Below, in pieces: positions 1 to 64,000 of a stretch of DNA of 64,000 nt. Each line of letters starts with the position of its first letter. The first letter of the stretch is position 1. A program made the position numbers and the translations under genes. The stretch is taken from contig NZ_CP058579.1 in NCBI RefSeq assembly GCF_013402875.1, forward strand, positions 1 to 64,000. The letters run 5' to 3'. The notes under the pieces were generated by a model, which was not told the origin of the DNA, made no database searches, and saw only the letters and a list, made by a program, of their open reading frames with translations. Origin of the DNA: Halorarum salinum (GTDB lineage Archaea > Halobacteriota > Halobacteria > Halobacteriales > Haloferacaceae).

Positions 1-1
1 G

Positions 2-1099
2 CTGTCGTTCACCCAGATCACGATCCTGGAGGTGCTGTACAACCTCACCACGCTCGTCGGCGAGATCCCCACGGGGTACGTCGGGGACCGCGTCGGACGG
101 CGAGCCAGTTTGCTCGTCGGGACGGCCCTCATCACCGTGACGCTGGTCGCCATCGGTCTCGCTTCGACGTTTCTCACGTTGGCAGCGCTGTGGGTCTGCT
201 GGTCGACGGGGTACAACTTCCGATCGGGGTCGGAGGACGCCTGGCTCTACGATACGATCACCGACCAGCAGACCCCGGACCAGTTCGCCCGCGTTCGCGG
301 CCGTGGCGAGTCGGTCGCCCTGGTCGTCGGCGTCGGTGCCTCGATCGTCGGTGGCTATCTCGCCGGGATCGACCTGGCGTATCCGTTCTTCGCCGCGGCC
401 GGTGTCACTGCGCTCGGTCTCCCGATCCTCCTGTCGCTATCGGAGCCGTCCACCTACGAGGAGGCCACCACCGAGGACCTCACGATGCGCCGAACGCTCC
501 GGATCGTGCGTCGGGTGCTCGGACAGCGGAACCTCCGGTCGTTCATCGTCTACTACTACGTGCTGTTCGCCTCGGTCCTCTATCTCGTCTTCATCTTCGT
601 CCAGCCGATCTTCGAGACGATCGTCCTGGATCTCGGCGTGGCGGAGTCCCGGGTCGAGAACCTGCTCGGCTGGTACTTCGCGGCGATCAGTCTTCTGGGC
701 GCGGGCCTCAGCTACTGGTCGGGCGCCATCAAGGAACGGGTCGGACTGGGAACGTGGTTCCACAGCCTGCCGTTCGCCGTCGGCGGGGCGCTCGTCGTCG
801 CGTACTTCTTCCCCGCACTGGCGCTGGTGGTGTTCCTGTCGTCGAGGAGCGTGGCGGACGTTACGCGTGCGCTTGCCAGCCAGTACGTCAACGACCGCGT
901 GGGGACGGTGGGCCGTGCGACCGTCCTCAGTGCGATGGCGATGGTGAGTGGGCTCGCGGTCATCCCCTTCCAACTGGGGAGCGGCGTTCTCTCTGACCTC
1001 ACGTCGCCACTCCTGGCGGTCGGGGTTGGCGGCGCCGTGCTCGCCGTCGGATCGGTGGTCATCGTCGTCTGGGAACGGCCGGTCGCACCGAACGGGTGA
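2..1099 (+). CDS. MFS permease, 5' end cut by the window edge
   Basis: The frame is open from the first bases of the window, so the true start lies upstream and 365 codons are visible. Near the visible N-terminus is an MFS signature (GEIPTGYVGDRVGRR, residues 20-34 of the visible part), which corresponds to the loop between helices 2 and 3. It is followed by about ten hydrophobic segments separated by short charged loops, as expected for a 12-helix secondary transporter missing its first helix. The protein ends in a short polar tail. The substrate cannot be read from the sequence. Confidence 0.85.
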   Translation: MSFTQITILEVLYNLTTLVGEIPTGYVGDRVGRRASLLVGTALITVTLVAIGLASTFLTLAALWVCWSTGYNFRSGSEDAWLYDTITDQQTPDQFARVRGRGESVALVVGVGASIVGGYLAGIDLAYPFFAAAGVTALGLPILLSLSEPSTYEEATTEDLTMRRTLRIVRRVLGQRNLRSFIVYYYVLFASVLYLVFIFVQPIFETIVLDLGVAESRVENLLGWYFAAISLLGAGLSYWSGAIKERVGLGTWFHSLPFAVGGALVVAYFFPALALVVFLSSRSVADVTRALASQYVNDRVGTVGRATVLSAMAMVSGLAVIPFQLGSGVLSDLTSPLLAVGVGGAVLAVGSVVIVVWERPVAPNG

Positions 1100-1670
1100 G
1101 GCGAACGTCTCCGCCCGATCACCGACGTGGGCTCTTCCAACGACGGCGTGTCCATGGGATACCCGACGACCGTCGGTATCCCCTCGTTCGAACTCGATCG
1201 AGGTGACGAACCGCATGCCGGATACGATCCGTCCACTCGCGGTCCTGCGAGTACGGGATGACGCGAAGCCGACCGTTGTGAATGATCGTGAAGCCGACCG
1301 TTGTGAACTTGCTCCCGACGACGGGAGCGAGGCTCGAATCGAGCAACAGGCACTGATCGACGATTCGGGCGGCGCTCCCGCCATCGACTCGGGGGTGGCG
1401 CGACGAGCGATCGGTCGCGTCCGGTGACCGATGGCGTCGAGTCCGCCCCGGGCTCCGGATCGCGTTCCCCATCTCGAACGTGGCGGGCGGGCTCGTCGCG
1501 GACCTCTGGTTCAGGCCCGGGACGTGGCGTGACGCCGACCTCATCGACCGGGGATTCGGTCCCGACGTCGGCGGGACGGAGGCTGCCTCGACGGACGATC
1601 GAGGTCGGGGTTCCGAGCGTCCACCCGTCGACCGGCCACGGTCACGTCGACCGCACCCGGGGTGGCCTCC
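1100..1670. other. 571-base gap, no convincing gene
   Basis: No complete gene is evident. An 18-base sequence (GAAGCCGACCGTTGTGAA) occurs twice at 1265-1282 and 1289-1306, a 24-base tandem step. On the plus strand around 1440-1590 a short stretch reads like protein (contains PISNVAGGLVADLWFRPG) but has no start or recognisable family, so it may be a gene remnant. Confidence 0.4.
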
Positions 1671-2432
1671 CTAGAACACCTCGCTCGACCAGTCGGCGAA
1701 CCGTTCGAGCGAGGACTTCTCACCCTCGCTCAGGTTGAACTCCGCGGGGTCGAGGTCCCAGTGCTCGACGAGCGTCGCACACCAGACGTGGTCGTCGCGC
1801 TTGAGGAGGTAGACGAGCGGGAGGAGTGGGACGAACGCCGCCGCGACGTAGACGTACCGGGACCCGCCCCAGTCGACGCGTGGAACCCGGGGGAGTCGGA
1901 GGGCGTCGTAGCCGACGAGCAGCGGCGCGACGCCCCACGAGAGGAGGAAGAGGACGGCCCCGGCGTCGACGACCGGTCCGTACACCTTGCTCTCGGGGAC
2001 GACGACGAGAAGGGCGATCCCGAGAATCTGGCCGACCACGGCGAGCGCGACGAGTCCCCGGCTCCGGCCCCGATCGTGCTCGTCCTTCGCGCGGGTGAAC
2101 GCCGACCGGTCGAACCCCCGGGCCTCGACGAGCCAGTTGCGGCGCTGAACGCGCCAGACGAACCCGGCGAGGTGTGAGAGCGTGAACGGGAGGAGGTAGA
2201 ACAGGTAGCGGGTGTCCGGAAGATCCACGTCGTACTCCCCCCGCAGGTGGGCGCCGTCCGTCTTCATCGCGTAACCGAGGCCGAGCACCATCACGGGCGC
2301 GAGCCAGAAGAACGGGAGCAGCAGCAGTTCCATCAGGGGGAGCGTCCCGACGGGGGTGAGATCGCCGCTCGTCGCAGGGGCCGGTTGGGCGTCCGACTCG
2401 TCGTGGGGGTGGGTCTCGTCTGCGGAACTCAT
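1671..2432 (-). CDS. Hypothetical five-helix membrane protein
   Basis: This is a 253-residue protein with an acidic, disordered N-terminus (about 30 residues). Five hydrophobic segments follow, near residues 33-55, 76-93, 125-145, 153-173 and 189-210, and the C-terminus is a soluble tail. The loop after the first segment is polar and the second loop is rich in Arg and Asp. I do not recognise the family. It stands alone between the MFS permease and the stress-protein/permease pair and has its own upstream AT-rich stretch near 2485-2500. Confidence 0.7.
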   Translation of the reverse strand: MSSADETHPHDESDAQPAPATSGDLTPVGTLPLMELLLLPFFWLAPVMVLGLGYAMKTDGAHLRGEYDVDLPDTRYLFYLLPFTLSHLAGFVWRVQRRNWLVEARGFDRSAFTRAKDEHDRGRSRGLVALAVVGQILGIALLVVVPESKVYGPVVDAGAVLFLLSWGVAPLLVGYDALRLPRVPRVDWGGSRYVYVAAAFVPLLPLVYLLKRDDHVWCATLVEHWDLDPAEFNLSEGEKSSLERFADWSSEVF

Positions 2433-2689
2433 GGTCGGTGGTTACACGATCGAAGTGACGGGTAGGTCGACGGACCGAAGTCGACGATAAAAACGTTCGG
2501 CCGGCGGTTTCACCGTTGATACGTGGCGCCCCGTTCGACGGCGTATCCTCCGTCCCGGGGCCTCCGACGGTGGCGCCCGTCGCGCTCGCTCCGCGCCCGC
2601 GGCCGAGGGGATGACTGGCGCGTCCGCCCCGTGTATCAGGGATTGACGGGGACCGCTACGACACGAGGTGATTCGGGCACGTCACGGCC

Positions 2690-3424
2690 CTACCGTTCGT
2701 CGTCCCCCGTGGCGGGTTCGCGCTGAACCACGAGCACCGGGCCGAGGAACCGCTCGGCGACCTTGTCGGCCGGCATCCCGAACACGAACGTCGCCAGGGA
2801 CGGGTCGGATTCGCCCATCACGACGGCGTCGAACGGGTCGGCCGCGTCGACGATGGCGTCGAGGGCCCCCCGGTCGTGCTCGATCCGCGTCTCGATCGCC
2901 GACGCGTCCGTCCCGAGATCCGTCAACCGGGCCACCACCCCGTCGAGGAGCGTCCGGACGTCGTCGTCCGTCTCGCCCTCGCCGGCGACGTGATACAGCG
3001 TCACGGAGGCGTCCGTGTCGCCGAACAGGCCGGCGACGACGCGGGCGAGCCGGTCGACCCCGACGGCGCCGCGGACGGCGACGAGCACGTCCTCGGGCGG
3101 GCCGGTCGCGTTCGGGACGAGCACGGCCAGGCAGTCCTCCTCCCTGATCGTCCGGTCGATCGTCTTCCCCCCGTCGCGGGTGAACACGAGCCGTCGCTCG
3201 GTGGTCGCGCCCGCCTCCGCGAGCATCGCCTCGTACTCGTCGAGCCGCTGGTTCGCACGCTCCTCGAACTGCATCCGGGCCTGCCCCGGGGCGGTCTGTT
3301 CGGGGATGACGTGGTAGCCGAGCAACACGACGTGGGCGTTCGCGAGGAGTTCGGGGACCCCCTCGGGGATCGACTCACCTTCGAGCACGCGGATCGGGAC
3401 GAGTATCGACGGTCTGTCGGTCAT
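2690..3424 (-). CDS. Universal stress protein (UspA family), two-domain
   Basis: The protein has 244 residues and is built like two UspA halves. The N-terminal half begins with a beta strand ([11 protein letters not shown]), and the C-terminal half ends with the family's final strand (GPVLVVQRE). The nucleotide-binding loop is only partly conserved ([18 protein letters not shown]). The start ATG at 3424 overlaps the stop of the upstream permease gene by four bases, so translation is coupled. UspA proteins next to amino-acid permeases are known in haloarchaea and are thought to bind ATP and modulate the transporter; that role is inferred here. Confidence 0.85.
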
Positions 3425-4857
3425 TGTCGGACGGCTCCTTTGAGCGTGACGTCGGCGGCGTAGTATCGGTACCAGAGGTACGACGTGATCATGACCGCGA
3501 CGCCGACGCCGATCGACGCGGGTTGCATGAACGCGATCAGGCCGAAGCTGGCGAGCGCGCCGACGCCCGGCACCACCGGATAGCCCGGCACCCTGTAGCT
3601 GGGGGCGTACCAGGTCGGGTCCCGCCGCCGCAACACGATCATGACGACGCAGATCAGGCCGTACATGATCAGGTGGAGGAACGACGCGACCTCGGCGAGC
3701 AGTTCGACCTGACCGGTCGCGACGAGGACGAGGATCGGGCCGCCGGCCGCGAGCAGCGCGACGTGTGGCGTGCCGTACCGGAGGTTGATCTCGCTCGCCC
3801 GCCGGGGGAGCAGGGCGTCGCGGCTCAGCGCGTACACCGCCCGCGAGGCGCTGAGGATCGACGCGTTCGCGCTCGAGAACGTCGCCAGCAGGCCGGCACC
3901 GAGGATCGCGATCGCGCCGGGCAGCCCGAGGAACTCGCGGGCGACCTCGACCATGGCCGTCTCCCCGAACCGGCCCAGCCGGTCCGCTCCGAACGCGCTG
4001 GTCGCGACGAAGATCGTCACGACGTAGAACGCGGCGACGACGAGGACCGAGCCGACCATCGCCAGCGGGAGGTTCCGGCTCGGCCGTTTGATCTCCCCGG
4101 CGACGGTCGCGACCTGTGCGAACCCCAGATACGAGGTGAAGACGAGCGCGGCGGTCGTCAGGACCGGGAAGTGCCCACGGGAGAAGAACGTCTCCGGGAC
4201 GGCTCCGCCGCCGAACACGCCGACCGCGTCGAGGACGCCGTACGAGAGGAAGCCCGTGAGGACCACGAGGAGGACGCCGACCACGCCGTTCTGCAGTTTC
4301 GCGGTGTTCTCGGTCCCGCCGATGCTCAGCGCCGTCAACCCCGCGCCGAACAGCAACCCGATCGCGACGACCGGATCGAACGAGAGCGCGACGCCGACCT
4401 CGGCGAGGACGGCGGTCGCGTAGTGTCCCAGGCCGACGAGGTAGAACGCCGAGGCGAACACCAGGCCCAGCCACAGGCCGAGGCCGACGATCGCGCCGTA
4501 CGCAGTGCCCATCCCCCGCGAGATGAAGTAGTAGCCGCCGCCGCTCCGCGGCATCGCCGTGGCCAGTTCCGAGGTCGGGAGCGCCACCAGCAACGCGATC
4601 ACCCCGCCGATGGCGAACGAGAGGGCCGCAGCGGGACCGGCGTTCGCGGCCGCCAGCCCCGGGAAGACGAAGATCCCCGCGCCGATCATCGTGCCGATCC
4701 CGATCGCCAGCCCGCCGACGAGCCCGATCGTCCGTTCGAGTTCGACGTCGTCGTCGTGGACCGTGGCGTCGTCGGTCACCGCGTCCGGCTCCTCCGCGGG
4801 AGCCTCGCCGGCGACGTTCCGGCCCGACGTCCCCACGCCGACGCGCTGATCGGACAT
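3421..4857 (-). CDS. APC-family amino acid permease
   Basis: This is a 478-residue APC-superfamily transporter. After an acidic N-terminal tail, the first helix carries the typical glycine-rich motif ([15 protein letters not shown]), followed by about eleven further hydrophobic helices. I chose ATG 4857 (MSDQRVG) because the frame upstream encodes 34 low-complexity residues with no second promoter. The gene shares an ATGA overlap with the downstream UspA gene, so the two form one operon. Substrate is probably an amino acid or amine; it cannot be refined. Confidence 0.88.
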
Positions 4858-4963
4858 GGGGTACTGTTGTCCCAGCGGCTGGTTAAACCCGGTGACCCTA
4901 CCGATGTGCGTATCGATCGGTGACGCCCGGTCGCTCGGTCGGTCGAGTACTTCGGGCACGGCG

Positions 4964-6280
4964 CTACCCGAACGCGACCAGCCGCTGGCCGACGACCTCC
5001 CCGTCCCCCTGGCGCTCGGTCACGACCGTCGCGTAGACGGTCCCGCCCGCGATGGCGAGCCCTCCGACGTGGTCCTCGAAACGTTTCTTCCACAATCGGC
5101 TCCCGTCGCCGAGATCGAAGGCCGCCAGCGCGGCGTGGCCGGGAGCGGTCGACTCGACGGACCGGTCGTGCGTGGCCGCGACGAGGGCGTCACCCGCACC
5201 GACGAGGTCGATCACGTCGAGGTCGAGACTCGCGGTCCACTCGGTCCGACCCTCGGTCGTGACCGCCCGGAGTCGCCGGTCCCCGAGGGACGTAACGACG
5301 AGGTCGTCCGCCACGACGGGCGCGACCGGCCGACCGACCGGTTCCGGCGCGTCGCCACCACGTCGAGCCGGGGGCGAGGCGACGCGCCAGCGCTCCTCGC
5401 CGTCCGTTCGGGCGAGGGCACGGAGTTCGCCGCCGGGGCGGTCCTCGTGCTCGACCGTGACGTAGACGGACTCGTCCGCGATCGCGGGGCTCCGGTATAT
5501 TCGCGGCCCTGTTATCCGGGACTCGGAGGGGACGGACCACTCGGTGGCCGCGGTCCGTGACGCGTGGGCCGGTTCGTCGTCGTCCGGGTCCTCCCAGGGC
5601 CACTCGTTCGCGGCCGCGGTCAGATCGACCGCCTCGACGGTGAGCGCCGTCGCGACATACGCCGTGTCCCCGTCGATCGCGGGTGACCCTTGCGCGTCGT
5701 GGCTGGACGCCCAGGCGACACGTCCGGTCGCGTCGAGCGCCGAGAAGTAGCCGCCGTACTCCAGGTGTAGCCGTCCGTCGGCGATCGTCCCGCTCGCGGT
5801 GTTCGCGCCGTGACAGGGCCGTCCGCGCCACGTTTCCCCGCCGCCGTCGAGGTTGACGCCGAACACGCAGTCCGTGCCCGTGACGTACGCCCGTTCGGCG
5901 CCGAGCGTCGGCGTCTCGGTCCCCCAGGGTGTGGAGGTCGACCGCCAGAGGCGGTCGCCGTCGGTCGCACGGAGTCCGACCGTGTGTCGCTCCGCGTTCA
6001 CGACGACGCGGGTGCCGCGGACGAGCGGTTCGTGCCAGAACTCGAAGTCCCGGGTCCAGCGCGGCGCCGGCTCGGACCGCGGCGGGGAGGCTCCGGCGTT
6101 GTACCGGCTGTTCCGCGCGTCGTATCCGCTCGCCGGCCAGTCGTCCGGCCCGGCCGTCGCGTCCGGGATCGGTTCCGGGTCGGGACGACGCGCGAGCGCC
6201 GAGCACCCGGCGACGCCGACCGCGGCACCGACCGCCGTCCCGCGCAGAAACGCTCGTCTGGGGAGTCGCGTGGAGGGCAT
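4964..6280 (-). CDS. Secreted PQQ-type beta-propeller lipoprotein
   Basis: The 438-residue protein starts with a Tat signal (RRAFLRG) followed by a lipobox (VAGC), so it is probably exported folded and lipid-anchored outside the membrane. The mature part holds at least six PQQ/WD-like propeller repeats of the form A-x-D-x-x-x-G-x-x-x-W (for example near [30 protein letters not shown]). Such haloarchaeal proteins resemble outer-membrane assembly BamB in fold, but the role in archaea is unknown. ATG 6280 is chosen because it places the twin arginines about eight residues from the start. Confidence 0.88.
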
Positions 6281-6466
6281 CAGCCGTGACCTGTGAGCCG
6301 TCGGAGATACAAGTTCCGGAGCCATCCGCCGGTTGACCTCCCGGGGCTGGGGTAGACCCTTCCGCTCGTCGCAGAACGCCCGCCATGCGAGTCGACGGTT
6401 CCGTCCCGGTGAACTACGCTGATTCTCCCGGCCATCGGCGTTCGATCCCATCGAGACCGACAAACC

Positions 6467-6475
6467 ACTTATGAA
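6467..6475 (+). promoter_or_regulatory. TATA-like box for the dehydratase gene
   Basis: The AT-rich element CTTATGAAA lies 24-32 bases before ATG 6499, the normal distance for a haloarchaeal leaderless transcript. Confidence 0.5.
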
Positions 6476-6498
6476 ATTCACCCTCCCTCCTCACGGAC

Positions 6499-7524
6499 AT
6501 GCCGAACGCCTACGAGCCGGTCGACTCCCCGGACGAGACCACGGTGTTCCCGTACCACGACCTCACCCCGCCGACGACGGCCGACGTCTACCGGGCCCGG
6601 CGGGTCGTCCGCGAGCACCTCCCCCGGACGCCGCTGGTCCGGGCCGAGGCGCTCTCGGCCGAGTTCGACGCCGACGTGTACCTGAAACGGGAGGACACGC
6701 TCCCGACGGGCGCGTTCAAGGTCCGCGGCGGCGTCACGCTCGCATCCCGGCTCGACGCGGGGTTCCGCGAGGCGGGGCTGATCGCCGCTAGCACGGGCAA
6801 CCACGGCCAGTCGGTCGCCTACGCCGGCCGGGAGTTCGACGTCCCAGCGACGGTCGTCGTCCCCGAGGGCGTGAACCCCTCGAAGGTGCGCGCGATGGAA
6901 CGGCTCGGGGCCGACCTCCGCTTCCACGGCGCGGACTTCGACGAGGCCCGCGAGCGCGCCGAGGCGCTGGCCGCCGAGGAGGGGTACCGGTACGTCCACT
7001 CGGCGAACGAACCGGCGCTCGTGGCCGGCGTCGGCACGGCAGGCCTGGAGGTCGTCGAGGACCGCCCGGAGGTGGACTACCTCTTTTGCCCCGTCGGCGG
7101 GGGGTCCAGCGCGTCCGGCTACTGTCTCACGGTCGGCGCGCTGACGGACGCGTCCGTGATCGGCGTGCAGTCGGCCGCGGCGCCGGCGATGCACCGCGCC
7201 TGGTCGGAGGGGGGCCTCGACCCCCACGAGCGCATGGAGACGTTCGCCGAGGGGGTGGCGACGCGGGTCCCGTTCGCCCTGACGATGGGGCTGCTCCGCG
7301 AACGGCTCGACGACTTCCGGCTCGTGAGCGACGCGGCCATCGAGGACGGGGTCCGGAACCTCCTCCGCGAGGAGGCGGTCGTCGCGGAGGGCGCGAGCGG
7401 GGTGAGCGTCGCCGCCATGCGGGACGTCCGTGAGGAGATCCGCGGGAAGACGGTCGTGTTCCCGATCTCGGGCCGCAACGTCGATCCGGGGAGTCTGGAG
7501 CGGATCCTCGACGGGGAGGACTGA
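6499..7524 (+). CDS. PLP-dependent threonine/serine ammonia-lyase
   Basis: The protein (341 residues) is a fold-type II PLP enzyme of the threonine/serine dehydratase family. The Schiff-base lysine is Lys74 in the motif GAFKVRG, the substrate loop reads STGNHGQ, and the phosphate-binding glycine loop is VGGGSS. It deaminates L-threonine or L-serine to a 2-oxo acid. There is no C-terminal ACT regulatory domain, so this looks like the catabolic, non-feedback type rather than biosynthetic IlvA. It stands alone and is preceded by a TATA-like box. Confidence 0.88.
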   Translation: MPNAYEPVDSPDETTVFPYHDLTPPTTADVYRARRVVREHLPRTPLVRAEALSAEFDADVYLKREDTLPTGAFKVRGGVTLASRLDAGFREAGLIAASTGNHGQSVAYAGREFDVPATVVVPEGVNPSKVRAMERLGADLRFHGADFDEARERAEALAAEEGYRYVHSANEPALVAGVGTAGLEVVEDRPEVDYLFCPVGGGSSASGYCLTVGALTDASVIGVQSAAAPAMHRAWSEGGLDPHERMETFAEGVATRVPFALTMGLLRERLDDFRLVSDAAIEDGVRNLLREEAVVAEGASGVSVAAMRDVREEIRGKTVVFPISGRNVDPGSLERILDGED

Positions 7525-7646
7525 GCGACCGTCGGGCGGAGGCGGTCGAACGGCCCCGCACTGGGGCGGGGTCGAGTCGTCGGCTCGCCGATCGGACGGT
7601 CCCGAACGGCCCGTGGGCTTATCCGCCACCGTCCCGAGGTGTGCGT

Positions 7647-8303
7647 ATGAGTATCGTGGGCGATTTCACCGTGCCAGCGGAGGCCTTCGCGCTGGACGAG
7701 GCCCTGGGGGCCCATCCGGGGACGACCGTCGAATCGGATCGGCTGGCGTCCCACAGCCCCAGGGAGGTGTTCCCGTTTCTCTGGGCCAGGGGCGGCGATC
7801 TCGACCGGTTCCACGACGCGCTCGAGTCCGACCCGACGGTGACCGGCGTCGACGTCGCCGACGAGACGGAGTCCGAGGTGCTCTACCGGCTGGAGTGGGA
7901 CGAGGAGTTCTGCGACCTCGTTCACGAGATGGTGGACCACCACGCGGCGATCCTGGAGGCGAGGGCGCGCGACGACCGGTGGGACCTCCGGTTGCGGTTC
8001 GCCGAGGAGGGGATGCTGTCGACCTTCCAGGACCACTTCCGGGAGATCGGCCACGAGTTCGAGGTGAACCAACTCCACCGACCGACGCAACCCCGACAGC
8101 GCGCGTTCGGCCTGACGGCGGAACAGCACGAGGCGCTGGTGGCGGCCGCCGACGAGGGGTACTTCACCGTCCCCCGGACGGCGTCGACGGAGGACGTGAG
8201 CGAGCGGCTGGACATCTCGGCCAACGCGGTCTCGGAGCGGATTCGGCGCGGCTGTGAGTCGCTGATCCGGTCGGGACTGATGGTCTCCGACGACGTCCAC
8301 TAG
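7647..8303 (+). CDS. Bat-type (HTH_10) transcription regulator
   Basis: The protein has 218 residues and the architecture of haloarchaeal bacterio-opsin-activator relatives. It has an N-terminal ligand-sensing region and a C-terminal HTH_10 domain at about residues 155-210, starting LTAEQHEAL and carrying the conserved GYF and the recognition helix around SANAVSERIRRG. I chose ATG 7647 rather than the GTG two codons upstream. It follows the dehydratase in the same direction after a gap of about 120 bases and could control it, but this is not shown. Confidence 0.85.
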   Translation: MSIVGDFTVPAEAFALDEALGAHPGTTVESDRLASHSPREVFPFLWARGGDLDRFHDALESDPTVTGVDVADETESEVLYRLEWDEEFCDLVHEMVDHHAAILEARARDDRWDLRLRFAEEGMLSTFQDHFREIGHEFEVNQLHRPTQPRQRAFGLTAEQHEALVAAADEGYFTVPRTASTEDVSERLDISANAVSERIRRGCESLIRSGLMVSDDVH

Positions 8304-8382
8304 CGCGCCCCCGAGAAGGTACTTAAACGGCGTGACGTGTGAGGCAGCTAGTTCATCCGGGATCGCCGCGTTCGAATGGACC

Positions 8383-8802
8383 ATGACAGATCAGGGGCGG
8401 AGTAGCGCCGATCCCGCCGCTCCTCGGGGGTCCGACGACCCCCGAACCGGAGCCGTCGGACTCGACGAGTTGCTGACGAGCCTGAGCCATCGGACCAGAC
8501 GGAGCATCCTGCTGACGCTCGCGGCGGACAACCCGCGGGACGAGGAGGAGTTCACGTCACCCGACGCCGACGAGGGGGACGACGCGTCCGACGAGGACGA
8601 GTTCGCGAGCGCCGACTTCGACGCCGAACTGTTCGAGGCCAAGGTCAGGTACGAGCACCTCCCCCAACTGGACCGCGCCGGGTTGATCGAGTGGAACCGC
8701 GAGGCCGACACCGTCACCCGGGGCCCGAACTTCGAGGAGCTGCGCCCGCTCGTCGACCTCATCAACGAGCACCGGGACGAATTTCCGGACGACTGGCTCT
8801 GA
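8383..8802 (+). CDS. Winged-helix DNA-binding protein, DUF7344-like
   Basis: This is a 139-residue protein. The N-terminal helix pair (DELLTSLSHRTRRSILLTLA) and the later segment (YEHLPQLDRAGLIEW) form the typical winged helix of haloarchaeal ArsR-like regulators. An unusually acidic insertion of about 35 residues sits between the first helix pair and the recognition region. A TACTTAAA box near 8317-8324 gives a leader of about 35 bases. Target genes are unknown. Confidence 0.75.
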   Translation: MTDQGRSSADPAAPRGSDDPRTGAVGLDELLTSLSHRTRRSILLTLAADNPRDEEEFTSPDADEGDDASDEDEFASADFDAELFEAKVRYEHLPQLDRAGLIEWNREADTVTRGPNFEELRPLVDLINEHRDEFPDDWL

Positions 8803-9110
8803 GCCGGACTCGCGTGGTTCCCCTGGAACGACGTGGCGGCCCTCTCCGAGGGTACCCGCCTTCGTGTGGAGGCTGACCGGTTAGCGTCGCCTAACCGCGT
8901 CGAAGATCAAGCGGTGCCGGCGACGACGACGCTTCCGGCGTGGATGGCGACCCTGCGTCGCCGGAGCCGAGCTCTCCGACCTATCGGGGCGTTCTCCGGG
9001 ACGGTACGCTCACCGCCGGTGCCACGCTCGTACCGGGATCGATCGGCGCCCATCAGCGCCAGGCGGACGATCCGCGAAACGTTTTCCGCAGCCCGCCTCG
9101 TAGTTCGGAC
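8803..9110. other. 308-base gap, nothing recognised
   Basis: Neither strand shows a gene with haloarchaeal codon bias and a credible start, and I saw no hairpin or repeat. Confidence 0.4.
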
Positions 9111-9329
9111 ATGCCGACGGCCGTTACGACGCCCGACTTGGACGAAGCGTGTGCGTACTGTGGGTCGCGTATCTTCGAGCACGATCCGATCTGCGTACGC
9201 GACTGTGACGACGACTGCGGGTCGCCCACGTACTTCTGTAACTTCGCGTGTCTCTCGGCGTACGTGGACGAGAACGACCTGACTGCGGGCGACTCGTGCG
9301 AATGGTCGCCCGACGAGAGCGGTCGTTGA
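9111..9329 (+). CDS. Small TRASH/MYM-like zinc-finger protein
   Basis: This is a 72-residue protein with seven cysteines. The pattern is CxxC (CAYC), then CVRDCDDDC, then YFCNFACLSAY. The last motif, an aromatic-FC-x3-C followed by an aromatic, is the hallmark of TRASH/MYM treble-clef zinc fingers, which bind metal and often sense or deliver it. Haloarchaea carry many such short zinc-finger proteins of unknown role. ATG 9111 is chosen because the upstream part of the frame is low-complexity and arginine-rich. Confidence 0.7.
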   Translation: MPTAVTTPDLDEACAYCGSRIFEHDPICVRDCDDDCGSPTYFCNFACLSAYVDENDLTAGDSCEWSPDESGR

Positions 9330-9503
9330 CCGGGACGTCCTCCTCGACCGGTTAGGCGAGGGTCGACCGAGTTCGGACTGGAGCAGGCCGGCACCAAACG
9401 GTGGACCGACTACGTGCCGGAGTGGTGTTCGGTCGAGGGGAACGGTACGAACCCGGGTGGGCACGAGCGTCGACTGGCACCGACCGGAAGGCCACGATTT
9501 CGA

Positions 9504-10249
9504 CTACAGTCCGCCCGTCACGGGAACGACCGCGCCGTTGACGTTCCCGTTCGCTTCCGAGCCCAGAAACGCCACGAGGGCGGCCACGTCCTCCGGCGTC
9601 GATATCCGATCCGACGGCGTCCGCTCGGCGACCGCTTCGCGAACGTCCTCGGGTCGCTCCCGGTTCCGCTCGGTCAGCACCATCCCGGGCATCACCGCGT
9701 TCGAGAGGATGCCATCTCCGCCGAACTCGTCGGCCAGCACGCCGGTCATGCCGTGTAACCCGGCCTTGGCCGTCGCGTAGGGCGCCATGCCCGCCGAGCC
9801 GTTTTCGGCCGACAGCGAGGAGACACTGACGATCCGCCCCAGCCGGCCTCCCGCATGGCCGGGACCACGGCACGAACGGTGTGAAGGACGCCGTCCTGAA
9901 TGCCGTGGACGATTCGTCGCCACTCCTCGGCGGGTACCTCCTCGAACGGCGCGGGTCCGACGCCCGACGGGACGGCGTTGTTCACGAGCACGTCGACGGT
10001 TCCCCGGCGGTCGCGCACCGCTCCCACGGCCGCGTCGACCGAGTCGCGATCGGTCATGTCGTAGCCGACGACGAACGCGTCGCCGCCCGCCTCGCGGACG
10101 CGGTCGGCGGTTTCCGCCGCACCGTCTTCGTTGGAACGATAGGTGATCACGACGCTGGCCCGTTCTCGTCCGAACGCGACGGCCGTCGATCGGCCGATTT
10201 CGGAGGAACTCCCCGTCACCAGCACGACGCGCTCCGACGGGTTCGGTGA
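9504..10249 (-). pseudogene. Frameshifted short-chain dehydrogenase/reductase (SDR)
   Basis: The N-terminal half carries the nucleotide-binding motif (VTGSSSEIG) and NNAV. The C-terminal half carries the catalytic Tyr-Lys motif (YATAK) and a typical SDR end (VPVTGGL). The halves lie in different frames, and the switch falls near 9836-9842 within a G-rich run. The N-terminus also lacks a clean start, because ATG-GCA is followed by a stop in the frame that leads into the Rossmann motif. It is either a young pseudogene or an indel error in the assembly; the mature length of about 245 residues would otherwise fit the family. Confidence 0.75.
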
Positions 10250-10496
10250 TTATGCCATCGGCTGACTCGTGGTTCCGTCGTCTCACGAGCGTTCGTGCGA
10301 ACATGTTCCGTCCCGCCCGAGTTCGCGTGAACCACGAGCAACCGAACCGGCTCATTGCACGGCCTTCCGTCTGGCTCCACGAGTGGCATGGCTGTCAATG
10401 CTGACTGCTGTGTCGGTGTGTCCGGGTGATTCGGCGCCGGATTCTGGGACAGTGATAAGGAAGACACGGCCCAATAGCACCGATGGGTGAGCGTGG

Positions 10497-10670
10497 ATGG
10501 CTGGACGAATCCAACGGATCGCACGGGGGATCGACGACGTCACGAGGACCGTCTGGGACGACTCCGGTACCGGGGTGAAACTACTGATCCTCGTCGTGCT
10601 CGTCGTCACGGCGACGGCGATCCCGCTCGTTCCGCTCGCCATCCTCGCGCGGTACGTCGCGAACAGGTGA
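10497..10670 (+). CDS. Small single-helix membrane protein, 57 residues
   Basis: The frame reads from ATG 10497 to TGA 10670. It gives a basic/acidic N-terminal half (MAGRIQRIARGIDDVTR), then a long hydrophobic stretch from about residue 28 to 52 (VKLLILVVLVVTA and onward), and a short basic end (RYVANR). This is the pattern of a one-pass membrane protein with a cytosolic N-terminus. It is too short to assign to a family. Confidence 0.55.
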   Translation: MAGRIQRIARGIDDVTRTVWDDSGTGVKLLILVVLVVTATAIPLVPLAILARYVANR

Positions 10671-10970
10671 GGAACGAAGGCGATCCGATTCGACTCGACC
10701 CTCGCCGAGCGGACGGTCGGTCAACGGGGAAGGCGACAGGGTTCGAGGCCGGGCGGCGGGAGAACTCGCGAGCGGTCCTCCGGATCTAACTTCACCCGTA
10801 CTTCGGGCATCCCCCCTCCGGAGTGTCGGACCGCCGTCTCGGGACGCGGGCAGGTACATTCGTTCGGCTACAGGTGGACCAGGGCGTGGGGGTCGGAGCG
10901 GCCGACCTCCGAGAACCGTGGCCTCCCGCGGGTACGCACATGCTCCCGGCGAAGCCGACTCGTCGTGGCA
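10671..10970. other. 300-base gap, nothing recognised
   Basis: The stretch is GC-rich. I found no gene, repeat or promoter that I would defend. Confidence 0.4.
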
Positions 10971-11621
10971 TCACGCATCCGACTCCGCGAAGAACTCCTT
11001 GACGATGGTCTCCTCGGCCCGGTGGAGCACGACGCTCGCCGTCGACTTGCTGACCCCGAGGTCGTCGGCGAGGTCCGTGAGCGAACACTGCCGTGGCGTA
11101 TCGTAGTAGCCGCGCTCGATGGCCGCGGTCACGAACCGCCGTTGGCGGTCGGTCAGGAGGTCGGTCGGATCGACCGACTGTCTGACCCAGTCGACCTCGA
11201 ACGTGAAGCCGGTGGCCTCGAGTTCGTCCCTGAACCGGGACAGTCGCTCCTGCGAGGTGGTCAGTTCACACACCATCCACCCGTCCTCGAGGGCGTGGGG
11301 GAACTGCGGCAAGTTCCCCGACGAGAAGATGGCACGGTACGGCGGGGGAACGAACGGAAGCGAGAACTGGACCAGGACCGTCCGTTCGTCGGCGTGCAGC
11401 ACCTCGTGGGAGGGGGTTCGGGGAGCATCGTCGAAGAGGTCGTCGACCACGGTCGGATCGGACGTCCTCGCCTCCATGATCACGAGCAGTCCGTCGTCGT
11501 GCGGGTACGCGCTCAGGATTCGGAACTCGTCGTCGGGGTGCTCGGCCGAGATCCTGAACGGTCCGCCGAGGTGGTTGCCCGGAGGTCTGAACTTCACTCG
11601 CGCGCTGGGCATGTCCTCCAT
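10971..11621 (-). CDS. Bat-type (HTH_10) transcription regulator
   Basis: The protein has 216 residues. The N-terminal half is a bacterio-opsin-activator sensor-like region. The C-terminal HTH_10 domain begins LTDRQRRFVTAAIERGYYDTPR, shown here as LTDRQRRF plus GYYDTPR, and ends in the recognition helix LGVSKSTASVVLHRAEE. These match the family consensus closely. The reading could also start at the second methionine three residues in. It borders a graveyard of gene remnants on its upstream side, so its original partner genes may be lost. Confidence 0.85.
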   Translation of the reverse strand: MEDMPSARVKFRPPGNHLGGPFRISAEHPDDEFRILSAYPHDDGLLVIMEARTSDPTVVDDLFDDAPRTPSHEVLHADERTVLVQFSLPFVPPPYRAIFSSGNLPQFPHALEDGWMVCELTTSQERLSRFRDELEATGFTFEVDWVRQSVDPTDLLTDRQRRFVTAAIERGYYDTPRQCSLTDLADDLGVSKSTASVVLHRAEETIVKEFFAESDA

Positions 11622-11709
11622 CTACGGCTCCCATCCTTATCCATACCGCCTCGAACGTGTTCGGGTGAAGGGTGACGGGACGCGCCCTCCGCGTCCCGGT
11701 GGTTGCGGC

Positions 11710-12280
11710 CGACGCTTCGCCGAGAGGACGGCACCGTCCTCTTACACGGCGGGGAGTTCAACCGGGACGACCGGCCACTCCTCTTCGAACTCTCGATCGA
11801 GGACGGTCGTCCCAACGCGTTCGCGAGCGTCCCGCAACTGGTCGGGGGAGCGTTCCACTCGCCTGCTCGGCCATCACAATGCCGCGGTCGAGCGCGACCC
11901 AGCACATCGTCTTCGAGTGGACGAACTGACGCGTCTGGCTTCGGATCTCCCGGATGCCGCTATCGGACCGTTCCCGGACATCTACGACGTAGTCGACGAT
12001 GTCGCGATACGCGGATCAGTCGTCCTCCCCGATCTCCCAGCCGTGGTGCACGGCCACTGAAAGGGCGAATATGAGTTCGCCGTAGACGTCGATTTGCCGC
12101 TGGTCGGCAGCAGCGTTCCCGACGCGGACGGGACGGGAGTCCCGATACTCCTCGAGGTGATCGAGCTCGCGCCCTCCGAGGTCGACCTCGCCGTGGAGTC
12201 CGTACGACGGTCGAATCTCGCCGGGCGACATACGACAGAGTTCGAGAAACCACTCGAAGTAGGCGCCCGCCTCTCATCTG
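11710..12280 (-). pseudogene. Remnant of a GH15 glycoside hydrolase (glucoamylase/trehalase type)
   Basis: On the minus strand three consecutive segments match the C-terminal catalytic part of GH15 enzymes: GAYFEWFLELCR, then RPVRVGNAAADQ followed by IDVYGELIFAL, then FVHSKTMCWVALDRG. The first and second segments are in one frame, with a TGA before them near 12275 and a TGA at 12016-12018 after GWEIGEDD. The FVHSK segment continues in frame, and a frame change near 11880 leads to TTVLDREFEEEW. The N-terminal two thirds of the enzyme (normally over 600 residues) are missing. Confidence 0.75.
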
Positions 12281-12439
12281 GTTCGCTTCCGTTACTCGTC
12301 ATCGAATAGTCGCCGCCTCGTATCGGGTTCCACGGAGAAGATGGACGCTCGATGTTTGAACGAGTCGGTGATTCCGAGAGAATCGATAGGACGCCTCGGC
12401 ATTGCGATGACGGTCGGAGATGTCGAAGCGTCCGTCGAA

Positions 12440-12590
12440 AGACCCCATAACTCGCTACCCTCGTGCGGGTCGAAGCGATGCACGTGGCCGGTCATTCCGT
12501 CCGGCGGGAGCCACGAGTCCACCGCATCCGGGTTGAGAAACGCTCGGTAGACGTCCTCTCGGGGGCGTCAATGATCCGCGACACCGACGT
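12440..12590 (-). pseudogene. Remnant of an SRPBCC (AHSA1) domain protein
   Basis: The minus strand encodes VSRIIDAPE, then in a second frame REDVYRAFLNPDAVDSW and LPPDGMTGHVHRFDP, the start of an AHSA1-type SRPBCC domain. After SELW the similarity ends. The N-terminal 45 residues of the domain remain. Similar intact genes lie 2.5-5 kb to the right. Confidence 0.65.
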
Positions 12591-12750
12591 GGAGCGACGA
12601 GAACACGTTCGCCTCGATCTTCCGGAGGTGCTCGCCGACGGTCGTCTCGGCGAGCCCGGTTGCTGCCGCGATCCCGTTGTGGGTCGCCTCACGGAGCTCC
12701 TGATAGTACCCGAGGTCGACCGCCGCCCGGATCACCTCGCGCGGCAACGT
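12568..12750 (-). pseudogene. Remnant of a bat-type regulator: HTH_10 domain only
   Basis: The minus-strand frame from 12750 to the stop at 12568 reads LPREVIRAAVDLGYYQ and then ETTVGEHLRKIEANVFSSL, the full C-terminal HTH_10 motif of bacterio-opsin-activator proteins. The upstream sensor part is absent, and the end runs into the SRPBCC remnant. Confidence 0.7.
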
Positions 12751-12995
12751 ACCTCTTCATCGTCTGATACATCCTGTTTCGGGCAGTGTTTGCCCACACG
12801 CTCGCCGAACCATTTGGACTCGGTGCAACCGGAGTCTGGTACGGAGAAACCATCGCAAATGTCTGTGTGGCCGTTGTCGTCTTCCCATACACCCTCAGAG
12901 GAACGTGGACCGACGGGGTCGTTGACCGATCCGAGGACGGTAGTGGTGTTAAATCTGTAAAAGCAGAAACCTCCGCCGATGACGGTGGATATTGA
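12748..12995 (+). pseudogene. Remnant: C-terminus of a MATE family exporter
   Basis: The plus strand encodes LFRAVFAHTLAEPFGLGATG, then VWYGETIANVCVAVVVF and LRGTWTDGVVD, the last helix and tail typical of haloarchaeal MATE exporters. A TGA interrupts the frame near 12760, and nothing of the first ten helices remains nearby. Confidence 0.6.
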
Positions 12996-13377
12996 GGTCG
13001 ATCTGAACCATCATCCACCAGTGGGAGCTCGAGTGACGCGTTCGAGAGCGGCGTCTTGACCGGGACGTCACCCCCCGCTACCGGCCCTATGAGCGCCGGG
13101 TATTGTCCGGACAACGTGGGCGAAGTAGAGGAATCGGTCGGAATTGTGGTGATTTCTGCTGACGTTGCGACAGGTCGTGTTGTTTTTCAGCGCCCGGAGA
13201 TGGGCGAGGCACTCGCTCGAACCTCCATTGCGATGATAGGTTTCGGGAGCCATGCTCGCTAGACGTCGCGAATCGGTCATTGACGAGATTGAATCACGTC
13301 GCAGCGATCAGTGAGGACACCTCGTTTCCTGAAGTTACTTATCCCCGCTCTGCCTTTCGACGGTCGCGAGGTGATGT
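12996..13377. other. About 380-base gap, nothing recognised
   Basis: Open frames of 60-70 codons exist on both strands, but they have no family features or promoter. I regard this as non-coding or decayed sequence. Confidence 0.4.
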
Positions 13378-13419
13378 GCATTAACGACATCGACAATCGG
13401 CATCCTGATTCGGGGTATC

Positions 13420-14004
13420 GTGCTCGGATTCTCGATTGCAGCCCCGGTCGGCCCGATCGGAGTCCTATGCATCCAGCGAACGCTTTCTAAAGGCCGGCTT
13501 TCGGGCTTCAGTAGTGGACTCGGAGCAGCGTCAGCTGACGCCGTGTATGGAGCGATCGCAGGGTTCGGTATCACCGTGGTATCGTCGCTCCTGCTTGATC
13601 ACCAGACCGCGATACGTGTCTGTGGTGGGGTCCTGTTGTTGTATCTCGGAGTCCAGTCGTTCCGTGCCGAGCCAGCAGAGACGCCAGTGGCCACCTCAGA
13701 CGTACATGGACTTGCCAGGGACTACGGCTCGACGTTCCTGTTGACGATTACCAACCCCGTGACGATCCTCGCCTTCATTGGCATCTTCACCGGACTCGGA
13801 GTCGGCATGTCCGGCGAGTACGCTGAGGCCGCCATACTGGTCAGTGGTGTCTTTCTCGGCTCGACCCTCTGGTGGCTCACGCTGAGTATTAGTGTGAGTC
13901 TCTTCCGTACACGATTCACTCGCTCAGTCATGCGCCGAGTGGCACAACTGGCGGGTGTAGTTATCGTCGGATTCGGATTGCTCGCTCTTCGGAGCGCGAT
14001 GTAA
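13420..14004 (+). CDS. LysE/RhtB family exporter
   Basis: This is a 194-residue membrane protein with about six helices. The family's N-terminal signature is present (FSIAAPVGPIGVLCIQRTLS) and a second conserved stretch reads TITNPVTILAFIG. LysE/RhtB proteins export amino acids or related small molecules. The frame is open upstream to 13378 and encodes a plausible extra N-terminus (LTTSTIGILIRGIV) without ATG. An ATG sits one base out of frame at 13376, so the real start may have been damaged by an indel; GTG 13420 is the best remaining choice. Confidence 0.75.
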   Translation: MLGFSIAAPVGPIGVLCIQRTLSKGRLSGFSSGLGAASADAVYGAIAGFGITVVSSLLLDHQTAIRVCGGVLLLYLGVQSFRAEPAETPVATSDVHGLARDYGSTFLLTITNPVTILAFIGIFTGLGVGMSGEYAEAAILVSGVFLGSTLWWLTLSISVSLFRTRFTRSVMRRVAQLAGVVIVGFGLLALRSAM

Positions 14005-14157
14005 GCATATCCAAACCCTTCGATTTGATCAAGTCTGAGCCAACGGTTCAGGCGCCGTCAATAGAGCGGATACTCTGGAAGCTGTACGCATCCTCTGTAT
14101 TCAACAGCCAGTTCCGCTCACAATCGCGGACGTCCATGCCCCCGCGTGAAATCGGGG

Positions 14158-14310
14158 AGCCCTGTTCCACGTTATGAACGACACATTTGATGACGAGTTC
14201 GCGGAACTGCTTCCATCAGACGCGTGACCGCACGAACGCACCGAACTTCTGCTTGGTCGCGGCATTCACTGACTCGTTCATGTCTCGCTACTGGTAGGGA
14301 TTGCCATCAA
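14158..14310 (-). mobile_element. Transposase C-terminal remnant (IS5-like haloarchaeal element)
   Basis: The minus strand reads NPYQ, stop, RDMNESVNAATKQKFGAFVR, stop, WKQFRELVIKCVVHNVEQG. This resembles the C-terminal end of transposases of haloarchaeal IS5-like elements. Two in-frame stops replace what look like Ser and Trp codons, so the piece is dead. No inverted repeats were found. Confidence 0.6.
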
Positions 14311-14746
14311 ATATCTCGTGGCAGCAGGCGTCCTCCTCGTGGCGGCGATGGCACTCGTCAGCGCTAGCCAGGCGTGATTCGCTCGAAAAGACGTCGCACA
14401 GGAGGCCCCGAACGATGCAACTGATCGAATCCGAGGTCGACGCACCGCCAGAACTCGTCAGCGAGGTTCCCACCTACCGGGAACTCCCACATCGCCGCAG
14501 CCAGTGCCGACCGCCACGAAGGGGGCGACGTCGTGCTCGACATCGAGCGCGTCCACTGCTACCATGGCGGACCCGTGGAGGGGACCGGCCGGCATCGACA
14601 GCGGCGAGCAGGAGTCCGACCCGTACCACGAACAGCGTCGCGAGGAGTATCTCAACCGGCGTGAGCTACCCGGGCCATTCGATGTGCCCGAGCGCTTCAC
14701 GCAGCGTGAGCGCCGGGAAGACGAATCCAGGTCATTTAACCTATAG
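14309..14746 (+). pseudogene. Unassigned remnants ahead of the arsR-like gene
   Basis: Near 14309-14380 one frame encodes a membrane helix and ends (IKYLVAAGVLLVAAMALVSA). At 14563-14746 another encodes a polar, acidic tail (REEYLNRRELPGPFDVPERF) ending just before the palindromic promoter. Both look like C-terminal pieces of genes whose main parts are gone. I cannot name the families. Confidence 0.3.
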
Positions 14747-14748
14747 GT
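14737..14748. promoter_or_regulatory. Perfect 12-base palindrome at the ArsR gene promoter
   Basis: AACCTATAGGTT is its own reverse complement and abuts the TATA box TTTAATATAT (14747-14756), which is 24-33 bases before ATG 14780. This is where a dimeric ArsR repressor would block the basal transcription factors, so autoregulation of the operon is likely. Confidence 0.65.
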
Positions 14749-14779
14749 TTAATATATTGCGGGCCGTACGCTTAACCGG

Positions 14780-15118
14780 ATGGTTGAACGACAGCCGGAC
14801 GACCTGGATCTCGACGCGGTCTTCAAGGCGCTGGGCCACCCGATCCGTCGAGAAATCATCGAACAGCTCGCCGACGGGCCAAAGAGCGTCAGCGAGCTGG
14901 CCGAACCTCACGACGTGTCGCTGGCAGCGGTCTCGAAGCACTTGCGCGTGCTGGAGGACGCGGGCCTGCTCGACGTCGAAGAGGACGGCCGGGTTCGACG
15001 GTGTCACCTCGACGCTGCGCCGCTGAGCGACGTGTTCGGGTGGCTGACCCGGTACCGCGTCCTCTGGGAGGACCGCTTCGACGCGCTGGCCGACCATCTG
15101 GAGAACGAAGACCGATGA
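14780..15118 (+). CDS. ArsR-family winged-helix repressor
   Basis: The protein has 112 residues. It follows the ArsR pattern: KALGHPIRREIIEQLADGPK, then the helix-turn-helix (SVSELAEPHDVSLAAVSKHL) and the wing (GLLDVEEDGRVRRCHL). It has no metal-binding cysteine pair (CxC), so it is the metal-independent subgroup that usually stands with SRPBCC genes. Its stop overlaps the next start (ATGA), so it heads an operon with the SRPBCC and reductase genes. Confidence 0.88.
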   Translation: MVERQPDDLDLDAVFKALGHPIRREIIEQLADGPKSVSELAEPHDVSLAAVSKHLRVLEDAGLLDVEEDGRVRRCHLDAAPLSDVFGWLTRYRVLWEDRFDALADHLENEDR

Positions 15119-16035
15119 CAAACACCGACACGATCGATGAGACCAAGATCGAAACGACCGACACGACGCTCACCCTCCGCCGGACGTTCGACGCGTCGCG
15201 CGAACGGGTGTGGCAGGCGTTCACCGACCCCGAGGAGCTCGAACGGTGGTTCGTTCCCGACGGCATGACGGCGGAGGTTCACGCCCAGGAACTCGAATCC
15301 GGTGGCGACATGTCCATCTCCTGGACCGACGGGGAGAATCGCATCGACAACGAGGGAACCTACGTCGAAGTCGTTGAGCACGAACGCCTCGTTACTGGTG
15401 AGGAGACCGAAGCGGGAGAGCTACGTGTCATCTACGAGTTCCAAGATGTTCAGGATGGGACGGAAGTCGTCGTCACCCAGGAGTTCCCCGGAGAGGTGCC
15501 CGACGGTGCCGCCGAAGGATGGACGGGAATGCTCGAAAACCTGGCGGCGCTACTTCAGGAATCCGGCGCAGATCCCACCGAGGCCGACGAACGAAGCATG
15601 ACCGTGAGTCGTGTCGTCGAAGCATCGCCCGAGCGAGTGTACGAGGCGTTCCTCGATCCCGACGAACTCGCCCAGTGGTTGCCACCGACCGGCTTTTCGG
15701 CCGAGGTCCACCACCTAGAGGCCGAGGAGGGCGGGACGTTCCGCGCCACGTTCACCGGAGAGACCGAGGAGTTCGCGGACTACGGCCACTCCTTCGGGGG
15801 CACCTACCGGGAGCTGGTTTCCGGTGAACGCATCGTCTACACGGAATCGTTCGAAACCGACGACCCGGCGATGGCCGGCGAGATGACGGTGACGGTCACC
15901 TTCGAGACGGTTCCCGCGGGGACTGAGATCATCGTCCGCCATGAGGGATTCCCCGAGGCCACCTCCCCAAGCGATGCCAACGAGGGATGGACCGACTCGC
16001 TCGGGAACCTCGCGGACGTCGTCGAGGAGGCGTAA
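15115..16035 (+). CDS. Tandem two-domain SRPBCC (AHSA1) protein
   Basis: This 306-residue protein holds two AHSA1-type SRPBCC domains in tandem. Each begins with the family pattern (TLRRTFDASRERVWQAFTDP and SRVVEASPERVYEAFLDP) followed by a tryptophan-containing turn (ELERWFVPDG, ELAQWLPPTG). The fold makes a deep hydrophobic ligand pocket. In bacteria, ArsR-SRPBCC pairs are common, but their ligands are mostly unknown. Translation is coupled to the ArsR gene by an ATGA overlap. Confidence 0.85.
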   Translation: MTNTDTIDETKIETTDTTLTLRRTFDASRERVWQAFTDPEELERWFVPDGMTAEVHAQELESGGDMSISWTDGENRIDNEGTYVEVVEHERLVTGEETEAGELRVIYEFQDVQDGTEVVVTQEFPGEVPDGAAEGWTGMLENLAALLQESGADPTEADERSMTVSRVVEASPERVYEAFLDPDELAQWLPPTGFSAEVHHLEAEEGGTFRATFTGETEEFADYGHSFGGTYRELVSGERIVYTESFETDDPAMAGEMTVTVTFETVPAGTEIIVRHEGFPEATSPSDANEGWTDSLGNLADVVEEA

Positions 16036-16037
16036 CC

Positions 16038-16634
16038 ATGAGGAAACTCGTCGTCAGCGAGTTCCTGACGCTCGACGGCGTGATGCAGGCCCCGGGCGCC
16101 CCCGACGAGGACACCGAGGGCGGGTTCGAGCACGGCGGCTGGCAGCTGCCGTACTTCGACGACGTGGACCCGGCCGTCGCCGACGGGCTTGCCGCCGCGG
16201 ACGCGCTCGTGCTCGGCCGGAAGACGTACGAGATCTTCGCGTCGTACTGGCCGACCGCGAGCGAAGATGAGCCCTTCACCGAGCGGATGAACAGCATCGA
16301 CAAGTACGTAGCTTCCCGGACGTTGGACGCGGTCGACTGGCAGAACTCGACGCTCCTCGAGGGAGACGTGGCCGACGCGGTCGCCGAATTGAAACGGGAG
16401 CCTGGCGGTGACCTCGTAGTCATCGGCAGCGGGGAGCTAGTCCAGACGCTCATGGCCAACGACCTCGTCGACGAATACCTACTCATGGTCCACCCGCTGG
16501 TGCTCGGCACCGGCAAGCGGCTCTTCCGGGAGGGCGAGCCAACCGGTATGAAACTCGTAGAGGTCGAGACGACCGACTCGGGCGTCGTCGATCTCACCTA
16601 CGAGCCGACGGGGAAAGCGGAGGGAACCCAATGA
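16038..16634 (+). CDS. RibD C-terminal / dihydrofolate-reductase-like protein
   Basis: The 198-residue protein starts MRKLVVSEFLTLDGVMQAPG and carries LVLGRKTYEIFASYWP, IGSGELVQTL and HPLVLGTGKRLF. These are the standard marks of the RibD C-terminal domain family (YyaP/YwjB-type), which has a dihydrofolate reductase fold and binds NADPH. True folate or riboflavin activity is not expected; the physiological substrate is unknown. ATG 16038 follows the SRPBCC stop by two bases, and its own stop overlaps the next start. Confidence 0.85.
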   Translation: MRKLVVSEFLTLDGVMQAPGAPDEDTEGGFEHGGWQLPYFDDVDPAVADGLAAADALVLGRKTYEIFASYWPTASEDEPFTERMNSIDKYVASRTLDAVDWQNSTLLEGDVADAVAELKREPGGDLVVIGSGELVQTLMANDLVDEYLLMVHPLVLGTGKRLFREGEPTGMKLVEVETTDSGVVDLTYEPTGKAEGTQ

Positions 16635-17122
16635 CGGACGATGCGACGAACGCAGAGGCCGAACTCGAACCCAGCGAAAACCAACTGACGATCCGGCGGA
16701 AGTTCGACGCACCACGCGAGCGGGTGTTCGAGGCCTGGACGGACCCGGAGCAGGTCGACCAGTGGTGGGGTCCGGACGGATTCACGACCACGACGAACGA
16801 GATGGAGGTGCGCCCCGGCGGCGTGTGGCGGTTCGTGATGACCAGCTCCGACGGCGACGAGCATCCGAACCGTATCGAATATGACGAGGTCGAGGAACCC
16901 GAACGTCTGGCGTACACGCACGGCTCGCCCGACGACCCCGAGCAGTTCCGAGTCGTCGTGACGTTCGACGATCGAAGCGATAGCGAGACCGACCTCGCCA
17001 TGGAGATGTGCTTCTCCTCGGCGGAGGAACTAGACGAGGCCGTGGAGTTCGGCGCCGACGACGGCGCGAAGCAGACCCTGGGCCGCCTCGCGGATCACCT
17101 AGCGGCAGGGAGTTCGGTGTAA
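16631..17122 (+). CDS. SRPBCC (AHSA1) domain protein
   Basis: The 163-residue protein is a single SRPBCC domain with the usual signature (RRKFDAPRERVFEAWTDPEQ and VDQWWGPDGFTTT). It overlaps the preceding reductase gene by four bases. A 5' copy of this gene at nearly identical DNA sequence recurs at 19350, so it was part of a duplication. Confidence 0.85.
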   Translation: MTDDATNAEAELEPSENQLTIRRKFDAPRERVFEAWTDPEQVDQWWGPDGFTTTTNEMEVRPGGVWRFVMTSSDGDEHPNRIEYDEVEEPERLAYTHGSPDDPEQFRVVVTFDDRSDSETDLAMEMCFSSAEELDEAVEFGADDGAKQTLGRLADHLAAGSSV

Positions 17123-17125
17123 CCG

Positions 17126-17623
17126 ATGATCGATGACGAACTCGACGACCAATCGATTGAAGGAGAGACCACTGAACTGAGACTTACTCGCACGTTCGAC
17201 GCGTCGCGCGAGCGGGTATGGGACGCGTGGACCGATCCAGAGCAGGTAGCGAAGTGGTGGGGGCCGGAACGGTTCACCACCACGATCCACGAGATGGACG
17301 TTCGCCCGGGTGGCGTCTGGCGATTCGTCATGCATGACCCCGACGGTATCGATCATCACAACACGTTTCCCTACGACGATGTCGTCGAATTCCAGCGCCT
17401 GGTCTACACCCACCCAGGTGAGGCAGATCGCCCTCATTTTCAGGCGATGGTGAACCTCGACGACGGAGCGACCGGCGGAACGGAACTCGCCTTTCGGATG
17501 GTGTTCGACACCGTGACTGCACGTGAAACACTCGAGGAACACGGCGGGGTCGAAGCTGCACGGCAGACCCTCGACCGACTCGCCCGGCACTTGGAAGACC
17601 GAGCAAACGGGGAGGAGGCGTAA
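17126..17623 (+). CDS. SRPBCC (AHSA1) domain protein
   Basis: The 165-residue protein belongs to the same family as its left neighbour (RTFDASRERVWDAWTDPEQV, then KWWGPERFTTT) and is separated from it by three bases. Its opening codons (MIDDELDD) recur at 19607 in the degraded copy of this region. Both genes probably arose by tandem duplication and then diverged. Confidence 0.85.
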   Translation: MIDDELDDQSIEGETTELRLTRTFDASRERVWDAWTDPEQVAKWWGPERFTTTIHEMDVRPGGVWRFVMHDPDGIDHHNTFPYDDVVEFQRLVYTHPGEADRPHFQAMVNLDDGATGGTELAFRMVFDTVTARETLEEHGGVEAARQTLDRLARHLEDRANGEEA

Positions 17624-17624
17624 C

Positions 17625-18296
17625 ATGGGCGCCGTTTTCGTAGACATGTCGATGTCGCTTGATGGGTACATCGCCGGCCCGAACGATAGCCAGGAGAACC
17701 CCCTGGGTGATGGCGGCGAGCGCCTCCACGAGTGGGTCTTCGAGTTGCAGAGTTGGCGGGAGCGACAGGGACTCGACGGCGGGGAGACGAATCGAGACTC
17801 GGAGATCGTCGTGGAGTCGTTCGAGACCGTCGGCGCCTTCGTGATGGGTCGGCGGATGTTCGACAACGACGACGGTCCGTGGGGAGACGACCCGTTCGAA
17901 GGGCCCTGGGGAGACGACCTGCCCTTCGGCGCGCCAGTGTTCATCCTCACGCACCATGGACGGGAGCCGCTCGAGACGTACGGCGGGACGACCTTCCACT
18001 CCGTCACTGAGGGAATCGAACGCGCCCTCGAACGGACCGAGGAGGCCGCTGGCGACGGGGACGTCCGAATCTCGGGGGGTGCGGACGTCGTCCGCCAATA
18101 CGTCGAGACGGGACTCGTGGACGAGATTCAGCTTCAAGTCGTTCCTGTACTACTTGGTGACGGCATCCGATCGTTCGAGCACCTCGGTACCAGGCCGATC
18201 GAACTGGAACGAACGAGGATTGTGGGGTCACCCAACGTGACGCATCTCCGATTCCGCGTCGTGAACGAAGGAGCAACTGAAAGCGAAGACCGATGA
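17625..18296 (+). CDS. RibD C-terminal / dihydrofolate-reductase-like protein
   Basis: The 223-residue protein shows the family start (VFVDMSMSLDGYIAGPND), the NADPH-site region (GAFVMGRRMFDNDDGPWGD), the glycine motif ISGGADVVRQYV and the end VVPVLLGDGIRSFEHLG. It is somewhat longer than the copy at 16038 and only distantly similar, so the two may act on different substrates. It begins two bases after the SRPBCC stop and overlaps the next, truncated gene by four bases. Confidence 0.85.
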   Translation: MGAVFVDMSMSLDGYIAGPNDSQENPLGDGGERLHEWVFELQSWRERQGLDGGETNRDSEIVVESFETVGAFVMGRRMFDNDDGPWGDDPFEGPWGDDLPFGAPVFILTHHGREPLETYGGTTFHSVTEGIERALERTEEAAGDGDVRISGGADVVRQYVETGLVDEIQLQVVPVLLGDGIRSFEHLGTRPIELERTRIVGSPNVTHLRFRVVNEGATESEDR

Positions 18297-18406
18297 CGGC
18301 CGACGAAACCAACGACGAGATCGAAGCGGGCGAGAGGAGCCTGACCATCCCACAAACGATCGAGGTGTCACCGGAGTGCGCCAGCGCCCCGAGGAGGGGA
18401 TCGTAG
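18293..18406 (+). pseudogene. Truncated SRPBCC gene: first 37 codons
   Basis: ATG 18293 overlaps the reductase stop and encodes MTADETNDEIEAGERSLTIP, the usual acidic leader of the SRPBCC genes in this array, then stops after 37 codons. The domain itself is gone. Confidence 0.55.
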
Positions 18407-19154
18407 TGTTGCTTGATGACGAGGTCGCCGTGATCTACGGCGCAGGCGGGTCGATCGGCGGTGCCGTCGCTCGATCCTTCGCCAGCGAGGGAGCTGACGT
18501 CTTCCTCGCGGGTCGCACCGCGGCATCGCTCGAAGTGGTCGCCGAGGACGTCCGCTCGGACGGCGGCGAGGCGGACACCGCCGTCGTCGATGCCCTTGAC
18601 GAGCAGGCCGTCGACGAGTTCGTCGATGCGGTGGTCGAGGAGACCGGGCGTATCGACGTCTCGTTCAACCTGATCGGAATCGGGACGTCCAGGAGCCGCT
18701 GACCGAGATCCCGGTCGAGGATTTCATGCAGCCGATCACGACCGCGATGCGGACGCAGTTCCTGACGACGAGGGCCGCCGCCCGGTACATGATCGAGCGC
18801 GAATCCGGGGTTATCCTGACGTTCGGTGGCTCGAATCCCGACGCACCCCCTGGGACGGGCGGTTTCAAAGTCGCCCTCGACGCGATGGAAGGACTCCGTC
18901 GACAGTGGGCCGTCGAACTTGGATCGCATGGCATCCGTGCCGTCTCCCTGAAAACGGGCAGTGTACCAGAGTCCATCCCGGACGACGTCGAACACCGCGA
19001 CGGGATCGCCGCTGCGACGCGGGAGGCAACCCTGCTGGGAGAAGCAGCGACACTGGAGGACGTGGGGGACGTTGCAGCCTTCGTTGCCTCCGAGCAAGCC
19101 CGCACCATCACCGCCACGGAAGTCAACATCTCCTGCGGCGCGATTATGGAGTAG
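18406..19154 (+). pseudogene. Frameshifted short-chain dehydrogenase/reductase
   Basis: The N-terminal half (VIYGAGGSIGGAVARSFASEG, with a Rossmann glycine motif) is joined near 18683 to the second half (QEPLTEIPVEDFMQPITTAM onward) by the apparent loss of one G in CGGGACG. The C-terminal half ends like an SDR with the ATEVNISCGA motif. The catalytic YxxxK is replaced by a region reading GTGGFKVALD, with a lysine but no tyrosine, so even a repaired gene would be an atypical SDR. GTG 18406 or TTG 18409 would be the start. Confidence 0.7.
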
Positions 19155-19218
19155 AGTAACACCAGAAGCGGGAGCGAGTCGTTCGACGACCTCACCGAGG
19201 ACGGACGACGGTCGAGAA

Positions 19219-19353
19219 ATGGAAACAACCACGGTAAGAACGACAATCACCGCCGAATCGGACGAACAAGCAATCGTCGAGGGCCCCGGCGTCACGCACC
19301 TCCTCTATCGCGTCGACGGCAGGCAGGGGGAAATGGAGTACGACGAGCCATGA
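19219..19353 (+). pseudogene. C-terminal remnant of a RibD/DHFR-like gene
   Basis: The 44 codons from ATG 19219 end in EGPGVTHLLYRVDG, matching the tail of the reductase at 17625 (GSPNVTHLRFRV). The stop again overlaps the next SRPBCC start by ATGA, so the gene order of the array is preserved in this decayed copy. Confidence 0.55.
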
Positions 19354-19594
19354 CTAACGACACAGAGATCGAAACGAGCGAACGAAGCCTGACCGTCCAG
19401 CGACGGTTCGACGCGCCGCGCGAGCGCGTCCGGGAAGCGTGGACGGACCCCGACCAGGTCGATCAGTGGTGGGGTCCGGACGGATTCACGACCACGATCG
19501 ACGAGATGGAGTCTGGCAGTTCGTGGTGGTCGGCCCCGACGGCGGGGCGAAGCAGACTCTGGAGCGTCCCGCCGATCACCTAGCGGCGGAATAA
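19350..19594 (+). pseudogene. SRPBCC gene with internal deletion
   Basis: The first 50 codons match the intact gene at 16631 almost base for base (RRFDAPRERVREAWTDPDQV, then DQWWGPDGFTTT). Most of the domain is then missing, and in another frame the sequence resumes at GAKQTLERPADHLAAE, the normal C-terminus. About 80 codons are lost. Confidence 0.75.
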
Positions 19595-19606
19595 CCGATA
19601 TGGCCA

Positions 19607-19645
19607 ATGACTGACGACGAACTCGACGACCAACCGATCGCACGT
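19607..19645 (+). pseudogene. Start fragment of another SRPBCC gene
   Basis: The 13 codons MTDDELDDQPIAR match the start of the gene at 17126. The sequence then switches abruptly to a FAD oxidoreductase fragment at about 19645, so this is a deletion or recombination junction. Confidence 0.5.
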
Positions 19646-20092
19646 GGCTGCACAGCGTTCACCTGCTCAACCATCTCGGGGTCAGGAACATCGGTGACGA
19701 TGACTTCCTCGAAGCGGCTCGCCATCATGTCGATACGTGCGGAACTGATCGGCACCAAGGAGAGGAAATCACCGACGCCGAACCCACCGACGGAGGCTTC
19801 ACGGTCGGGACCGATCGCGACCGGTACGACGTGAAGTACGTCGTTCTCGCCACGGGACGGTCGCGCGACCTCGCCGATCCGCTCGGCTTCGAGTTCGACG
19901 AGCACGGTTTGCGTCGACGAGGGCAGGGAAACCACGGTCGGAAACGCCCATGCCGCCGGGTGGATCGCGCGAAAGGACGGGATCCGGGTCGCGATCCTCG
20001 TCGGCGTGGGGTCCTCAGCCGGACTGGACATCCTCAGTAAAGAACGAGGACGGCCGTTCCACGGCTTCGACGCGTCGGAGAACGCGAGGTGA
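19645..20092 (+). pseudogene. Remnant of a FAD-dependent (thioredoxin-reductase-like) oxidoreductase
   Basis: The frame encodes WLHSVHLLNHLGVRNIGDDD, then KYVVLATGRSRDLADPLG with the pyridine-nucleotide-disulfide-type ATG motif, then breaks near 19905. In a third frame it ends AGLDILSKERGRPFHGFD. These are the C-terminal two thirds of a haloarchaeal FAD/NAD oxidoreductase family; the N-terminal FAD-binding GxGxxG is missing. Confidence 0.7.
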
Positions 20093-20094
20093 AC

Positions 20095-20521
20095 GTCCGG
20101 TCGCCGTCACCGGAACGCCGGCGGCTCGACCGGCACGGGTGAACGTGTACCCGACGAAGGACCGAGTACGGCACGTCCGGTCGCCCACGCTCGTGACGAC
20201 GCGGTCGACCGCGTTCGCCGCGACGTAGTCGAGAATCACTTCGGCTGGGGCACCGTGAAGCACGTCGATCGTGGACGCGCCCTCTCGGTGCCGGCGCGCT
20301 GCACGGTCGGTCGACCCGTTCTTCGGGGGTCGTTCGATGCGGTCACGCTCGACCGGGCCGCCGCCGTCGTCACGTTCCACGATCACGCCCGAGTCGAGAC
20401 GGTCGAGAACGTCGATGCGGTGAACCGTCGCCGGGGGCGTCTCGGCGAAGACGAGCCACCACTCCGCGGTCCGTCTCGCTCGTTCACCGCCGTCCGGGAG
20501 GACGATCGGCTCCGATGACAT
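20095..20521 (-). pseudogene. Degenerate UspA-family protein
   Basis: The minus-strand frame opens at ATG 20521 and shows UspA features: PIVLPDGGERARRTAEWW at the start, LDRLDSGVIVERDDGGG, and GAPAEVILDYVAANAVDRVV. The nucleotide-binding loop is replaced by TSVGDRTCRTRSFVGYTFTR and lacks the G-x2-G-x9-G pattern. It runs into the end of the oxidoreductase remnant. Probably inactive. Confidence 0.55.
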
Positions 20522-20608
20522 CGGTCCGAACTCATCGCTCGTCCGTTCACCGAACGGTCGCTCCACCGTTTCCGCGAACATCTTCGAGCGAACGTCCACG
20601 GGACGTGC

Positions 20609-20971
20609 GTGCCGTCTAGCGAGTACGACGATGCGCCGGCAACACACGGGTTCATGGCGTTCTCGAACGTCCTCGGTGTCGTGACTGGTAGCTCCCGAGT
20701 GACGGGCATCGCGACGAACTTCGTTCAGTTCCCGTTGCCGTTCGCGAGCACGGCGTTCGTTCCGATCGACGCGCTGCCGGGCTGGCTTCAGGTAGCGAGT
20801 TCGGTGAATCCCGTCACCTACGGCGTCGATGCGGCGCGGGCCATCATGCTCACCGGTTGGGCATGGGACGTCATCGGACGATCGCTCGTCGTGCTCGGCA
20901 CGTTCGATCTGATCTCCGGCGCCGTGGCCGTCTACGTCCTGAACCGAGCGTCGAGTTCGGCCGTCCGGTAG
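20609..20971 (+). pseudogene. C-terminal remnant of an ABC-2 type permease
   Basis: The 120 codons read like the end of an ABC-2 exporter permease: TNFVQFPLPFASTAFVPIDA, LPGWLQVASSVNPVTYGVDA, and a last helix (LVVLGTFDLISGAVAVYVL). The N-terminal helices and the ATPase partner gene are absent from the neighbourhood. Confidence 0.65.
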
Positions 20972-21100
20972 ACGCCCGGCTGCGTCGAAGCTGTCTCCCG
21001 GTTCGCGTCGATGGTCGGGGAGTTCGCTCGTGGACGGTCGATCCGGCGCTCGAACATGTTCGAGCACACAGCCATTGCGACTCCGCGCGTTCGAAGTTCC

Positions 21101-21550
21101 ATGGAACCGTCCGATACAGGAACCTCGGAGAACGCCACGAACCGCGGACACAACCGGACTCGACGGATCGCGGGGTTCACCTCGAAGCGCACGGTCCGCA
21201 CGTTGCTGGTCGTGGAGGCCGCGTCCTTCCTCCTCGCGGCCGCGATCCACGCGGGCGCGCTCGTCGACGGATACCGGCACGGCGAGGCGATGGTCGCCGA
21301 AACCGTGATCGGCTCCGTCCTGCTCGTCGGCCTGGTGACGACCCGGGTCCGTCCGCGCTGGACGTTCTCCGCCGCCGTGATCGTGCAGGCGTTCGCGTTA
21401 CTGGGTACGCTCGTCGGCATCTGGACGATGATCGTCGGCGTCGGCCCCCGCACCGTCCCGGACGTCGTCTACCACGCGGCCATCGTGCTCGTGCTGGTCG
21501 CGGGTATCGGACTCGCGTGGCGGACGCGTGAACCGGATCGACCCGAGTGA
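21101..21550 (+). CDS. Hypothetical four-helix membrane protein
   Basis: The protein has 149 residues from ATG 21101. A polar N-terminal tail precedes four hydrophobic segments (LLVVEAASFLLAAAIHAGAL, TVIGSVLLVGLV, AAVIVQAFALLGTLVGIW, VYHAAIVLVLVAGIGLAW). A conserved-looking His lies in the first (AAIHAG) and another in the last. I do not recognise the family. It precedes another small membrane protein in the same direction. Confidence 0.6.
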   Translation: MEPSDTGTSENATNRGHNRTRRIAGFTSKRTVRTLLVVEAASFLLAAAIHAGALVDGYRHGEAMVAETVIGSVLLVGLVTTRVRPRWTFSAAVIVQAFALLGTLVGIWTMIVGVGPRTVPDVVYHAAIVLVLVAGIGLAWRTREPDRPE

Positions 21551-21616
21551 CGCTGCCCGCTCCGATCCCGAACACGTTCGGGCGAACACCACCATCCGTA
21601 CTCCCGTCGTCCTCGC

Positions 21617-22063
21617 ATGGTCACCGTGACGCTCGAGGCGACGATGCGCATTCTGCACCTGATGACCGCCGGCATCTGGGCCGGCTGGACCGTATTCATG
21701 GCCGTACTCGTCGTCCCGGGGGCGCGCGACGGTCGCCTCGATCCGGAGGCCCTCCGGTGGCTCACGGGCCAGTTCTCGCTGTTGTCGAAGGGAGCACCGC
21801 TCGTCACGTTCGTGACCGGGACGTACATGGTCGGACAGGGGTACACGACCGACGCCCTGCTCTACAGTTCGCGGGGGACGCTCGTCCTGACGATGATCGG
21901 CCTCTGGCTCGTTCTGTCGGGGGTGACCAACCTATCCAGCCGCCGATTGACCGGTTGCGTGGACGAAATCGGCGTCGAACGGGCTGCGAGAGACGCTCGA
22001 GCGCCGTTCGCAGCGGCGGGTGTCGTCGCCCTGGCGCTCCTGCTCGTCGGCGGCTGGCTGTAG
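21617..22063 (+). CDS. CopD-like membrane protein
   Basis: The 148-residue protein has four helices. The first contains the His-Trp pattern typical of CopD-type domains (MRILHLMTAGIWAGWTVFMA), the second lies in SLLSKGAPLVTFVTGTYMVG, and the C-terminal helix ends at the stop. Related haloarchaeal proteins are annotated as copper resistance D or simply transporters. Function is unproven. Confidence 0.6.
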   Translation: MVTVTLEATMRILHLMTAGIWAGWTVFMAVLVVPGARDGRLDPEALRWLTGQFSLLSKGAPLVTFVTGTYMVGQGYTTDALLYSSRGTLVLTMIGLWLVLSGVTNLSSRRLTGCVDEIGVERAARDARAPFAAAGVVALALLLVGGWL

Positions 22064-22192
22064 GGACGCTCGAACCGGAGCGGGTCACCGCCCGAACGAG
22101 CGGCTGCGGGCCGGAGCGACGTCCGTTCGAGGAGGGCCGAGAACGGCGTACGTGGGCACGCCGGCCCGTTGGACGTTCGTCCTCTGCCCGCG

Positions 22193-22807
22193 TCAGTCGT
22201 CGACGTACAGCGAGTCGAGGATGAACTCGTCCACGGCCCGGCGTGCCTCCCGCGGGGCGTCCTCGTGCCCGAGGGAGATCCGTCGGCCGCGGGCGGCGTG
22301 GATCACGTCCGTGATGAGCTGGCCGACCCGCTCGGCGTCGACGTCGCGGAACGCCCCCCGTTCGATCCCCTCCTCGACGACGTCGACGATGCTCCCCCGG
22401 ATCCGTCCGTAGTGCTCGTTGAAGGTCTCCCGGTGCTGGCCGTCGTTTTGCGCCTGCGTGTACAGTTCGTGGTACACCTTCATGCGGTCCCAGTGGGTGA
22501 ACTCGCCGAACTCCGGGCCGAACAGGCACTGGTCGATCCGGGCGTCCAGTTCCGTCCGCGGGTCCGCGCCCGCCGGCACCTCGACGCCCCCCTCGTACTG
22601 GTCGATGATGTACTCCAGGAACGAGGACATCAGGTCGTACTTCCCGTCGAAGTGGTAGTGGATGACCTGCCGGGTCAGGTCCATCTCCTCGCCGATGTCG
22701 CGCATCCGGAGGTCCGTGTACCCGTGTTTGCTCAGCGCACGGAACGTCGCCTCCATGATCACCTCCCGCGTGTCCTTCGAGGTGACCTTCCCGTCGGCGT
22801 CGCTCAT
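22193..22807 (-). CDS. TetR/AcrR-family repressor
   Basis: The protein has 204 residues. The N-terminal HTH spans about residues 13-58 (REVIMEATFRALSKHGYTDL, then MDLTRQVIHYHFDGKYDL), followed by an all-helical ligand-binding domain. A TATA box (AATTAAATA read on the minus strand, near 22829-22836) sits about 25 bases before the start, so the mRNA is leaderless. The 18-base inverted repeat at 22870-22887 lies just upstream in the divergent region shared with the amidohydrolase gene. It is probably the local regulator of the cluster to its right. Confidence 0.85.
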   Translation of the reverse strand: MSDADGKVTSKDTREVIMEATFRALSKHGYTDLRMRDIGEEMDLTRQVIHYHFDGKYDLMSSFLEYIIDQYEGGVEVPAGADPRTELDARIDQCLFGPEFGEFTHWDRMKVYHELYTQAQNDGQHRETFNEHYGRIRGSIVDVVEEGIERGAFRDVDAERVGQLITDVIHAARGRRISLGHEDAPREARRAVDEFILDSLYVDD

Positions 22808-22869
22808 ACTCCCCCTCCGGCGGAGCGCTATTTAATTCGATTGCTCCCGATGAGTTCCGTAATCGGTCG

Positions 22870-22887
22870 TTTTACCGTGCAGTAAAC
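22870..22887. promoter_or_regulatory. Inverted repeat TTTTAC-N6-GTAAAC, candidate TetR operator 1
   Basis: Half-sites TTTTAC and GTAAAC are separated by six bases. The site lies 33 bases before the amidohydrolase start, so it covers the TATA region, and 63 bases upstream of the tetR start. A near-identical site occurs at 25505. Confidence 0.7.
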
Positions 22888-22920
22888 TTTTGTCCTTCTG
22901 GTCAATCTGTCACATCGTCC

Positions 22921-24276
22921 ATGACACGAACGATCATTCGGAACGGGACGGTCGTCACCCTCGACCCCGAGATCGGCGAGCTCGACGGGGGCGACGTCCT
23001 GATCGAGGACGGGGAGATCGTCGAGGTCGGCCGCGGCCTGACCGCGTCGAACGCCGAGGTCATCGACGCGACGGACCACATCGTGCTGCCCGGGTTCGTC
23101 GACTCGCACGTTCACCTCGCACAGACCCAGGTTAGGGGCATCGCCGGGGACTGGTCGCTCATGGGTGAATACTTCGATCACATGCTCGGCAATATCACCG
23201 GGCTCTACCAGCCCGAAGATATGTACCTCGGCGGCCTCTTCGGCGCGCTGGAGAAGCTCTGTACGGGGACGACCACGGCCCTGGACTGGTCGTACCCCAA
23301 CTCGCTCGAACACGGCGAACGGGCCGTCGACGCGCTGAAGGATGCCGGACTGCGCGCGGTGTACACCTACGGCCCGCCGGGTGACGACGCGGCGAAGTGG
23401 TGGTTCAACAGCGACGTCGGTCTCCCCGACCGGAACATTCGCGAGCTCTACAGCGAGAAGATCCGCGACGACGACCTGCTCAGCCTGGCGATCGGGCTCC
23501 GGGGGCCGGATTTCTGTACCGATGAAATCGCCCGCAGCGACTTGGAACTGGCGCGAGAGTTGGGGGCGCTCGCGACCATCCACATGGGCGCAGCGCTCTG
23601 GCCCTCGTCGGTCTACGGTGCCGACTACCAGGGGTTCGGCGCGATCGACGACATGCTCGGCCCGGACGTGAACGTCGCCCACGGGAACCACTTCTCCCAG
23701 GAGGACGTCGACCACGCCGTCGAGCAGGGTGTCTCCTTCTCGTCAACGCCCGAGGTCGAGATGCAGATGGGCCACGGGATCCCGGTCACGGGGAAGGTGC
23801 TGGCGGCAGGCGGCCGCCCGACCTGGGGCGTCGACGTCTGCTCGAACATCAGCGGGGACATGGGTAGCCAGATGCGGATCGGGATGCAGGTCCAGCGAAT
23901 GTTCGACAACCAGGAGATCCTCGAGGGCGACGAGGAGGTCTCCGAGGTGAGCATCACGGCCCGCGACACGCTCGAGATGGCCACCATCGAGGGGGCGAGG
24001 GCCCTGAACATGGAGGACGAGATCGGGACGCTCACGCCCGGCAAGCGGGCGGACGTCATCACCGTCGACGCCACGGACTTCATGACGGCACCCTCGCACT
24101 CGCCGATCCAGACGGTCGTCTTCCAGTCCGACCCGTCCCACATCGACACGGTCCTCGTCGACGGCGAGGTCGTCAAGCGCGACGGCGAACTCCGCAACCC
24201 CGCCGTGCACGAGGAGTTCGACCGCTTCGTCCGATCCGGTCGGCGCCTGATCGAGGAGTCGGGGATAGACCCGTAG
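22921..24276 (+). CDS. Metal-dependent amidohydrolase (cytosine deaminase / chlorohydrolase type)
   Basis: The 451-residue protein has the amidohydrolase superfamily layout: an N-terminal beta sandwich strand (IIRNGTVVTLDPEIGELDGG), the metal-binding HxH at His63/His65 (GFVDSHVHLAQTQ), further metal ligands His221 (TIHMG) and His254/His257 (VAHGNHF), and the catalytic aspartate Asp305 (WGVDVCSN). It closes with the sandwich and the typical end (LTPGKRADVITVD). Subfamily members hydrolyse amino or chloro groups on ring compounds or nucleosides; the substrate cannot be told here. Confidence 0.85.
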   Translation: MTRTIIRNGTVVTLDPEIGELDGGDVLIEDGEIVEVGRGLTASNAEVIDATDHIVLPGFVDSHVHLAQTQVRGIAGDWSLMGEYFDHMLGNITGLYQPEDMYLGGLFGALEKLCTGTTTALDWSYPNSLEHGERAVDALKDAGLRAVYTYGPPGDDAAKWWFNSDVGLPDRNIRELYSEKIRDDDLLSLAIGLRGPDFCTDEIARSDLELARELGALATIHMGAALWPSSVYGADYQGFGAIDDMLGPDVNVAHGNHFSQEDVDHAVEQGVSFSSTPEVEMQMGHGIPVTGKVLAAGGRPTWGVDVCSNISGDMGSQMRIGMQVQRMFDNQEILEGDEEVSEVSITARDTLEMATIEGARALNMEDEIGTLTPGKRADVITVDATDFMTAPSHSPIQTVVFQSDPSHIDTVLVDGEVVKRDGELRNPAVHEEFDRFVRSGRRLIEESGIDP

Positions 24277-24339
24277 TGTAAGCCCGGGCCCCGCCGGGCG
24301 CGTCGGGCCGCGGCACGGTCCGTGCTCCTCGACGGCCGC

Positions 24340-25362
24340 TCACCCCGGCACGGGCGCGCTCCCCGCGAGGTCGAACACCTCGCGCGGGTTCTCCAGCACG
24401 ACCTTTCGGATCGCATCCTCGTCGATCCCGTACCGCCACAGCTCCAGGATGGCCCGCTTGAGCGCGAAGGGGTCCGTCCGGAGCACGTTCGCACAGTCGG
24501 TGTCGACCATGATCCGGTCCGGACCGTACTCGTCGATCGCGTCCGCGACGTCCGCGGCGGTGACGCCGATCAGCCACGAGTGGCCGACGGTGAAGCTCAG
24601 ATAACAGTCCGTGTGCTCCATGAGGTACGCGAGGTTGTTCGGGTCCGCGTGCGAGGCGACGACCCGCTCCTCGTCGAGCCCCGCGTCGCGCATCGCCTCC
24701 ACGTCGATCCGCACCGCCTCGAGGGCCGGGTTCTCGGCGTCGATCACCGGCTCCCGTCCCGGCCCCGGGTTCTTCTCGTAGCCCGGCGTTCCCATCCCCG
24801 GTCGGTACGGTCGCCCCGACTCGCCGGACCGGTTGGGCGTGTGCAGGATGACCGGCAACCCGTGTGCGTCCGCGAGTTCCATCTGGGCCCCCACGACGGC
24901 GCGCTGTTCGTCCACGCCCCACGCGCTGGCGTGCTGTGACGGGGTGACTCCCGTCTCGCCGACCGCCACGACCTCGTCCAGGCCACAGTACTCGTCCATC
25001 GCGTCCAGTAGCTCGTCCGGGTCCTCGACGCGGACGCCCGTGTGGATGCCGAGGCCGAGTCCGGTCTCGAAGAAGTGGTTCCGTTCGATCGCCGCGCGAC
25101 GGTTGATCGCGTCGTCCCAGAGGAACCGGACGTCCTCGGGCCGGACCGGCTTGTAGGGGGTCCAGTGGTAGCCGGACGCGACCATCACCATGGCCCGACA
25201 GCCGGACAGCGCGTACCGCTCACGGTCCCCCCACGAGAGCGTGTGGGCGTGGTTGTGCACGTCGACCCAGGGGAGGTTGAGCAGCTCCCGCGGGAGCTCC
25301 GGCTCCCGGTCGTCGAGATGCGATGCGTCCGTCGGGCGTCTCGTGGGGTACGTCGATGTCAT
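24340..25362 (-). CDS. TatD-like metal-dependent hydrolase
   Basis: The protein (340 residues) is an amidohydrolase-superfamily TIM barrel of the TatD type. Its metal ligands are visible: His36 and His38 (DVHNHAH), Glu136 (AVGETGV), His174 (ILHTPN), His238 (VASHADP) and Asp287 (MVDTDC). It is longer than typical TatD DNases (about 260 residues), and its middle loop (ESGRPYRPGMGTPGYE) is unusual, so its substrate is probably a small molecule rather than DNA. It is transcribed away from the propeller gene across a shared palindrome. Confidence 0.75.
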   Translation of the reverse strand: MTSTYPTRRPTDASHLDDREPELPRELLNLPWVDVHNHAHTLSWGDRERYALSGCRAMVMVASGYHWTPYKPVRPEDVRFLWDDAINRRAAIERNHFFETGLGLGIHTGVRVEDPDELLDAMDEYCGLDEVVAVGETGVTPSQHASAWGVDEQRAVVGAQMELADAHGLPVILHTPNRSGESGRPYRPGMGTPGYEKNPGPGREPVIDAENPALEAVRIDVEAMRDAGLDEERVVASHADPNNLAYLMEHTDCYLSFTVGHSWLIGVTAADVADAIDEYGPDRIMVDTDCANVLRTDPFALKRAILELWRYGIDEDAIRKVVLENPREVFDLAGSAPVPG

Positions 25363-25504
25363 CGGTGTAGTCGGATCCTCGTCGCGGGCGGCTCGTGTCG
25401 AAGCTGGCTCGTGTCGCGGGCGGTACGTCGGGGTGGCCCGCCGGGTGACGCGTCCGGGCAGTCCGTTCCGTCGGGTTTCCGATGGAGCACGGTGTCACTT
25501 AGCG

Positions 25505-25522
25505 TTTTACAGTCTGGTAAAA
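25505..25522. promoter_or_regulatory. Perfect inverted repeat TTTTAC-N6-GTAAAA, candidate TetR operator 2
   Basis: Half-sites TTTTAC and GTAAAA (perfect 6-6-6) are followed by CTTT, as at the first site. It lies 34 bases before the propeller start and in the divergent region with the TatD-like gene. An AT-rich stretch ending CTTTATTG (25523-25530) is the likely TATA box next to it. Confidence 0.75.
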
Positions 25523-25555
25523 CTTTATTGTGCGTCGAACGCACCTTCGGGTCGA

Positions 25556-26602
25556 ATGACGCTGTTGATCGGGACGGACGAGGGCCTCTTCCGGGTCGAG
25601 GAGGTCCCGTTCGAACGGGACGAGGCGGAGAAGGTCCTCGACTGCGAGGTGGTGACGGCGGTCGACTCGTGGGACCACGCCGACGGCACGTTCGTCGCGT
25701 CGTCGACCGGGGCCTACCGGTCGCGCGACGGCGGGGAGACGTGGGAGGACCTCGGCGTCCCGCTCGGCGACCGCTTCTGGCACGCCGGCGAGAGCGAGGT
25801 CTGGTCGATCCTCGCGACGGCCGACGGGGCGCTCTACGCCGGGACGAACGATCCGTACGTCTACCGGTCGGTCGACGACGGCGAGACGTGGTCCGAGCTG
25901 AAGGGGTTCCGCGAGCTCCCCTCCCGCGGTCACTGGGAGTCGCCGATCGACCCCCACTACGCCCGGCTTCGCGCCCTCGAGGCCGTTCCCGGCCGGCCGG
26001 AGCGGCTGATCGCCGGCGTCGAGGCCGGCGGGATCCACCTGAGCGACGACGGCGGGCGGACCTGGCGCGACCGGCGGGACACGATCGTCGACGACGTCCA
26101 CCAGGTCCTCCCGATCTCGGAGGACGTCTGGCTCGCGACGGCGGGCTATCTCGACCACGACCTCGAGAACCTCGGCCTCGGCCACGCGGTCGGCGAGGGT
26201 GGACTCCACCGGACGACCGACGCCGGCGACTCCTGGACGCGCATCGACGCGGGGAACGACTTCTCGTACATCAGGCGCGTGTTCGTCCACGACGGGACCG
26301 TCTTCTTCTGTGGCGGCGAGGAGGCCCCGCCGGCGTGGGTGAACGACGACCACGAGGCGGCGCTCTTCGAGTCGACGAACTTCGGGCGCGACTTCGAGCG
26401 CGTCGCATACCCCGGGGAGCCACACGAGATCGTCGAGACGTGGACCGTCCACGACGGGGACGTCGTCTGCGGGTCGGGCCTGTTCGACGTTCCCGACCAG
26501 CGCGACGACGTCGAGGGGCGGATCATGCGCCGCGACGACGGGGGCGAGTACCACACCGTCGGACGGATCGACGCGAACGTCAGCCGGATCGAGGCGCTCT
26601 GA
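25556..26602 (+). CDS. Asp-box (sialidase/VPS10-like) beta-propeller protein
   Basis: The protein has 348 residues with several Asp-box repeats S-x-D-x-G-x-T-W: SRDGGETW, SVDDGETW, SDDGGRTW and TTDAGDSW. There is no signal peptide, so it works in the cytoplasm. Each box marks a propeller blade; about six blades are likely. Proteins of this fold bind glycans or proteins and some are hydrolases; no catalytic set is evident. The gene shares its regulatory site type with the amidohydrolase and TatD-like genes, so it probably acts in the same pathway. Confidence 0.75.
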   Translation: MTLLIGTDEGLFRVEEVPFERDEAEKVLDCEVVTAVDSWDHADGTFVASSTGAYRSRDGGETWEDLGVPLGDRFWHAGESEVWSILATADGALYAGTNDPYVYRSVDDGETWSELKGFRELPSRGHWESPIDPHYARLRALEAVPGRPERLIAGVEAGGIHLSDDGGRTWRDRRDTIVDDVHQVLPISEDVWLATAGYLDHDLENLGLGHAVGEGGLHRTTDAGDSWTRIDAGNDFSYIRRVFVHDGTVFFCGGEEAPPAWVNDDHEAALFESTNFGRDFERVAYPGEPHEIVETWTVHDGDVVCGSGLFDVPDQRDDVEGRIMRRDDGGEYHTVGRIDANVSRIEAL

Positions 26603-26680
26603 ACGCATGACACGACGAACCGGGGTGCGGCGACGCGCCGTGCTCGACCGTCCGAGCACGCTCGAGGCGACCTGCACGCC

Positions 26681-27076
26681 ATGACCGACGACGCCTCCTC
26701 GAACGATCCGCCGTCGGCCCTCGGCAGGGCCCTGTACGGCGGAATCCTCGCGTACATGGCGATCGACGGGTTCAGAAACAACGACAAGCGCGTCGAGGTC
26801 GCTCGCTCGAAGGGCGTCCCGATGCCGGACGTCCTCGTCCCGGTCGTCACCGGGATGCTGTTCGTGGCGAACCTCGGGATCCTGTTCTGGAAGTTCCCGC
26901 GGGCCTCGGCCGGCGCGCTCGTCGTGTTCTTCCTGGGGACGACGCCGACGATCCACGACTTCTGGACGATGGAAGGCGAGGATCGGCAGAACAACAAGAT
27001 CAACTTCCTGAAGAACGTCGCGCTGCTCGGCGGCGCCGTCGTCCTGCTCGAGGAGGCGTCGGATCGAGACGGGTGA
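26681..27076 (+). CDS. DoxX-like membrane protein
   Basis: The 131-residue protein has a short polar N-terminus and about three to four helices (VTGMLFVANLGILFWKFP, SAGALVVFFLGTTP, NVALLGGAVVLLEEAS). The conserved HDFWTMEGEDRQNNKINFLK, shown as HDFWTMEG plus NFLKN, is typical of DoxX/DUF-type proteins in haloarchaea. It follows the propeller gene in the same direction after about 80 bases and may be transcribed with it. Role unknown. Confidence 0.7.
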   Translation: MTDDASSNDPPSALGRALYGGILAYMAIDGFRNNDKRVEVARSKGVPMPDVLVPVVTGMLFVANLGILFWKFPRASAGALVVFFLGTTPTIHDFWTMEGEDRQNNKINFLKNVALLGGAVVLLEEASDRDG

Positions 27077-27167
27077 ACACCCCGTCGCGCCCTCACGACG
27101 GGTGTTCACCCGTCCCGGACGTCGGCCGTCCGTCGCCGAACGGGCGCCCGAGGGACGCCGACACGCC

Positions 27168-27815
27168 CTAGACCCGCTCTACCGTCGGGAGCGTGACCTC
27201 GATCTCGGTCACGGTGCCGTCACGGACCGTGAAGTACTGTCGCTCGTCGGTGTCGGACGGCCCGATCGGCCCGGACCGGGTCTGGGAGTCGTCGTCCCCC
27301 TCCTCGAACGACCAGGTGACGGTGGACTCGACGTAGACCGGATATTCGTTGGTGTTTCGGAGTCGGACGAGCACCCGCTTGCCGTCGTCGGACTGGGTCT
27401 CCGCATCCACCTCGATGCCGTCCCGCGGGTTCCCGCTCGGCGTCGACGTCGAAGTCCGGGTCGACGTCCCGGTCGGCGTCTCGGTCTCGTCGTTCCCGTC
27501 GCCGTCGCCGAACCCGCCGTCGTCATCGTCGTCCCCGTCGTCGCCGTCGCCGAACCCGCCGTCGTCGTCGGTCTCGGTCGGCGTGTTCCGCTGCGTGGTC
27601 GTCGTTTCCGTCTGCGTTTCCGTCTCGGTGGGAGCGTCGGTCGCCGACTCGGCGTCGGCGGGCGTCGCAGTGTCGGTCGGCGAGTGCTGTGCGGCCTCGG
27701 TCCCGCTCGGCTGGGCGGAGCCAGCCGAGGGATTGACGTCGAGGGCGTACGCCCCGCCCGCCGCAACGGTACCACTGACGCCGAGGGCGGTCAGGACGAA
27801 GTCTCGGCGGTTCAT
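27168..27815 (-). CDS. Tat-exported protein with low-complexity linker
   Basis: The 215-residue protein begins with a twin-arginine signal (MNRRDFVLTALGVSG), then an export segment ending AGGAYA. A 90-residue linker rich in Thr, Asp, Gly and Glu follows. The C-terminal half is a predicted beta sandwich (KRVLVRLRNTNEYPVYVEST, then TVTWSFEEGDDD). It is probably a secreted or surface protein; such linkers carry glycosylation in haloarchaea. I do not recognise the globular part. Confidence 0.7.
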   Translation of the reverse strand: MNRRDFVLTALGVSGTVAAGGAYALDVNPSAGSAQPSGTEAAQHSPTDTATPADAESATDAPTETETQTETTTTQRNTPTETDDDGGFGDGDDGDDDDDGGFGDGDGNDETETPTGTSTRTSTSTPSGNPRDGIEVDAETQSDDGKRVLVRLRNTNEYPVYVESTVTWSFEEGDDDSQTRSGPIGPSDTDERQYFTVRDGTVTEIEVTLPTVERV

Positions 27816-28121
27816 GGTCGTCCGTGTCGGCGCTCCAACGTACTTACTCGGTCGTTAAGGTCGGATCGCGTACGGGTTCGGCGGCGGACCGGTTCGGCCG
27901 TCGCCGGGCGGATTCGACCGGGGCTGTCGGTGGGGTGAAGACGGGTCGGAGACCGGTTCCCCGGATCGGCTCCATCGTGGTTGGTTCGCATTCGAAACTC
28001 GGGAGGTCGTCGCGTCCGCTGGCACTGCACCTGTTCCGTGCAGTACGGTCAGGGCGACGATGTACCCGACTACGGGCACGGGGCGTCCCCGACGTGTCCG
28101 CGGTGTGGACGCCGTCGAACC
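27816..28121. other. 306-base gap, weak remnant only
   Basis: On the minus strand a 75-codon frame (27855-28079) starts with a helix-like piece (PVVGYIVALTVLHG) but has no family features, so I do not call it a gene. Confidence 0.35.
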
Positions 28122-29150
28122 CTATGGCGCGTGATCGCCGCGGAACGTCTCGGCCGCCTCGTGGAACCGGTCGTGACCGGTCACGTCGTACAGCTCCTCC
28201 AACTGGCCGACGTGAATGGAGTGGTACTTGTCGATCAGTCCCTCGTGTTCGAGACAGTAGAGGCTCAGCCCGTCCGGAACCCGGAACTCGTCGATCCGGT
28301 CGTCGACGGTCGTGAGCGCGGCGAGCAGCCACTTCTCCACGTCGTCGCGCCCGGTGTGACACCAGTACTCGTAGAGCCCGTAGATGCCGAACAGCTTCCC
28401 GTTGAGCGTGTGGGCCGGCCGCTCCCGCGGGTACTCCTCGATCCAGTAGTGGCCGTCCTCGATCAGGGAGACCCACGGCTCCCGTCGGTCGGACTCGCGG
28501 GGCGGCACGAGCGAGTCGAACGTCCGGTCGGCCAGCCGGCGGTACCGCTCGGTGCCGGTCTGCCGGTGGAGCCGGACGAACGAGCTCATCAGCAGCCCCT
28601 GTGCCATCCCCGAGTACCACGGCGCCTCCATCAGCAGATCCGGGTTCCCGTGGAGTTCGAAGTCGTAGCCGTACGCGAAGTAGAGCCCCGCTTCGGTGTC
28701 GCGTGCCGCGTCGACGAGCGTGTCGGTGACACGTTCGGCGGCCTCCTCGAAGACGGGGTCGTCCGAGGTCCGAACGTTCTCGGAGAGGTTCGTGAGGACC
28801 CGCGCGTTCTGCACCACCTGCAGCCCCGTGGTCCCCTCGTTCGTCACCGTTCGGGCGGAGAGCCCCTCTGCCTCCTCGGCGGAGTAGGGGTACGCGTCCG
28901 ACTCGGGCCACTCCCCGTAGGGGAGTTCCCTGAGGTCGATGTCCTCCGAAATGTGCACGGAGTCGTGAGCCTCGGTCGATTCTGCCATCGGTGACGGGCC
29001 CTCGGTCCGCTCGGTCGCCGTCGACGGGGGGTCCGAGGACGTGTCCGTCCCCGGCGCGTCGCCGCCACCCCGGAAGCCCAGGCAACCGCCGGTCGTCGTC
29101 ACTGCTCCGATCGAAACGCCGCGTGTTTCGGGAGGGCCCGTCGAGAGCAA
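28122..29150 (-). CDS. D-glucuronyl C5-epimerase-like lipoprotein
   Basis: The protein (342 residues from TTG 29150) matches the C-terminal domain of D-glucuronyl C5-epimerases: PWYSGMAQGLLMSSFVRLHR, GHYWIEEYP and AHTLNGKLFGIYGLYEYW. These enzymes invert C5 of glucuronate in polysaccharides. Near the N-terminus is a lipobox-like GGC in a hydrophobic stretch (VSIGAVTTTGGC), so the protein may be lipid-anchored outside the cell. A twin-arginine motif (SRRALPKHAAF) sits just upstream in another frame, suggesting a frameshift in the signal peptide. The most conservative start is ATG 28988. Confidence 0.7.
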   Translation of the reverse strand: MLSTGPPETRGVSIGAVTTTGGCLGFRGGGDAPGTDTSSDPPSTATERTEGPSPMAESTEAHDSVHISEDIDLRELPYGEWPESDAYPYSAEEAEGLSARTVTNEGTTGLQVVQNARVLTNLSENVRTSDDPVFEEAAERVTDTLVDAARDTEAGLYFAYGYDFELHGNPDLLMEAPWYSGMAQGLLMSSFVRLHRQTGTERYRRLADRTFDSLVPPRESDRREPWVSLIEDGHYWIEEYPRERPAHTLNGKLFGIYGLYEYWCHTGRDDVEKWLLAALTTVDDRIDEFRVPDGLSLYCLEHEGLIDKYHSIHVGQLEELYDVTGHDRFHEAAETFRGDHAP

Positions 29151-29692
29151 TCTGCTATCTGCGTCCCTTCGGGATAGAGGGTGTCGACATGTTCATTATG
29201 GGCGTGATAAACGTGTTCGCCCTGGGTCCAGGGCACCATCGTGACCACCGTCAGTTCGCTCGTCCAACGCGGCCCCGTCACGGTCACGGTCGTCCTGGTC
29301 ACCGCGTCGGCACTCGTCCCGAGGAAGCCGACCTCGAAGTGGACCCGCCCGTCGAGGTTCCGTGGCCGCCCGTCGAAGTCGTACGCCTACCGAACGTCAC
29401 CCTCCTTGACGAACTGGATCTCCGAGTCGCCGCTTGGGTCCGTGACAGCGTAGAGAATGGCATACTCGGAGTGGAGACCGTCGACCGCCCACCGGGCGTA
29501 GTGGATGGTGATCTCGGGCGGGCGATGATCGTGCAGCGTCGGGTCGGTGTCCCAGTGCCGGGGTTCGCGCCCATCCGGGATGCCGTCGCCGTCCGTGTCG
29601 GTTCCGTCGAGATTCGTACTCAGTACGACTTCGCGGGAGTCCGAGAGACCGTCGTCGTCGGTGTCCGCCCGCATCGCGTCCGTCCGGGCCAA
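29099..29692 (-). pseudogene. C-terminal remnant of a thrombospondin-3-type repeat protein
   Basis: The minus strand stays in one frame from 29692 to 29099 apart from one TAG near 29391. It begins with calcium-binding repeats (ADTDDDGLSDSREV, then DTDGDGIPDGREP), continues through a beta-sandwich-like part, and ends with VTVTGPRWTSELTVV, the C-terminal cassette that recurs at 36253. Its N-terminus is cut off where the 214-residue gene ends. It overlaps the start of the epimerase-like gene on the same strand. Confidence 0.6.
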
Positions 29693-29703
29693 CTAGAAAT
29701 AGG

Positions 29704-30348
29704 TTAAAAGATTTTCTCGCCGAGTTCGCCATGCTCCAGGGTTTTCGAGATGAGATTCTCACACTCCTCTGTCTTCCATTTGATCCGTTCCAGTAGACTG
29801 ACGTCCCGAATTCGTTCACGTTTCGCATCATCCATCGAACATCCGAGGAACTCAGACAGCTCGAGGAGTGGGATGATCGTCACTCCAAATTCCACTTCTG
29901 CCTGCCATCCGATGTCGTTTTCAACCGTTTCGTATACAGACTTTGCACGGCGATAGTGTTCGATCGGATCGTCATTGTCCATGAAAGTCGCAACGTCACC
30001 AAGAAGTTCTTCACATAGTCCCTCATGAGCGGTTCCCCATGCGGATGAAGATGCAAGTTCACTGGTACTGATCTCTCTGATTGCTGCATTTGCCCTCGTA
30101 GCCACGTATGTTGACCGCTGGTCACCTGAAAGGCGGTAACAGAGAATCGAACCGAGAGCGTACGTGACAGACTGGCCGAACTCTGGGGCGGACATATACT
30201 GATCGTGTTCGCTATCTCGATACTGATGGGCCCACATGAGATGACCACTCGCGGCCGCATCGTAGAGGAACGCCGCGTCGTTGTAACTCCGTTCTTCGAC
30301 GCGTGATCTGGCTTCTTTCGAATATTCGCGAGGATCTCTTCTATGCAT
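29704..30348 (-). CDS. Helical protein, candidate immunity partner of the giant protein
   Basis: The 214-residue protein is soluble, all-helical in character and has no signal peptide. Segments such as YNDAAFLYDAAASGHLMW and YRRAKSVYETVENDIGWQ look like TPR-type helix pairs. Its ATG overlaps the stop codon region of the 1924-residue repeat protein by eight bases, so the two are translationally coupled. Small helical proteins in this position are often immunity proteins of polymorphic toxins. That role is my inference from context; the family is not recognised. Confidence 0.5.
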   Translation of the reverse strand: MHRRDPREYSKEARSRVEERSYNDAAFLYDAAASGHLMWAHQYRDSEHDQYMSAPEFGQSVTYALGSILCYRLSGDQRSTYVATRANAAIREISTSELASSSAWGTAHEGLCEELLGDVATFMDNDDPIEHYRRAKSVYETVENDIGWQAEVEFGVTIIPLLELSEFLGCSMDDAKRERIRDVSLLERIKWKTEECENLISKTLEHGELGEKIF

Positions 30349-33300
30349 AGTGGGTTAGCTCACTGGTCGGCGAGCCATAAACTCTGTTTGCCAAGTTCCA
30401 TCTCTGGATATATTCTTGGACGCTCTCTTTCGTTTGTCCGAGCCTCACAGAAGTACTTACGGTCCATTTCGTTCCATCAAACCGAACTCGGACTGCGACC
30501 CATTCCCCATCTATATACGCGATGTAGTGGATATTCCGTCCCTGCTCCCAGATCTGGGCGGGATTACGAATAACCCGTTCTACCTGATCATAGTCACTCA
30601 GATGGCCGTCTCGGCCAACTGGATGGCGATTACTACGGTCAATTTCAACTCCCCTTCCTTGCGGATCCCGGATTAACTCACCAGCGGAGATGATTACTCC
30701 ATCTCCTATCCTCAGAGCGATTCTAACTCCATCATCAGTTTCTCCAATAACATCGGTAACTTGACCATCACGGTATGTGACCGAATCGGGTGTTCGGAGT
30801 ACCTCCTCGATGTCGTCTTGATCATGGATTCCAGGCGTCCGCCTGATATACTCCCAGCCAAATCCGCGTTCGTTCCCCGGTCCGGGCGCTTCATAGACCG
30901 CCCCGTGCGGCCATCGAATCGTGAACGGTGCATAGTCGACATGGAACGTCTCGATCGTTCCAGTTGCGGGAACAGCCCCACCAACAGGCACCGAAAGTAC
31001 GTCGCCCTCGAATCCTTCCGCGGGCTGGTTGTAGTCAGTATATCCCAAGACGGCAGTACCGCCGATTGCGACAACGGTTGCGCCGGCAGCGGTGTACGGA
31101 TTGGAATAGACCATTCCGACTGCCCCGCTGCCTGCTCCCACCTGGATCTCTGAGGAGACGACGACTCCGGCGGAACCCCCAGTGAGGATCTGCCTCGGCG
31201 AAGAGACGGCGGCTTTGATGTCCTGATCTTCGGGAACCGTGACGGTCTCGTTGGGGTCGACTTTGACCGACATCCGATTACCGGCCGCGTCCGTCGCGTT
31301 CACGTAATAATACTCGGGTGGCTCGTCGAACCATCCGTGCTGGTCCAGTGACCGGTTGTACGTGGAGACGTGCTGAGTTCCTTCAATGCGTTCGCTCAGG
31401 AGTCGCGGTGGCTGTGACACCGTGAACGGGTCCCCGTACAGCGGGTCGTAATGTGCCCTGATGGTAAGCGAGTCGATCTCGCTGTGATCGGATACTCTGA
31501 TCGTGACGTTCTCGTTAAAGTCCCCATCAGTCCAATCGACCGGTGACCCGGAGTAGATCAGCACGTTCGGAACGCGGCTGTCGACCAGCGGTCGCTTATC
31601 GACCTGATCGATGTAGCCGTCATCGTCAGTATCAGCGTCTAGCGGGTCCGTTTTCCACACAAGCTGTTCGGCCCCGTCGTGAACACCATCATCGTCACTG
31701 TCGACTTCGGTCGGGTCGCTGTGCAGCACTCGGTACGTGCCGTAGTCGTTCTCGGCAGCGTCACCGAGTTCACGGCTATCCGAGAGCCCGTCCCCGTCCG
31801 TGTCGGCCGAATACGGACTCGTGTAGATGGTCTCTCCGGTTCCGAGCGTGAAGCCGTCCGTCTCTTCGGAGTTGAGCAACCCGTCGCCGTCGCTGTCGCG
31901 GGTCACGGAGACGGTCACGTCGCTCACGCGGAGCGTCGCCCCATTCGCGGCGTCGAACCGGATCGTAATCTCCTCCCCCGCCACGTCCGAGAGATCCACC
32001 TCTCGTGTGACCGGGCCGCTCGTCCCACTGGTGAGGTCGAACAGTTCGCGGTCACCACTCGCAGTCTCGACGACCGCACTCGCGTCCGAGGAACGGTCTG
32101 CCGTCGTGTCGCCCTCGACGGTGACGCGCACGGTCGCGTCGACCGCGTCGTCCGCGAACGTGACGTCGCGTTCGAGCGTCGAGGTCGTGCCGCTGGAGAG
32201 CTGCGCGAACGTGTTCAGCCCGGCGGGGGTGATACAGCCCCACGGGTAACAGAGGTCTGGGTCGTCGTTGTCGCCGTCATCGCCATCATCCCCGCCGTCG
32301 CTGCCGTCATCGTCGCCACCGTCGTTCCCGTCATCATTTCCACCATCGTCATCAGTAGGCGCGTCCGAGTTCACGACCGCGTCCGTACCGTCGGTGGAGA
32401 CATCGCCGAGCGCGGTCCAGTCGTCGAGGTCGGAGAACCCGCCGTCGATGATACGCCGTTCCCGGTCCGACTCACCCGAGCCGCCCGACCCGGAGTCACC
32501 AGACCCGTCAGATCCGTCGTCGACCGTGAACTGGGTGCCGTACCGCTGGCCGTTGAAGACGATGTACACGGAGAAGTGCGGCGTCGTTGCGCTGACTGTG
32601 TTGTTCTTCGCGTCCACCGTCGAGGGCACCCGCTCGAACGTCTGTGCGTCCGGGTCCCATCGGAACACCGCCAGCTCCGACTCGTCGCTCACGTCCGATT
32701 CGTCGTACGACAGCGTGAGCATCGCCCGCTCGAACTCGCGCTGAGTTCCGAATTCGAGCGGTTTCGAGGCGGCGACTGATTCGACCGCGTCGCTGGTGAG
32801 GATCGCGTCGGTACTGTTTCGGACCGTGACCGAGTCGGCGACGTTCCCCTCGCCCGTGATAGAGACGGACGCGCCGACGGTCTCGTTCATCGTGCTCGTG
32901 GTGAACGTCTCCTCGCCGTCCGCCACACCGTCGCCGTCAGAATCCGCACTGAGCGGGTCGGTTCCGAGGTCGAGTTCCTCGTCGTCACGCAATCCGTCGT
33001 CGTCGGTGTCGGGCGAGCGCGGGTCGGTCTCGTACTCGTTCAGTTCGGCAGAGTCGGTCAGCGTGTCGAAGTCCGTGTCGTTCGTGGTCGAGTCGGTCCC
33101 GGCGGCCTCCTCGGCTGCCGTGTCGAGACCGTCTCCCTCGTGGTCCTCCCGCGCGTCCAGGACACCGTCCCCGTCGCTGTCCGCGCTGAGCGGGTCGAGA
33201 ACCGAGAAGCGAACCTCGAAGCCATCGCCCACGCTATCGCTGTCCGTGTCGTTGTCGAACGGATCCGTACCGAACACCTCCTCGTAGTGGGCCCGGACCT

Positions 33301-36115
33301 GATCGCTGTCGAAGTCCTCTAACCCGTCCGGGATCTCGTTGGCCGATTCGTTGGCGCTCGTAACCGAGGAATCGCTGTCGTTCGACAGCGGGTTCGTCCC
33401 CGTCGTGTCGACCTCGTAGGCGTCCGTGAGACCGTCCCGATCCGTGTCCGAATGGAGCGGGTCCGTCCCGAGGGCCTGCTCGCGAGCGTTGCTCAGCAAG
33501 TCGTTTTCGAGGTCCTCCGCCGTGTCACGGACGCCGTCGCCGGCCTCGCTGGCGTTGGTCCCGGCGCTGTCGCTGTCGACGCCGACGGGCGAGGTGAGCG
33601 ACCGTTCCACCTCGAAGAAGTCCGTCAGCGTGTCGTCGTCCGTGTCGGCGTCGGTCGGACTGGTCCCCGCGGCCTGTTCGTCGATGTTGACAAGCCCCTC
33701 CGCGTCGGGGTCCTCCAACGCGTCACCCGTCCCGTCACCGTCCGTATCGTTCGAGAGCGGGTCGAGCGTCTCGTACGTGAACTCGAACCCGTCGACCAGC
33801 CCGTCGTCGTCCGAATCCGGGTCGAACGGGTCCGTCCCGACGTCGAACTCCAGGGCGTTCGAGAGCCCGTCACCGTCGAAGTCCTCGCTCCCGTCGATGA
33901 CGCCGTCGCCGGCCTCGTCGGGAGCCGTCACGCTGGAGTCGCTGTCGGGCACCAGCGGGTTCGTCAGCGTCGTATTCACCTCCTCGTAGTCGGTGAGGTT
34001 GTCCGCGTCGGTATCGAGGTCGAGCGGGAGCGTCCCGTACCGCTGTTCGTCGACGTTCACTAGCCCCTCCGCGTCGGGATCCTCCCGGCCGTCGGGCACC
34101 CCGTCGCCGTCGGTGTCGACGTTGAGCGGGTCGACCGTCTCGAAGCGGTGCTCGAAGAGGTCGGTCAGGTCGTCACCGTCCGTGTCGGGGTCGAACGGAT
34201 CGGTCGAGACGTTCTGCTCGATTCTGGTCACCAGCGCCTCGCCGTCGAAGTCCTCCTCGCCGTCGGTGACCCCGTTCCCGGCCTCCGAGCGGTTCGTCCG
34301 CGTCGAGTCACTGTCCGCGAGAGTCGGGTTCGTGCGCGTCGTCCGCACCTCGTAGGCGTCGGTCAGTGCGTCGCCGTCGGTGTCGGCGTCGGTGGGAACG
34401 GTTCCGTTCGACTGCTCGTGGAGGTTGACCAGTGTCTCGTTGTCCGGATCTTCCCAGGCGTCCGCCATTCCGTCGCCGTCCGAGTCCGCCGCCGTCGGGT
34501 CGATGGTGTCGTAGGCGTACTCAAACGGATCCCACAGCCGGTCGTCGTCCGTGTCGGCATCGAACGAGTCCGTCGAGATGTTCGCCTCCAGCGCGGTCTC
34601 GAGCGTGTCGTCGTCGAAGTCCTCTGCGCCGTCGGGCACCCCGTCTCCCGACTCGTTCGCGCCCGTCCGGTTCGAGTCGCTGTCCGCGATCGTCGGGACC
34701 GTCGCCGTCGTGTCGACCTCGTACCCGTCGCCGAGGCGATCGCCGTCAGTGTCCGCGACGTTCGGGTTTGTGCCGTACTCCTGCTCGCGGACGTTGGTGA
34801 GCCCATCGGGTTCGATGTCGTCCTCCCCGTCCGGCACGCCGTCACCGTCGGTGTCGGCGGCGAGCGGGTCGAGGTTCCCGTACCGGAGTTCGAACCAGTC
34901 GGTCAACTCGTCGTCGTCCGTATCGGCATCGAACGGGTCGGTGCCGGCGCGGTACTCGACGGCCGTCGGAATCCGGTCGTCGTCGAAGTCCTCGGCCCCG
35001 TCGACGATTCCATCGTCGGCCTCCGATTCGTTCGTCTTCGGCGTGTCGCTGTCGGTGTCGAGCGGCGCCGTGCCGACGACCGTCCGCTCGTAGGTGTCGG
35101 GCAGGCCGTCCGCGTCGAGCAGCAGCGTGTCGGTTCCGGTCGATGGGGCTGGCGTGGCGTCACTACCGTCGCCGTCGGATCCACCGGCGCCGTCGCCGTT
35201 TCCGGCGTTGCCGTTGCCGTCTCCAGCGTTACCGTTTCCAGCGTTCCCCTCGTTCGAACCTCCCTCACGCACACCCAATCGCTTGTTCCCGTCGGTCGCG
35301 CTGACGGTGATCTCGTTGACCGGTTTCGACAGCGTGAGCGTCGCGTTGAACGTCCCCGTCGCGAGCGGACCGGTCCCCCGCTCCAACTCGACCGTCTGCT
35401 CGGTCCCGTCCGCGAACCGGACGGTCACCGTCCGCAACTCGAACGTCCGGACGTCGCGTACGGTCCCGTTCAGCCGGTAGGTGATCGAGTCGACGTGTCG
35501 CGGGTCCTCCCGCGTCCGGATAGCCACGCGCGGCGTGACCGCCTCGTCCATGATGTCGAGTGCGGCCTGGGCGTTCAGCCACGCGCGGCGATAGTGCTCG
35601 AGGCGGGCGACCGGGTTGTCGCCGCCGAACGCCAGCGCGTTTCGCGCCTGCGAGAGGTGCCGCTCGACGGCCGCCTCGTCGTACGTGACGTTCGGGTCCG
35701 CAGCGAGTTCCTCGTGTGCCGTCTCTGCGTCGGCGAGCGCGGTCCGCGCGAGTCGCTCGTCCGAATCCGCGATCCCGTCTGCGACCGCCGGCGCGTGGCT
35801 CTGCGTACGGGTGACGACCCGCTTGTCGGTGGCAAACACCGAGTCGGTGACGCGGGTCGGCCCGACGTAGACCGCGAGCGATCGGTTGAGTGCGGTCAGG
35901 AGGTCGGCCTTCCGATCGGGCGGCCAGTTCAGCGTCGCGTTCTGCAGGTCGTCGATGGCGGCCTCGCGAAGTGTGAGAGAGTCGGTTGAGGGGGAAGGGG
36001 ACTGGACCGCCCGGGATTCGTCCGGTCTGGACGATGCAATTCCAACGGTCGTGGCGCTCAATATGAGGAGAATAGAGAAGAAAATCGCAGTAAACTGTTG
36101 TCGACCGACATTCAT
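30341..36115 (-). CDS. Giant secreted thrombospondin-3-type repeat protein with toxin-like C-terminus
   Basis: The protein has 1924 residues. A Sec-type signal peptide (FTAIFFSILLILSATTVGIA) opens it. Residues 30-280 form a helical and beta-sandwich region, followed by a Gly/Asn linker. Calcium-binding repeats (DTDGDGVPDG type) fill residues 367-1070 in units of exactly 123 residues, and more repeats follow near 1440-1560. Residues 1646-1692 are hydrophobic and glycine-rich, like a membrane-translocation segment. Two tandem, related modules follow: DIEEVLRTPDSVTYRDG at about 1769 and QVERVIRNPAQIWEQG at about 1844. Such modules resemble RelE/EndoU-fold nuclease toxins; that match is weak and inferred. 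It is probably a surface stalk carrying an effector. Confidence 0.65.
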   Translation of the reverse strand: MNVGRQQFTAIFFSILLILSATTVGIASSRPDESRAVQSPSPSTDSLTLREAAIDDLQNATLNWPPDRKADLLTALNRSLAVYVGPTRVTDSVFATDKRVVTRTQSHAPAVADGIADSDERLARTALADAETAHEELAADPNVTYDEAAVERHLSQARNALAFGGDNPVARLEHYRRAWLNAQAALDIMDEAVTPRVAIRTREDPRHVDSITYRLNGTVRDVRTFELRTVTVRFADGTEQTVELERGTGPLATGTFNATLTLSKPVNEITVSATDGNKRLGVREGGSNEGNAGNGNAGDGNGNAGNGDGAGGSDGDGSDATPAPSTGTDTLLLDADGLPDTYERTVVGTAPLDTDSDTPKTNESEADDGIVDGAEDFDDDRIPTAVEYRAGTDPFDADTDDDELTDWFELRYGNLDPLAADTDGDGVPDGEDDIEPDGLTNVREQEYGTNPNVADTDGDRLGDGYEVDTTATVPTIADSDSNRTGANESGDGVPDGAEDFDDDTLETALEANISTDSFDADTDDDRLWDPFEYAYDTIDPTAADSDGDGMADAWEDPDNETLVNLHEQSNGTVPTDADTDGDALTDAYEVRTTRTNPTLADSDSTRTNRSEAGNGVTDGEEDFDGEALVTRIEQNVSTDPFDPDTDGDDLTDLFEHRFETVDPLNVDTDGDGVPDGREDPDAEGLVNVDEQRYGTLPLDLDTDADNLTDYEEVNTTLTNPLVPDSDSSVTAPDEAGDGVIDGSEDFDGDGLSNALEFDVGTDPFDPDSDDDGLVDGFEFTYETLDPLSNDTDGDGTGDALEDPDAEGLVNIDEQAAGTSPTDADTDDDTLTDFFEVERSLTSPVGVDSDSAGTNASEAGDGVRDTAEDLENDLLSNAREQALGTDPLHSDTDRDGLTDAYEVDTTGTNPLSNDSDSSVTSANESANEIPDGLEDFDSDQVRAHYEEVFGTDPFDNDTDSDSVGDGFEVRFSVLDPLSADSDGDGVLDAREDHEGDGLDTAAEEAAGTDSTTNDTDFDTLTDSAELNEYETDPRSPDTDDDGLRDDEELDLGTDPLSADSDGDGVADGEETFTTSTMNETVGASVSITGEGNVADSVTVRNSTDAILTSDAVESVAASKPLEFGTQREFERAMLTLSYDESDVSDESELAVFRWDPDAQTFERVPSTVDAKNNTVSATTPHFSVYIVFNGQRYGTQFTVDDGSDGSGDSGSGGSGESDRERRIIDGGFSDLDDWTALGDVSTDGTDAVVNSDAPTDDDGGNDDGNDGGDDDGSDGGDDGDDGDNDDPDLCYPWGCITPAGLNTFAQLSSGTTSTLERDVTFADDAVDATVRVTVEGDTTADRSSDASAVVETASGDRELFDLTSGTSGPVTREVDLSDVAGEEITIRFDAANGATLRVSDVTVSVTRDSDGDGLLNSEETDGFTLGTGETIYTSPYSADTDGDGLSDSRELGDAAENDYGTYRVLHSDPTEVDSDDDGVHDGAEQLVWKTDPLDADTDDDGYIDQVDKRPLVDSRVPNVLIYSGSPVDWTDGDFNENVTIRVSDHSEIDSLTIRAHYDPLYGDPFTVSQPPRLLSERIEGTQHVSTYNRSLDQHGWFDEPPEYYYVNATDAAGNRMSVKVDPNETVTVPEDQDIKAAVSSPRQILTGGSAGVVVSSEIQVGAGSGAVGMVYSNPYTAAGATVVAIGGTAVLGYTDYNQPAEGFEGDVLSVPVGGAVPATGTIETFHVDYAPFTIRWPHGAVYEAPGPGNERGFGWEYIRRTPGIHDQDDIEEVLRTPDSVTYRDGQVTDVIGETDDGVRIALRIGDGVIISAGELIRDPQGRGVEIDRSNRHPVGRDGHLSDYDQVERVIRNPAQIWEQGRNIHYIAYIDGEWVAVRVRFDGTKWTVSTSVRLGQTKESVQEYIQRWNLANRVYGSPTSELTHYA
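32908..35017 (-). repeat. Higher-order repeat of 369 bases encoding calcium-binding stalk
   Basis: Units start at residues 367, 490, 613, 736 and 859 of the giant protein (DNA near 35017, 34648, 34279, 33910 and 33541). The step is exactly 123 residues (369 bases) four times, and the fifth unit is shortened to about 67 residues. Each unit carries several DxDxDGxxD calcium loops. Equal spacing in the 123-residue register indicates amplification of a whole supramodule, not of single loops. Confidence 0.75.
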
Positions 36116-36252
36116 GGCTACCGGATTACAGATGATTTATTATATACCTATTGAAGAAAATATCAATATTTATATATCGTCGATTCTAGTCGGGGTATGC
36201 TGCAGACGAGGGCTTCAGACGGGGATACGGCCACGACTCGCCGGGCGATACC

Positions 36253-36426
36253 TCACGTGACCGTCAGAATCGCCGTCAGCTCGTTCGTCCCGCGCGGCCC
36301 CGTCACGGTGACGTCGAACCCGACCGCGAGCAGGTGGACCTCGTCGACGCGTTCCTGGGTGACGACGCCGTCGTCTTCCGCACAGTCGCCGAACTGGCGG
36401 TTCGGGCCCGACGGACAGTTCGCCAT
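36253..36426 (-). CDS. Short intact cassette, 57 codons, C-terminus of a repeat-protein family
   Basis: The frame from ATG 36426 to TGA 36253 reads MANCPSGPNRQFGDC to VTVTGPRGTNELTAILTVT. The end matches the remnant at 29099 (VTVTGPRWTSELTV) and the remnant at about 37741. It may be an orphan C-terminal cassette rather than an expressed gene; no promoter is obvious. Confidence 0.4.
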   Translation of the reverse strand: MANCPSGPNRQFGDCAEDDGVVTQERVDEVHLLAVGFDVTVTGPRGTNELTAILTVT

Positions 36427-36552
36427 CGTCTAGGACGTGGCGACGCTCCCGTTTCGCGTCACGTCGACGGCGACCGACTCGCGGAGCCTGGCCCGCTCTA
36501 TCGCCGTCACGTCGGCCGCGAAGGCGCCGGGATGGGGAGGAACAGTTCCGCT

Positions 36553-37269
36553 CTACTCGAGCGACGTCCGATTTAGTTGATCGAACGATGGATCCTCGGT
36601 CACGAACCGATACGCGGCGAGCCAGAATCCGTAGCTGTACGAGAGCGACAACACAGCTGCCGCGATGAGTTCCAGCTCGAGACTGGCCAAGTTGTACACC
36701 TCCGCCCCCGCGACGAGTAGGATCAACCCGATCGAAAACGAGGGAGGGAACTCCTCGGTTGCGCCGTATAACGTAATGGACAGCCCGAGGATGGTGTAGA
36801 GTACAACGGCCACCGTCCAGGTTCCGATTAGGACCGTCGACAGTGGTAGCTCAAGTATCCCGATCATCGTCAATAGGGAGACGACCGTTCCCCCGAATAG
36901 GATGATGAACACGACCCCCAACTTCGAGATAACCTTGGTTTGCAGACTGACGCCGCCCCATGAGAGGGATCGAGTTCGAGCGGCGAACGATAGTTTCTGA
37001 TAGAGCCGAACGGCCGCGATTCCTTGGATGTACTTCCCGGCCATGCCAAACACGACGACCAGCAAGAATGGTTCCGACAGGTGAATCTGATACACGCCGA
37101 TGACCAGGCCTGCTCCCAAGAGCAACGTGACCAAGTACCCCTCGAGACCCGAGATGGCCGTTTGCGAATCCACGAAGGCCGCTTCGATGGAGAGGAACGC
37201 CCCGAGGAGGATGAGCCCGAGCCCGACCGCCGGGAGGAAATCCATGAAGAACGAAAGCTGGAGGATCAC
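36553..37269 (-). CDS. Hypothetical polytopic membrane protein
   Basis: The 238-residue protein has about seven hydrophobic helices and short loops. The N-terminus is hydrophobic (LPAVGLGLILLGAFLSIEAA) and the C-terminus ends in FVTEDPSFDQLNRTSLE. It overlaps its upstream neighbour by four bases (ATGA), so the two are coupled. No catalytic residues or family are recognised. It lies between the giant surface protein and the mobile element. Confidence 0.6.
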   Translation of the reverse strand: MILQLSFFMDFLPAVGLGLILLGAFLSIEAAFVDSQTAISGLEGYLVTLLLGAGLVIGVYQIHLSEPFLLVVVFGMAGKYIQGIAAVRLYQKLSFAARTRSLSWGGVSLQTKVISKLGVVFIILFGGTVVSLLTMIGILELPLSTVLIGTWTVAVVLYTILGLSITLYGATEEFPPSFSIGLILLVAGAEVYNLASLELELIAAAVLSLSYSYGFWLAAYRFVTEDPSFDQLNRTSLE

Positions 37270-37598
37270 GACCGCAACCCCCCGGTGAGGGCCTCCGTCA
37301 CCTCGATCAGATAACCGTGAATGAGGATGACCAAGAATCCGAATATCGAGAGGTCGGTGAGATCAACGCCGAAGAGTACGCGTATCATCGGGACGACGTC
37401 GTAAATCGCTTTCAACATCCAGAGGCTCGCCGGCCAGATCAGGTACGGAAGGAGGAGCGCGGTGACTCGTGCTCCCCTGTGCTCGATATCCGTCGACAGC
37501 AGCCCCAATGCCAGGATCGACGGGATGAACAGCCACGTTCCGACGACGTAATGTACCCCGAACGTTCTGATCAACGGCTCCACGAGATCGTCAAGCAT
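37266..37598 (-). CDS. Small membrane protein coupled to the next gene
   Basis: From ATG 37598 the protein has 110 residues with three helices (YVVGTWLFIPSILALGLL, ALLLPYLIWPASLWMLKAIY, LSIFGFLVILIHGYLIEVTE). It overlaps the 238-residue membrane protein gene by four bases. The pair may form a two-component membrane unit. No family is recognised. Confidence 0.6.
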   Translation of the reverse strand: MLDDLVEPLIRTFGVHYVVGTWLFIPSILALGLLSTDIEHRGARVTALLLPYLIWPASLWMLKAIYDVVPMIRVLFGVDLTDLSIFGFLVILIHGYLIEVTEALTGGLRS

Positions 37599-37740
37599 GT
37601 AGAATCGACGATGAATTCCGAGTACAAGTTTGTTGATGACGCGGAATGCCGTGCACTGCACAAGTTTACCCCGTTTGGTGAGTGGCCGTTAGACGACTCG
37701 GCTGACGAACTGAGGGCGTTTGTCGCCGACGATCATAGGT

Positions 37741-37918
37741 GCTCTTCAACCGGATCGGTCGCAACCACTGTCAGCGTGGTCGTCCCTCATGGTCGGGAAA
37801 CGTGCGCGTCGAATGCAACACGCGAAAACGTGCATCTCGCCGACGCAGACCTGCACAACCGCGCCGGCGTCCATCGCAAAGCCGCCGAACCGCTGGTTCG
37901 GCCTGGACGGACAGTTCT
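37741..37918 (-). pseudogene. Broken C-terminal cassette, copy B
   Basis: One frame reads NCPSRPNQRFGGFAMDAG and HVFA, and a second frame continues VAFDAHVSRP, stop, GTTTLTVVATD. This matches the cassette at 36253 (NCPSGPNRQFGDC to TGPRGTNELT) with one frameshift and one stop. Confidence 0.45.
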
Positions 37919-37979
37919 GGACGACTCGCAGATGAAACGGGGAGAGAAAGGCACCTGGTAATTGGGAAATCCAATCCCA

Positions 37980-39098
37980 TCACCGGTCGAACTCCCCGTC
38001 GAACGTGTAGATTTGATTCCGGTACACTGACTCGATATCTTCGTAGTAGCTGTGAATGTACTCGTCGATCGCCCCCCGTTCTTCGATGTCGGTGCTCCCC
38101 GCTGCGTCACCGCGCATATACTTGATCAACTCTCTATTGAGATCCTGCTCGACCCGCCAGTAGGTCGTGAATCTGTGTCGACCGAAGTGGCTCGTCACTG
38201 CTCGATGTTGCTCCGTCTCCGCGTACGCAGGATGAAATGCGTCCTTCCATACTGCGTTGATCGCCTTCTTTCTGAGCTTGCCATGCCGGTTTTTCGATAG
38301 AAAGAGTGCCGAATCGCCGGCATTTGGTCGGACGAGAAGATACTCGACGAGAGCCTGCTGGGTTTCATCATCGAGCGGGAGCAGTCTGGGACGTCGTGAC
38401 TTGTTCCCCTTCCGGATATGTGGGATGAAGATAGCGTCGTCACGGCCAGCGAGTCGGCTGTTTGTCCCCAGTTCGCAATAGTGATCTGATACGGCCTGAT
38501 TTGAGAGTGCGACGTCCGCAAGTCGAAGATTACACACTTCCGTTGCACGGAGTCCCAGTTTCAGTTGGACGAGGACGATCGCGTAGTCGCGAACGTGAGT
38601 TATCGTCCGAAGCACCTCTTCCAAGTCGCTAATCGTCAGACGCGGAGGGTCCTTCCGCGCAGGGTATGACAAGTCGATTCTTGCCTCGGCGAGGCAGATC
38701 GGGTTGAAATTGATCGGATGGGGGTATACGGGGTCGTCTTGCCAATACTGATAGAGATCGGTTAGCTTGCGTAGTTTCTCACTGACCGTTCGAGGATTAT
38801 TCCCCTTCTCCATGAGTTCATAGTGAGCGAATCGTTTGACGTGTTCCGCATTCGGACATGCCGGATGTCGATTCTGTCGATCCATGTGCGCACACCACTG
38901 GTCCCAGAGAGTCTTGTACCCGCGAACCGTTCGCTCCGTGATGTCGCGAGCGCCGAGTACATCTCTCAGGAACGGTTCGAATGGATCGACGTCGGCCACT
39001 TCGAATTGCTCGGTGTATTTCTCAAGCGGGTCCATGTCAGCATCGAACACGCTGGCGAGGCGATCGCGATGACGCTTCGTGTTTCGGCTATCGCTCAT
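37980..39098 (-). CDS. Tyrosine recombinase (integrase)
   Basis: The protein has 372 residues from ATG 39098. An N-terminal core-binding domain (TVRGYKTLWDQWCAHM and following helices) is followed by the catalytic domain. The conserved residues are Arg in LGLRATEV, Lys in HIRKGNKSR, His-x-x-Arg in SHFGRHRF and the nucleophile Tyr in EYIHSYYEDI. It would integrate and excise the element to its right. Its start overlaps the end of the small upstream gene by 11 bases. No att sequence could be defined. Confidence 0.85.
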   Translation of the reverse strand: MSDSRNTKRHRDRLASVFDADMDPLEKYTEQFEVADVDPFEPFLRDVLGARDITERTVRGYKTLWDQWCAHMDRQNRHPACPNAEHVKRFAHYELMEKGNNPRTVSEKLRKLTDLYQYWQDDPVYPHPINFNPICLAEARIDLSYPARKDPPRLTISDLEEVLRTITHVRDYAIVLVQLKLGLRATEVCNLRLADVALSNQAVSDHYCELGTNSRLAGRDDAIFIPHIRKGNKSRRPRLLPLDDETQQALVEYLLVRPNAGDSALFLSKNRHGKLRKKAINAVWKDAFHPAYAETEQHRAVTSHFGRHRFTTYWRVEQDLNRELIKYMRGDAAGSTDIEERGAIDEYIHSYYEDIESVYRNQIYTFDGEFDR

Positions 39099-39573
39099 TC
39101 GGTTCACTTCCGGTAGCGCGTTGGATCTTTTCGGCCCAGATCTCCCCAGTCGTATCACCAGTCGCCGCAGCCATCAACACGGGATGGTACGTGTGCGGAT
39201 AGTCACGATGCCACTGGAGCCACGAATAGAACCGCTCGAGCCGGACCCAGTAGCAGTTGTATGCAGTCTTGACGGAGACCGTATCGAGAAGCGTGCTACA
39301 CCACGCGTCGACATCTGCTGGCCTCGCAAGTGCATGATGGCGTCCACACCTCTCCATGTGTGACTTCCATCGCCGTCCAGCACGGCGTACCTCCTCCTTG
39401 AACCGTGCGGAATCGTGCATTTCGAAGAGATAGTCCGTCAGGAACGTATTCCAGACGTCCCGCCCATCATACAGCTCCGAATAGGAGTCGAGCCGATGCT
39501 GCGAGGGAACGTCACTGAGTCGTTTGTAGACGCCCATTCTGTCGTTCGGATCTTGAGATTTCGTTCGGGTCAT
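39088..39573 (-). CDS. Stand-alone core-binding (SAM-like) domain protein
   Basis: The 161-residue protein resembles only the N-terminal DNA-binding domain of tyrosine recombinases: RRWKSHMERCGRHHALARP, then TVSVKTAYNCYWVRLERFYS and WLQWHRDYPHTYHPVLM. There is no catalytic domain. It overlaps the full integrase gene by 11 bases, so the two are made together. It may be a recombination directionality or assembly factor, or simply a decayed second integrase. Confidence 0.6.
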   Translation of the reverse strand: MTRTKSQDPNDRMGVYKRLSDVPSQHRLDSYSELYDGRDVWNTFLTDYLFEMHDSARFKEEVRRAGRRWKSHMERCGRHHALARPADVDAWCSTLLDTVSVKTAYNCYWVRLERFYSWLQWHRDYPHTYHPVLMAAATGDTTGEIWAEKIQRATGSEPNER

Positions 39574-39948
39574 TTGTGCTCGGCCCCGTGAAGGCAGCCG
39601 ACGCCCCTCGTCGGCTGCCCAATAGAATCCTCACGAGGCGTCGTTTCGACCGACCTCCGACTAGCGGCTACCGTCTTCGAACAAACGAATTGCCGACCAG
39701 GAGAGAGACGTCCGGGGCCACGGAGCGCCAATTGAAGTGCGATGCAGCACACTTATCTCCACCCTATTACAACTATATATTATCTTTTCCCTGTTTGATT
39801 TATATTGCCACGTTGGAAATTATTTAGTGGCGTACCGCCAATCCAGCTACCGATGGGGGGACGGGAACATGGAGTCACAAGTTGATCCAGTAGTGACGCG
39901 TGCTCCCGTCGCGAGTCGTCTTCGGTACTCCCTCGTCAGCGTTCGATC
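39574..39948. other. 375-base AT-rich control region between recombinase and transfer genes
   Basis: The region separates divergent transcription units. It is very AT-rich at about 39770-39830. TATA-like boxes occur on both strands (TTCTATTGG near 39616-39630 read on the minus strand, AATTATTTAG near 39817-39827 on the plus strand). No repeats or origin motif could be identified. Confidence 0.4.
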
Positions 39949-40365
39949 ATGACCTCTACAGACCATCCGATTGACACCGGTCCCGCGCTCGGTCCAATCA
40001 AACGACACTGTCGATCGCTCTCCGGGGCAGTGGGTTGGGTACTACTCTTGAGTCTGGCTGCGATCGATCCCGTCGCTGCACAGGAGAGTGCAGTCTGTGG
40101 GGCCGATCGCCTTCCCGAAATGATTTCGGGATTCTTCCAGCTCACGACGAGGATCGGCCTCATCGGGCTGGTCGTCGTCTGGCAGGCCGATTCGCTCATC
40201 GAAATGTTCACCCTCCATCGGGAGCAGCGCGAAGGGATCAAGCGGCACAAACGGACGGCGCTCAAATCAGCGACCGTGCTGCTTGTCCTCGGCCCGCTGT
40301 ACACCGTCGCAGGGTCAATGATGAACCTTCCACTGGCCACCTGCGTTGATCTCGTTCCCTGGTAA
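39949..40365 (+). CDS. Small secreted/membrane protein, VirB2-like position
   Basis: The 138-residue protein has a signal-like helix (VLLLSLAAIDPVAAQESAVC) followed by two helices (QLTTRIGLIGLVVVWQ and ALKSATVLLVLGPLYTVAG). This size and two-helix layout, first in a transfer operon, resemble VirB2/TrbC-type pilins, but there is no clear family match. It starts the cluster that runs to 47193. Confidence 0.5.
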   Translation: MTSTDHPIDTGPALGPIKRHCRSLSGAVGWVLLLSLAAIDPVAAQESAVCGADRLPEMISGFFQLTTRIGLIGLVVVWQADSLIEMFTLHREQREGIKRHKRTALKSATVLLVLGPLYTVAGSMMNLPLATCVDLVPW

Positions 40366-40378
40366 TCTCAAATCGCCC

Positions 40379-42096
40379 GTGAGACGACCGGTCCCCCTCA
40401 TGTTCGTCATCCTCCTCGTTACGGTGAGCAGTGTTGCTATCGGACTCACCGCCGCAACCGATCCCGTCGGGTCCAACACAGCAGCGCCTCCGCTCGACGA
40501 TAACGAGACGGCGACGCTCTGGTCGAAGGACGCCGACACCTGTGACGAGTCCATCGTCAACGTCAGTCGCGCCACGTCAGAAACGAGTGCGATTCAAGAA
40601 CTCGCGAACTGCACGGACATCACGTTCAAGCGGCCGCCGCGTACCGCGGCAACGTGGAGCGAACACGATTTCGAGTCACTCGAAGCTGGTGGCGAGAACA
40701 CCTCAGTCCATCCTCCTGACGCGAATCTGACTGACTCGTGGGCGATCGCCGACGCACACGCGTCTGTGTTTGCCGTTCACCCGTCAACGAGGGTCCACCG
40801 TGGGCCGAGTGAGACGCCGCTGTTTATCGCCCCATCGGGGACGGTTAGAGGGTTCGTCGACTACCGAATTCGGTCGTTCGATAACGGAACCGACTCATGG
40901 ACGGTGACCGATCACGAGGTGAGGGAGGTTCGATTGTATCAGGGAAGCGAAGTCCTTGCCATTTCAGATGGGTCGCAGACGCCGGCTCTCGAATACGACA
41001 CGAGCGTAACCGAATCAACATCGCTCACCTTCGAAGCGGATATTCGTGTCACGCTCACTCGGGCTGACCGCACAGGGACAGGGGACGGAACCCGGACAGA
41101 GACGACCGTCGACGAAGTGACGGTCTCCGACACGATTCTGATTCAGGTATATGAGCCGGCTGTAGAACGGTACAGCGCCCGGTATCCGAATGGGGATGTT
41201 GGCCTCGCAGTGTATCAGACACAGCCGTGGCACGGGTACAGCCTGACTGAAAGCGGTGAGGCACGGATCCGTGGCGTCTGGCGCTACTACACGGCGCGGG
41301 ATACTGCATGGGATACCCTCATTCACTCGACGACCGAGGGGTCCGATCGAGTTCCATCGCCTGTCCGGCCGGTGTACGTTCACGCCTACCCATCCGAGAT
41401 CGGGCCGCGAGCGGAACCAGTCCGTGACGGGCCAACGATTCTCGACGTCTGGGGAGTCGAGAGTCAGTCGCCGGCTAGCGAATTACATGAGAACGTATCA
41501 GTCGAAGTCATTGAACAACCATACGTTCACTCCTCCGGCTTGGCGCTACGCACCAGTGAGAGGATATCGATCGACTCCAAGTGCAGGGAGTCGTGCGAGG
41601 CGTTAATCGCAGCATCGGCGTCCCTGACCGGCGAACCCGCACACTCCGCGAAAGTGACCTCAGTATCGAGGTGGCGAACCACAACGGATCGAGCGCAACC
41701 CTTCGAATCAAACTGACTGACGCGACGACTGGCGAGCCGATTCACCTTGCCGATAGCTCCGGTGACGACCCGGACATTGTTCCGATCAGTGGGGAGACGA
41801 GGGCGGGGCATCTCACTCTCAACGGTGACCGAATCGAACCGAACAGAAATGGAACGGCCGTCGTGGCCGTTCACGAACCGGGGACGTACAGCGTGCGGTA
41901 TCATCCGGGTTCGTGGCTTTCTCACGATCCAGCCTACGCCCGCAATACGGCCAGTGTTTCATGGCACCCACTATTGACGATCTCAGGGTTGGCGACGTTC
42001 ACCGTCGAGGTCGTCTGGTGGTCGCTTCCCTTCGTCGCGGCCTTGTACGGTGGCCTCCGACTTGGGAAGTTCCTGAAATTCGACGAATACAGATGA
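40379..42096 (+). pseudogene. Secreted conjugation-cluster protein, frameshifted
   Basis: The first part (from about GTG 40379, signal peptide FVILLVTVSSVAIGLTAA) runs in frame to about 41565. The remainder (VQGVVRGVNRSIGV to the C-terminal helix TFTVEVVWWSLPFVAALYGG) is in another frame. The join lies near 41565, where ACCAGTGAGAGGATATCG must gain or lose bases. The intact protein would be about 570 residues, mostly extracellular beta structure with a final membrane helix. It resembles proteins in haloarchaeal conjugation clusters. Confidence 0.55.
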
Positions 42097-42908
42097 CAGA
42101 GAGAGATACAGACACGTACAGGCGTATCGCCCTTGGAACGATTGCAGGGAGTGTACTCCTCCCGCTTACCGGCTGTGCTGAGCTGGTCGATGGAGGGGGT
42201 GGACGATCAAACGCGATCAGAAACCTCTCCGTGTCGGAGTTGCAGCTGGTCGTCGACCTTCGCGAGGACGCTACTGTCGGTGAATTGACTGTCGTCTCCC
42301 CGAGCGGCGAGGAGTTTGCGACGCGGTCAGTGTCGCCTGGCGTCACGAGGGAGACGTTCGATCTCGGGATGCCCTACGAGCCGGGCGAGTACGAAGTCTA
42401 TGCTACGACGGACGGCGAAGCAGTCGGCGAATCAGCTCTCGAGATTCGACCCAATCCTCGGATTACCGATCTCAAACTCGGTCGGAATCACCCGGACGAG
42501 ATGTACGAAGGTGCGAGCGACCAAGCCATTCGGTCGGAAGTGATAGTTTCTGTTGAGAATAAAGGGACCGGGCCCGACGCCATTACGGCGCTCCGCTTTT
42601 CGGGCGACGTTCCACAACCAACTCCAGAGGATTTCGAAGAGAGCGGCATTTACGATACTAGTGAAGAATTAGGGGGCCATCAAGAACAGGTGTATGTCTC
42701 ACCAGAGGAGAGGACTACATTATTCAGTAATTCGAGACCATTCTCTCCAACTGGCAGTAATGTTTCTTGCGGAGGAGAGGCAGTAGAAGGTGAATTTACT
42801 ATGACGATTCTTTCTACAATCAGAGACAGTCCGATTAGAGGTGGTTATAATATCACATATAGCGAGGGATCTCAGTCAGAGTGTGACATTTCATTATCTA
42901 GTTCGTAA
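42093..42908 (+). CDS. Tat-like lipoprotein of the transfer cluster
   Basis: The 271-residue protein starts with an export signal (RRIALGTIAGSVLLPLTGC) whose lipobox is LTGC. The mature part has beta-sandwich character, is acidic, and ends in a Ser/Thr/Asn-rich tail. It overlaps the preceding gene by four bases, and the last third is visibly more AT-rich than the first. It may be an envelope protein of the conjugation machinery; the family is unrecognised. Confidence 0.6.
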   Translation: MTERDTDTYRRIALGTIAGSVLLPLTGCAELVDGGGGRSNAIRNLSVSELQLVVDLREDATVGELTVVSPSGEEFATRSVSPGVTRETFDLGMPYEPGEYEVYATTDGEAVGESALEIRPNPRITDLKLGRNHPDEMYEGASDQAIRSEVIVSVENKGTGPDAITALRFSGDVPQPTPEDFEESGIYDTSEELGGHQEQVYVSPEERTTLFSNSRPFSPTGSNVSCGGEAVEGEFTMTILSTIRDSPIRGGYNITYSEGSQSECDISLSSS

Positions 42909-42910
42909 CG

Positions 42911-44029
42911 ATGCAAGGGATCTCATTAGTGGATGTTGGCATTGAATGGTTTAAGGATGCAATTGACACTGTCACGGAGTGGTTCAGTACAGGAATCACG
43001 AGTGGCTATTCAGAACTATCAGAATCACTTCTAAGTACTCCCACTCCAGAAACGGAGCGGTCATTTGTATTTGGAACACCTACCAATGAACCTTGGATTG
43101 CGCTTCACGATGCACTCGTGGGTGGTGAAATTCTTCTTGTCGCATTGCTTCTGCTAATTTCCTGTGTGCAGGGCCGACATACTGTCCGTATCTTCAACAT
43201 TGGAAGCAGATATGAATCACGGAAGACGAAGCGAACAGCGTGGACTGGGGGATTTCTCATAGTAACTTGGTACTGGGTCGGCGTACTCTCTCTCTATCTA
43301 GTGAATGGGTTCACAATTGCCCTGATTCCAGATGTCTCGGTCGTTTCAAGCGCAATGCTTGATTTTATGCAAGTATCAGTAGTCAACCCTGCACTCGCAC
43401 TTTCTCTCGCTGCCCTTGGAGGGGTTGCGATGTGGACTCTCCAAGCCCTCCTGTTCATCCGTGAAATCCTCCTCTACGTGTATCTCTACGGCATGCCGCT
43501 CGCATTCGCGCTAATGTTTGGGAATCTCCCCGTGGTGTCACGGATAGCACGGTCACTGAGCCTCAAGTTCGTGCCGCTCGCCGTGATGCCGCTCCCCGTC
43601 GCCGTCCTGTTCAAGGCGTACGCACTCCTCTTCAGTGAGGGAACCGGCGTTCCGTATGCCCCACAGAGCGCGTTTCTCAGTTATCTGCTCGCGGTCTCCC
43701 TGCCAGTTCTGGCCGTGATCGTCGTCTGGAAGCTATTCAAATACGCCAGTCCACTGACGGCAACCGTCATCGGATCGGCGACCAGCGCTGCAGTGACCGC
43801 CGGCGCAGTCATTACCGCAGGTTCCGTTGCTGGCCCGTACGTCGCCTCAACCGCAGTGAAGTGGGGGCCGAAAGCCGCTGCCGGGCAGGCGATGGCCCAG
43901 CGAGTTACCGGTGACTCAAACGACTCCGATAATGGAGGGACGAACCAGGATAACGTCGTAACCGACGCCTACGGACAGCGCGGCATCCCGTCGTACCGTC
44001 GAACGGAGAATGACCCCGGATACTACTGA
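42911..44029 (+). CDS. VirB6/TrbL-like membrane protein of the transfer cluster
   Basis: The 372-residue protein has six or more helices (VGGEILLVALLLLISCVQ, GGFLIVTWYWVGVLSLYLVN, ALALSLAALGGVAMWTLQAL, AVSLPVLAVIVVWKLF and others) and a glycine/alanine-rich region near residue 290-330, followed by a disordered tail. This is the layout of VirB6/TrbL-type channel proteins. The first 500 bases are AT-rich and the rest is GC-rich, so the gene is a mosaic. Confidence 0.55.
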   Translation: MQGISLVDVGIEWFKDAIDTVTEWFSTGITSGYSELSESLLSTPTPETERSFVFGTPTNEPWIALHDALVGGEILLVALLLLISCVQGRHTVRIFNIGSRYESRKTKRTAWTGGFLIVTWYWVGVLSLYLVNGFTIALIPDVSVVSSAMLDFMQVSVVNPALALSLAALGGVAMWTLQALLFIREILLYVYLYGMPLAFALMFGNLPVVSRIARSLSLKFVPLAVMPLPVAVLFKAYALLFSEGTGVPYAPQSAFLSYLLAVSLPVLAVIVVWKLFKYASPLTATVIGSATSAAVTAGAVITAGSVAGPYVASTAVKWGPKAAAGQAMAQRVTGDSNDSDNGGTNQDNVVTDAYGQRGIPSYRRTENDPGYY

Positions 44030-44034
44030 TCACG

Positions 44035-45153
44035 ATGACTGACGAGCACACTGCCGCGTCCCGTCGAATCATGGACGCGATTGGCGAGGAGAGTCGCCTA
44101 CCGATCATCAACGTTCGCGAGGGAGACGTCTACGTCCTCATCGGCTTTCCAACGACCGGGTTATTGCTCGCCGGCCTTACCGGGTTCGACGCTCTCGTCT
44201 TACCGCTGGTTTTGCTTGGCCTCTTCGCGAGCGTCACAACCATCGTCGCAGCACCAGCACACCTGCCAGCCTCAACGTGGCTCGCTGACGTCGCTCGCTA
44301 CGTCTTGAAACGCCCTCGCGTCACCTACGCGGCGCCAGCAGGCGAGTCGTCTGGAACGGCCAGAGCGGTTCGTCGAACTGATGGTGGGGTCGTCCAGTAT
44401 AATCCGTTCACACCCGACGAACGGACACAGGATCTCACCCACCTCGAACGAGCCTGGCCTGGCGCGAGTGCGATCGAGCGGGATGACGGAACGATGGTCG
44501 GCATGCTCGCTGTCGATCCCGCGAACATGGATTTCGCCATGTCCGGCGACTGGGCGAATCGGCAGGCCACCGCGGAACGCTTCGTCAACAACGAGCTCGA
44601 CTTCCCGCTGACGCTCCACACGACGACGCGCCCCTTCCCTGTCACCCGGCTCGTCGATCAGATCGAGGACCGACTCGAGGACGATGACGTAACGGACAAC
44701 CCCGTCTTTCGGGACCTCCTGGAGGAGTACCGCGACCGCCGACCAGAGGAGTTGGCCAATACCCAACAGATCCAGTACTATCTCAGCGTCGAGGTGACGC
44801 CGTTCGAGGTGTACGACCGCGATCGCGACGAGCGGTCGCCCGCGGAACGGCTCAGCAGGCTTCCAGTGCTCGGGATCCTTGCAACCCCGTTCGTGACCCG
44901 ACGCGAGCGGAACACGGAAGCCGAGCTTCGGGCGAAGCTGTTCAGCCGCCTGGATCGGCGCTGTCGGGCCGTCGAAACCGAACTCGTTAGCGGAACCGAA
45001 GGCTGGTCGGCACGCCGTCTCGACACGCCTGCGCTGTTCCTGCTTGCGATGGACTTCTGGAACGGGGAGTCACACGAGTATGGCGATGCTGCAGCCACCA
45101 CGAGTCAGGTGCCCGCTGCGACTCGTCGCTCCCGAGGTGACATCGATGGATAG
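44035..45153 (+). CDS. Transfer-cluster protein with N-terminal membrane pair
   Basis: The 372-residue protein has a VirB3-like pair of helices near residues 33-70 (YVLIGFPTTGLLLAGLTG, LVLPLVLLGLFASVTTIV) and a large soluble region with Arg-rich and acidic segments. It begins six bases after the VirB6-like gene and its stop overlaps the ATPase start by eight bases. The arrangement is like VirB3 preceding VirB4. The soluble part is not recognised. Confidence 0.55.
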   Translation: MTDEHTAASRRIMDAIGEESRLPIINVREGDVYVLIGFPTTGLLLAGLTGFDALVLPLVLLGLFASVTTIVAAPAHLPASTWLADVARYVLKRPRVTYAAPAGESSGTARAVRRTDGGVVQYNPFTPDERTQDLTHLERAWPGASAIERDDGTMVGMLAVDPANMDFAMSGDWANRQATAERFVNNELDFPLTLHTTTRPFPVTRLVDQIEDRLEDDDVTDNPVFRDLLEEYRDRRPEELANTQQIQYYLSVEVTPFEVYDRDRDERSPAERLSRLPVLGILATPFVTRRERNTEAELRAKLFSRLDRRCRAVETELVSGTEGWSARRLDTPALFLLAMDFWNGESHEYGDAAATTSQVPAATRRSRGDIDG

Positions 45154-47193
45154 TTCGGCAGTCAGAGGGCTGCTGCAAGCGCCAGTTGGACTTTCTCTGG
45201 CTGATCTCGCACTGGTCGTGGGTGCGCTCCTGCTCGGAATACTGGTGACAACGTGGTGGCACCGTCGTCGGACGACGGACGAGTTCGACCCGAATACAGT
45301 GTTCGACGACTCTACACTGGAGGCTGCGCCTGCCGACCAGGCTGTCCTGACCGAGATCACCGAGCGACAGCAGCGCGCCGTCGCGCCAGCCGCCATCGAA
45401 TGGGAGACACGTACTGCGCGGGTTGGTGAACAGTGGACGACGACGCTGTACGTCGCTGACTGGCCGGACCACCCTGCGGACGGCTATCTCAATGAACTGT
45501 TCACACTCACCGACGTCCAGTTCGACTGTACGGTTCGGCTATCGCCGAAGAACCAGGAGCGTGCCCGAGATGAACTCCAGACGGTTGCGGACGACTTGCA
45601 GGTGGACGCCGACCTCGAACGGAGCGTTCGGAGTCGCTATCTGCAGGAGCGCGCCAATGAGGCCGCCGCGACATACACGGCCGTCGAGAACGGCCAGCGC
45701 GTGTTCGGCCAGGCGATGTTCGTTACCGTCCGCGCCGACTCCCGTGAGCAGTTGCGGAAAGACGTCCGGGCTGTTCGGCGACGGCTACGCGACACACCTG
45801 CGAATCTCACCCCGAAGACGGCCATCTGTAAGCAGGACCTCGCGATTCAGGCTGCCGCACCGTTCACCGCCAATCCGTTCGGTCGAGAAGCGATCGCGCT
45901 CGGCGGGGCTGTCGGGGCCCTACTCACCTCGCCGCACACGCCGACGATTCTCGAACCGGGTGGCGTGGAAGTCGGCGTCCATCGCCACACGAACAGCCCG
46001 CTCGTGATCGATCCGTTCGCCCGCGAGAACGGGTACGCCAAGTTCACCGTCGGTGATCCCGGGTCAGGGAAGTCATTCGGTGCGAAACAGCAGTTCCTCC
46101 GGTCGATCGCACAGTCACCGAACCGCCTCGGCATTATTCTCGAACCGCTCAACAACTGGGCTGGCGTCGCCGAGGCGCTCGGTGCTCGCCGCATCACGGT
46201 CGGGGGGACGATGGGACTGAACCCGCTCGAGATCAAGCCGACGCCGGAACACGTCCAGCGGGCGATGGGCGAGGACGCCAGTCCGTTCAGCGAGAAGAAG
46301 GCGAGCGTCCTCAGCTTCCTCACGAACTACTTCGCGTTACGGGGCGTCGAACTCGGTGACCGACGAACGACGCTCGAACTCGCCATCGATCAGGCGTACC
46401 GGAAGCAGGGAATTACCGACGACATCGCCACGCACGATCGCGACAGCCCGACGCTCCGGGACGTCCTTGATATTCTTGAGACACTGGTGGACGAGCCGGA
46501 ATCCTACGTCGTTCGAACGTCCGAGGAGACACGGGGAAGCTCCGCTCGGATGCAACATGGCTCATCGACCAGTTGCGTCCGTTCGCGGAGGACGGGCGGT
46601 TCGAGAATCTCGGGCGACCGACAGAGTTCGACATTCGCAACGAGGGGCTCATCTATCTCGACCTCGGCCAGCAGGAGGGGAACGTCGGTGGGAGCACGAG
46701 TCTCCTCATGCAGCTGCTCATCTCGCTGGTGTACGAACGGTCAAAAGAAACCGAGAAGGAGGTCGTGTTCGTCGTCGACGAGTCGAGATACGTGTTCAAG
46801 GACGCCGCGAATCTCTCGTTTTTCGAAACCGTCTTCAGGCATCACCGACACCATGAGCTCGCGATTCAACTCATCACACAGACCGTTGACGAGTTCTTCC
46901 AGCGCCCCGAAGCGGAGATGATTCTCGATCAGTGTGCGATCAAGCAATTCCATCGATTGGATGGGATGGACGAGGAGTGGGCGAACGAGTTCGGACTGAA
47001 CTATGCACAGATGTGTTTCGTTCAGGATGCGACTTCCGGAAGCGACGAAACCGGGTACTCCGAGGCGCTCGTCGGCGTTGACGGCGAGTGGCGAGGAATC
47101 GAGGTCAGATCCCTATCCCATGAACGGATGGTAATCGAAGACGAAATCAGCCGAGAGCAGTTTGCATTACTTGACGATTCACTTGAAGAGTGA
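45146..47193 (+). pseudogene. VirB4/TraC-like secretion ATPase, frameshifted
   Basis: A membrane helix (LSLADLALVVGALLLGILVT) opens the protein. The Walker A motif is GDPGSGKSFGAKQ at about 46049, in the first frame, and a Walker B-like VVFVVDES sits at about 46765 in the second. The frame changes near 46533: the first frame ends in random codons after VVRTSEET and the second resumes with GKLRSDATWLIDQLRPF. Joined, the protein would be about 680 residues, normal for VirB4. As it stands the ATPase is broken unless the indel is a sequencing error. Confidence 0.75.
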
Positions 47194-48244
47194 ACTAATA
47201 GCATAATCAGTACGAAAACCAGGCCGTGTGTGATGCGGGGCTCGAATGCTACGACGCGCTGAAGTGCACGTCATTAGTATCACCGTATGCAATCCGTCGA
47301 GCCAAATAGTCCATTGGCTCCGAAAGTAAGTTCCCCAACCGCCGATCCGCGGCCGTGCGGACGATTCAGCGGTGGTCCTTGACGCGTACTAGGATGAACG
47401 AAAACGAGCAGGAGAAGATGGAACATTGACGGCCTTTTTGGACGATGTATAATACATAATTAGATTCTGGTTCTTCTTTGAATATATCGCCTTAATATGC
47501 CAGAGGATGAGTATGGGACATTATTATATATGATATTTTGGAGGAGATCGGGGCAGTATTCAGAAAAAGAGGGATGGACCAGCCAAAGAGGTAAACGTTC
47601 TAAACGCAATCTCAATCCCTTCAGATATAATAAATATTAAGGGGATATTTCTGAAACGAGAGGCGACACCTAAGCCCGTGATAATCCTCGTGTCCAACTT
47701 AACTGTTTGTTCTGTCACATTTGAAGCTATCTCGAATTTCAATTGCTTTGACGCCAATCAATGCTGGTTCGGCACCCCAGCTTGATATGAAAAATTTTTT
47801 GATATAATTGATTAAATTCTCTTAAAAATTGCAACGGTTGTGTTAACTATCCGGTGCCATTACCATAACCGTCTTACTCTATATCAGACTGTTTTTGGAA
47901 GAGAACCTAAGTAGAGACCGAGAGAGTTAGTATTCAAATTCTATCAGCAATATCTCCTTGACATGCCTTATATACCCCAACAACCTATCATTATTATGGA
48001 CTTAATTTCTATATTATTCTTAACGGTATTTAAAACTGGGCGGATATGTTTTTTAAATTAGTAAACAGAGAATAATTCAGTTATAGAATATCATCGATCT
48101 CATCAGACCGATACCACCTAACATATTTCACAAGTGTCTGTCCTAATATGGACTCAGATGATGTGATATCTGACTTATACAATGTTGTAGGGGTTTTGGG
48201 CGATATAAGACATTAAGCAAAGCGTCTCAGGACTTCTCTGCTGC
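47194..48244. other. 1-kb AT-rich stretch without clear genes
   Basis: The composition drops sharply after the ATPase end. Short frames occur, such as a minus-strand 65-codon frame at 47560-47757, but none has a convincing family. No inverted repeats, att core or origin motif was found by eye. Confidence 0.4.
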
Positions 48245-48812
48245 TCAGAATGTCAGGTCTGACTCCCACGAGGCGAAGTTTGCTGCCGACTCCTCGTCTG
48301 GGTCGACACCGACCACGACCACCGCCGACCCGTCGTGATCAATGGCATTCGCGACAGCATTCGCCGTATCGTTCTGGGTGTCGACCCGAATCCCTCGGTA
48401 ATCTATACAAAATCAGGTGATCTCCAAGAGAAGCGGTGTCCCTCTGCGTACTCCTGAATCCTCGGTGACTTGCTGATGACACCGTAGTCGGCTTTGTCGA
48501 AAATGACTACTGTAATATCCAGATCTCGCTCGGCGGTAGTGTGGGGGTCCTGAACACACATCATTCGACCACCATCACCCGTTAGACAGAGGACAGGTCG
48601 ATCTGGACGGGCCTTCTTCGCGCCGATCGCAGCCGGTAGACTGTTCCCATGCCTGCCCAAGAGCCGGCACTAATGTAGCAGCTTGGGCCGTAGGCTTCAA
48701 ACGTTTGGAACGCATAAACACAGAACCCGCCAACGCCAGTAGTAACGATGGTATCTCGTGACGCCACATCACGGATCGCGCGTGGCGCCGCAACAGTCGG
48801 GACCGACGACAT
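48245..48812 (-). pseudogene. Remnant of a thiamine-diphosphate enzyme (acetolactate synthase / benzoylformate decarboxylase type)
   Basis: The minus strand carries the C-terminal domain: TIVTTGVGGFCVYAFQTFEA, AGSWAGMG, then in another frame LPAAIGAKKARPDRP and LCLTGDGGRMMCVQDPHT. The ThDP motif begins at GDGG and ends at FDKADYG where an Asn is usual. A third frame gives the tail ANAIDHDGSAVVVVGVD to the stop at 48245. Two or more frameshifts and a missing N-terminus make it dead. Confidence 0.7.
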
Positions 48813-49067
48813 CTTCGAACGCTACCGAGGTAAACCAGTAACCCTCCTTGTGAGAAACAGCGAGTTCGGGACAACTGCAATCAACCGCGAGAACGTCGTA
48901 GATACGAGAGTATTAAATGAATCACCCACGTAGAAAGTCGGTGAAGTCGCCTAAAGGATTCCGAGTATTCGCTCGATGAAGGACCTCCGTTTCGACCGGC
49001 GGAAAAAGGACCAATAGAAGAGATCGGTTGTATCAGGTAGTCAATTCACCAGCCGATTGTGTTCGGG

Positions 49068-50207
49068 CTATCGCTCTTCCAGAGGAACGAACTCTACGTC
49101 TTTCGGACCGACATAGCGCGCTCGCGGACGGATGAGCCGGTTATCATCTAGGTACTCGGAAACGTGAGCAACCCACCCACCGACACGGCTCATAGCGAAG
49201 ATTGGTGTGTACAGGTCGATTGGAATGCCCATCTGAGAGTACATTGAAGCCGAGTAGAAATCCACGTTCGGTGCGAAAGCCGTATGCTCGGTCATGTACT
49301 CTTCGATAGCCACACTCATCTCGAACCATTTCGCGTCCCCAGCGGCCTCGCTGAGGTTTTCGGATTCCTGACTTAGGATTTTCGCTCGTGGATCTTTAAC
49401 TCTGTACACCCTGTGCCCAAACCCTGGAATGCGGCGGCCTTCTTTCAGGCCCGTTTCAACCCACTCCACCGAATCCTGGTCGACTTCGTCGACCTCTTTG
49501 AGCATACGCATGACGTCTTGATTGGCACCACCGTGAAGGGCCCCTCCGAGAGTGCCGACCGCGCTCGTAACCGCGCTGTGAACGTCAGAGAGGGTGCTCG
49601 CAGTCGCCAACGCAGAGAACGTCGACGCATTGAACCCGTGATCGGCGTGAAGTACAAGCGCCATGTCGAACGTCTCGGCGATGACGTCGTCGGGTTCTTC
49701 TCCGTTGAGGAGATAGAGGAAGTTCTCGGCGTGGTCTAGGTCCTTACGTGGTTCGATCAAATCTTGTCCTTCACGGAAGCGATTATAAGCCGCAATGATC
49801 GTCGGGAATTTGGCCGCCAGGCGCCGCCCCTTGCGGAGAATCGCCTCTTCGTCGTTGGGGTCGTAACTGCTTTTATCAGAATCATACGCCGACAACATCG
49901 ATACGGCCGTCCTGAGCACATTCATCGGCTTTTCGTCTTGTGCAGCCAGTTTGCTAACAATCTCTAGGATTTCGTCATCGACCGATCGTTCTTCACTCAT
50001 CATGCTGGCAAACGACTCCAATTCCGATTGGTCCGGTAGGTGTCCGTACCAGAGTAGATAGAGAACTTCCTCGTAGCTCGCATTACGAGTCAGATCCTCA
50101 ATATCGTAGCCCCTGTAGATCAAGCGGCCTGCTTCGCCGTCGACGTAACTGAGTTCGGATTCCGCAACAAGAACGCCCTCCAACCCTTTCTCAAGTTTTT
50201 CAGACAT
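49068..50207 (-). CDS. Citrate synthase
   Basis: The 379-residue protein is a type I citrate synthase of the short archaeal kind, the usual length. Active-site residues are present: His225 (GGALHGGANQD), His265 (GFGHRVYR) and Asp316 (APNVDFYSAS), with His187/His190 in VLHADHGFNAST. It condenses oxaloacetate and acetyl-CoA. A 2-methylcitrate synthase cannot be ruled out by sequence. A TATA box (CTTTTATC, minus strand near 50235) precedes ATG 50207 by about 28 bases. Its location among acyl-CoA genes may reflect use of the acetyl-CoA they release. Confidence 0.88.
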   Translation of the reverse strand: MSEKLEKGLEGVLVAESELSYVDGEAGRLIYRGYDIEDLTRNASYEEVLYLLWYGHLPDQSELESFASMMSEERSVDDEILEIVSKLAAQDEKPMNVLRTAVSMLSAYDSDKSSYDPNDEEAILRKGRRLAAKFPTIIAAYNRFREGQDLIEPRKDLDHAENFLYLLNGEEPDDVIAETFDMALVLHADHGFNASTFSALATASTLSDVHSAVTSAVGTLGGALHGGANQDVMRMLKEVDEVDQDSVEWVETGLKEGRRIPGFGHRVYRVKDPRAKILSQESENLSEAAGDAKWFEMSVAIEEYMTEHTAFAPNVDFYSASMYSQMGIPIDLYTPIFAMSRVGGWVAHVSEYLDDNRLIRPRARYVGPKDVEFVPLEER

Positions 50208-50659
50208 ACCTTAGTGATCCCATATGAACGATAAAAGCATTATCGTTTCCCCACTATCACTTTTCAGAAAGATTAAAGCTACTGTTACACTCTGAACAAG
50301 ATACAATTCAAAGAGCGGAAAAATACTCTGTCGTAACAAGGGCTGTTAATAAGACGGGGCCTTAATGTTACTTTCCTGATATAGAATTATTACTCGAGCA
50401 GTGTCTATTCAGTTATTAAAGGATTCCGCATCACTGTCGGCTCCAGCGATTCAATGTGTTGACGAACACACTGCCGAAGCAGTCAACAAATTCGATAGAT
50501 ATGTGAATATTATATTAAAAGCCTTGAGGTATGATGACGATTACTTATGTCTGATATTTGAAATGAGATGAAAACCCAGCCATCTCGATAAGGAGATGGC
50601 CCGTGCTTGTAGACTTGATTATAAAACCCACATCGAGTTATGAGCGATCAAGAGGATCG
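50208..50659. other. 452-base gap with a hairpin
   Basis: The region holds the citrate synthase promoter and no gene. At 50579-50600 GCCATCTC and GAGATGGC form a perfect 8-bp stem around the loop GATAAG. On the minus strand the stem is followed by GGGTTTTC. It lies about 60 bases past the stop of the universal stress protein gene and could be its terminator. Confidence 0.45.
50579..50600 (-). terminator. Hairpin, possible terminator of the usp gene
   Basis: An 8-bp perfect stem (GCCATCTC / GAGATGGC) with a 6-base loop sits downstream of the stress-protein stop. The T-run after it is short, so termination is only a guess. Confidence 0.3.
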
Positions 50660-51085
50660 TTAGTTAGCTACCGCTAAGACGGGGGCGTTAGCGTTGAGAA
50701 GAACCTTTTGTGCTACACTTCCAAATACCGCCTTCCCGGTTGGGGATCTCTTCTGGGGACTGACGACGATAAAGCGGGCGTCATTTTTATCAGCGTAATC
50801 AACAATTCGTTCTGCTGGTCCGCCAACCAACCCAACTGTTTTCGCCGGTCGCTCGATCACTTCTACAGCATCTGCAGCGACTTTGGCGGCAATTTCCCGG
50901 ATTCGTTCCATATCGATCGGATCGTCGGTTTTGTTTACGTTAGTCCTTTCTAGCTGGACGAACTCCGATTGAGTCATGACATGCACTACGTGAATCTCGT
51001 TGTCGAACGCTTCTGATAATGTGGCGGCCTCCTTCATGACGGTGTCCGCCTTATCGGATCGATCAACAGCTGCAACAATGACCAT
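50660..51085 (-). CDS. Universal stress protein (UspA family), single domain
   Basis: The 141-residue protein starts MVIVAAVDRSDKAD, the classic UspA strand-loop. The ATP-binding end is intact: VVSPQKRSPTGKAVFGSVAQ with G-x9-GS, and it finishes NANAPVLAVAN. ATG 51085 is chosen because a TATA-like run (GATAAAAAC, minus strand near 51110) lies about 26 bases upstream; the open frame extends further but without this support. Its job in the island is unknown. Confidence 0.82.
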   Translation of the reverse strand: MVIVAAVDRSDKADTVMKEAATLSEAFDNEIHVVHVMTQSEFVQLERTNVNKTDDPIDMERIREIAAKVAADAVEVIERPAKTVGLVGGPAERIVDYADKNDARFIVVSPQKRSPTGKAVFGSVAQKVLLNANAPVLAVAN

Positions 51086-51438
51086 GAGAAAGTATGGACG
51101 CCAGTTGTTTTTATCTTTTTGCAGGAATGCGCGTTCTTCGGCGGAAACGAAAGCTATTCGTCCGTATACTCGAAGCGGTCGACACCCCACGACCCGAGTG
51201 TGTAGCTGCGACAGCGCCGCGATGATCCGAGAAGGGAATCTGAGCGAGATGGGTCCCTGTTCAGGGATGATCGTCACTCAAAAAGTCAAATTTGATCACA
51301 ATATTCGCGGATTAGATTCCAGACTTTTTGCTTCAACCGATGCTGTGAGAATGCTAATGGATGCAATGACAGAGCAGTCGTTATTCTCAAAAATCAACCT
51401 TTCTTTGACGACCGTCCGAACCAGCAGAGCGATTGATA
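51086..51438. other. 353-base gap, promoter of the usp gene only
   Basis: The AT-rich run near 51108-51118 is the stress-protein promoter. The rest shows no gene that I can support. Confidence 0.35.
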
Positions 51439-52620
51439 CTATTCGAAGATATCTTCGGCTGTAGCGGGAGAAGGAGAGACGAAGCCACCACGGTCGTTGA
51501 ACACTATCGATTCTGGCTCCGCTACCACGTAGAGATTAGCACGTTCTCTGGCAGCTTCGACGAGTCGCGCCGAAGTATAACACCGCTTTAGATGCATCGT
51601 ATCAGTGACTCGGAGAATACGTGCGTCGTCAGCCGAAATGGGACCGATGTGCCGAGACTAGCTATTGGTCCCGCACGATCTGTCTCAACTACTGGCGGTA
51701 GTCGGACGCCTCGCACCGTACTGGCGGTTATGGCATTGATGAGTGACTTAGACCAGTCGAGCTTCGCCGATAAATTCTGGTGAACGAAATCAGCTTGACT
51801 CATCCCCATCGCGTTGCCGTGAGTCTTCTCCCTGGGCCCGCGTGCGAACACACGCTTTATGGCTGGCCCGACAGGTTCGGATTCGTCGATAGTGAAGTGA
51901 CGCCGGCCTGTGACGTTAGTATCCATACCTTGTCCACTGATGTCTTTCCCAATCTGGTCGACGAGGAGTACGTCTAGTTCATCAAAAGGGAGTTATGGCA
52001 TCAAATCCTGAACCATCTTTAGAATTTCTGCCTCTCGATCCAGAAAACTGGAGGCCGAACACCCTCGATAAGTGTCGTGTCATCGTTCTGGTCTCCACCA
52101 CGGCGATCCCACCGGCAACCGGAAGGGTTTCCAGTAACCGTCCGTTGATTTCAGGGATCATGTTACGCAGGCTCCATTCGAACGCCCAGTCGTGGGCCAT
52201 TTTCGCACCTCGCTGTTTCTCCATCCCGATAACGAGCATCTTCTAGAGGCCGCTCTCAACAACGCTGCCAAAGTCGGTGTGAGGTTTGACACGATTTACC
52301 GGAACGATAGCATCCACTTCGGCGGCGTTGAAATTGACGTACACTGATACACCTCGTTCGGGCGTTTCACCGATTTCAATGACATCCATCGTCGACCGGA
52401 TCTCATATCCGACCGACTCTTCTATTACACCGAGTGTCGCGAGTTTATCTTGCTGGCCTTCTGAGGTCGCTCCACCGTGGCGTCCCATGACTGGAAAGAT
52501 AAAGAGGTTGTATCCGCATTGGCGGAACCCGTCGACGACACTTGACGATCGATGGTAGGTTGGCGATGCCACGACTTCCGACCCTACGGCAATCTCACTT
52601 CCGTCAGAGAGACCCTCAAA
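51439..52620 (-). pseudogene. Lactate-racemase-like (LarA/DUF2088) protein, multiply disrupted
   Basis: Minus-strand segments cover most of a LarA-like protein: NLFIFPVMGRHGGATSEGQ, VNRVKPHTDFGSVVESGL, VIGMEKQRGAKMAHDWAF, MDTNVTGRR, KTHGNAMGM, ASTVRGVRLPPVVETDRAG and NLYVVAEPES. A TAG replaces a codon after ESGL (near 52243). A frame change follows GGIAVVE near 52050, a second follows near 52010, and a TAA interrupts before LPFDELDVLLVDQIG. LarA-type proteins bind nickel and racemise 2-hydroxy acids; this copy is dead. Confidence 0.75.
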
Positions 52621-53087
52621 GTTGAGGGCATCTATCTATTCTGTCACCACGAAAGGGATATCTTCGGATGGGATTGGATCTGTTTCTAACGCTGTTCGAT
52701 AACCCCCATCTTCGGAAGGGACAACTCTCCGCAGGCTTTTCGTATCGCCGATTCGGAAACTTGAGAACGGTCCGTCATGAAAAGACAGAATCGGTGAAAT
52801 GAGATAAATGCGCGGAGCTATTGATATGATCTCACCAAGAATCGGGCTTTGGTGAAATATCTACAAAGACCTAGTGTAGTAATTTTCGAGGGAGAGTACA
52901 ACTATACGTCGGTGACTTTTCTTCGATTCGTATCTGGAAGACCACTTTTTGTGCCTCGATGGAGCGTCGTGTGCCTGCGCGAAGTTGAGGTTCGACTCAG
53001 TGAATTTGATGTGCACCTAAGGAATGATGATATCGGGAAATACATGAAGCGTAAGTTTGATATTCAGGTGTAAATGTTGAATAAAAG
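52621..53087. other. About 470-base gap, decayed coding-like sequence
   Basis: On the minus strand near 52630-52770 a frame reads RIGDTKSLRRVVPSEDGGY, then stops, and cannot be assigned. The rest shows no gene. Confidence 0.3.
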
Positions 53088-53321
53088 GTGGACACTCCGT
53101 TGAACCATATGGCCATTCTTAGGAAGTCTGTAGACGAAAGAGGGCATCCAATAATTGATTGGGAAACATCTGGATGCATGGTTTTGTCGAATCCAGAAGA
53201 AGCCGTAGCAGCAGAGAAAGATGAAACTCAGATAGCAGGCGGCGCGTACGCGAAGCAGAAAGCCGCCCAATTCGGCGGTACCAACTACAACAACTACCGG
53301 GAGAAGGTTCTTCGATGGTAA
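53088..53321 (+). CDS. Short hypothetical ORF
   Basis: The 77-codon frame has a biased composition (GGAYAKQKAAQFGGTNYNNY) that looks like the tail of a real protein, but there is no promoter, no family and no good start. It may be a gene fragment. Confidence 0.25.
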   Translation: MDTPLNHMAILRKSVDERGHPIIDWETSGCMVLSNPEEAVAAEKDETQIAGGAYAKQKAAQFGGTNYNNYREKVLRW

Positions 53322-53322
53322 A

Positions 53323-53332
53323 AGTTTATATG
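53323..53332 (+). promoter_or_regulatory. TATA box of the rhodanese-like gene
   Basis: AGTTTATATG is centred about 28 bases before ATG 53356, as for a leaderless transcript. Confidence 0.55.
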
Positions 53333-53355
53333 AATTTTATGCTAACAGGTTCACT

Positions 53356-53835
53356 ATGATGAACCGGAGAGTGTACCTTCAAAGCGCGGGGCTGATATCG
53401 ACCGTAAGTCTCACCGGCTGTCTGGGGGAGAGTAATGGGGAAGCTGTAAACGAATTCGGCTACGACACGAAGGAGAACGCTGAAACCGAGGTTCCGCTAC
53501 TACCCCTCGAGGACGCTATCGACTGGCATGATGCGGGGGATGCGGTGTTCGTCGACGCTCGAAGCCGGGTAGATTTCGCAGTCGGGCATATCGAGGGCGC
53601 CGTACACAGCCCAGCACCGGACGGGAAAGACGAAGACGATCCTATCGCCGAGTTAAACATGGATACACGGATCGCCACCTACTGCGATATACCGGAGGAA
53701 CTAGCGGTACAACGAGGGTCGTCCCTGATCAAAGAAGGCTACCGTCACACCTACGCCCTCGCCGACGGATTCGATGCATGGAGTGACGCCGAGTACCCAG
53801 TTGGTTATGAATGCTCGTGCGATCAGGGAACGTAA
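53356..53835 (+). CDS. Rhodanese-like lipoprotein
   Basis: The 159-residue protein begins with an export signal and lipobox (STVSLTGC). The body is a rhodanese domain with FVDARSRVDFAVGHIEGAVH and the active-site loop IATYCDIPEELAVQRGS, in which the cysteine would carry the persulfide. It probably acts at the outer face of the membrane in sulfur transfer, or as a binding module. A second ATG lies one codon downstream. Confidence 0.8.
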   Translation: MMNRRVYLQSAGLISTVSLTGCLGESNGEAVNEFGYDTKENAETEVPLLPLEDAIDWHDAGDAVFVDARSRVDFAVGHIEGAVHSPAPDGKDEDDPIAELNMDTRIATYCDIPEELAVQRGSSLIKEGYRHTYALADGFDAWSDAEYPVGYECSCDQGT

Positions 53836-54205
53836 TTGAATGGGAAAGAGCAGACCGGATATCTCGAAGGCGATGGATTTGGACGAATCGTAGACGGACG
53901 AGTATCTCGAATCGATTTCTGGCCGAACTTGCAGGTGAAAATCGTATATTCTTCGAAGATGAAGACCGAGGTCATCACTGGACAGTCGGGTCATTTTTCG
54001 ACGAACTCTCGATTCCCCGTGAAGGGGATGTGAGCGCACTGTTGGGGGCCCTAGTCAGAAATTCTGTCCATTCTCGGAAATGGTAGTGATCGGGAGGTGG
54101 GGCCGGTCATTCAGGTAAGTGAGAACTGAGACGAGACCATTCAGGCGCGGTCCTTCTGTCTGCTCAGTCCTGAACTGTTATGAGCGATCAGATACCACCT
54201 GGTAT
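53836..54205. other. 370-base gap, nothing recognised
   Basis: Open frames on the plus strand here give no family features and are broken by stops. Confidence 0.35.
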
Positions 54206-55363
54206 CTACTGGATCTTCTCGTCTGAGTGTCCGATTCGTCGTAATACTCTCTCAGTATCCGCTCCCAATTCCGGTGGACTGCCCTCTGCCGTGGTATCGA
54301 ATCCAGTACTCCAAACGGGAAACGCCGGGACGTTGATTTCCGTTTCCACGGCATCGTTTTCCGTACCGCTGATATCGATCGTAGTGAACAACCCGGTCTC
54401 TTCAAGATGTGGATCGTCTATGACGTCGGCGAGTTCGTTAACCGGAGCGCAGGGGACATCGGCGTCGATCATTTTTTCGACTAGTTCGTCCCGCCGAGAT
54501 TCCTTTGTCTTGTTTTCTATCGTTCGATCGATCTCTTCTCGGTTTTGGAGCCGTTCGTGGTGTGATTCGTACGGTAATGAGATGTCCAAGACATCCTGAA
54601 TTGCATGCCAGTGTTTATCACTGGTCGATCCGATGAAAATATACTTGTCGTCGGCTGTGGGGTAGGCATCGTACGGGGTTTGGGACGCGTGTGATGCGCC
54701 CATACGTTTCGGTTCCTCGTCGAACATCTGCTGGTACGCGATCCAATAGCCCATAAGCGAAACGGCGGCCTCGAAGAGAGGTGCATTGATGTACTGACCT
54801 TCGCCGGTCCGCTCTCGTTCCCGGAGAGCGACGAGAATCGAAATAACCGCGTTTGCAGCTGCGTTCATGTCGACGATACTTGTCCCTGCACGAGCGGGTC
54901 CCGAATCTTGATGCCCAGTCATGTTCATCAGCCCACTCATGGCCTCTGCGATGGGATCGGACGCTACGCGATCTGAGTATGGGCCGTCAGCGTAGCCCTT
55001 GATACTGACGTAGACCAGCCCGGGATTACGTTCTCGTAATACCTCGTAGCCGAGTCCGAAGCGTTCCATCATCCCCGGAGAATAATTCTCGAGAAGCACG
55101 TCAGCGCTTTCGAGCAAATCCAGAAAGGCTTCCTTACCTTCGGGTGTTTTGAGGTCCACCGTCACGCTCTCCTTGCCGCGATTTAGATAGTGAAACATGC
55201 TCGACCCGGATTTTCCGGCGTTTCGCATCGCATCTCCGTGTCCCGGGCGTTCAACCTTAACGACATCTGCACCGAGATCGGCCAAGATGAGACCCGCGTA
55301 TGGTCCTGCCACAATGTGACCGAGTTCCACGACGTTTAGCGATTCCAGCGGCAAATCTGACAT
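54206..55363 (-). CDS. Family III (CaiB/BaiF) CoA-transferase
   Basis: The 385-residue protein has the usual length and the family's conserved parts: LNVVELGHIVAGPYAGLIL, LGADVVKVERPGHGDAMR, VSIKGYADGPYSDR, and the catalytic aspartate Asp165 in GTSIVDMNAAANAV, which forms the CoA-ester intermediate. It transfers CoA between carboxylic acids, for example from succinyl-CoA. Downstream of a MaoC gene on the same strand, it probably activates a dicarboxylate such as itaconate or mesaconate. A TATA-like ATTCTTATAC near 55390-55400 suggests its own promoter too. Confidence 0.85.
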   Translation of the reverse strand: MSDLPLESLNVVELGHIVAGPYAGLILADLGADVVKVERPGHGDAMRNAGKSGSSMFHYLNRGKESVTVDLKTPEGKEAFLDLLESADVLLENYSPGMMERFGLGYEVLRERNPGLVYVSIKGYADGPYSDRVASDPIAEAMSGLMNMTGHQDSGPARAGTSIVDMNAAANAVISILVALRERERTGEGQYINAPLFEAAVSLMGYWIAYQQMFDEEPKRMGASHASQTPYDAYPTADDKYIFIGSTSDKHWHAIQDVLDISLPYESHHERLQNREEIDRTIENKTKESRRDELVEKMIDADVPCAPVNELADVIDDPHLEETGLFTTIDISGTENDAVETEINVPAFPVWSTGFDTTAEGSPPELGADTERVLRRIGHSDEKIQ

Positions 55364-55417
55364 GAGTGGCTAAACTAATTGGCTCCGAGTATAAGAATAT
55401 TTGCTATTATCGAACAG

Positions 55418-55951
55418 CTACTCGTTTTCTTTTGCCGGGAATGGATCAATCGGAGTTCCTTTTTCCTCTTTTGGGATCAACATCGTCCGCTCATACTGAA
55501 TAACTTTCTCACCGGTTTGTTTGTATCCGCGCGTCTCAACGGTCACGATACCGTCTTCAGGCCGAGACTCACTCTCTCTCTTGTGGATCACTTCACTTTC
55601 GGCATAGAGCGTATCTCCCGCAAAGACGGGATTCGTGAGCTCGATATCGGTCCAGCCCAGGTTCGCGATTGTCTTGTGGCTTACGTCGCTTACGCTCATA
55701 CCACTGATGATACTCAGCGTCAGTCCGGAGTTGATCAGACACTCGTCGAACTCCGTCCGCTCCCCATACTCGTCGTTGAAGTGGAGCGGATGGGTATTGT
55801 GTGTCAAAAGCGTGTATTGAGTGTTGTCATCCTTCGTAACGGTCCTGGCCGGTCGATGTTCGTAAACGTCGCCCACCTCGAAGTCCTCGTAAAATCGTCC
55901 GTAGTCTTCCCGGTATCTATTTTCGCTTACCTCTACTGTGTTGCGAACCAT
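55418..55951 (-). CDS. MaoC-family hydratase (hot-dog fold)
   Basis: The 177-residue protein is a single hot-dog MaoC domain. The hydratase motif is visible as THNTHPLHFNDEYG, and the glycine-rich region reads NSGLTLSIISGMSV. I chose ATG 55951 because the TATA box TTTATTTTGG (minus strand, near 55972-55981) is about 26 bases upstream; a start eight codons earlier is also open. Members hydrate enoyl-CoA substrates, including itaconyl- or mesaconyl-CoA in C5 dicarboxylate degradation. It lies 54 bases upstream of the CoA-transferase gene. Confidence 0.82.
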   Translation of the reverse strand: MVRNTVEVSENRYREDYGRFYEDFEVGDVYEHRPARTVTKDDNTQYTLLTHNTHPLHFNDEYGERTEFDECLINSGLTLSIISGMSVSDVSHKTIANLGWTDIELTNPVFAGDTLYAESEVIHKRESESRPEDGIVTVETRGYKQTGEKVIQYERTMLIPKEEKGTPIDPFPAKENE

Positions 55952-56410
55952 GTAGCTAATCTCTACATAACCCAAAATAAACGTTATTGTTATATTCGAA
56001 TCATCGGCAGAAAAAATTTATGAATTTATAGTAAATATATGTTCGAACTGTCGGAGTGGAAGAGGGGAGCGGTACGGAGCGATGTAAAACGAGCATCAGT
56101 GTGCGACCAGTATAGGTTCAGTCGCCCCGAATGCAACCGATGGGACTGAACGTCAAGCGTAGCCACGTCATTTGTTCGGCAGTGATTGAGCGTGCCTTAC
56201 TCGGCAGTGCGAAACCCAGGAGTTGAAGCGAAGTGTCAGATGGTATCGGAATAATAGAGGCAGTAAAATACAGCATATACCGGAGGCAGCTTCACCCTCC
56301 AATCGTCCGGATGGAGGTGAAGCCGGACAGTCAATCGACAAACTGCCTCGATTGAGTGGCTGGAAGACGCCACCGAAACGATTATGGTCGGGATTTCCAG
56401 AGTGTATGTT
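55952..56410. other. 459-base divergent control region
   Basis: It separates the MaoC/CoA-transferase genes from the CitE-type gene. Both TATA boxes are visible (near 55972-55981 on the minus strand and at 56379-56387 on the plus strand). No gene or operator palindrome was found in the rest. Confidence 0.5.
56379..56387 (+). promoter_or_regulatory. TATA-like box of the CitE-type lyase gene
   Basis: CGATTATGG is centred 27 bases before ATG 56411. It includes an in-frame ATG at 56384, which supports 56411 and not 56384 as the start. Confidence 0.5.
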
Positions 56411-57277
56411 ATGCTACGGTCGTTATTGTTTGCTCCGGGAGACAATCAGGAGATTGCTGAAAAAGCATCAGAGAGTAAAGCGGACGGGGTCATTCTTGAC
56501 TTGGAAGATGCCGTCGCACCAGCGAAGAAAAAACGCGCTCGTCAACTCGTCGCGGAATTTCTGGATGGCCACGAGGAGGCGGCTACGACAATTTGTGTGC
56601 GAATTAATTCATGGAATCACGCCGAACAGATAACAGATATCGAACTGGTTGCACACGACGCCGTCGATGTGGTTGTCGTCCCCATGGTTGAAACGGAGCG
56701 CGAAGCGTGGCATACCGCTGAAATGGTCGAACGCTTTGAGACCTGCAAAGACGCGACCTCGGCCTCGCTTTTCCTAATCCTCGAAACTGCCAAGGGCCTG
56801 GCCAATGCAAACGAGATCGCAAGCGCTCACGAGAAGATAGAGATGATTTCGTTTGGACTCGCCGACTATACTGCAGACGCGAATATCCGTTCGACAGAAA
56901 ACCGTGCCGAAGTACTGACACAACGGGCATTACTATCGAATGCGGCCGCCGCCGCCAACGTTCAAGCGTTCGATTTCGCAACGCTCGAAACGGAAAACCT
57001 TGATCGGGTCAGAGCAGATGCGGTAGCAGCACGCCAGATGGGCTACACTGGCAAGGCTGCCATACACCCTACTCAGCTAGAACCGATCCACGAGGTCTTT
57101 ACCCCAGATCGAGAAGAGATCGAACGGGCGCGGAAGATCGTCGAAGCGTACGAAGAGGCTGGCGAACCTGGGGTATTGACTGTCGATGGAGAGATGGTAG
57201 ACAAACCAGTCATCGAAAGTGCCCGAGACACGTTAGCACTCGTCGATGAATATACCTCCTCGGTAAAATCTGAATAA
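56411..57277 (+). CDS. HpcH/HpaI aldolase / CitE-type acyl-CoA lyase
   Basis: The 288-residue protein is a CitE-like TIM barrel. Conserved parts are MLRSLLFAPGDNQEI, the metal-site region DGVILDLEDAVAP (Asp30, Glu32), CVRINSW (Arg64), LILETAKGL (Glu125) and the DYTADANI loop with Asp152. Such lyases cleave 3-hydroxy acyl-CoA esters such as malyl-, citramalyl- or citryl-CoA. With the adjacent CoA-transferase and hydratase, (S)-citramalyl-CoA lyase (acetyl-CoA plus pyruvate) is the most economical guess. Confidence 0.82.
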   Translation: MLRSLLFAPGDNQEIAEKASESKADGVILDLEDAVAPAKKKRARQLVAEFLDGHEEAATTICVRINSWNHAEQITDIELVAHDAVDVVVVPMVETEREAWHTAEMVERFETCKDATSASLFLILETAKGLANANEIASAHEKIEMISFGLADYTADANIRSTENRAEVLTQRALLSNAAAAANVQAFDFATLETENLDRVRADAVAARQMGYTGKAAIHPTQLEPIHEVFTPDREEIERARKIVEAYEEAGEPGVLTVDGEMVDKPVIESARDTLALVDEYTSSVKSE

Positions 57278-57456
57278 GGCGATCGGATGAGTACCCGACA
57301 GGATCGTATAGACTACCTGACATCCTATGGAAGAAAGTAGCTACATTTCGAATGTGCTTACGACAGAAGAATGAGCAAAGAGGTTGTCCAAGAGATGCAG
57401 ATCGTATCACTTGCAGATAAAAAGGCTTTTGCGAGAATGGCAGTATGAATTAAAAG

Positions 57457-58089
57457 ATGCCCGAGGAGATTGTTCCAGAAATATACGACATTACTTGTCG
57501 CGAGACCAATGGACGTCGATACCGAGCCTTTCTATCCGTGGACGGCGTACCAACGCTCATCGATACAGGGTTCGAGGAAACGATGGATCAATTGTTCGCC
57601 GGAATCGACGAAATTGGTGTCGATCCCGAGCGATTGATCATCACCCACGAACACGCTGATCACGTCGAGGGATTCGATGCAGTCGTCGACAACTACGACG
57701 TTGAAACCTGGGTGCCCGAGACTATAGAACTCGATTCGACAATTGATCCTGACCGTCGATACGGGGATGGCGATTCGATCGGACGTTTCGAAGCGGTACA
57801 CGTGCCCGGCCACTCGCCCGGCAATTCTGCGCTGATCGACGAGCAAGCGGGTATCGGCATCATCGCTGATGTCATGTTCGGCTCCGATCTCAGAGGATTA
57901 CCGCCAGGATACTTGATTCTTCCACCCGAGATTTATTCCAATGATCTCAATGAGGCTGAACGAAACTTGTCGAAACTCCTTAAGTACGAATTCGATGTCG
58001 CTCTCGTGTATCACGGGTCATCAGTGCTGGAAAATGCCAAGGATAAAATCGAAAAATACGTCGAATTTCCCGGGAAACCGGACAGCTAG
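57457..58089 (+). CDS. Metallo-beta-lactamase-fold hydrolase
   Basis: The 210-residue protein has the MBL zinc motif THEHADH (His64, His66, Asp68, His69), His119 in VPGHSPGN, Asp138 in IIADVMFGSD and His186 in VYHGSS, all expected positions. It lacks extra domains, so it is a glyoxalase-II-like or other small MBL hydrolase. In this cluster it may hydrolyse a thioester or lactone; this is inference. It follows the lyase gene by 180 bases. Confidence 0.82.
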   Translation: MPEEIVPEIYDITCRETNGRRYRAFLSVDGVPTLIDTGFEETMDQLFAGIDEIGVDPERLIITHEHADHVEGFDAVVDNYDVETWVPETIELDSTIDPDRRYGDGDSIGRFEAVHVPGHSPGNSALIDEQAGIGIIADVMFGSDLRGLPPGYLILPPEIYSNDLNEAERNLSKLLKYEFDVALVYHGSSVLENAKDKIEKYVEFPGKPDS

Positions 58090-58111
58090 ACCGGATTTCC
58101 AGTCGAATAAC

Positions 58112-58897
58112 TCAGTATGTTCTAGTCTGAATATTCATCCCGATTGTACTGGCGGTTTTCATGACCAGTTTCGGTGTTTCTTCATAGAAATCGTCTCCAG
58201 TCATGTATTCCCGGGGTGCTGAAACGCTCACTGCTCCGACTACATCTCTATCATCGTTTTCTACGGGAACCCCTACTCCCCTGATTGCCTTTATCAGTTC
58301 ACCGTCTGCCAACGAGTATCCTCTCTCCCGGGTTTCGTCTAATTCGTCAAGTAACGTTTCGCGATCGGTGATCGTTTCCGATGTCATCGAGTCCAGTCCG
58401 TGTTGTTTGATAATCTCTTCGATACGTTCCTCCGGTAATTTCGAGAGGATGGCTTTCCCAGACGACGTGCAGTGAAGGTGGCGATGGGGAATTTCCCGTT
58501 TCTTCTGATAGTACTGAGGAGCAAATGGTTTATCGCCGAACGATTCGTATACATTAAATAGGAGACCTTTATGTTCGATGACAAGAAATGCAGTTTTGCC
58601 ACTTTTATCAGCTAATTCGTCTATTTCGTCCTTGCCACCCGCATATACAGGAGTATTATTACGGACATGTTCGCCCAAGGTAATAAGTTCCGGCCCCAAA
58701 CAATACTTGTGTCCTTTCTGAACGATATATCCGTGATCCTTTAGCGTAGCGAGTTGAGTGTGGATCGACCCCATTGAAAGACTCACTTCTTCGTCGATCT
58801 CGGAGATTGTTGTACCACCTGTCTGTCGGAGGACCTCGATTATCTCACAGGCATTACTTACGGACTGGATCCGCCTGGAATTCCCGTGTTGTACCAT
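58112..58897 (-). CDS. IclR-family transcription regulator
   Basis: The 261-residue protein has an N-terminal winged helix at about residues 8-62 (SNACEIIEVLRQTGGTTISE, SMGSIHTQLATLKDHGY) and a C-terminal IclR effector domain (SSGKAILSKLPEERIEEII, GEL...GVGVPV, VSVSAPREYM). It is transcribed toward the MBL gene. ATG 58897 is chosen because the TATA element CTTATCTATG (minus strand, 58918-58927) is about 27 bases upstream. It is a likely regulator of the catabolic genes on either side. Confidence 0.82.
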   Translation of the reverse strand: MVQHGNSRRIQSVSNACEIIEVLRQTGGTTISEIDEEVSLSMGSIHTQLATLKDHGYIVQKGHKYCLGPELITLGEHVRNNTPVYAGGKDEIDELADKSGKTAFLVIEHKGLLFNVYESFGDKPFAPQYYQKKREIPHRHLHCTSSGKAILSKLPEERIEEIIKQHGLDSMTSETITDRETLLDELDETRERGYSLADGELIKAIRGVGVPVENDDRDVVGAVSVSAPREYMTGDDFYEETPKLVMKTASTIGMNIQTRTY

Positions 58898-59863
58898 CGT
58901 GGAAGAGATATGACCTTCATAGATAAGAAAGTTTGGTATAGACAAAACCTTAGGAGCCACAACGGAGGTTCAGAATCCGATAAAAACAAAAGGGTGGTCT
59001 TGAAGCTCGGGACACTACTGTACCAAACTTGTCGCCTAGTTCACATCCCATATTTTAAATCGTGGCTGAGAATCGTATCAGATAGTAACATCCGGATAAC
59101 ACTCGATCTACGACAGTCCATTTTTGAAATAATCTGATCGCTCCGCCATCGGTTGCTAGTATTCCACAAGCATCGACGGGACGAAGTCATGGCCGACCGC
59201 CACAAGGTCGACGACAAGACGGCAAATAAACAATACCTTCGCATTTCTTCGGTGCGAACCTTCTTGCGACATTGATGAATTTGAACTTGGTCGTCGGTCC
59301 ATCTCTCGAATTGGAAACCCTCTTTTGCCATCATCAAATACTGACCCTGTTGAAATACTATTAGATTAGCTCATATATTATAACAACTTATATTGGTCTT
59401 GGTTAAAAAGATACCTTCAATTATTATTAATATAGATTATTAAATGATCGCTTGATGAAGGTCGCCATTACAGTCGTACGAATGTAAACATATACACTCA
59501 TAGCAAATTCCCAAGGATTCCCGGACCAATATTTTTGTTATTATCAAATTCGCATATGGAGGCTCTCCGAGGGATAGGAATCACATTTGTATTGAAATGT
59601 CGTTCCTTCAGCATCGTCAGCCCAGACTATTGTCGGATCCGAGTGTGGGAAGCGATCGTTGTTATCATATGCGGAGAGAGCGTCCACCGCATCGAATAAT
59701 TCAATAATCGTCCATCAAACCCGTTTGTTTAAAGGAAGTGATCTGGAATATCTCCAGCATCGGTTTGATTTTCCCTGCCGAATCTGGCTAGAGGAGTTGA
59801 TTTTCCTAGTTATTCCGCAACGGCAACTATTTTATAGAAGACCATCGATTTACACTTGAACCG
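58898..59863. other. 966-base gap with decayed coding pieces
   Basis: No complete gene is visible. On the minus strand near 59130-59220 a frame reads VVDLVAVGHDFVPSMLVEY, then a stop, and at 59544-59715 another reads IIELFDAVDALSAYDNNDRF, then VWADDAEGTTFQYKC, to a stop. Neither has a start codon. These are remnants of unknown families. Confidence 0.4.
59544..59717 (-). pseudogene. Unassigned gene remnant
   Basis: A 57-codon minus-strand stretch with coding character (ELFDAVDALSAYDNNDRFPH, then DDAEGTTFQYKCDSYPSE) lacks a start and follows a stop codon, so it is a 3' remnant. The family is unknown. Confidence 0.35.
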
Positions 59864-60859
59864 ATGACACTAGATGTAGCGGAGTTCGCTAAGGTTCTGA
59901 AACAGCCATTCGAAAGAAATGCGGAGCCCGGTGACGACGTACTAATCATCACCGACACGGAAGTCGCCGATTCGGTAAGAACCGCGTTATTTACCGCGGC
60001 TACGCAGTTAGACCTGGATCCGACCCTCACTGTGATGACTCCTCGGAAGCGAGACAACAATGATCCGACGAGGCTTATTGGAGAAGCCATGAAAGAGTCG
60101 GACGTGTACGTGACTGCAGTTTCAAAGGCTCTGGCTCACTCAAGGCCCTCGGCGGCCGCTCAAGAGGCAGGTAAGAAGTTGATTATCATGTCCGAAATCT
60201 CCCCCGATATTCTGCGAAGTGGGGCCGCGAAAGCGAATTACGACAAAATGCAGCGAATCGCCGATGCGCTGGGTGATATTTACGCAGAAGGGAAGGAAAT
60301 ACGCGTCACCGATGACAACGGGACGGACGTGGTGGCCGACATTGAAGACCGGACGTATTGGCCGTCGGCAGGTACCGCGTCGAAACGACCAGAACCTCCC
60401 TATGCCTGTGCGTTTCCGGACGGAGAAGTTGGCGTCTGCCCGGCCGAAGGGTCGACTCAGGGAACTGTAGTTTGGGATACGAGCCTCCACGACATCGGGT
60501 GGCTGGATGAACCGATCGAGTTGGAAGTTGAGGACGGATGGGTGACGAATATCAGTGGTGGAAAAGAAGCAGAGCAGTACCGACAGATCCTCGAAGAAGA
60601 CGGGGACGAAAATGCACGATATTGCGCGGCCGAAATTGCGCTCGGAATTAACGACGGCGCGGAGTTTTCCGGGAGAATGCGAACCGACAAAAAAGTGTAC
60701 GGTTCGGTTCACATCGCGACCGGAGACAACATCGATATCGGCGGTGATATCGAAAGCGACCTGCATATCGACGGGGTGATCGGCTCACCGACCGTGTGGG
60801 TTGACGATAGAAAACTTGCGGAGGACGGCGAAATTCTGATCGAGCCGAAAGAAGAGTAA
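59864..60859 (+). CDS. NicX/M29-type metalloenzyme (2,5-dihydroxypyridine dioxygenase-like)
   Basis: The 331-residue protein has a Rossmann-like N-terminal half (DDVLIITDTEVADSVRTALF) and the C-terminal motif VYGSVHIATGDNIDIGGDI, then DLHIDGVIGSPTVW. The metal-ligand pattern H-x-D (His301, Asp303) and an earlier His283 match 2,5-dihydroxypyridine dioxygenase NicX, which shares its fold with M29 aminopeptidases. It could oxidise a dihydroxy ring or be an aminopeptidase relative. A TATA element (TTTATA, near 59830) lies about 31 bases upstream. Confidence 0.72.
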   Translation: MTLDVAEFAKVLKQPFERNAEPGDDVLIITDTEVADSVRTALFTAATQLDLDPTLTVMTPRKRDNNDPTRLIGEAMKESDVYVTAVSKALAHSRPSAAAQEAGKKLIIMSEISPDILRSGAAKANYDKMQRIADALGDIYAEGKEIRVTDDNGTDVVADIEDRTYWPSAGTASKRPEPPYACAFPDGEVGVCPAEGSTQGTVVWDTSLHDIGWLDEPIELEVEDGWVTNISGGKEAEQYRQILEEDGDENARYCAAEIALGINDGAEFSGRMRTDKKVYGSVHIATGDNIDIGGDIESDLHIDGVIGSPTVWVDDRKLAEDGEILIEPKEE

Positions 60860-60878
60860 GAGAGACGGCAAGGCAAGA

Positions 60879-61280
60879 ATGACTATCGAAGATATAAAAC
60901 GGCTAAAGTTCAAGTATTGCTTCCATCTCGACAGTACTAACACCAGTGAATTCGTCGATTTGTTCACCGAAGATGCAAAATTCGACGTTCCGAATTACGG
61001 GTCGGGAGAGGGGAAAGGAGCTATTCGGGAGTTCATCACCGAAATAAAATCGCGTGATCTCGAGTTAATGGCCCACATGGCATCCAACCCACTTATCGAA
61101 ATAGATGACAACGAAGCCACCGGGAAATGGTACTATATCGTCATCATCGAAGACGACGAGGGGAACGTGTCGTGGGGACAGGGACGGTGGGAAGACACCT
61201 ATCGAAGGGTCGACGACGATTGGAAGATATCCTCCCTCATCGCGATTCGGCAGTTCACGAGGGAAATACCGAAGCGATAA
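60879..61280 (+). CDS. SnoaL/NTF2-like protein
   Basis: The 133-residue protein has the NTF2-like cone pattern: KFKYCFHLDSTNTSEFVDLF, FTEDAKFDVP, a central strand (GKWYYIVIIEDD) and a final RYxxxD-type stretch (RWEDTYRRVDDDWKISSLI). Members are often small isomerases, dehydratases or accessory proteins. It starts 19 bases after the NicX-like gene, so they form an operon and probably act in one pathway. Confidence 0.72.
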   Translation: MTIEDIKRLKFKYCFHLDSTNTSEFVDLFTEDAKFDVPNYGSGEGKGAIREFITEIKSRDLELMAHMASNPLIEIDDNEATGKWYYIVIIEDDEGNVSWGQGRWEDTYRRVDDDWKISSLIAIRQFTREIPKR

Positions 61281-61604
61281 TCCGAGATGTAGTTGATACT
61301 AAGAACCGCCGAGTCTCTTCGGCTGTCCCACGTTCGCTCTTCGTCGTAGGTGCGGATCGAAGGACAGGCAATTATACCAATCGATTGGTAATCAGCTCCT
61401 GAGCCGGCCTAATCGGACGGGGTTCGAGACTTGAGGCGCGGAATGCCATGTATGGAAAGAAGTCCGCAGTCAGGCTCTGGAAAGAAGCATTTTCGAAGAC
61501 GAGAAATGGAGATCGAAAACCCAGAAACGTTGACTGATTGCACAAAGACAATAATTGTATACGTTCAGTGTTAAATACCCCCAATGCACGATTACTTTCA
61601 TAGA
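61281..61604. other. 324-base gap with a promoter
   Basis: A TATA-like TTAAATA lies at 61571-61577, and no gene is visible in the rest. Confidence 0.45.
61571..61577 (+). promoter_or_regulatory. TATA-like box of the MFS gene
   Basis: TTAAATA is only seven bases before ATG 61584 but about 31 bases (centre) before ATG 61605. This argues for 61605 as the start. Confidence 0.45.
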
Positions 61605-62798
61605 ATGAAGTATGAGGTGAAAACAACGCTCGGAGCGATGTTGTCCGACGGAATGGGCTGGATTCTTCTCGGAGTCACTGCAGGTTGGGCCCTTTCCCTT
61701 GGAATGCGGTTCGTATTCCCGGCGCTATTACCCTTCCTACAATCCGAGTTCCGGATAGATCTCGCGACGTCGGGACTATTACTGACCGTCTTGTGGAGCG
61801 CGTACGCGATCGGTCACATACCCGGCGGTGTACTGGGTGACAGGATCGGGGAAGGAAACACCCTAGTCCTGAGTACGATCATCTCGACTGGGACTGTGTT
61901 AGTAATCATGTCGGCGATCAACGTCTCGATGTTGTTCGTGGGCACCTTTATCTTCGGTATCGCGACTGCGCTGTACGGGCCGACCAGATTTACCATTCTC
62001 ACCGACCTCTACTCGAAGAAAGCGGGGACGGCGATCGGTTTGACGATGGCCGGTGGCAGTCTCGGAAGTGCCACCTTTCCGGTGATAACAACGATGATTG
62101 CTGTCTACCTGAGTTGGAGACATGGGTTCGGATTATTTTTGGTGCTTTTCGCGATAGTAGCAGTCGGTCTTCGATTAACCGTACCACAGCGGACATCACC
62201 TAAATCAAACGTAGTAAACCAATTCTCCAGAGAAACACTTGATCAATTGGTGAAGGGCATTTCCAGGGAATCGATCCTGACTGTCGTGATGATCCAAGTA
62301 TGCATCTCCTTCATAATGCAGGGGTTTTCGTCGTTTTATCCTTCATTTCTCGTTGATATGCGAGGGATCTCTCCGGGAGTGGCTTCATCCCTCTTTGGTG
62401 GATTTTTCATCATAGGCGCCATCGTGCAACCACTCGCTGGTAATATCACGGATCGATTTGGTGCGAAATGGACGCTGACAGGATTATTGGGCGTGTCTGC
62501 GTCCGGTTTGTGGTTGCTCTTGTTCGTGGAGGAATTCGTTGCACTAGTGTTAGTAACAATTCTCATCAGCACTTTGAACGGCTGTTACGTAGTTACTCAG
62601 ACCAAAATCGCCGACACGTTACCGACTGATCTGCAGGGAACCGGTCTAGGATCACTGAAAGCCGGCTGGATGCTACTCGGAGCGACGTCACCGTTGATTA
62701 TCGGTGTGCTCGCGAGCGGTGGTCACTTCCGGATAGGATACGTGCTGTTGGCAGTAATCGGGACGGGCGGAATGCTCATCTCTCTGTTGCGACTGTGA
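61605..62798 (+). CDS. MFS permease, probably carboxylate type
   Basis: The 397-residue protein has twelve predicted helices. The motif A loop reads GHIPGGVLGDRIGEGN after helix 2, and the second half shows the related IVQPLAGNITDRFGAKW. ATG 61605 (MKYEVKTT) is preferred over ATG 61584 because the TATA-like box is only seven bases before the latter. Within this cluster it is probably the importer of the acid metabolised by the neighbouring genes; this is inferred. Confidence 0.8.
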   Translation: MKYEVKTTLGAMLSDGMGWILLGVTAGWALSLGMRFVFPALLPFLQSEFRIDLATSGLLLTVLWSAYAIGHIPGGVLGDRIGEGNTLVLSTIISTGTVLVIMSAINVSMLFVGTFIFGIATALYGPTRFTILTDLYSKKAGTAIGLTMAGGSLGSATFPVITTMIAVYLSWRHGFGLFLVLFAIVAVGLRLTVPQRTSPKSNVVNQFSRETLDQLVKGISRESILTVVMIQVCISFIMQGFSSFYPSFLVDMRGISPGVASSLFGGFFIIGAIVQPLAGNITDRFGAKWTLTGLLGVSASGLWLLLFVEEFVALVLVTILISTLNGCYVVTQTKIADTLPTDLQGTGLGSLKAGWMLLGATSPLIIGVLASGGHFRIGYVLLAVIGTGGMLISLLRL

Positions 62799-62941
62799 AT
62801 TCGTTGTACCGGTTAAGGCGACCAAGCGGCAGGCGACTCTCGAAAACAGAACCACGCGATACGGGTGGAGCAGATTGATCGCAATGGACAAATTATTGTA
62901 ATTTCCTAACGTACTTAACCCACTGGAACTACCGGAAACGT

Positions 62942-63733
62942 ATGGGCGATTTAGACACCATAGACTATACCGTCAAGGAAGGACGCGCCGAAATCATCTT
63001 CGACCGACCGGACAAGCTGAACGCGATAACTGAGACGTTGATGGAGGAACTGAACGTCGCGATAGAAGAAGCTCTCAACGACGATTCAGTGTACGTCATT
63101 ATCCTGTCCGGCCGTGGCCGCGCGTTCTGTGCCGGAGCAGATCTTGATGAGATGAGCGAAGGTGGCGTCGGTTCCGACAACAAACTCGCCTCCGGAGAAT
63201 ATCTGTGGAAAGACCTGAACGCCTGCCGCCTACTGTGGGAGGGGGACAAGCCCACGCTCGCCGCGATTAATGGGCCGGCTGTAGGAGGAGGATTCGACTT
63301 CCTTCTCTCGTGCGATCTCAGGGTCATGAGCGAAGATACGTTCATTCGGGACGGACACACGAAGGTGGGAATGCTACCCACGTTCGCTTCGTATCTCCTC
63401 CCCCGCCTCATCGGTCTGAGTAAGGCGAACGAGATCCTACTGACTGGCAACAATATTACCGCACAAGAGGCGGAGGAGCTAGGGCTGGTATCCGAATTAG
63501 CGCCGGAAGACGAAATCATGGAAGTAGCTCGGGAGTGGGCGAACGAATTGCGGGATCTACCAAGGCTCTCGATAAAACATTCCAAAGCTATGGTCGGTTC
63601 CCAGGATTCGTTGGACGAGGCCCTCAACGATGGATTTGAAAGACGTTGGGAGTGCGTTCAAGATTCCGAACGCAACGAAGCCATTGATGCGTTCCTAGAT
63701 GGCCGGTCACCGGAGTTTGATCGAGAGTATTGA
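62942..63733 (+). CDS. Enoyl-CoA hydratase/isomerase-family protein
   Basis: The 263-residue protein is a crotonase. The oxyanion-hole parts are AFCAGADLDEM and GPAVGGGFDFLLSCDLRVMSE. The site that carries the first catalytic glutamate in hydratases (P-E-x-x-x-G) reads DGHTKVGMLP, and the second glutamate region reads PTFASYLLPRLIG, so both general acid/base glutamates seem absent. It may therefore be an isomerase, hydrolase or decarboxylase relative. A TATA element (ACTTAA, centre 62916) is 26 bases upstream. Confidence 0.78.
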   Translation: MGDLDTIDYTVKEGRAEIIFDRPDKLNAITETLMEELNVAIEEALNDDSVYVIILSGRGRAFCAGADLDEMSEGGVGSDNKLASGEYLWKDLNACRLLWEGDKPTLAAINGPAVGGGFDFLLSCDLRVMSEDTFIRDGHTKVGMLPTFASYLLPRLIGLSKANEILLTGNNITAQEAEELGLVSELAPEDEIMEVAREWANELRDLPRLSIKHSKAMVGSQDSLDEALNDGFERRWECVQDSERNEAIDAFLDGRSPEFDREY

Positions 63734-64000
63734 TCGATTCTGTAAACGTCGATTTGGCGCGACGCATCGATCGATTTGATCCGGAAACCAATCGGCATTC
63801 CCATAGCAACGATTCGTTCCATGTCGTGTAAACCGTATTGATCGGAAAATTGGCCGACGAGTGAAGATCAGTAACTGAAACTGTTACTGGGTGGGACAGA
63901 GGTAATATTGTATGCGAGTTTTGTGAAACATGCAATTAACCATCATCGACTGTGATTATCCGTTAAGGTTAATACCCATTGTTATGTGGTATAGAAACGC
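63734..64000. other. Right edge, no gene seen
   Basis: The last 267 bases are AT-rich and show neither a complete frame nor a clear signal; a gene may begin beyond the edge. Confidence 0.4.

Follow-up and report, generated by a model that had tools for sequence, protein, structure and literature searches.

What kind of operon is formed by the run of ArsR, SRPBCC and RibD-type genes in the 64,000-nucleotide stretch of Halorarum salinum DNA analysed here (the window), what might it do, and how did it arise? An open reading frame and Pfam reading of the window gave six intact genes at 14780-18296, all of them fully open (ArsR, SRP2, RibD1, SRPa, SRPb and RibD2), followed 3' by a decayed block of an SRPBCC stub, a frameshifted SDR gene, a RibD tail and two SRPBCC remnants (Table 1). 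These coordinates and Pfam assignments agree with a preliminary description of SRPBCC and RibD-type paralogs arrayed behind a single ArsR gene, with a decayed tail. The gene order given there was right for the paralogs and the tail but overlooked the SDR gene at 18406-19154, and the two decayed SRPBCC genes placed at the end are both present, although the second is reduced to the initial ~34 bases of an SRPb-like gene. Successive junctions from 14780 to 18293, read from the sequence, were -4, +2, -4, +3, +1 and -4 bases, and a further -4 junction lies at 19350, between the RibD tail remnant and the decayed SRPa-like gene; the seven or more close junctions claimed earlier could thus be counted, as seven 4-base overlaps or 1-3 base gaps. 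At the ArsR/SRP2 junction, an ATGA overlap at 15115-15118 leads directly into the AHSA1 gene.

Table 1. Features of the array, with positions in the window.
Feature	Position	Strand	Basis
Candidate operator O1 (TTTAACC-TATA-GGTTTAA)	14735..14752	+	contains 12-base palindrome AACCTATAGGTT; AAC-N6-GTT at -42/-41
Candidate operator O2 (TTAACC-GGAT-GGTTGAA), spans ArsR start codon	14772..14788	+	AAC-N6-GTT at -6
ArsR-family repressor, 112 aa, no metal motif	14780..15118	+	Pfam HTH_5 1.3e-13, HTH_20 1e-15
SRP2, SRPBCC with two AHSA1 domains, 306 aa	15115..16035	+	Pfam AHSA1 4.6e-52, two stretches
RibD1, RibD_C/DHFR-like reductase, 198 aa	16038..16634	+	Pfam RibD_C 1.3e-22
SRPa, single-domain AHSA1 SRPBCC	16631..17122	+	Pfam AHSA1 4.1e-32
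SRPb, single-domain AHSA1 SRPBCC	17126..17623	+	Pfam AHSA1 3.7e-27
RibD2, RibD_C reductase, 223 aa	17625..18296	+	Pfam RibD_C 3.8e-18; 3kgy 2e-41
SRPBCC 5' stub, stop codon overlaps SDR start region	18293..18406	+	DNA identity to relatives
SDR-family pseudogene, frameshift near 18690-18702	18406..19154	+	adh_short 1e-14, adh_short_C2 2.5e-18 on its two parts
RibD tail remnant	19262..19352	+	90% DNA identity over 91 bp to N. asiatica remnant
Decayed SRPa-like gene	19350..19583	+	AHSA1 positions 1-30 of 125 only
5' stub of decayed SRPb-like gene	19607..19640	+	96% DNA identity to N. asiatica over 56 bp containing stub

Judged by sequence, the array is an enlarged and recombined member of the known ArsR–COG3832 (Aha1-like SRPBCC) module, which the accessible part of Makarova et al. 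2009 (PMC2701414) describes as a two-gene module of patchy distribution with several copies per genome. As in that module, an ArsR gene whose product has no metal-binding motif lies directly before an AHSA1 SRPBCC gene; the window differs from the simple pair in combining several SRPBCC domains, RibD and SDR in one array, in its conserved two-site candidate operator, and in being haloarchaeal. Excerpts of PMC3338718 present Mycobacterium tuberculosis Rv2034 as the autorepressor of an ArsR–SRPBCC operon, with a palindrome of 4-base spacer, and as an activator of other genes. Rv2034–Rv2036 resembles the window in its ArsR head, overlapping genes, SRPBCC in second place and 4-base-spacer palindrome, whereas its half-site, CCGTAAGT, differs, and the same excerpts describe a single site for its own promoter.

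The best solved-structure relative of the window ArsR was 3f6o (2.2e-21), and a score of 78 bits against the NCBIfam model HTH_metalloreg (cut-off 55) speaks for a classical ArsR/SmtB metal or arsenic resistance operon. Held against the metal-binding motif of classical ArsR proteins, however, an alignment of 48 ArsR sequences showed one conserved Cys (C75, 42/48), no Cys pair and no Cys-based metal site of the ArsR/SmtB type, while Pfam assigned neither a metal transporter nor an arsenate reductase to any gene of the array. Rv2034, too, showed no response to seven metals tested, according to the available text of PMC3338718. We rejected a metal regulator since the array ArsR has no metal motif, and regard a metal or arsenic resistance operon as very improbable. 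Anti-phage defence was likewise rejected: in a PADLOC search neither the SRPBCC nor the RibD proteins had a match, and ArsR matched Csa3/CasR models, which we read as a shared HTH.

The preliminary description had placed an operator near the array start, in the form of the perfect 12-base palindrome AACCTATAGGTT. The palindrome is present in one copy, but taken alone it is at chance level and was set aside as evidence, since the window holds 27 perfect 12-base palindromes. What goes beyond chance is a conserved pair of inverted repeats, to whose upstream member AACCTATAGGTT belongs; the location thus seems correct, with a putative pair of sites in place of the single palindrome. The right arm of candidate O1 overlaps the TATA-like TTTAATATAT. 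Both AAC-N6-GTT motifs, at -42/-41 and at -6, were found in 14/14 haloarchaeal loci compared (a Mesorhizobium locus, L032, was omitted because it shows no such pair), and the genome contains the extended candidate operator only once. Codon 3 of ArsR was GAA in 43/43 Glu cases, as compared with 179/450 at the remaining Glu positions of these genes (46 ArsR genes kept, broken genes and identical copies excluded). In a divergent ArsR clade of three loci, both sites are altered together, with O1 half-sites AAGC/GCTT and the start ATGCTTAAG; the ArsR of this clade carries Q in place of K in its predicted recognition helix, and the O2 left arm is poor. Only one exact site is kept in 4/24 ArsR homologues, which, like the poor left arm, counts against the explanation favored below.

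A class-wide search for the AAC-N6-GTT pair yielded 43 sites in 39/391 genomes, four of which carry two sites; a control pattern yielded 2 sites. Every one of the 43 lies at an ArsR start, with SRPBCC next at 42 and an ATGA overlap at 37. At least two SRPBCC matches follow 18/43 sites. RibD is present at 14 and was not found in the remaining 29/43 signature operons, so the module does not depend on reduction. One of 51 pattern matches (L022, minus strand) is not at an ArsR start and is not among the 43; in our view it reflects the same palindromes in reverse. Close ArsR homologues were found in 18/146 genomes, up to three each, a patchy and multi-copy distribution like that of the ArsR–COG3832 module, and relatives lie on many haloarchaeal plasmids. 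The idea that such an operon is unusual for archaea is therefore not tenable; similar operons occur in many haloarchaea. Among open-licence PMC papers, searches turned up none that deals with ArsR–SRPBCC operons of haloarchaea or with their operator. At the three bacterial loci examined no AAC-N6-GTT pair was seen, the Mesorhizobium locus having two copies of a different inverted repeat, AAGGCA-N2-TGCCTT. Streptomyces plasmid cassettes (NZ_CP108851, NZ_CP108024) share the order ArsR–SRPBCC–dihydrofolate-reductase-family with near-zero gaps, but have one copy per gene, and the 130 bases 5' of them showed no AAC-N6-GTT pair. RibD was present in 2/2 Streptomyces loci examined; the third gene of Rv2034–Rv2036 we take not to be RibD.

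The structure model of SRPa (mean pLDDT 89.2) gave 1xuv as its top fold match (TM 0.84), and a Pfam score above cut-off together with this Bet v 1-like fold places it in the AHSA1 family (PF08327); the fold match supports the hydrophobic-ligand theme proposed in the preliminary description. The model of RibD1 (mean pLDDT 42.5) was too low for use. The array RibD copies have the RibD_C domain of a RibD riboflavin reductase, but a far stronger match at C1:2169048 (168 bits vs 80 and 65) suggests that they are not the genome's riboflavin reductase. The family name AHSA1 would make the SRPBCC proteins Hsp90 co-chaperones with Aha1 function; this was rejected, and has next to no probability, as the genome gave 0 matches to Hsp90 (PF00183) in a search whose control was positive in 5/14 genomes. 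An SRPBCC toxin bound and repressed by ArsR, in the manner of a toxin–antitoxin pair, is quite improbable. ArsR–COG3832 is named a candidate system of that kind in the accessible part of PMC2701414, and a title cited in that of PMC9416677 terms Msmeg_6760 and Rv2035 toxins; however, the latter text reports that growth was stopped by ArsR and not by MSMEG_6760 expression, and the portion of PMC7650669 available describes a Stenotrophomonas maltophilia COG3832 protein as non-toxic in E. coli and its own host. Multi-paralog arrays with reductases are also unlike a toxin pair, and SRP2 reached 33 bits against the Rv0910 toxin model (cut-off 100). Both readings are weaker than the explanation that follows.

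With moderate confidence, we favor an ArsR-autorepressed, expanded and recombined ArsR–COG3832 operon, in which SRPBCC proteins for hydrophobic ligands would act alongside NAD(P)H reductases, probably in detoxification. Gene content, the paired operator, the joint change of both sites, conserved neighbors and mosaic origin come from comparing DNA and protein sequences, and we infer ArsR binding, a leaderless start, co-transcription, inducer, ligand and chemistry. An ArsR dimer without metal sites would bind the two inverted repeats, one in the TATA/BRE region and one across the start codon, the expected 5' end of a leaderless transcript, and would thereby block its own polycistronic operon. 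ArsR would be released by a signal other than a metal, probably a small molecule that is hydrophobic or reactive; the array genes would be translated in series via ATGA overlaps, the SRPBCC proteins would bind the compound, and the RibD_C enzymes (with SDR where intact) would reduce it with NAD(P)H, leading to detoxification or resistance. Alternatively, a ligand-loaded SRPBCC may itself bind ArsR and lift repression. The ATGA overlap of ArsR and SRPBCC at most signature sites favors such a sensor part, as does the physical MSMEG_6762–MSMEG_6760 interaction reportedly contained in the Msmeg_6760 structure paper; ArsR of this group might, however, bind ligand directly, and we consider a sensor role rather unlikely. 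Earlier work has named the ArsR–COG3832 module a candidate toxin–antitoxin system as well as a resistance operon, without deciding between the two. Its haloarchaeal version has a compact DNA signature that locates members genome-wide, and its predicted operator places limits on the opening codons of the ArsR gene itself; signature, operator and attached enzymes together make ligand and chemistry testable in a tractable archaeon, e.g., Haloferax volcanii.

As to origin, a tree was built from SRPBCC domains of at least 130 aa in the window and 34 chosen loci (72 domains, 70 of them distinct). In it, the four intact window domains clustered with domains of other genera and not with each other, so simple tandem duplication of one SRPBCC was rejected; with segment-wise DNA identity giving different nearest relatives along the array, the tree shows a recombinant mosaic rather than a simple tandem expansion. 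The N. asiatica array (L024) reads ArsR–SRPBCC x2–RibD1–SRPBCC–SDR–RibD remnant–SRPa–SRPb–RibD2, with 98% DNA identity in ArsR. There, SDR is intact and RibD1 is fused with the next SRPBCC in one ORF, whereas in the window the SDR block comes after SRPa–SRPb–RibD2 and is itself followed by another SRPa/SRPb copy, now decayed. As a speculative extension, to which we give a low probability, haloarchaeal arrays could be a recombining store of diverged ligand pockets, in which distinct SRPBCC subfamilies, held separate by their ancient divergence, would be exchanged as cassettes among plasmids and chromosomes downstream of one invariant two-site switch, giving species-specific sets for local toxic compounds, with ligand-loaded SRPBCC reporting to the shared ArsR.

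The frameshifted SDR and truncated SRPBCC genes raise the question of whether the locus is a decaying, laterally acquired island without present function. As compared with N. asiatica, dN/dS was 0.65-0.70 for ArsR, SRP2 and RibD1, with few substitutions, a result that does not establish recent purifying selection for these three genes; the decayed tail points the same way, against the favored operon, and at other loci (L083, L092) related operons begin with a broken ArsR gene. However, the six leading genes are fully open, both candidate operators are present, and dN/dS was 0.16-0.28 for SRPa, SRPb and RibD2; we therefore regard a functionless island as doubtful. Within the tail, the stub at 18293-18406 matched the DNA of N. 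asiatica and Haladaptatus pallidirubidus at 81-83% identity across 63-70 bp, and an SRPBCC stub also lies 5' of the SDR gene in N. asiatica. The window SDR had 89.6% DNA identity to the intact SDR genes in L024 and L028, the nearest relative of the decayed gene at 19350-19583 was N. asiatica SRPa (87%), and in H. pallidirubidus an intact RibD lies 3' of SDR.

Gene calls and the sequence bore out the coordinates given for the array in the preliminary description (14737-19645), although an SDR gene in the decayed part had been overlooked there. The successive junctions from ArsR to RibD2 have spacings of -4, +2, -4, +3 and +1, and RibD2 overlaps the following SRPBCC stub (-4). All five AHSA1 matches in the entire genome fall within the array, on a 4.02 Mb contig that was taken to be the chromosome. 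Next to the array, at 19640-20110 of the window, frame-broken stretches yield translations resembling by eye a NAD(P)/FAD oxidoreductase remnant; a Pfam search with two pieces of it gave no match.

Genes and remnants of the array (window coordinates)
Feature	Coordinates	Strand	State
ArsR	14780-15118	+	intact
SRP2, two-domain AHSA1 SRPBCC	15115-16035	+	intact
RibD1, RibD_C reductase	16038-16634	+	intact
SRPa, single-domain AHSA1 SRPBCC	16631-17122	+	intact
SRPb, single-domain AHSA1 SRPBCC	17126-17623	+	intact
RibD2, RibD_C reductase	17625-18296	+	intact
SRPBCC stub	18293-18406		decayed part
SDR gene, frameshift near 18690-18702	18406-19154		decayed part
RibD tail, ATGA junction with next SRPBCC remnant at 19350			decayed part
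First SRPBCC remnant	19350-19583		decayed part
Second SRPBCC remnant	~34 bases from 19607		decayed part

The array is genuine and informative, yet not unprecedented, being a variant, itself new, of the known ArsR–COG3832 module. Published papers describe this module as toxin–antitoxin-like or, more plausibly, a resistance module (PMC2701414), report its SRPBCC partner as non-toxic in later tests in M. smegmatis (PMC9416677) and likewise in S. maltophilia (PMC7650669), and place ArsR–AHSA1 operons in Frankia too (PMC4531530). They also describe autorepression by Rv2034 via a palindrome with a 4-base spacer, the metals tested having no effect on it (PMC3338718). The structure model of SRPa (mean pLDDT 89.2) best matched the folds of 1xuv (TM 0.84) and M. 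smegmatis Ms6760 (3uid, TM 0.82), and RibD2 resembles 3kgy. In the Natrialba asiatica array, RibD1 and an SRPBCC form one 358-aa ORF (5898-6974 of locus L024), a fusion that could be an error of this single draft genome. A RibD_C gene elsewhere in the H. salinum genome scores higher than the array copies, suggesting that the array reductases serve something other than riboflavin. Hsp90 is also absent from this genome. On these grounds we favor a putative ligand-induced detoxification or resistance operon.

The feature most worth testing is the two-site operator, including its half at the start codon. In an alignment, AAC-N6-GTT was present at -42 or -41, with a second copy at -6, in 14/14 haloarchaeal loci. 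The upstream repeat, O1, overlaps with a TATA-like element, TTTAATAT/TTAAATA, ~28 bases 5' of the start codon, the position expected for the TATA box of a leaderless haloarchaeal transcript, and the second, O2, covers the start codon of ArsR. A search for the paired motif in 391 genomes of the class returned 43 sites in 39 genomes, as compared with 2 sites for a reversed control pattern; these counts, and those for codon 3, are inflated by relatedness among the genomes. An ArsR start was found at all 43 sites (two of the genes being broken), SRPBCC came next at 42, with an ATGA overlap at 37, and two or more SRPBCC matches, RibD and SDR accompanied 18, 14 and 7 sites, respectively. Codon 3 of ArsR, unspecified in the search pattern, was GAA in 43/43 Glu cases (46 genes), as against 179/450 Glu codons elsewhere in those genes. 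The extended operator occurs at a single place in the host genome, suggesting that this ArsR is probably a local regulator.

A protein-based search found 24 ArsR homologues in 18/146 genomes. Both exact putative sites accompany 17 of them (16 directly, and one broken gene via the paired-site search), and in a further four one site is exact and the other degenerate. The remaining three share ~64% identity and have AAGC-N4-GCTT as their O1, with ATGCTTAAG at their start codons; a search for this variant pattern retrieved exactly those three sites, in 2/382 genomes. Their predicted recognition helix reads AISQHL instead of AVSKHL. That the two sites changed together is the strongest indication of O1 and O2 being read by one protein, although O2 has a poor left arm in this clade, which is known from two genomes. 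Upstream of ArsR in the Mesorhizobium locus L032 (about 4540-4640), another inverted repeat, AAGGCA-N2-TGCCTT, occurs twice, and paired operators may thus extend beyond haloarchaea.

When 70 SRPBCC domains were placed in a tree, the four intact ones from the window each grouped with domains of other genera, and the paralogs are therefore old. The closest DNA relatives differ along the array: N. asiatica for ArsR and SRP2 (97-98%), genome G316 for RibD1 (95%) and SRPa (91-96%), and genome G016 for RibD2 (88%), while the best match of SRPb reached 74% over most of its length. SDR and the remnants are 87-96% identical to N. asiatica, SDR equally to Haladaptatus pallidirubidus. The SDR block precedes SRPa–SRPb–RibD2 in N. 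asiatica, and SDR is followed by an intact RibD in H. pallidirubidus. The simplest account would be that related arrays recombined, putting the SRPa–SRPb–RibD2 set before an older SDR block, which later decayed. In the comparison with N. asiatica, SRPa, SRPb and RibD2 had dN/dS values of 0.16-0.28, the two SDR parts 0.19 each, and ArsR, SRP2 and RibD1 0.65-0.70, the last range coming from few changes and being no demonstration of purifying selection since transfer. The LysE-type translocator region upstream of ArsR (13220-14265) is 92.6% identical in DNA to an H. pallidirubidus plasmid segment, which sits immediately 3' of the SRPBCC array there, on the opposite side to that in the window.

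SRPa had matches at E<=1e-15 in 6/60 genomes of the host's family; with a threshold of E<=1e-5, 328 plasmid records matched. ArsR followed by SRPBCC was found on plasmids of Salinigranum rubrum, Halostagnicola larsenii, H. pallidirubidus, Halocatena marina (two), Natronococcus sp. CG52 and Natrinema sp. SYSU A 869, in an unannotated Natrinema gelatinilyticum record whose genes we mapped, and on an N. asiatica contig; all but the last were drawn from a plasmid collection, a sample uninformative on chromosomal frequency. Both Streptomyces plasmid loci examined likewise run ArsR–SRPBCC–dihydrofolate reductase family; the reductase gene of the Mesorhizobium locus is divergent. S. rubrum appears to be listed in the host's family and N. 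asiatica in a different one; since the window and N. asiatica ArsR genes are nevertheless 98% identical in DNA, lateral transfer is likely.

Elsewhere in the window, 30341-36115 (- strand) encodes a protein of 1924 aa that contains TSP3 repeats and, at its C terminus, a weak, below-cut-off PBECR2 nuclease-like match. From about 36 kb GC falls to 0.48-0.58, and a TrbL/VirB6-like conjugal transfer protein (42911-44029; 1e-175) lies in this lower-GC part, suggesting an integrated conjugative element there.
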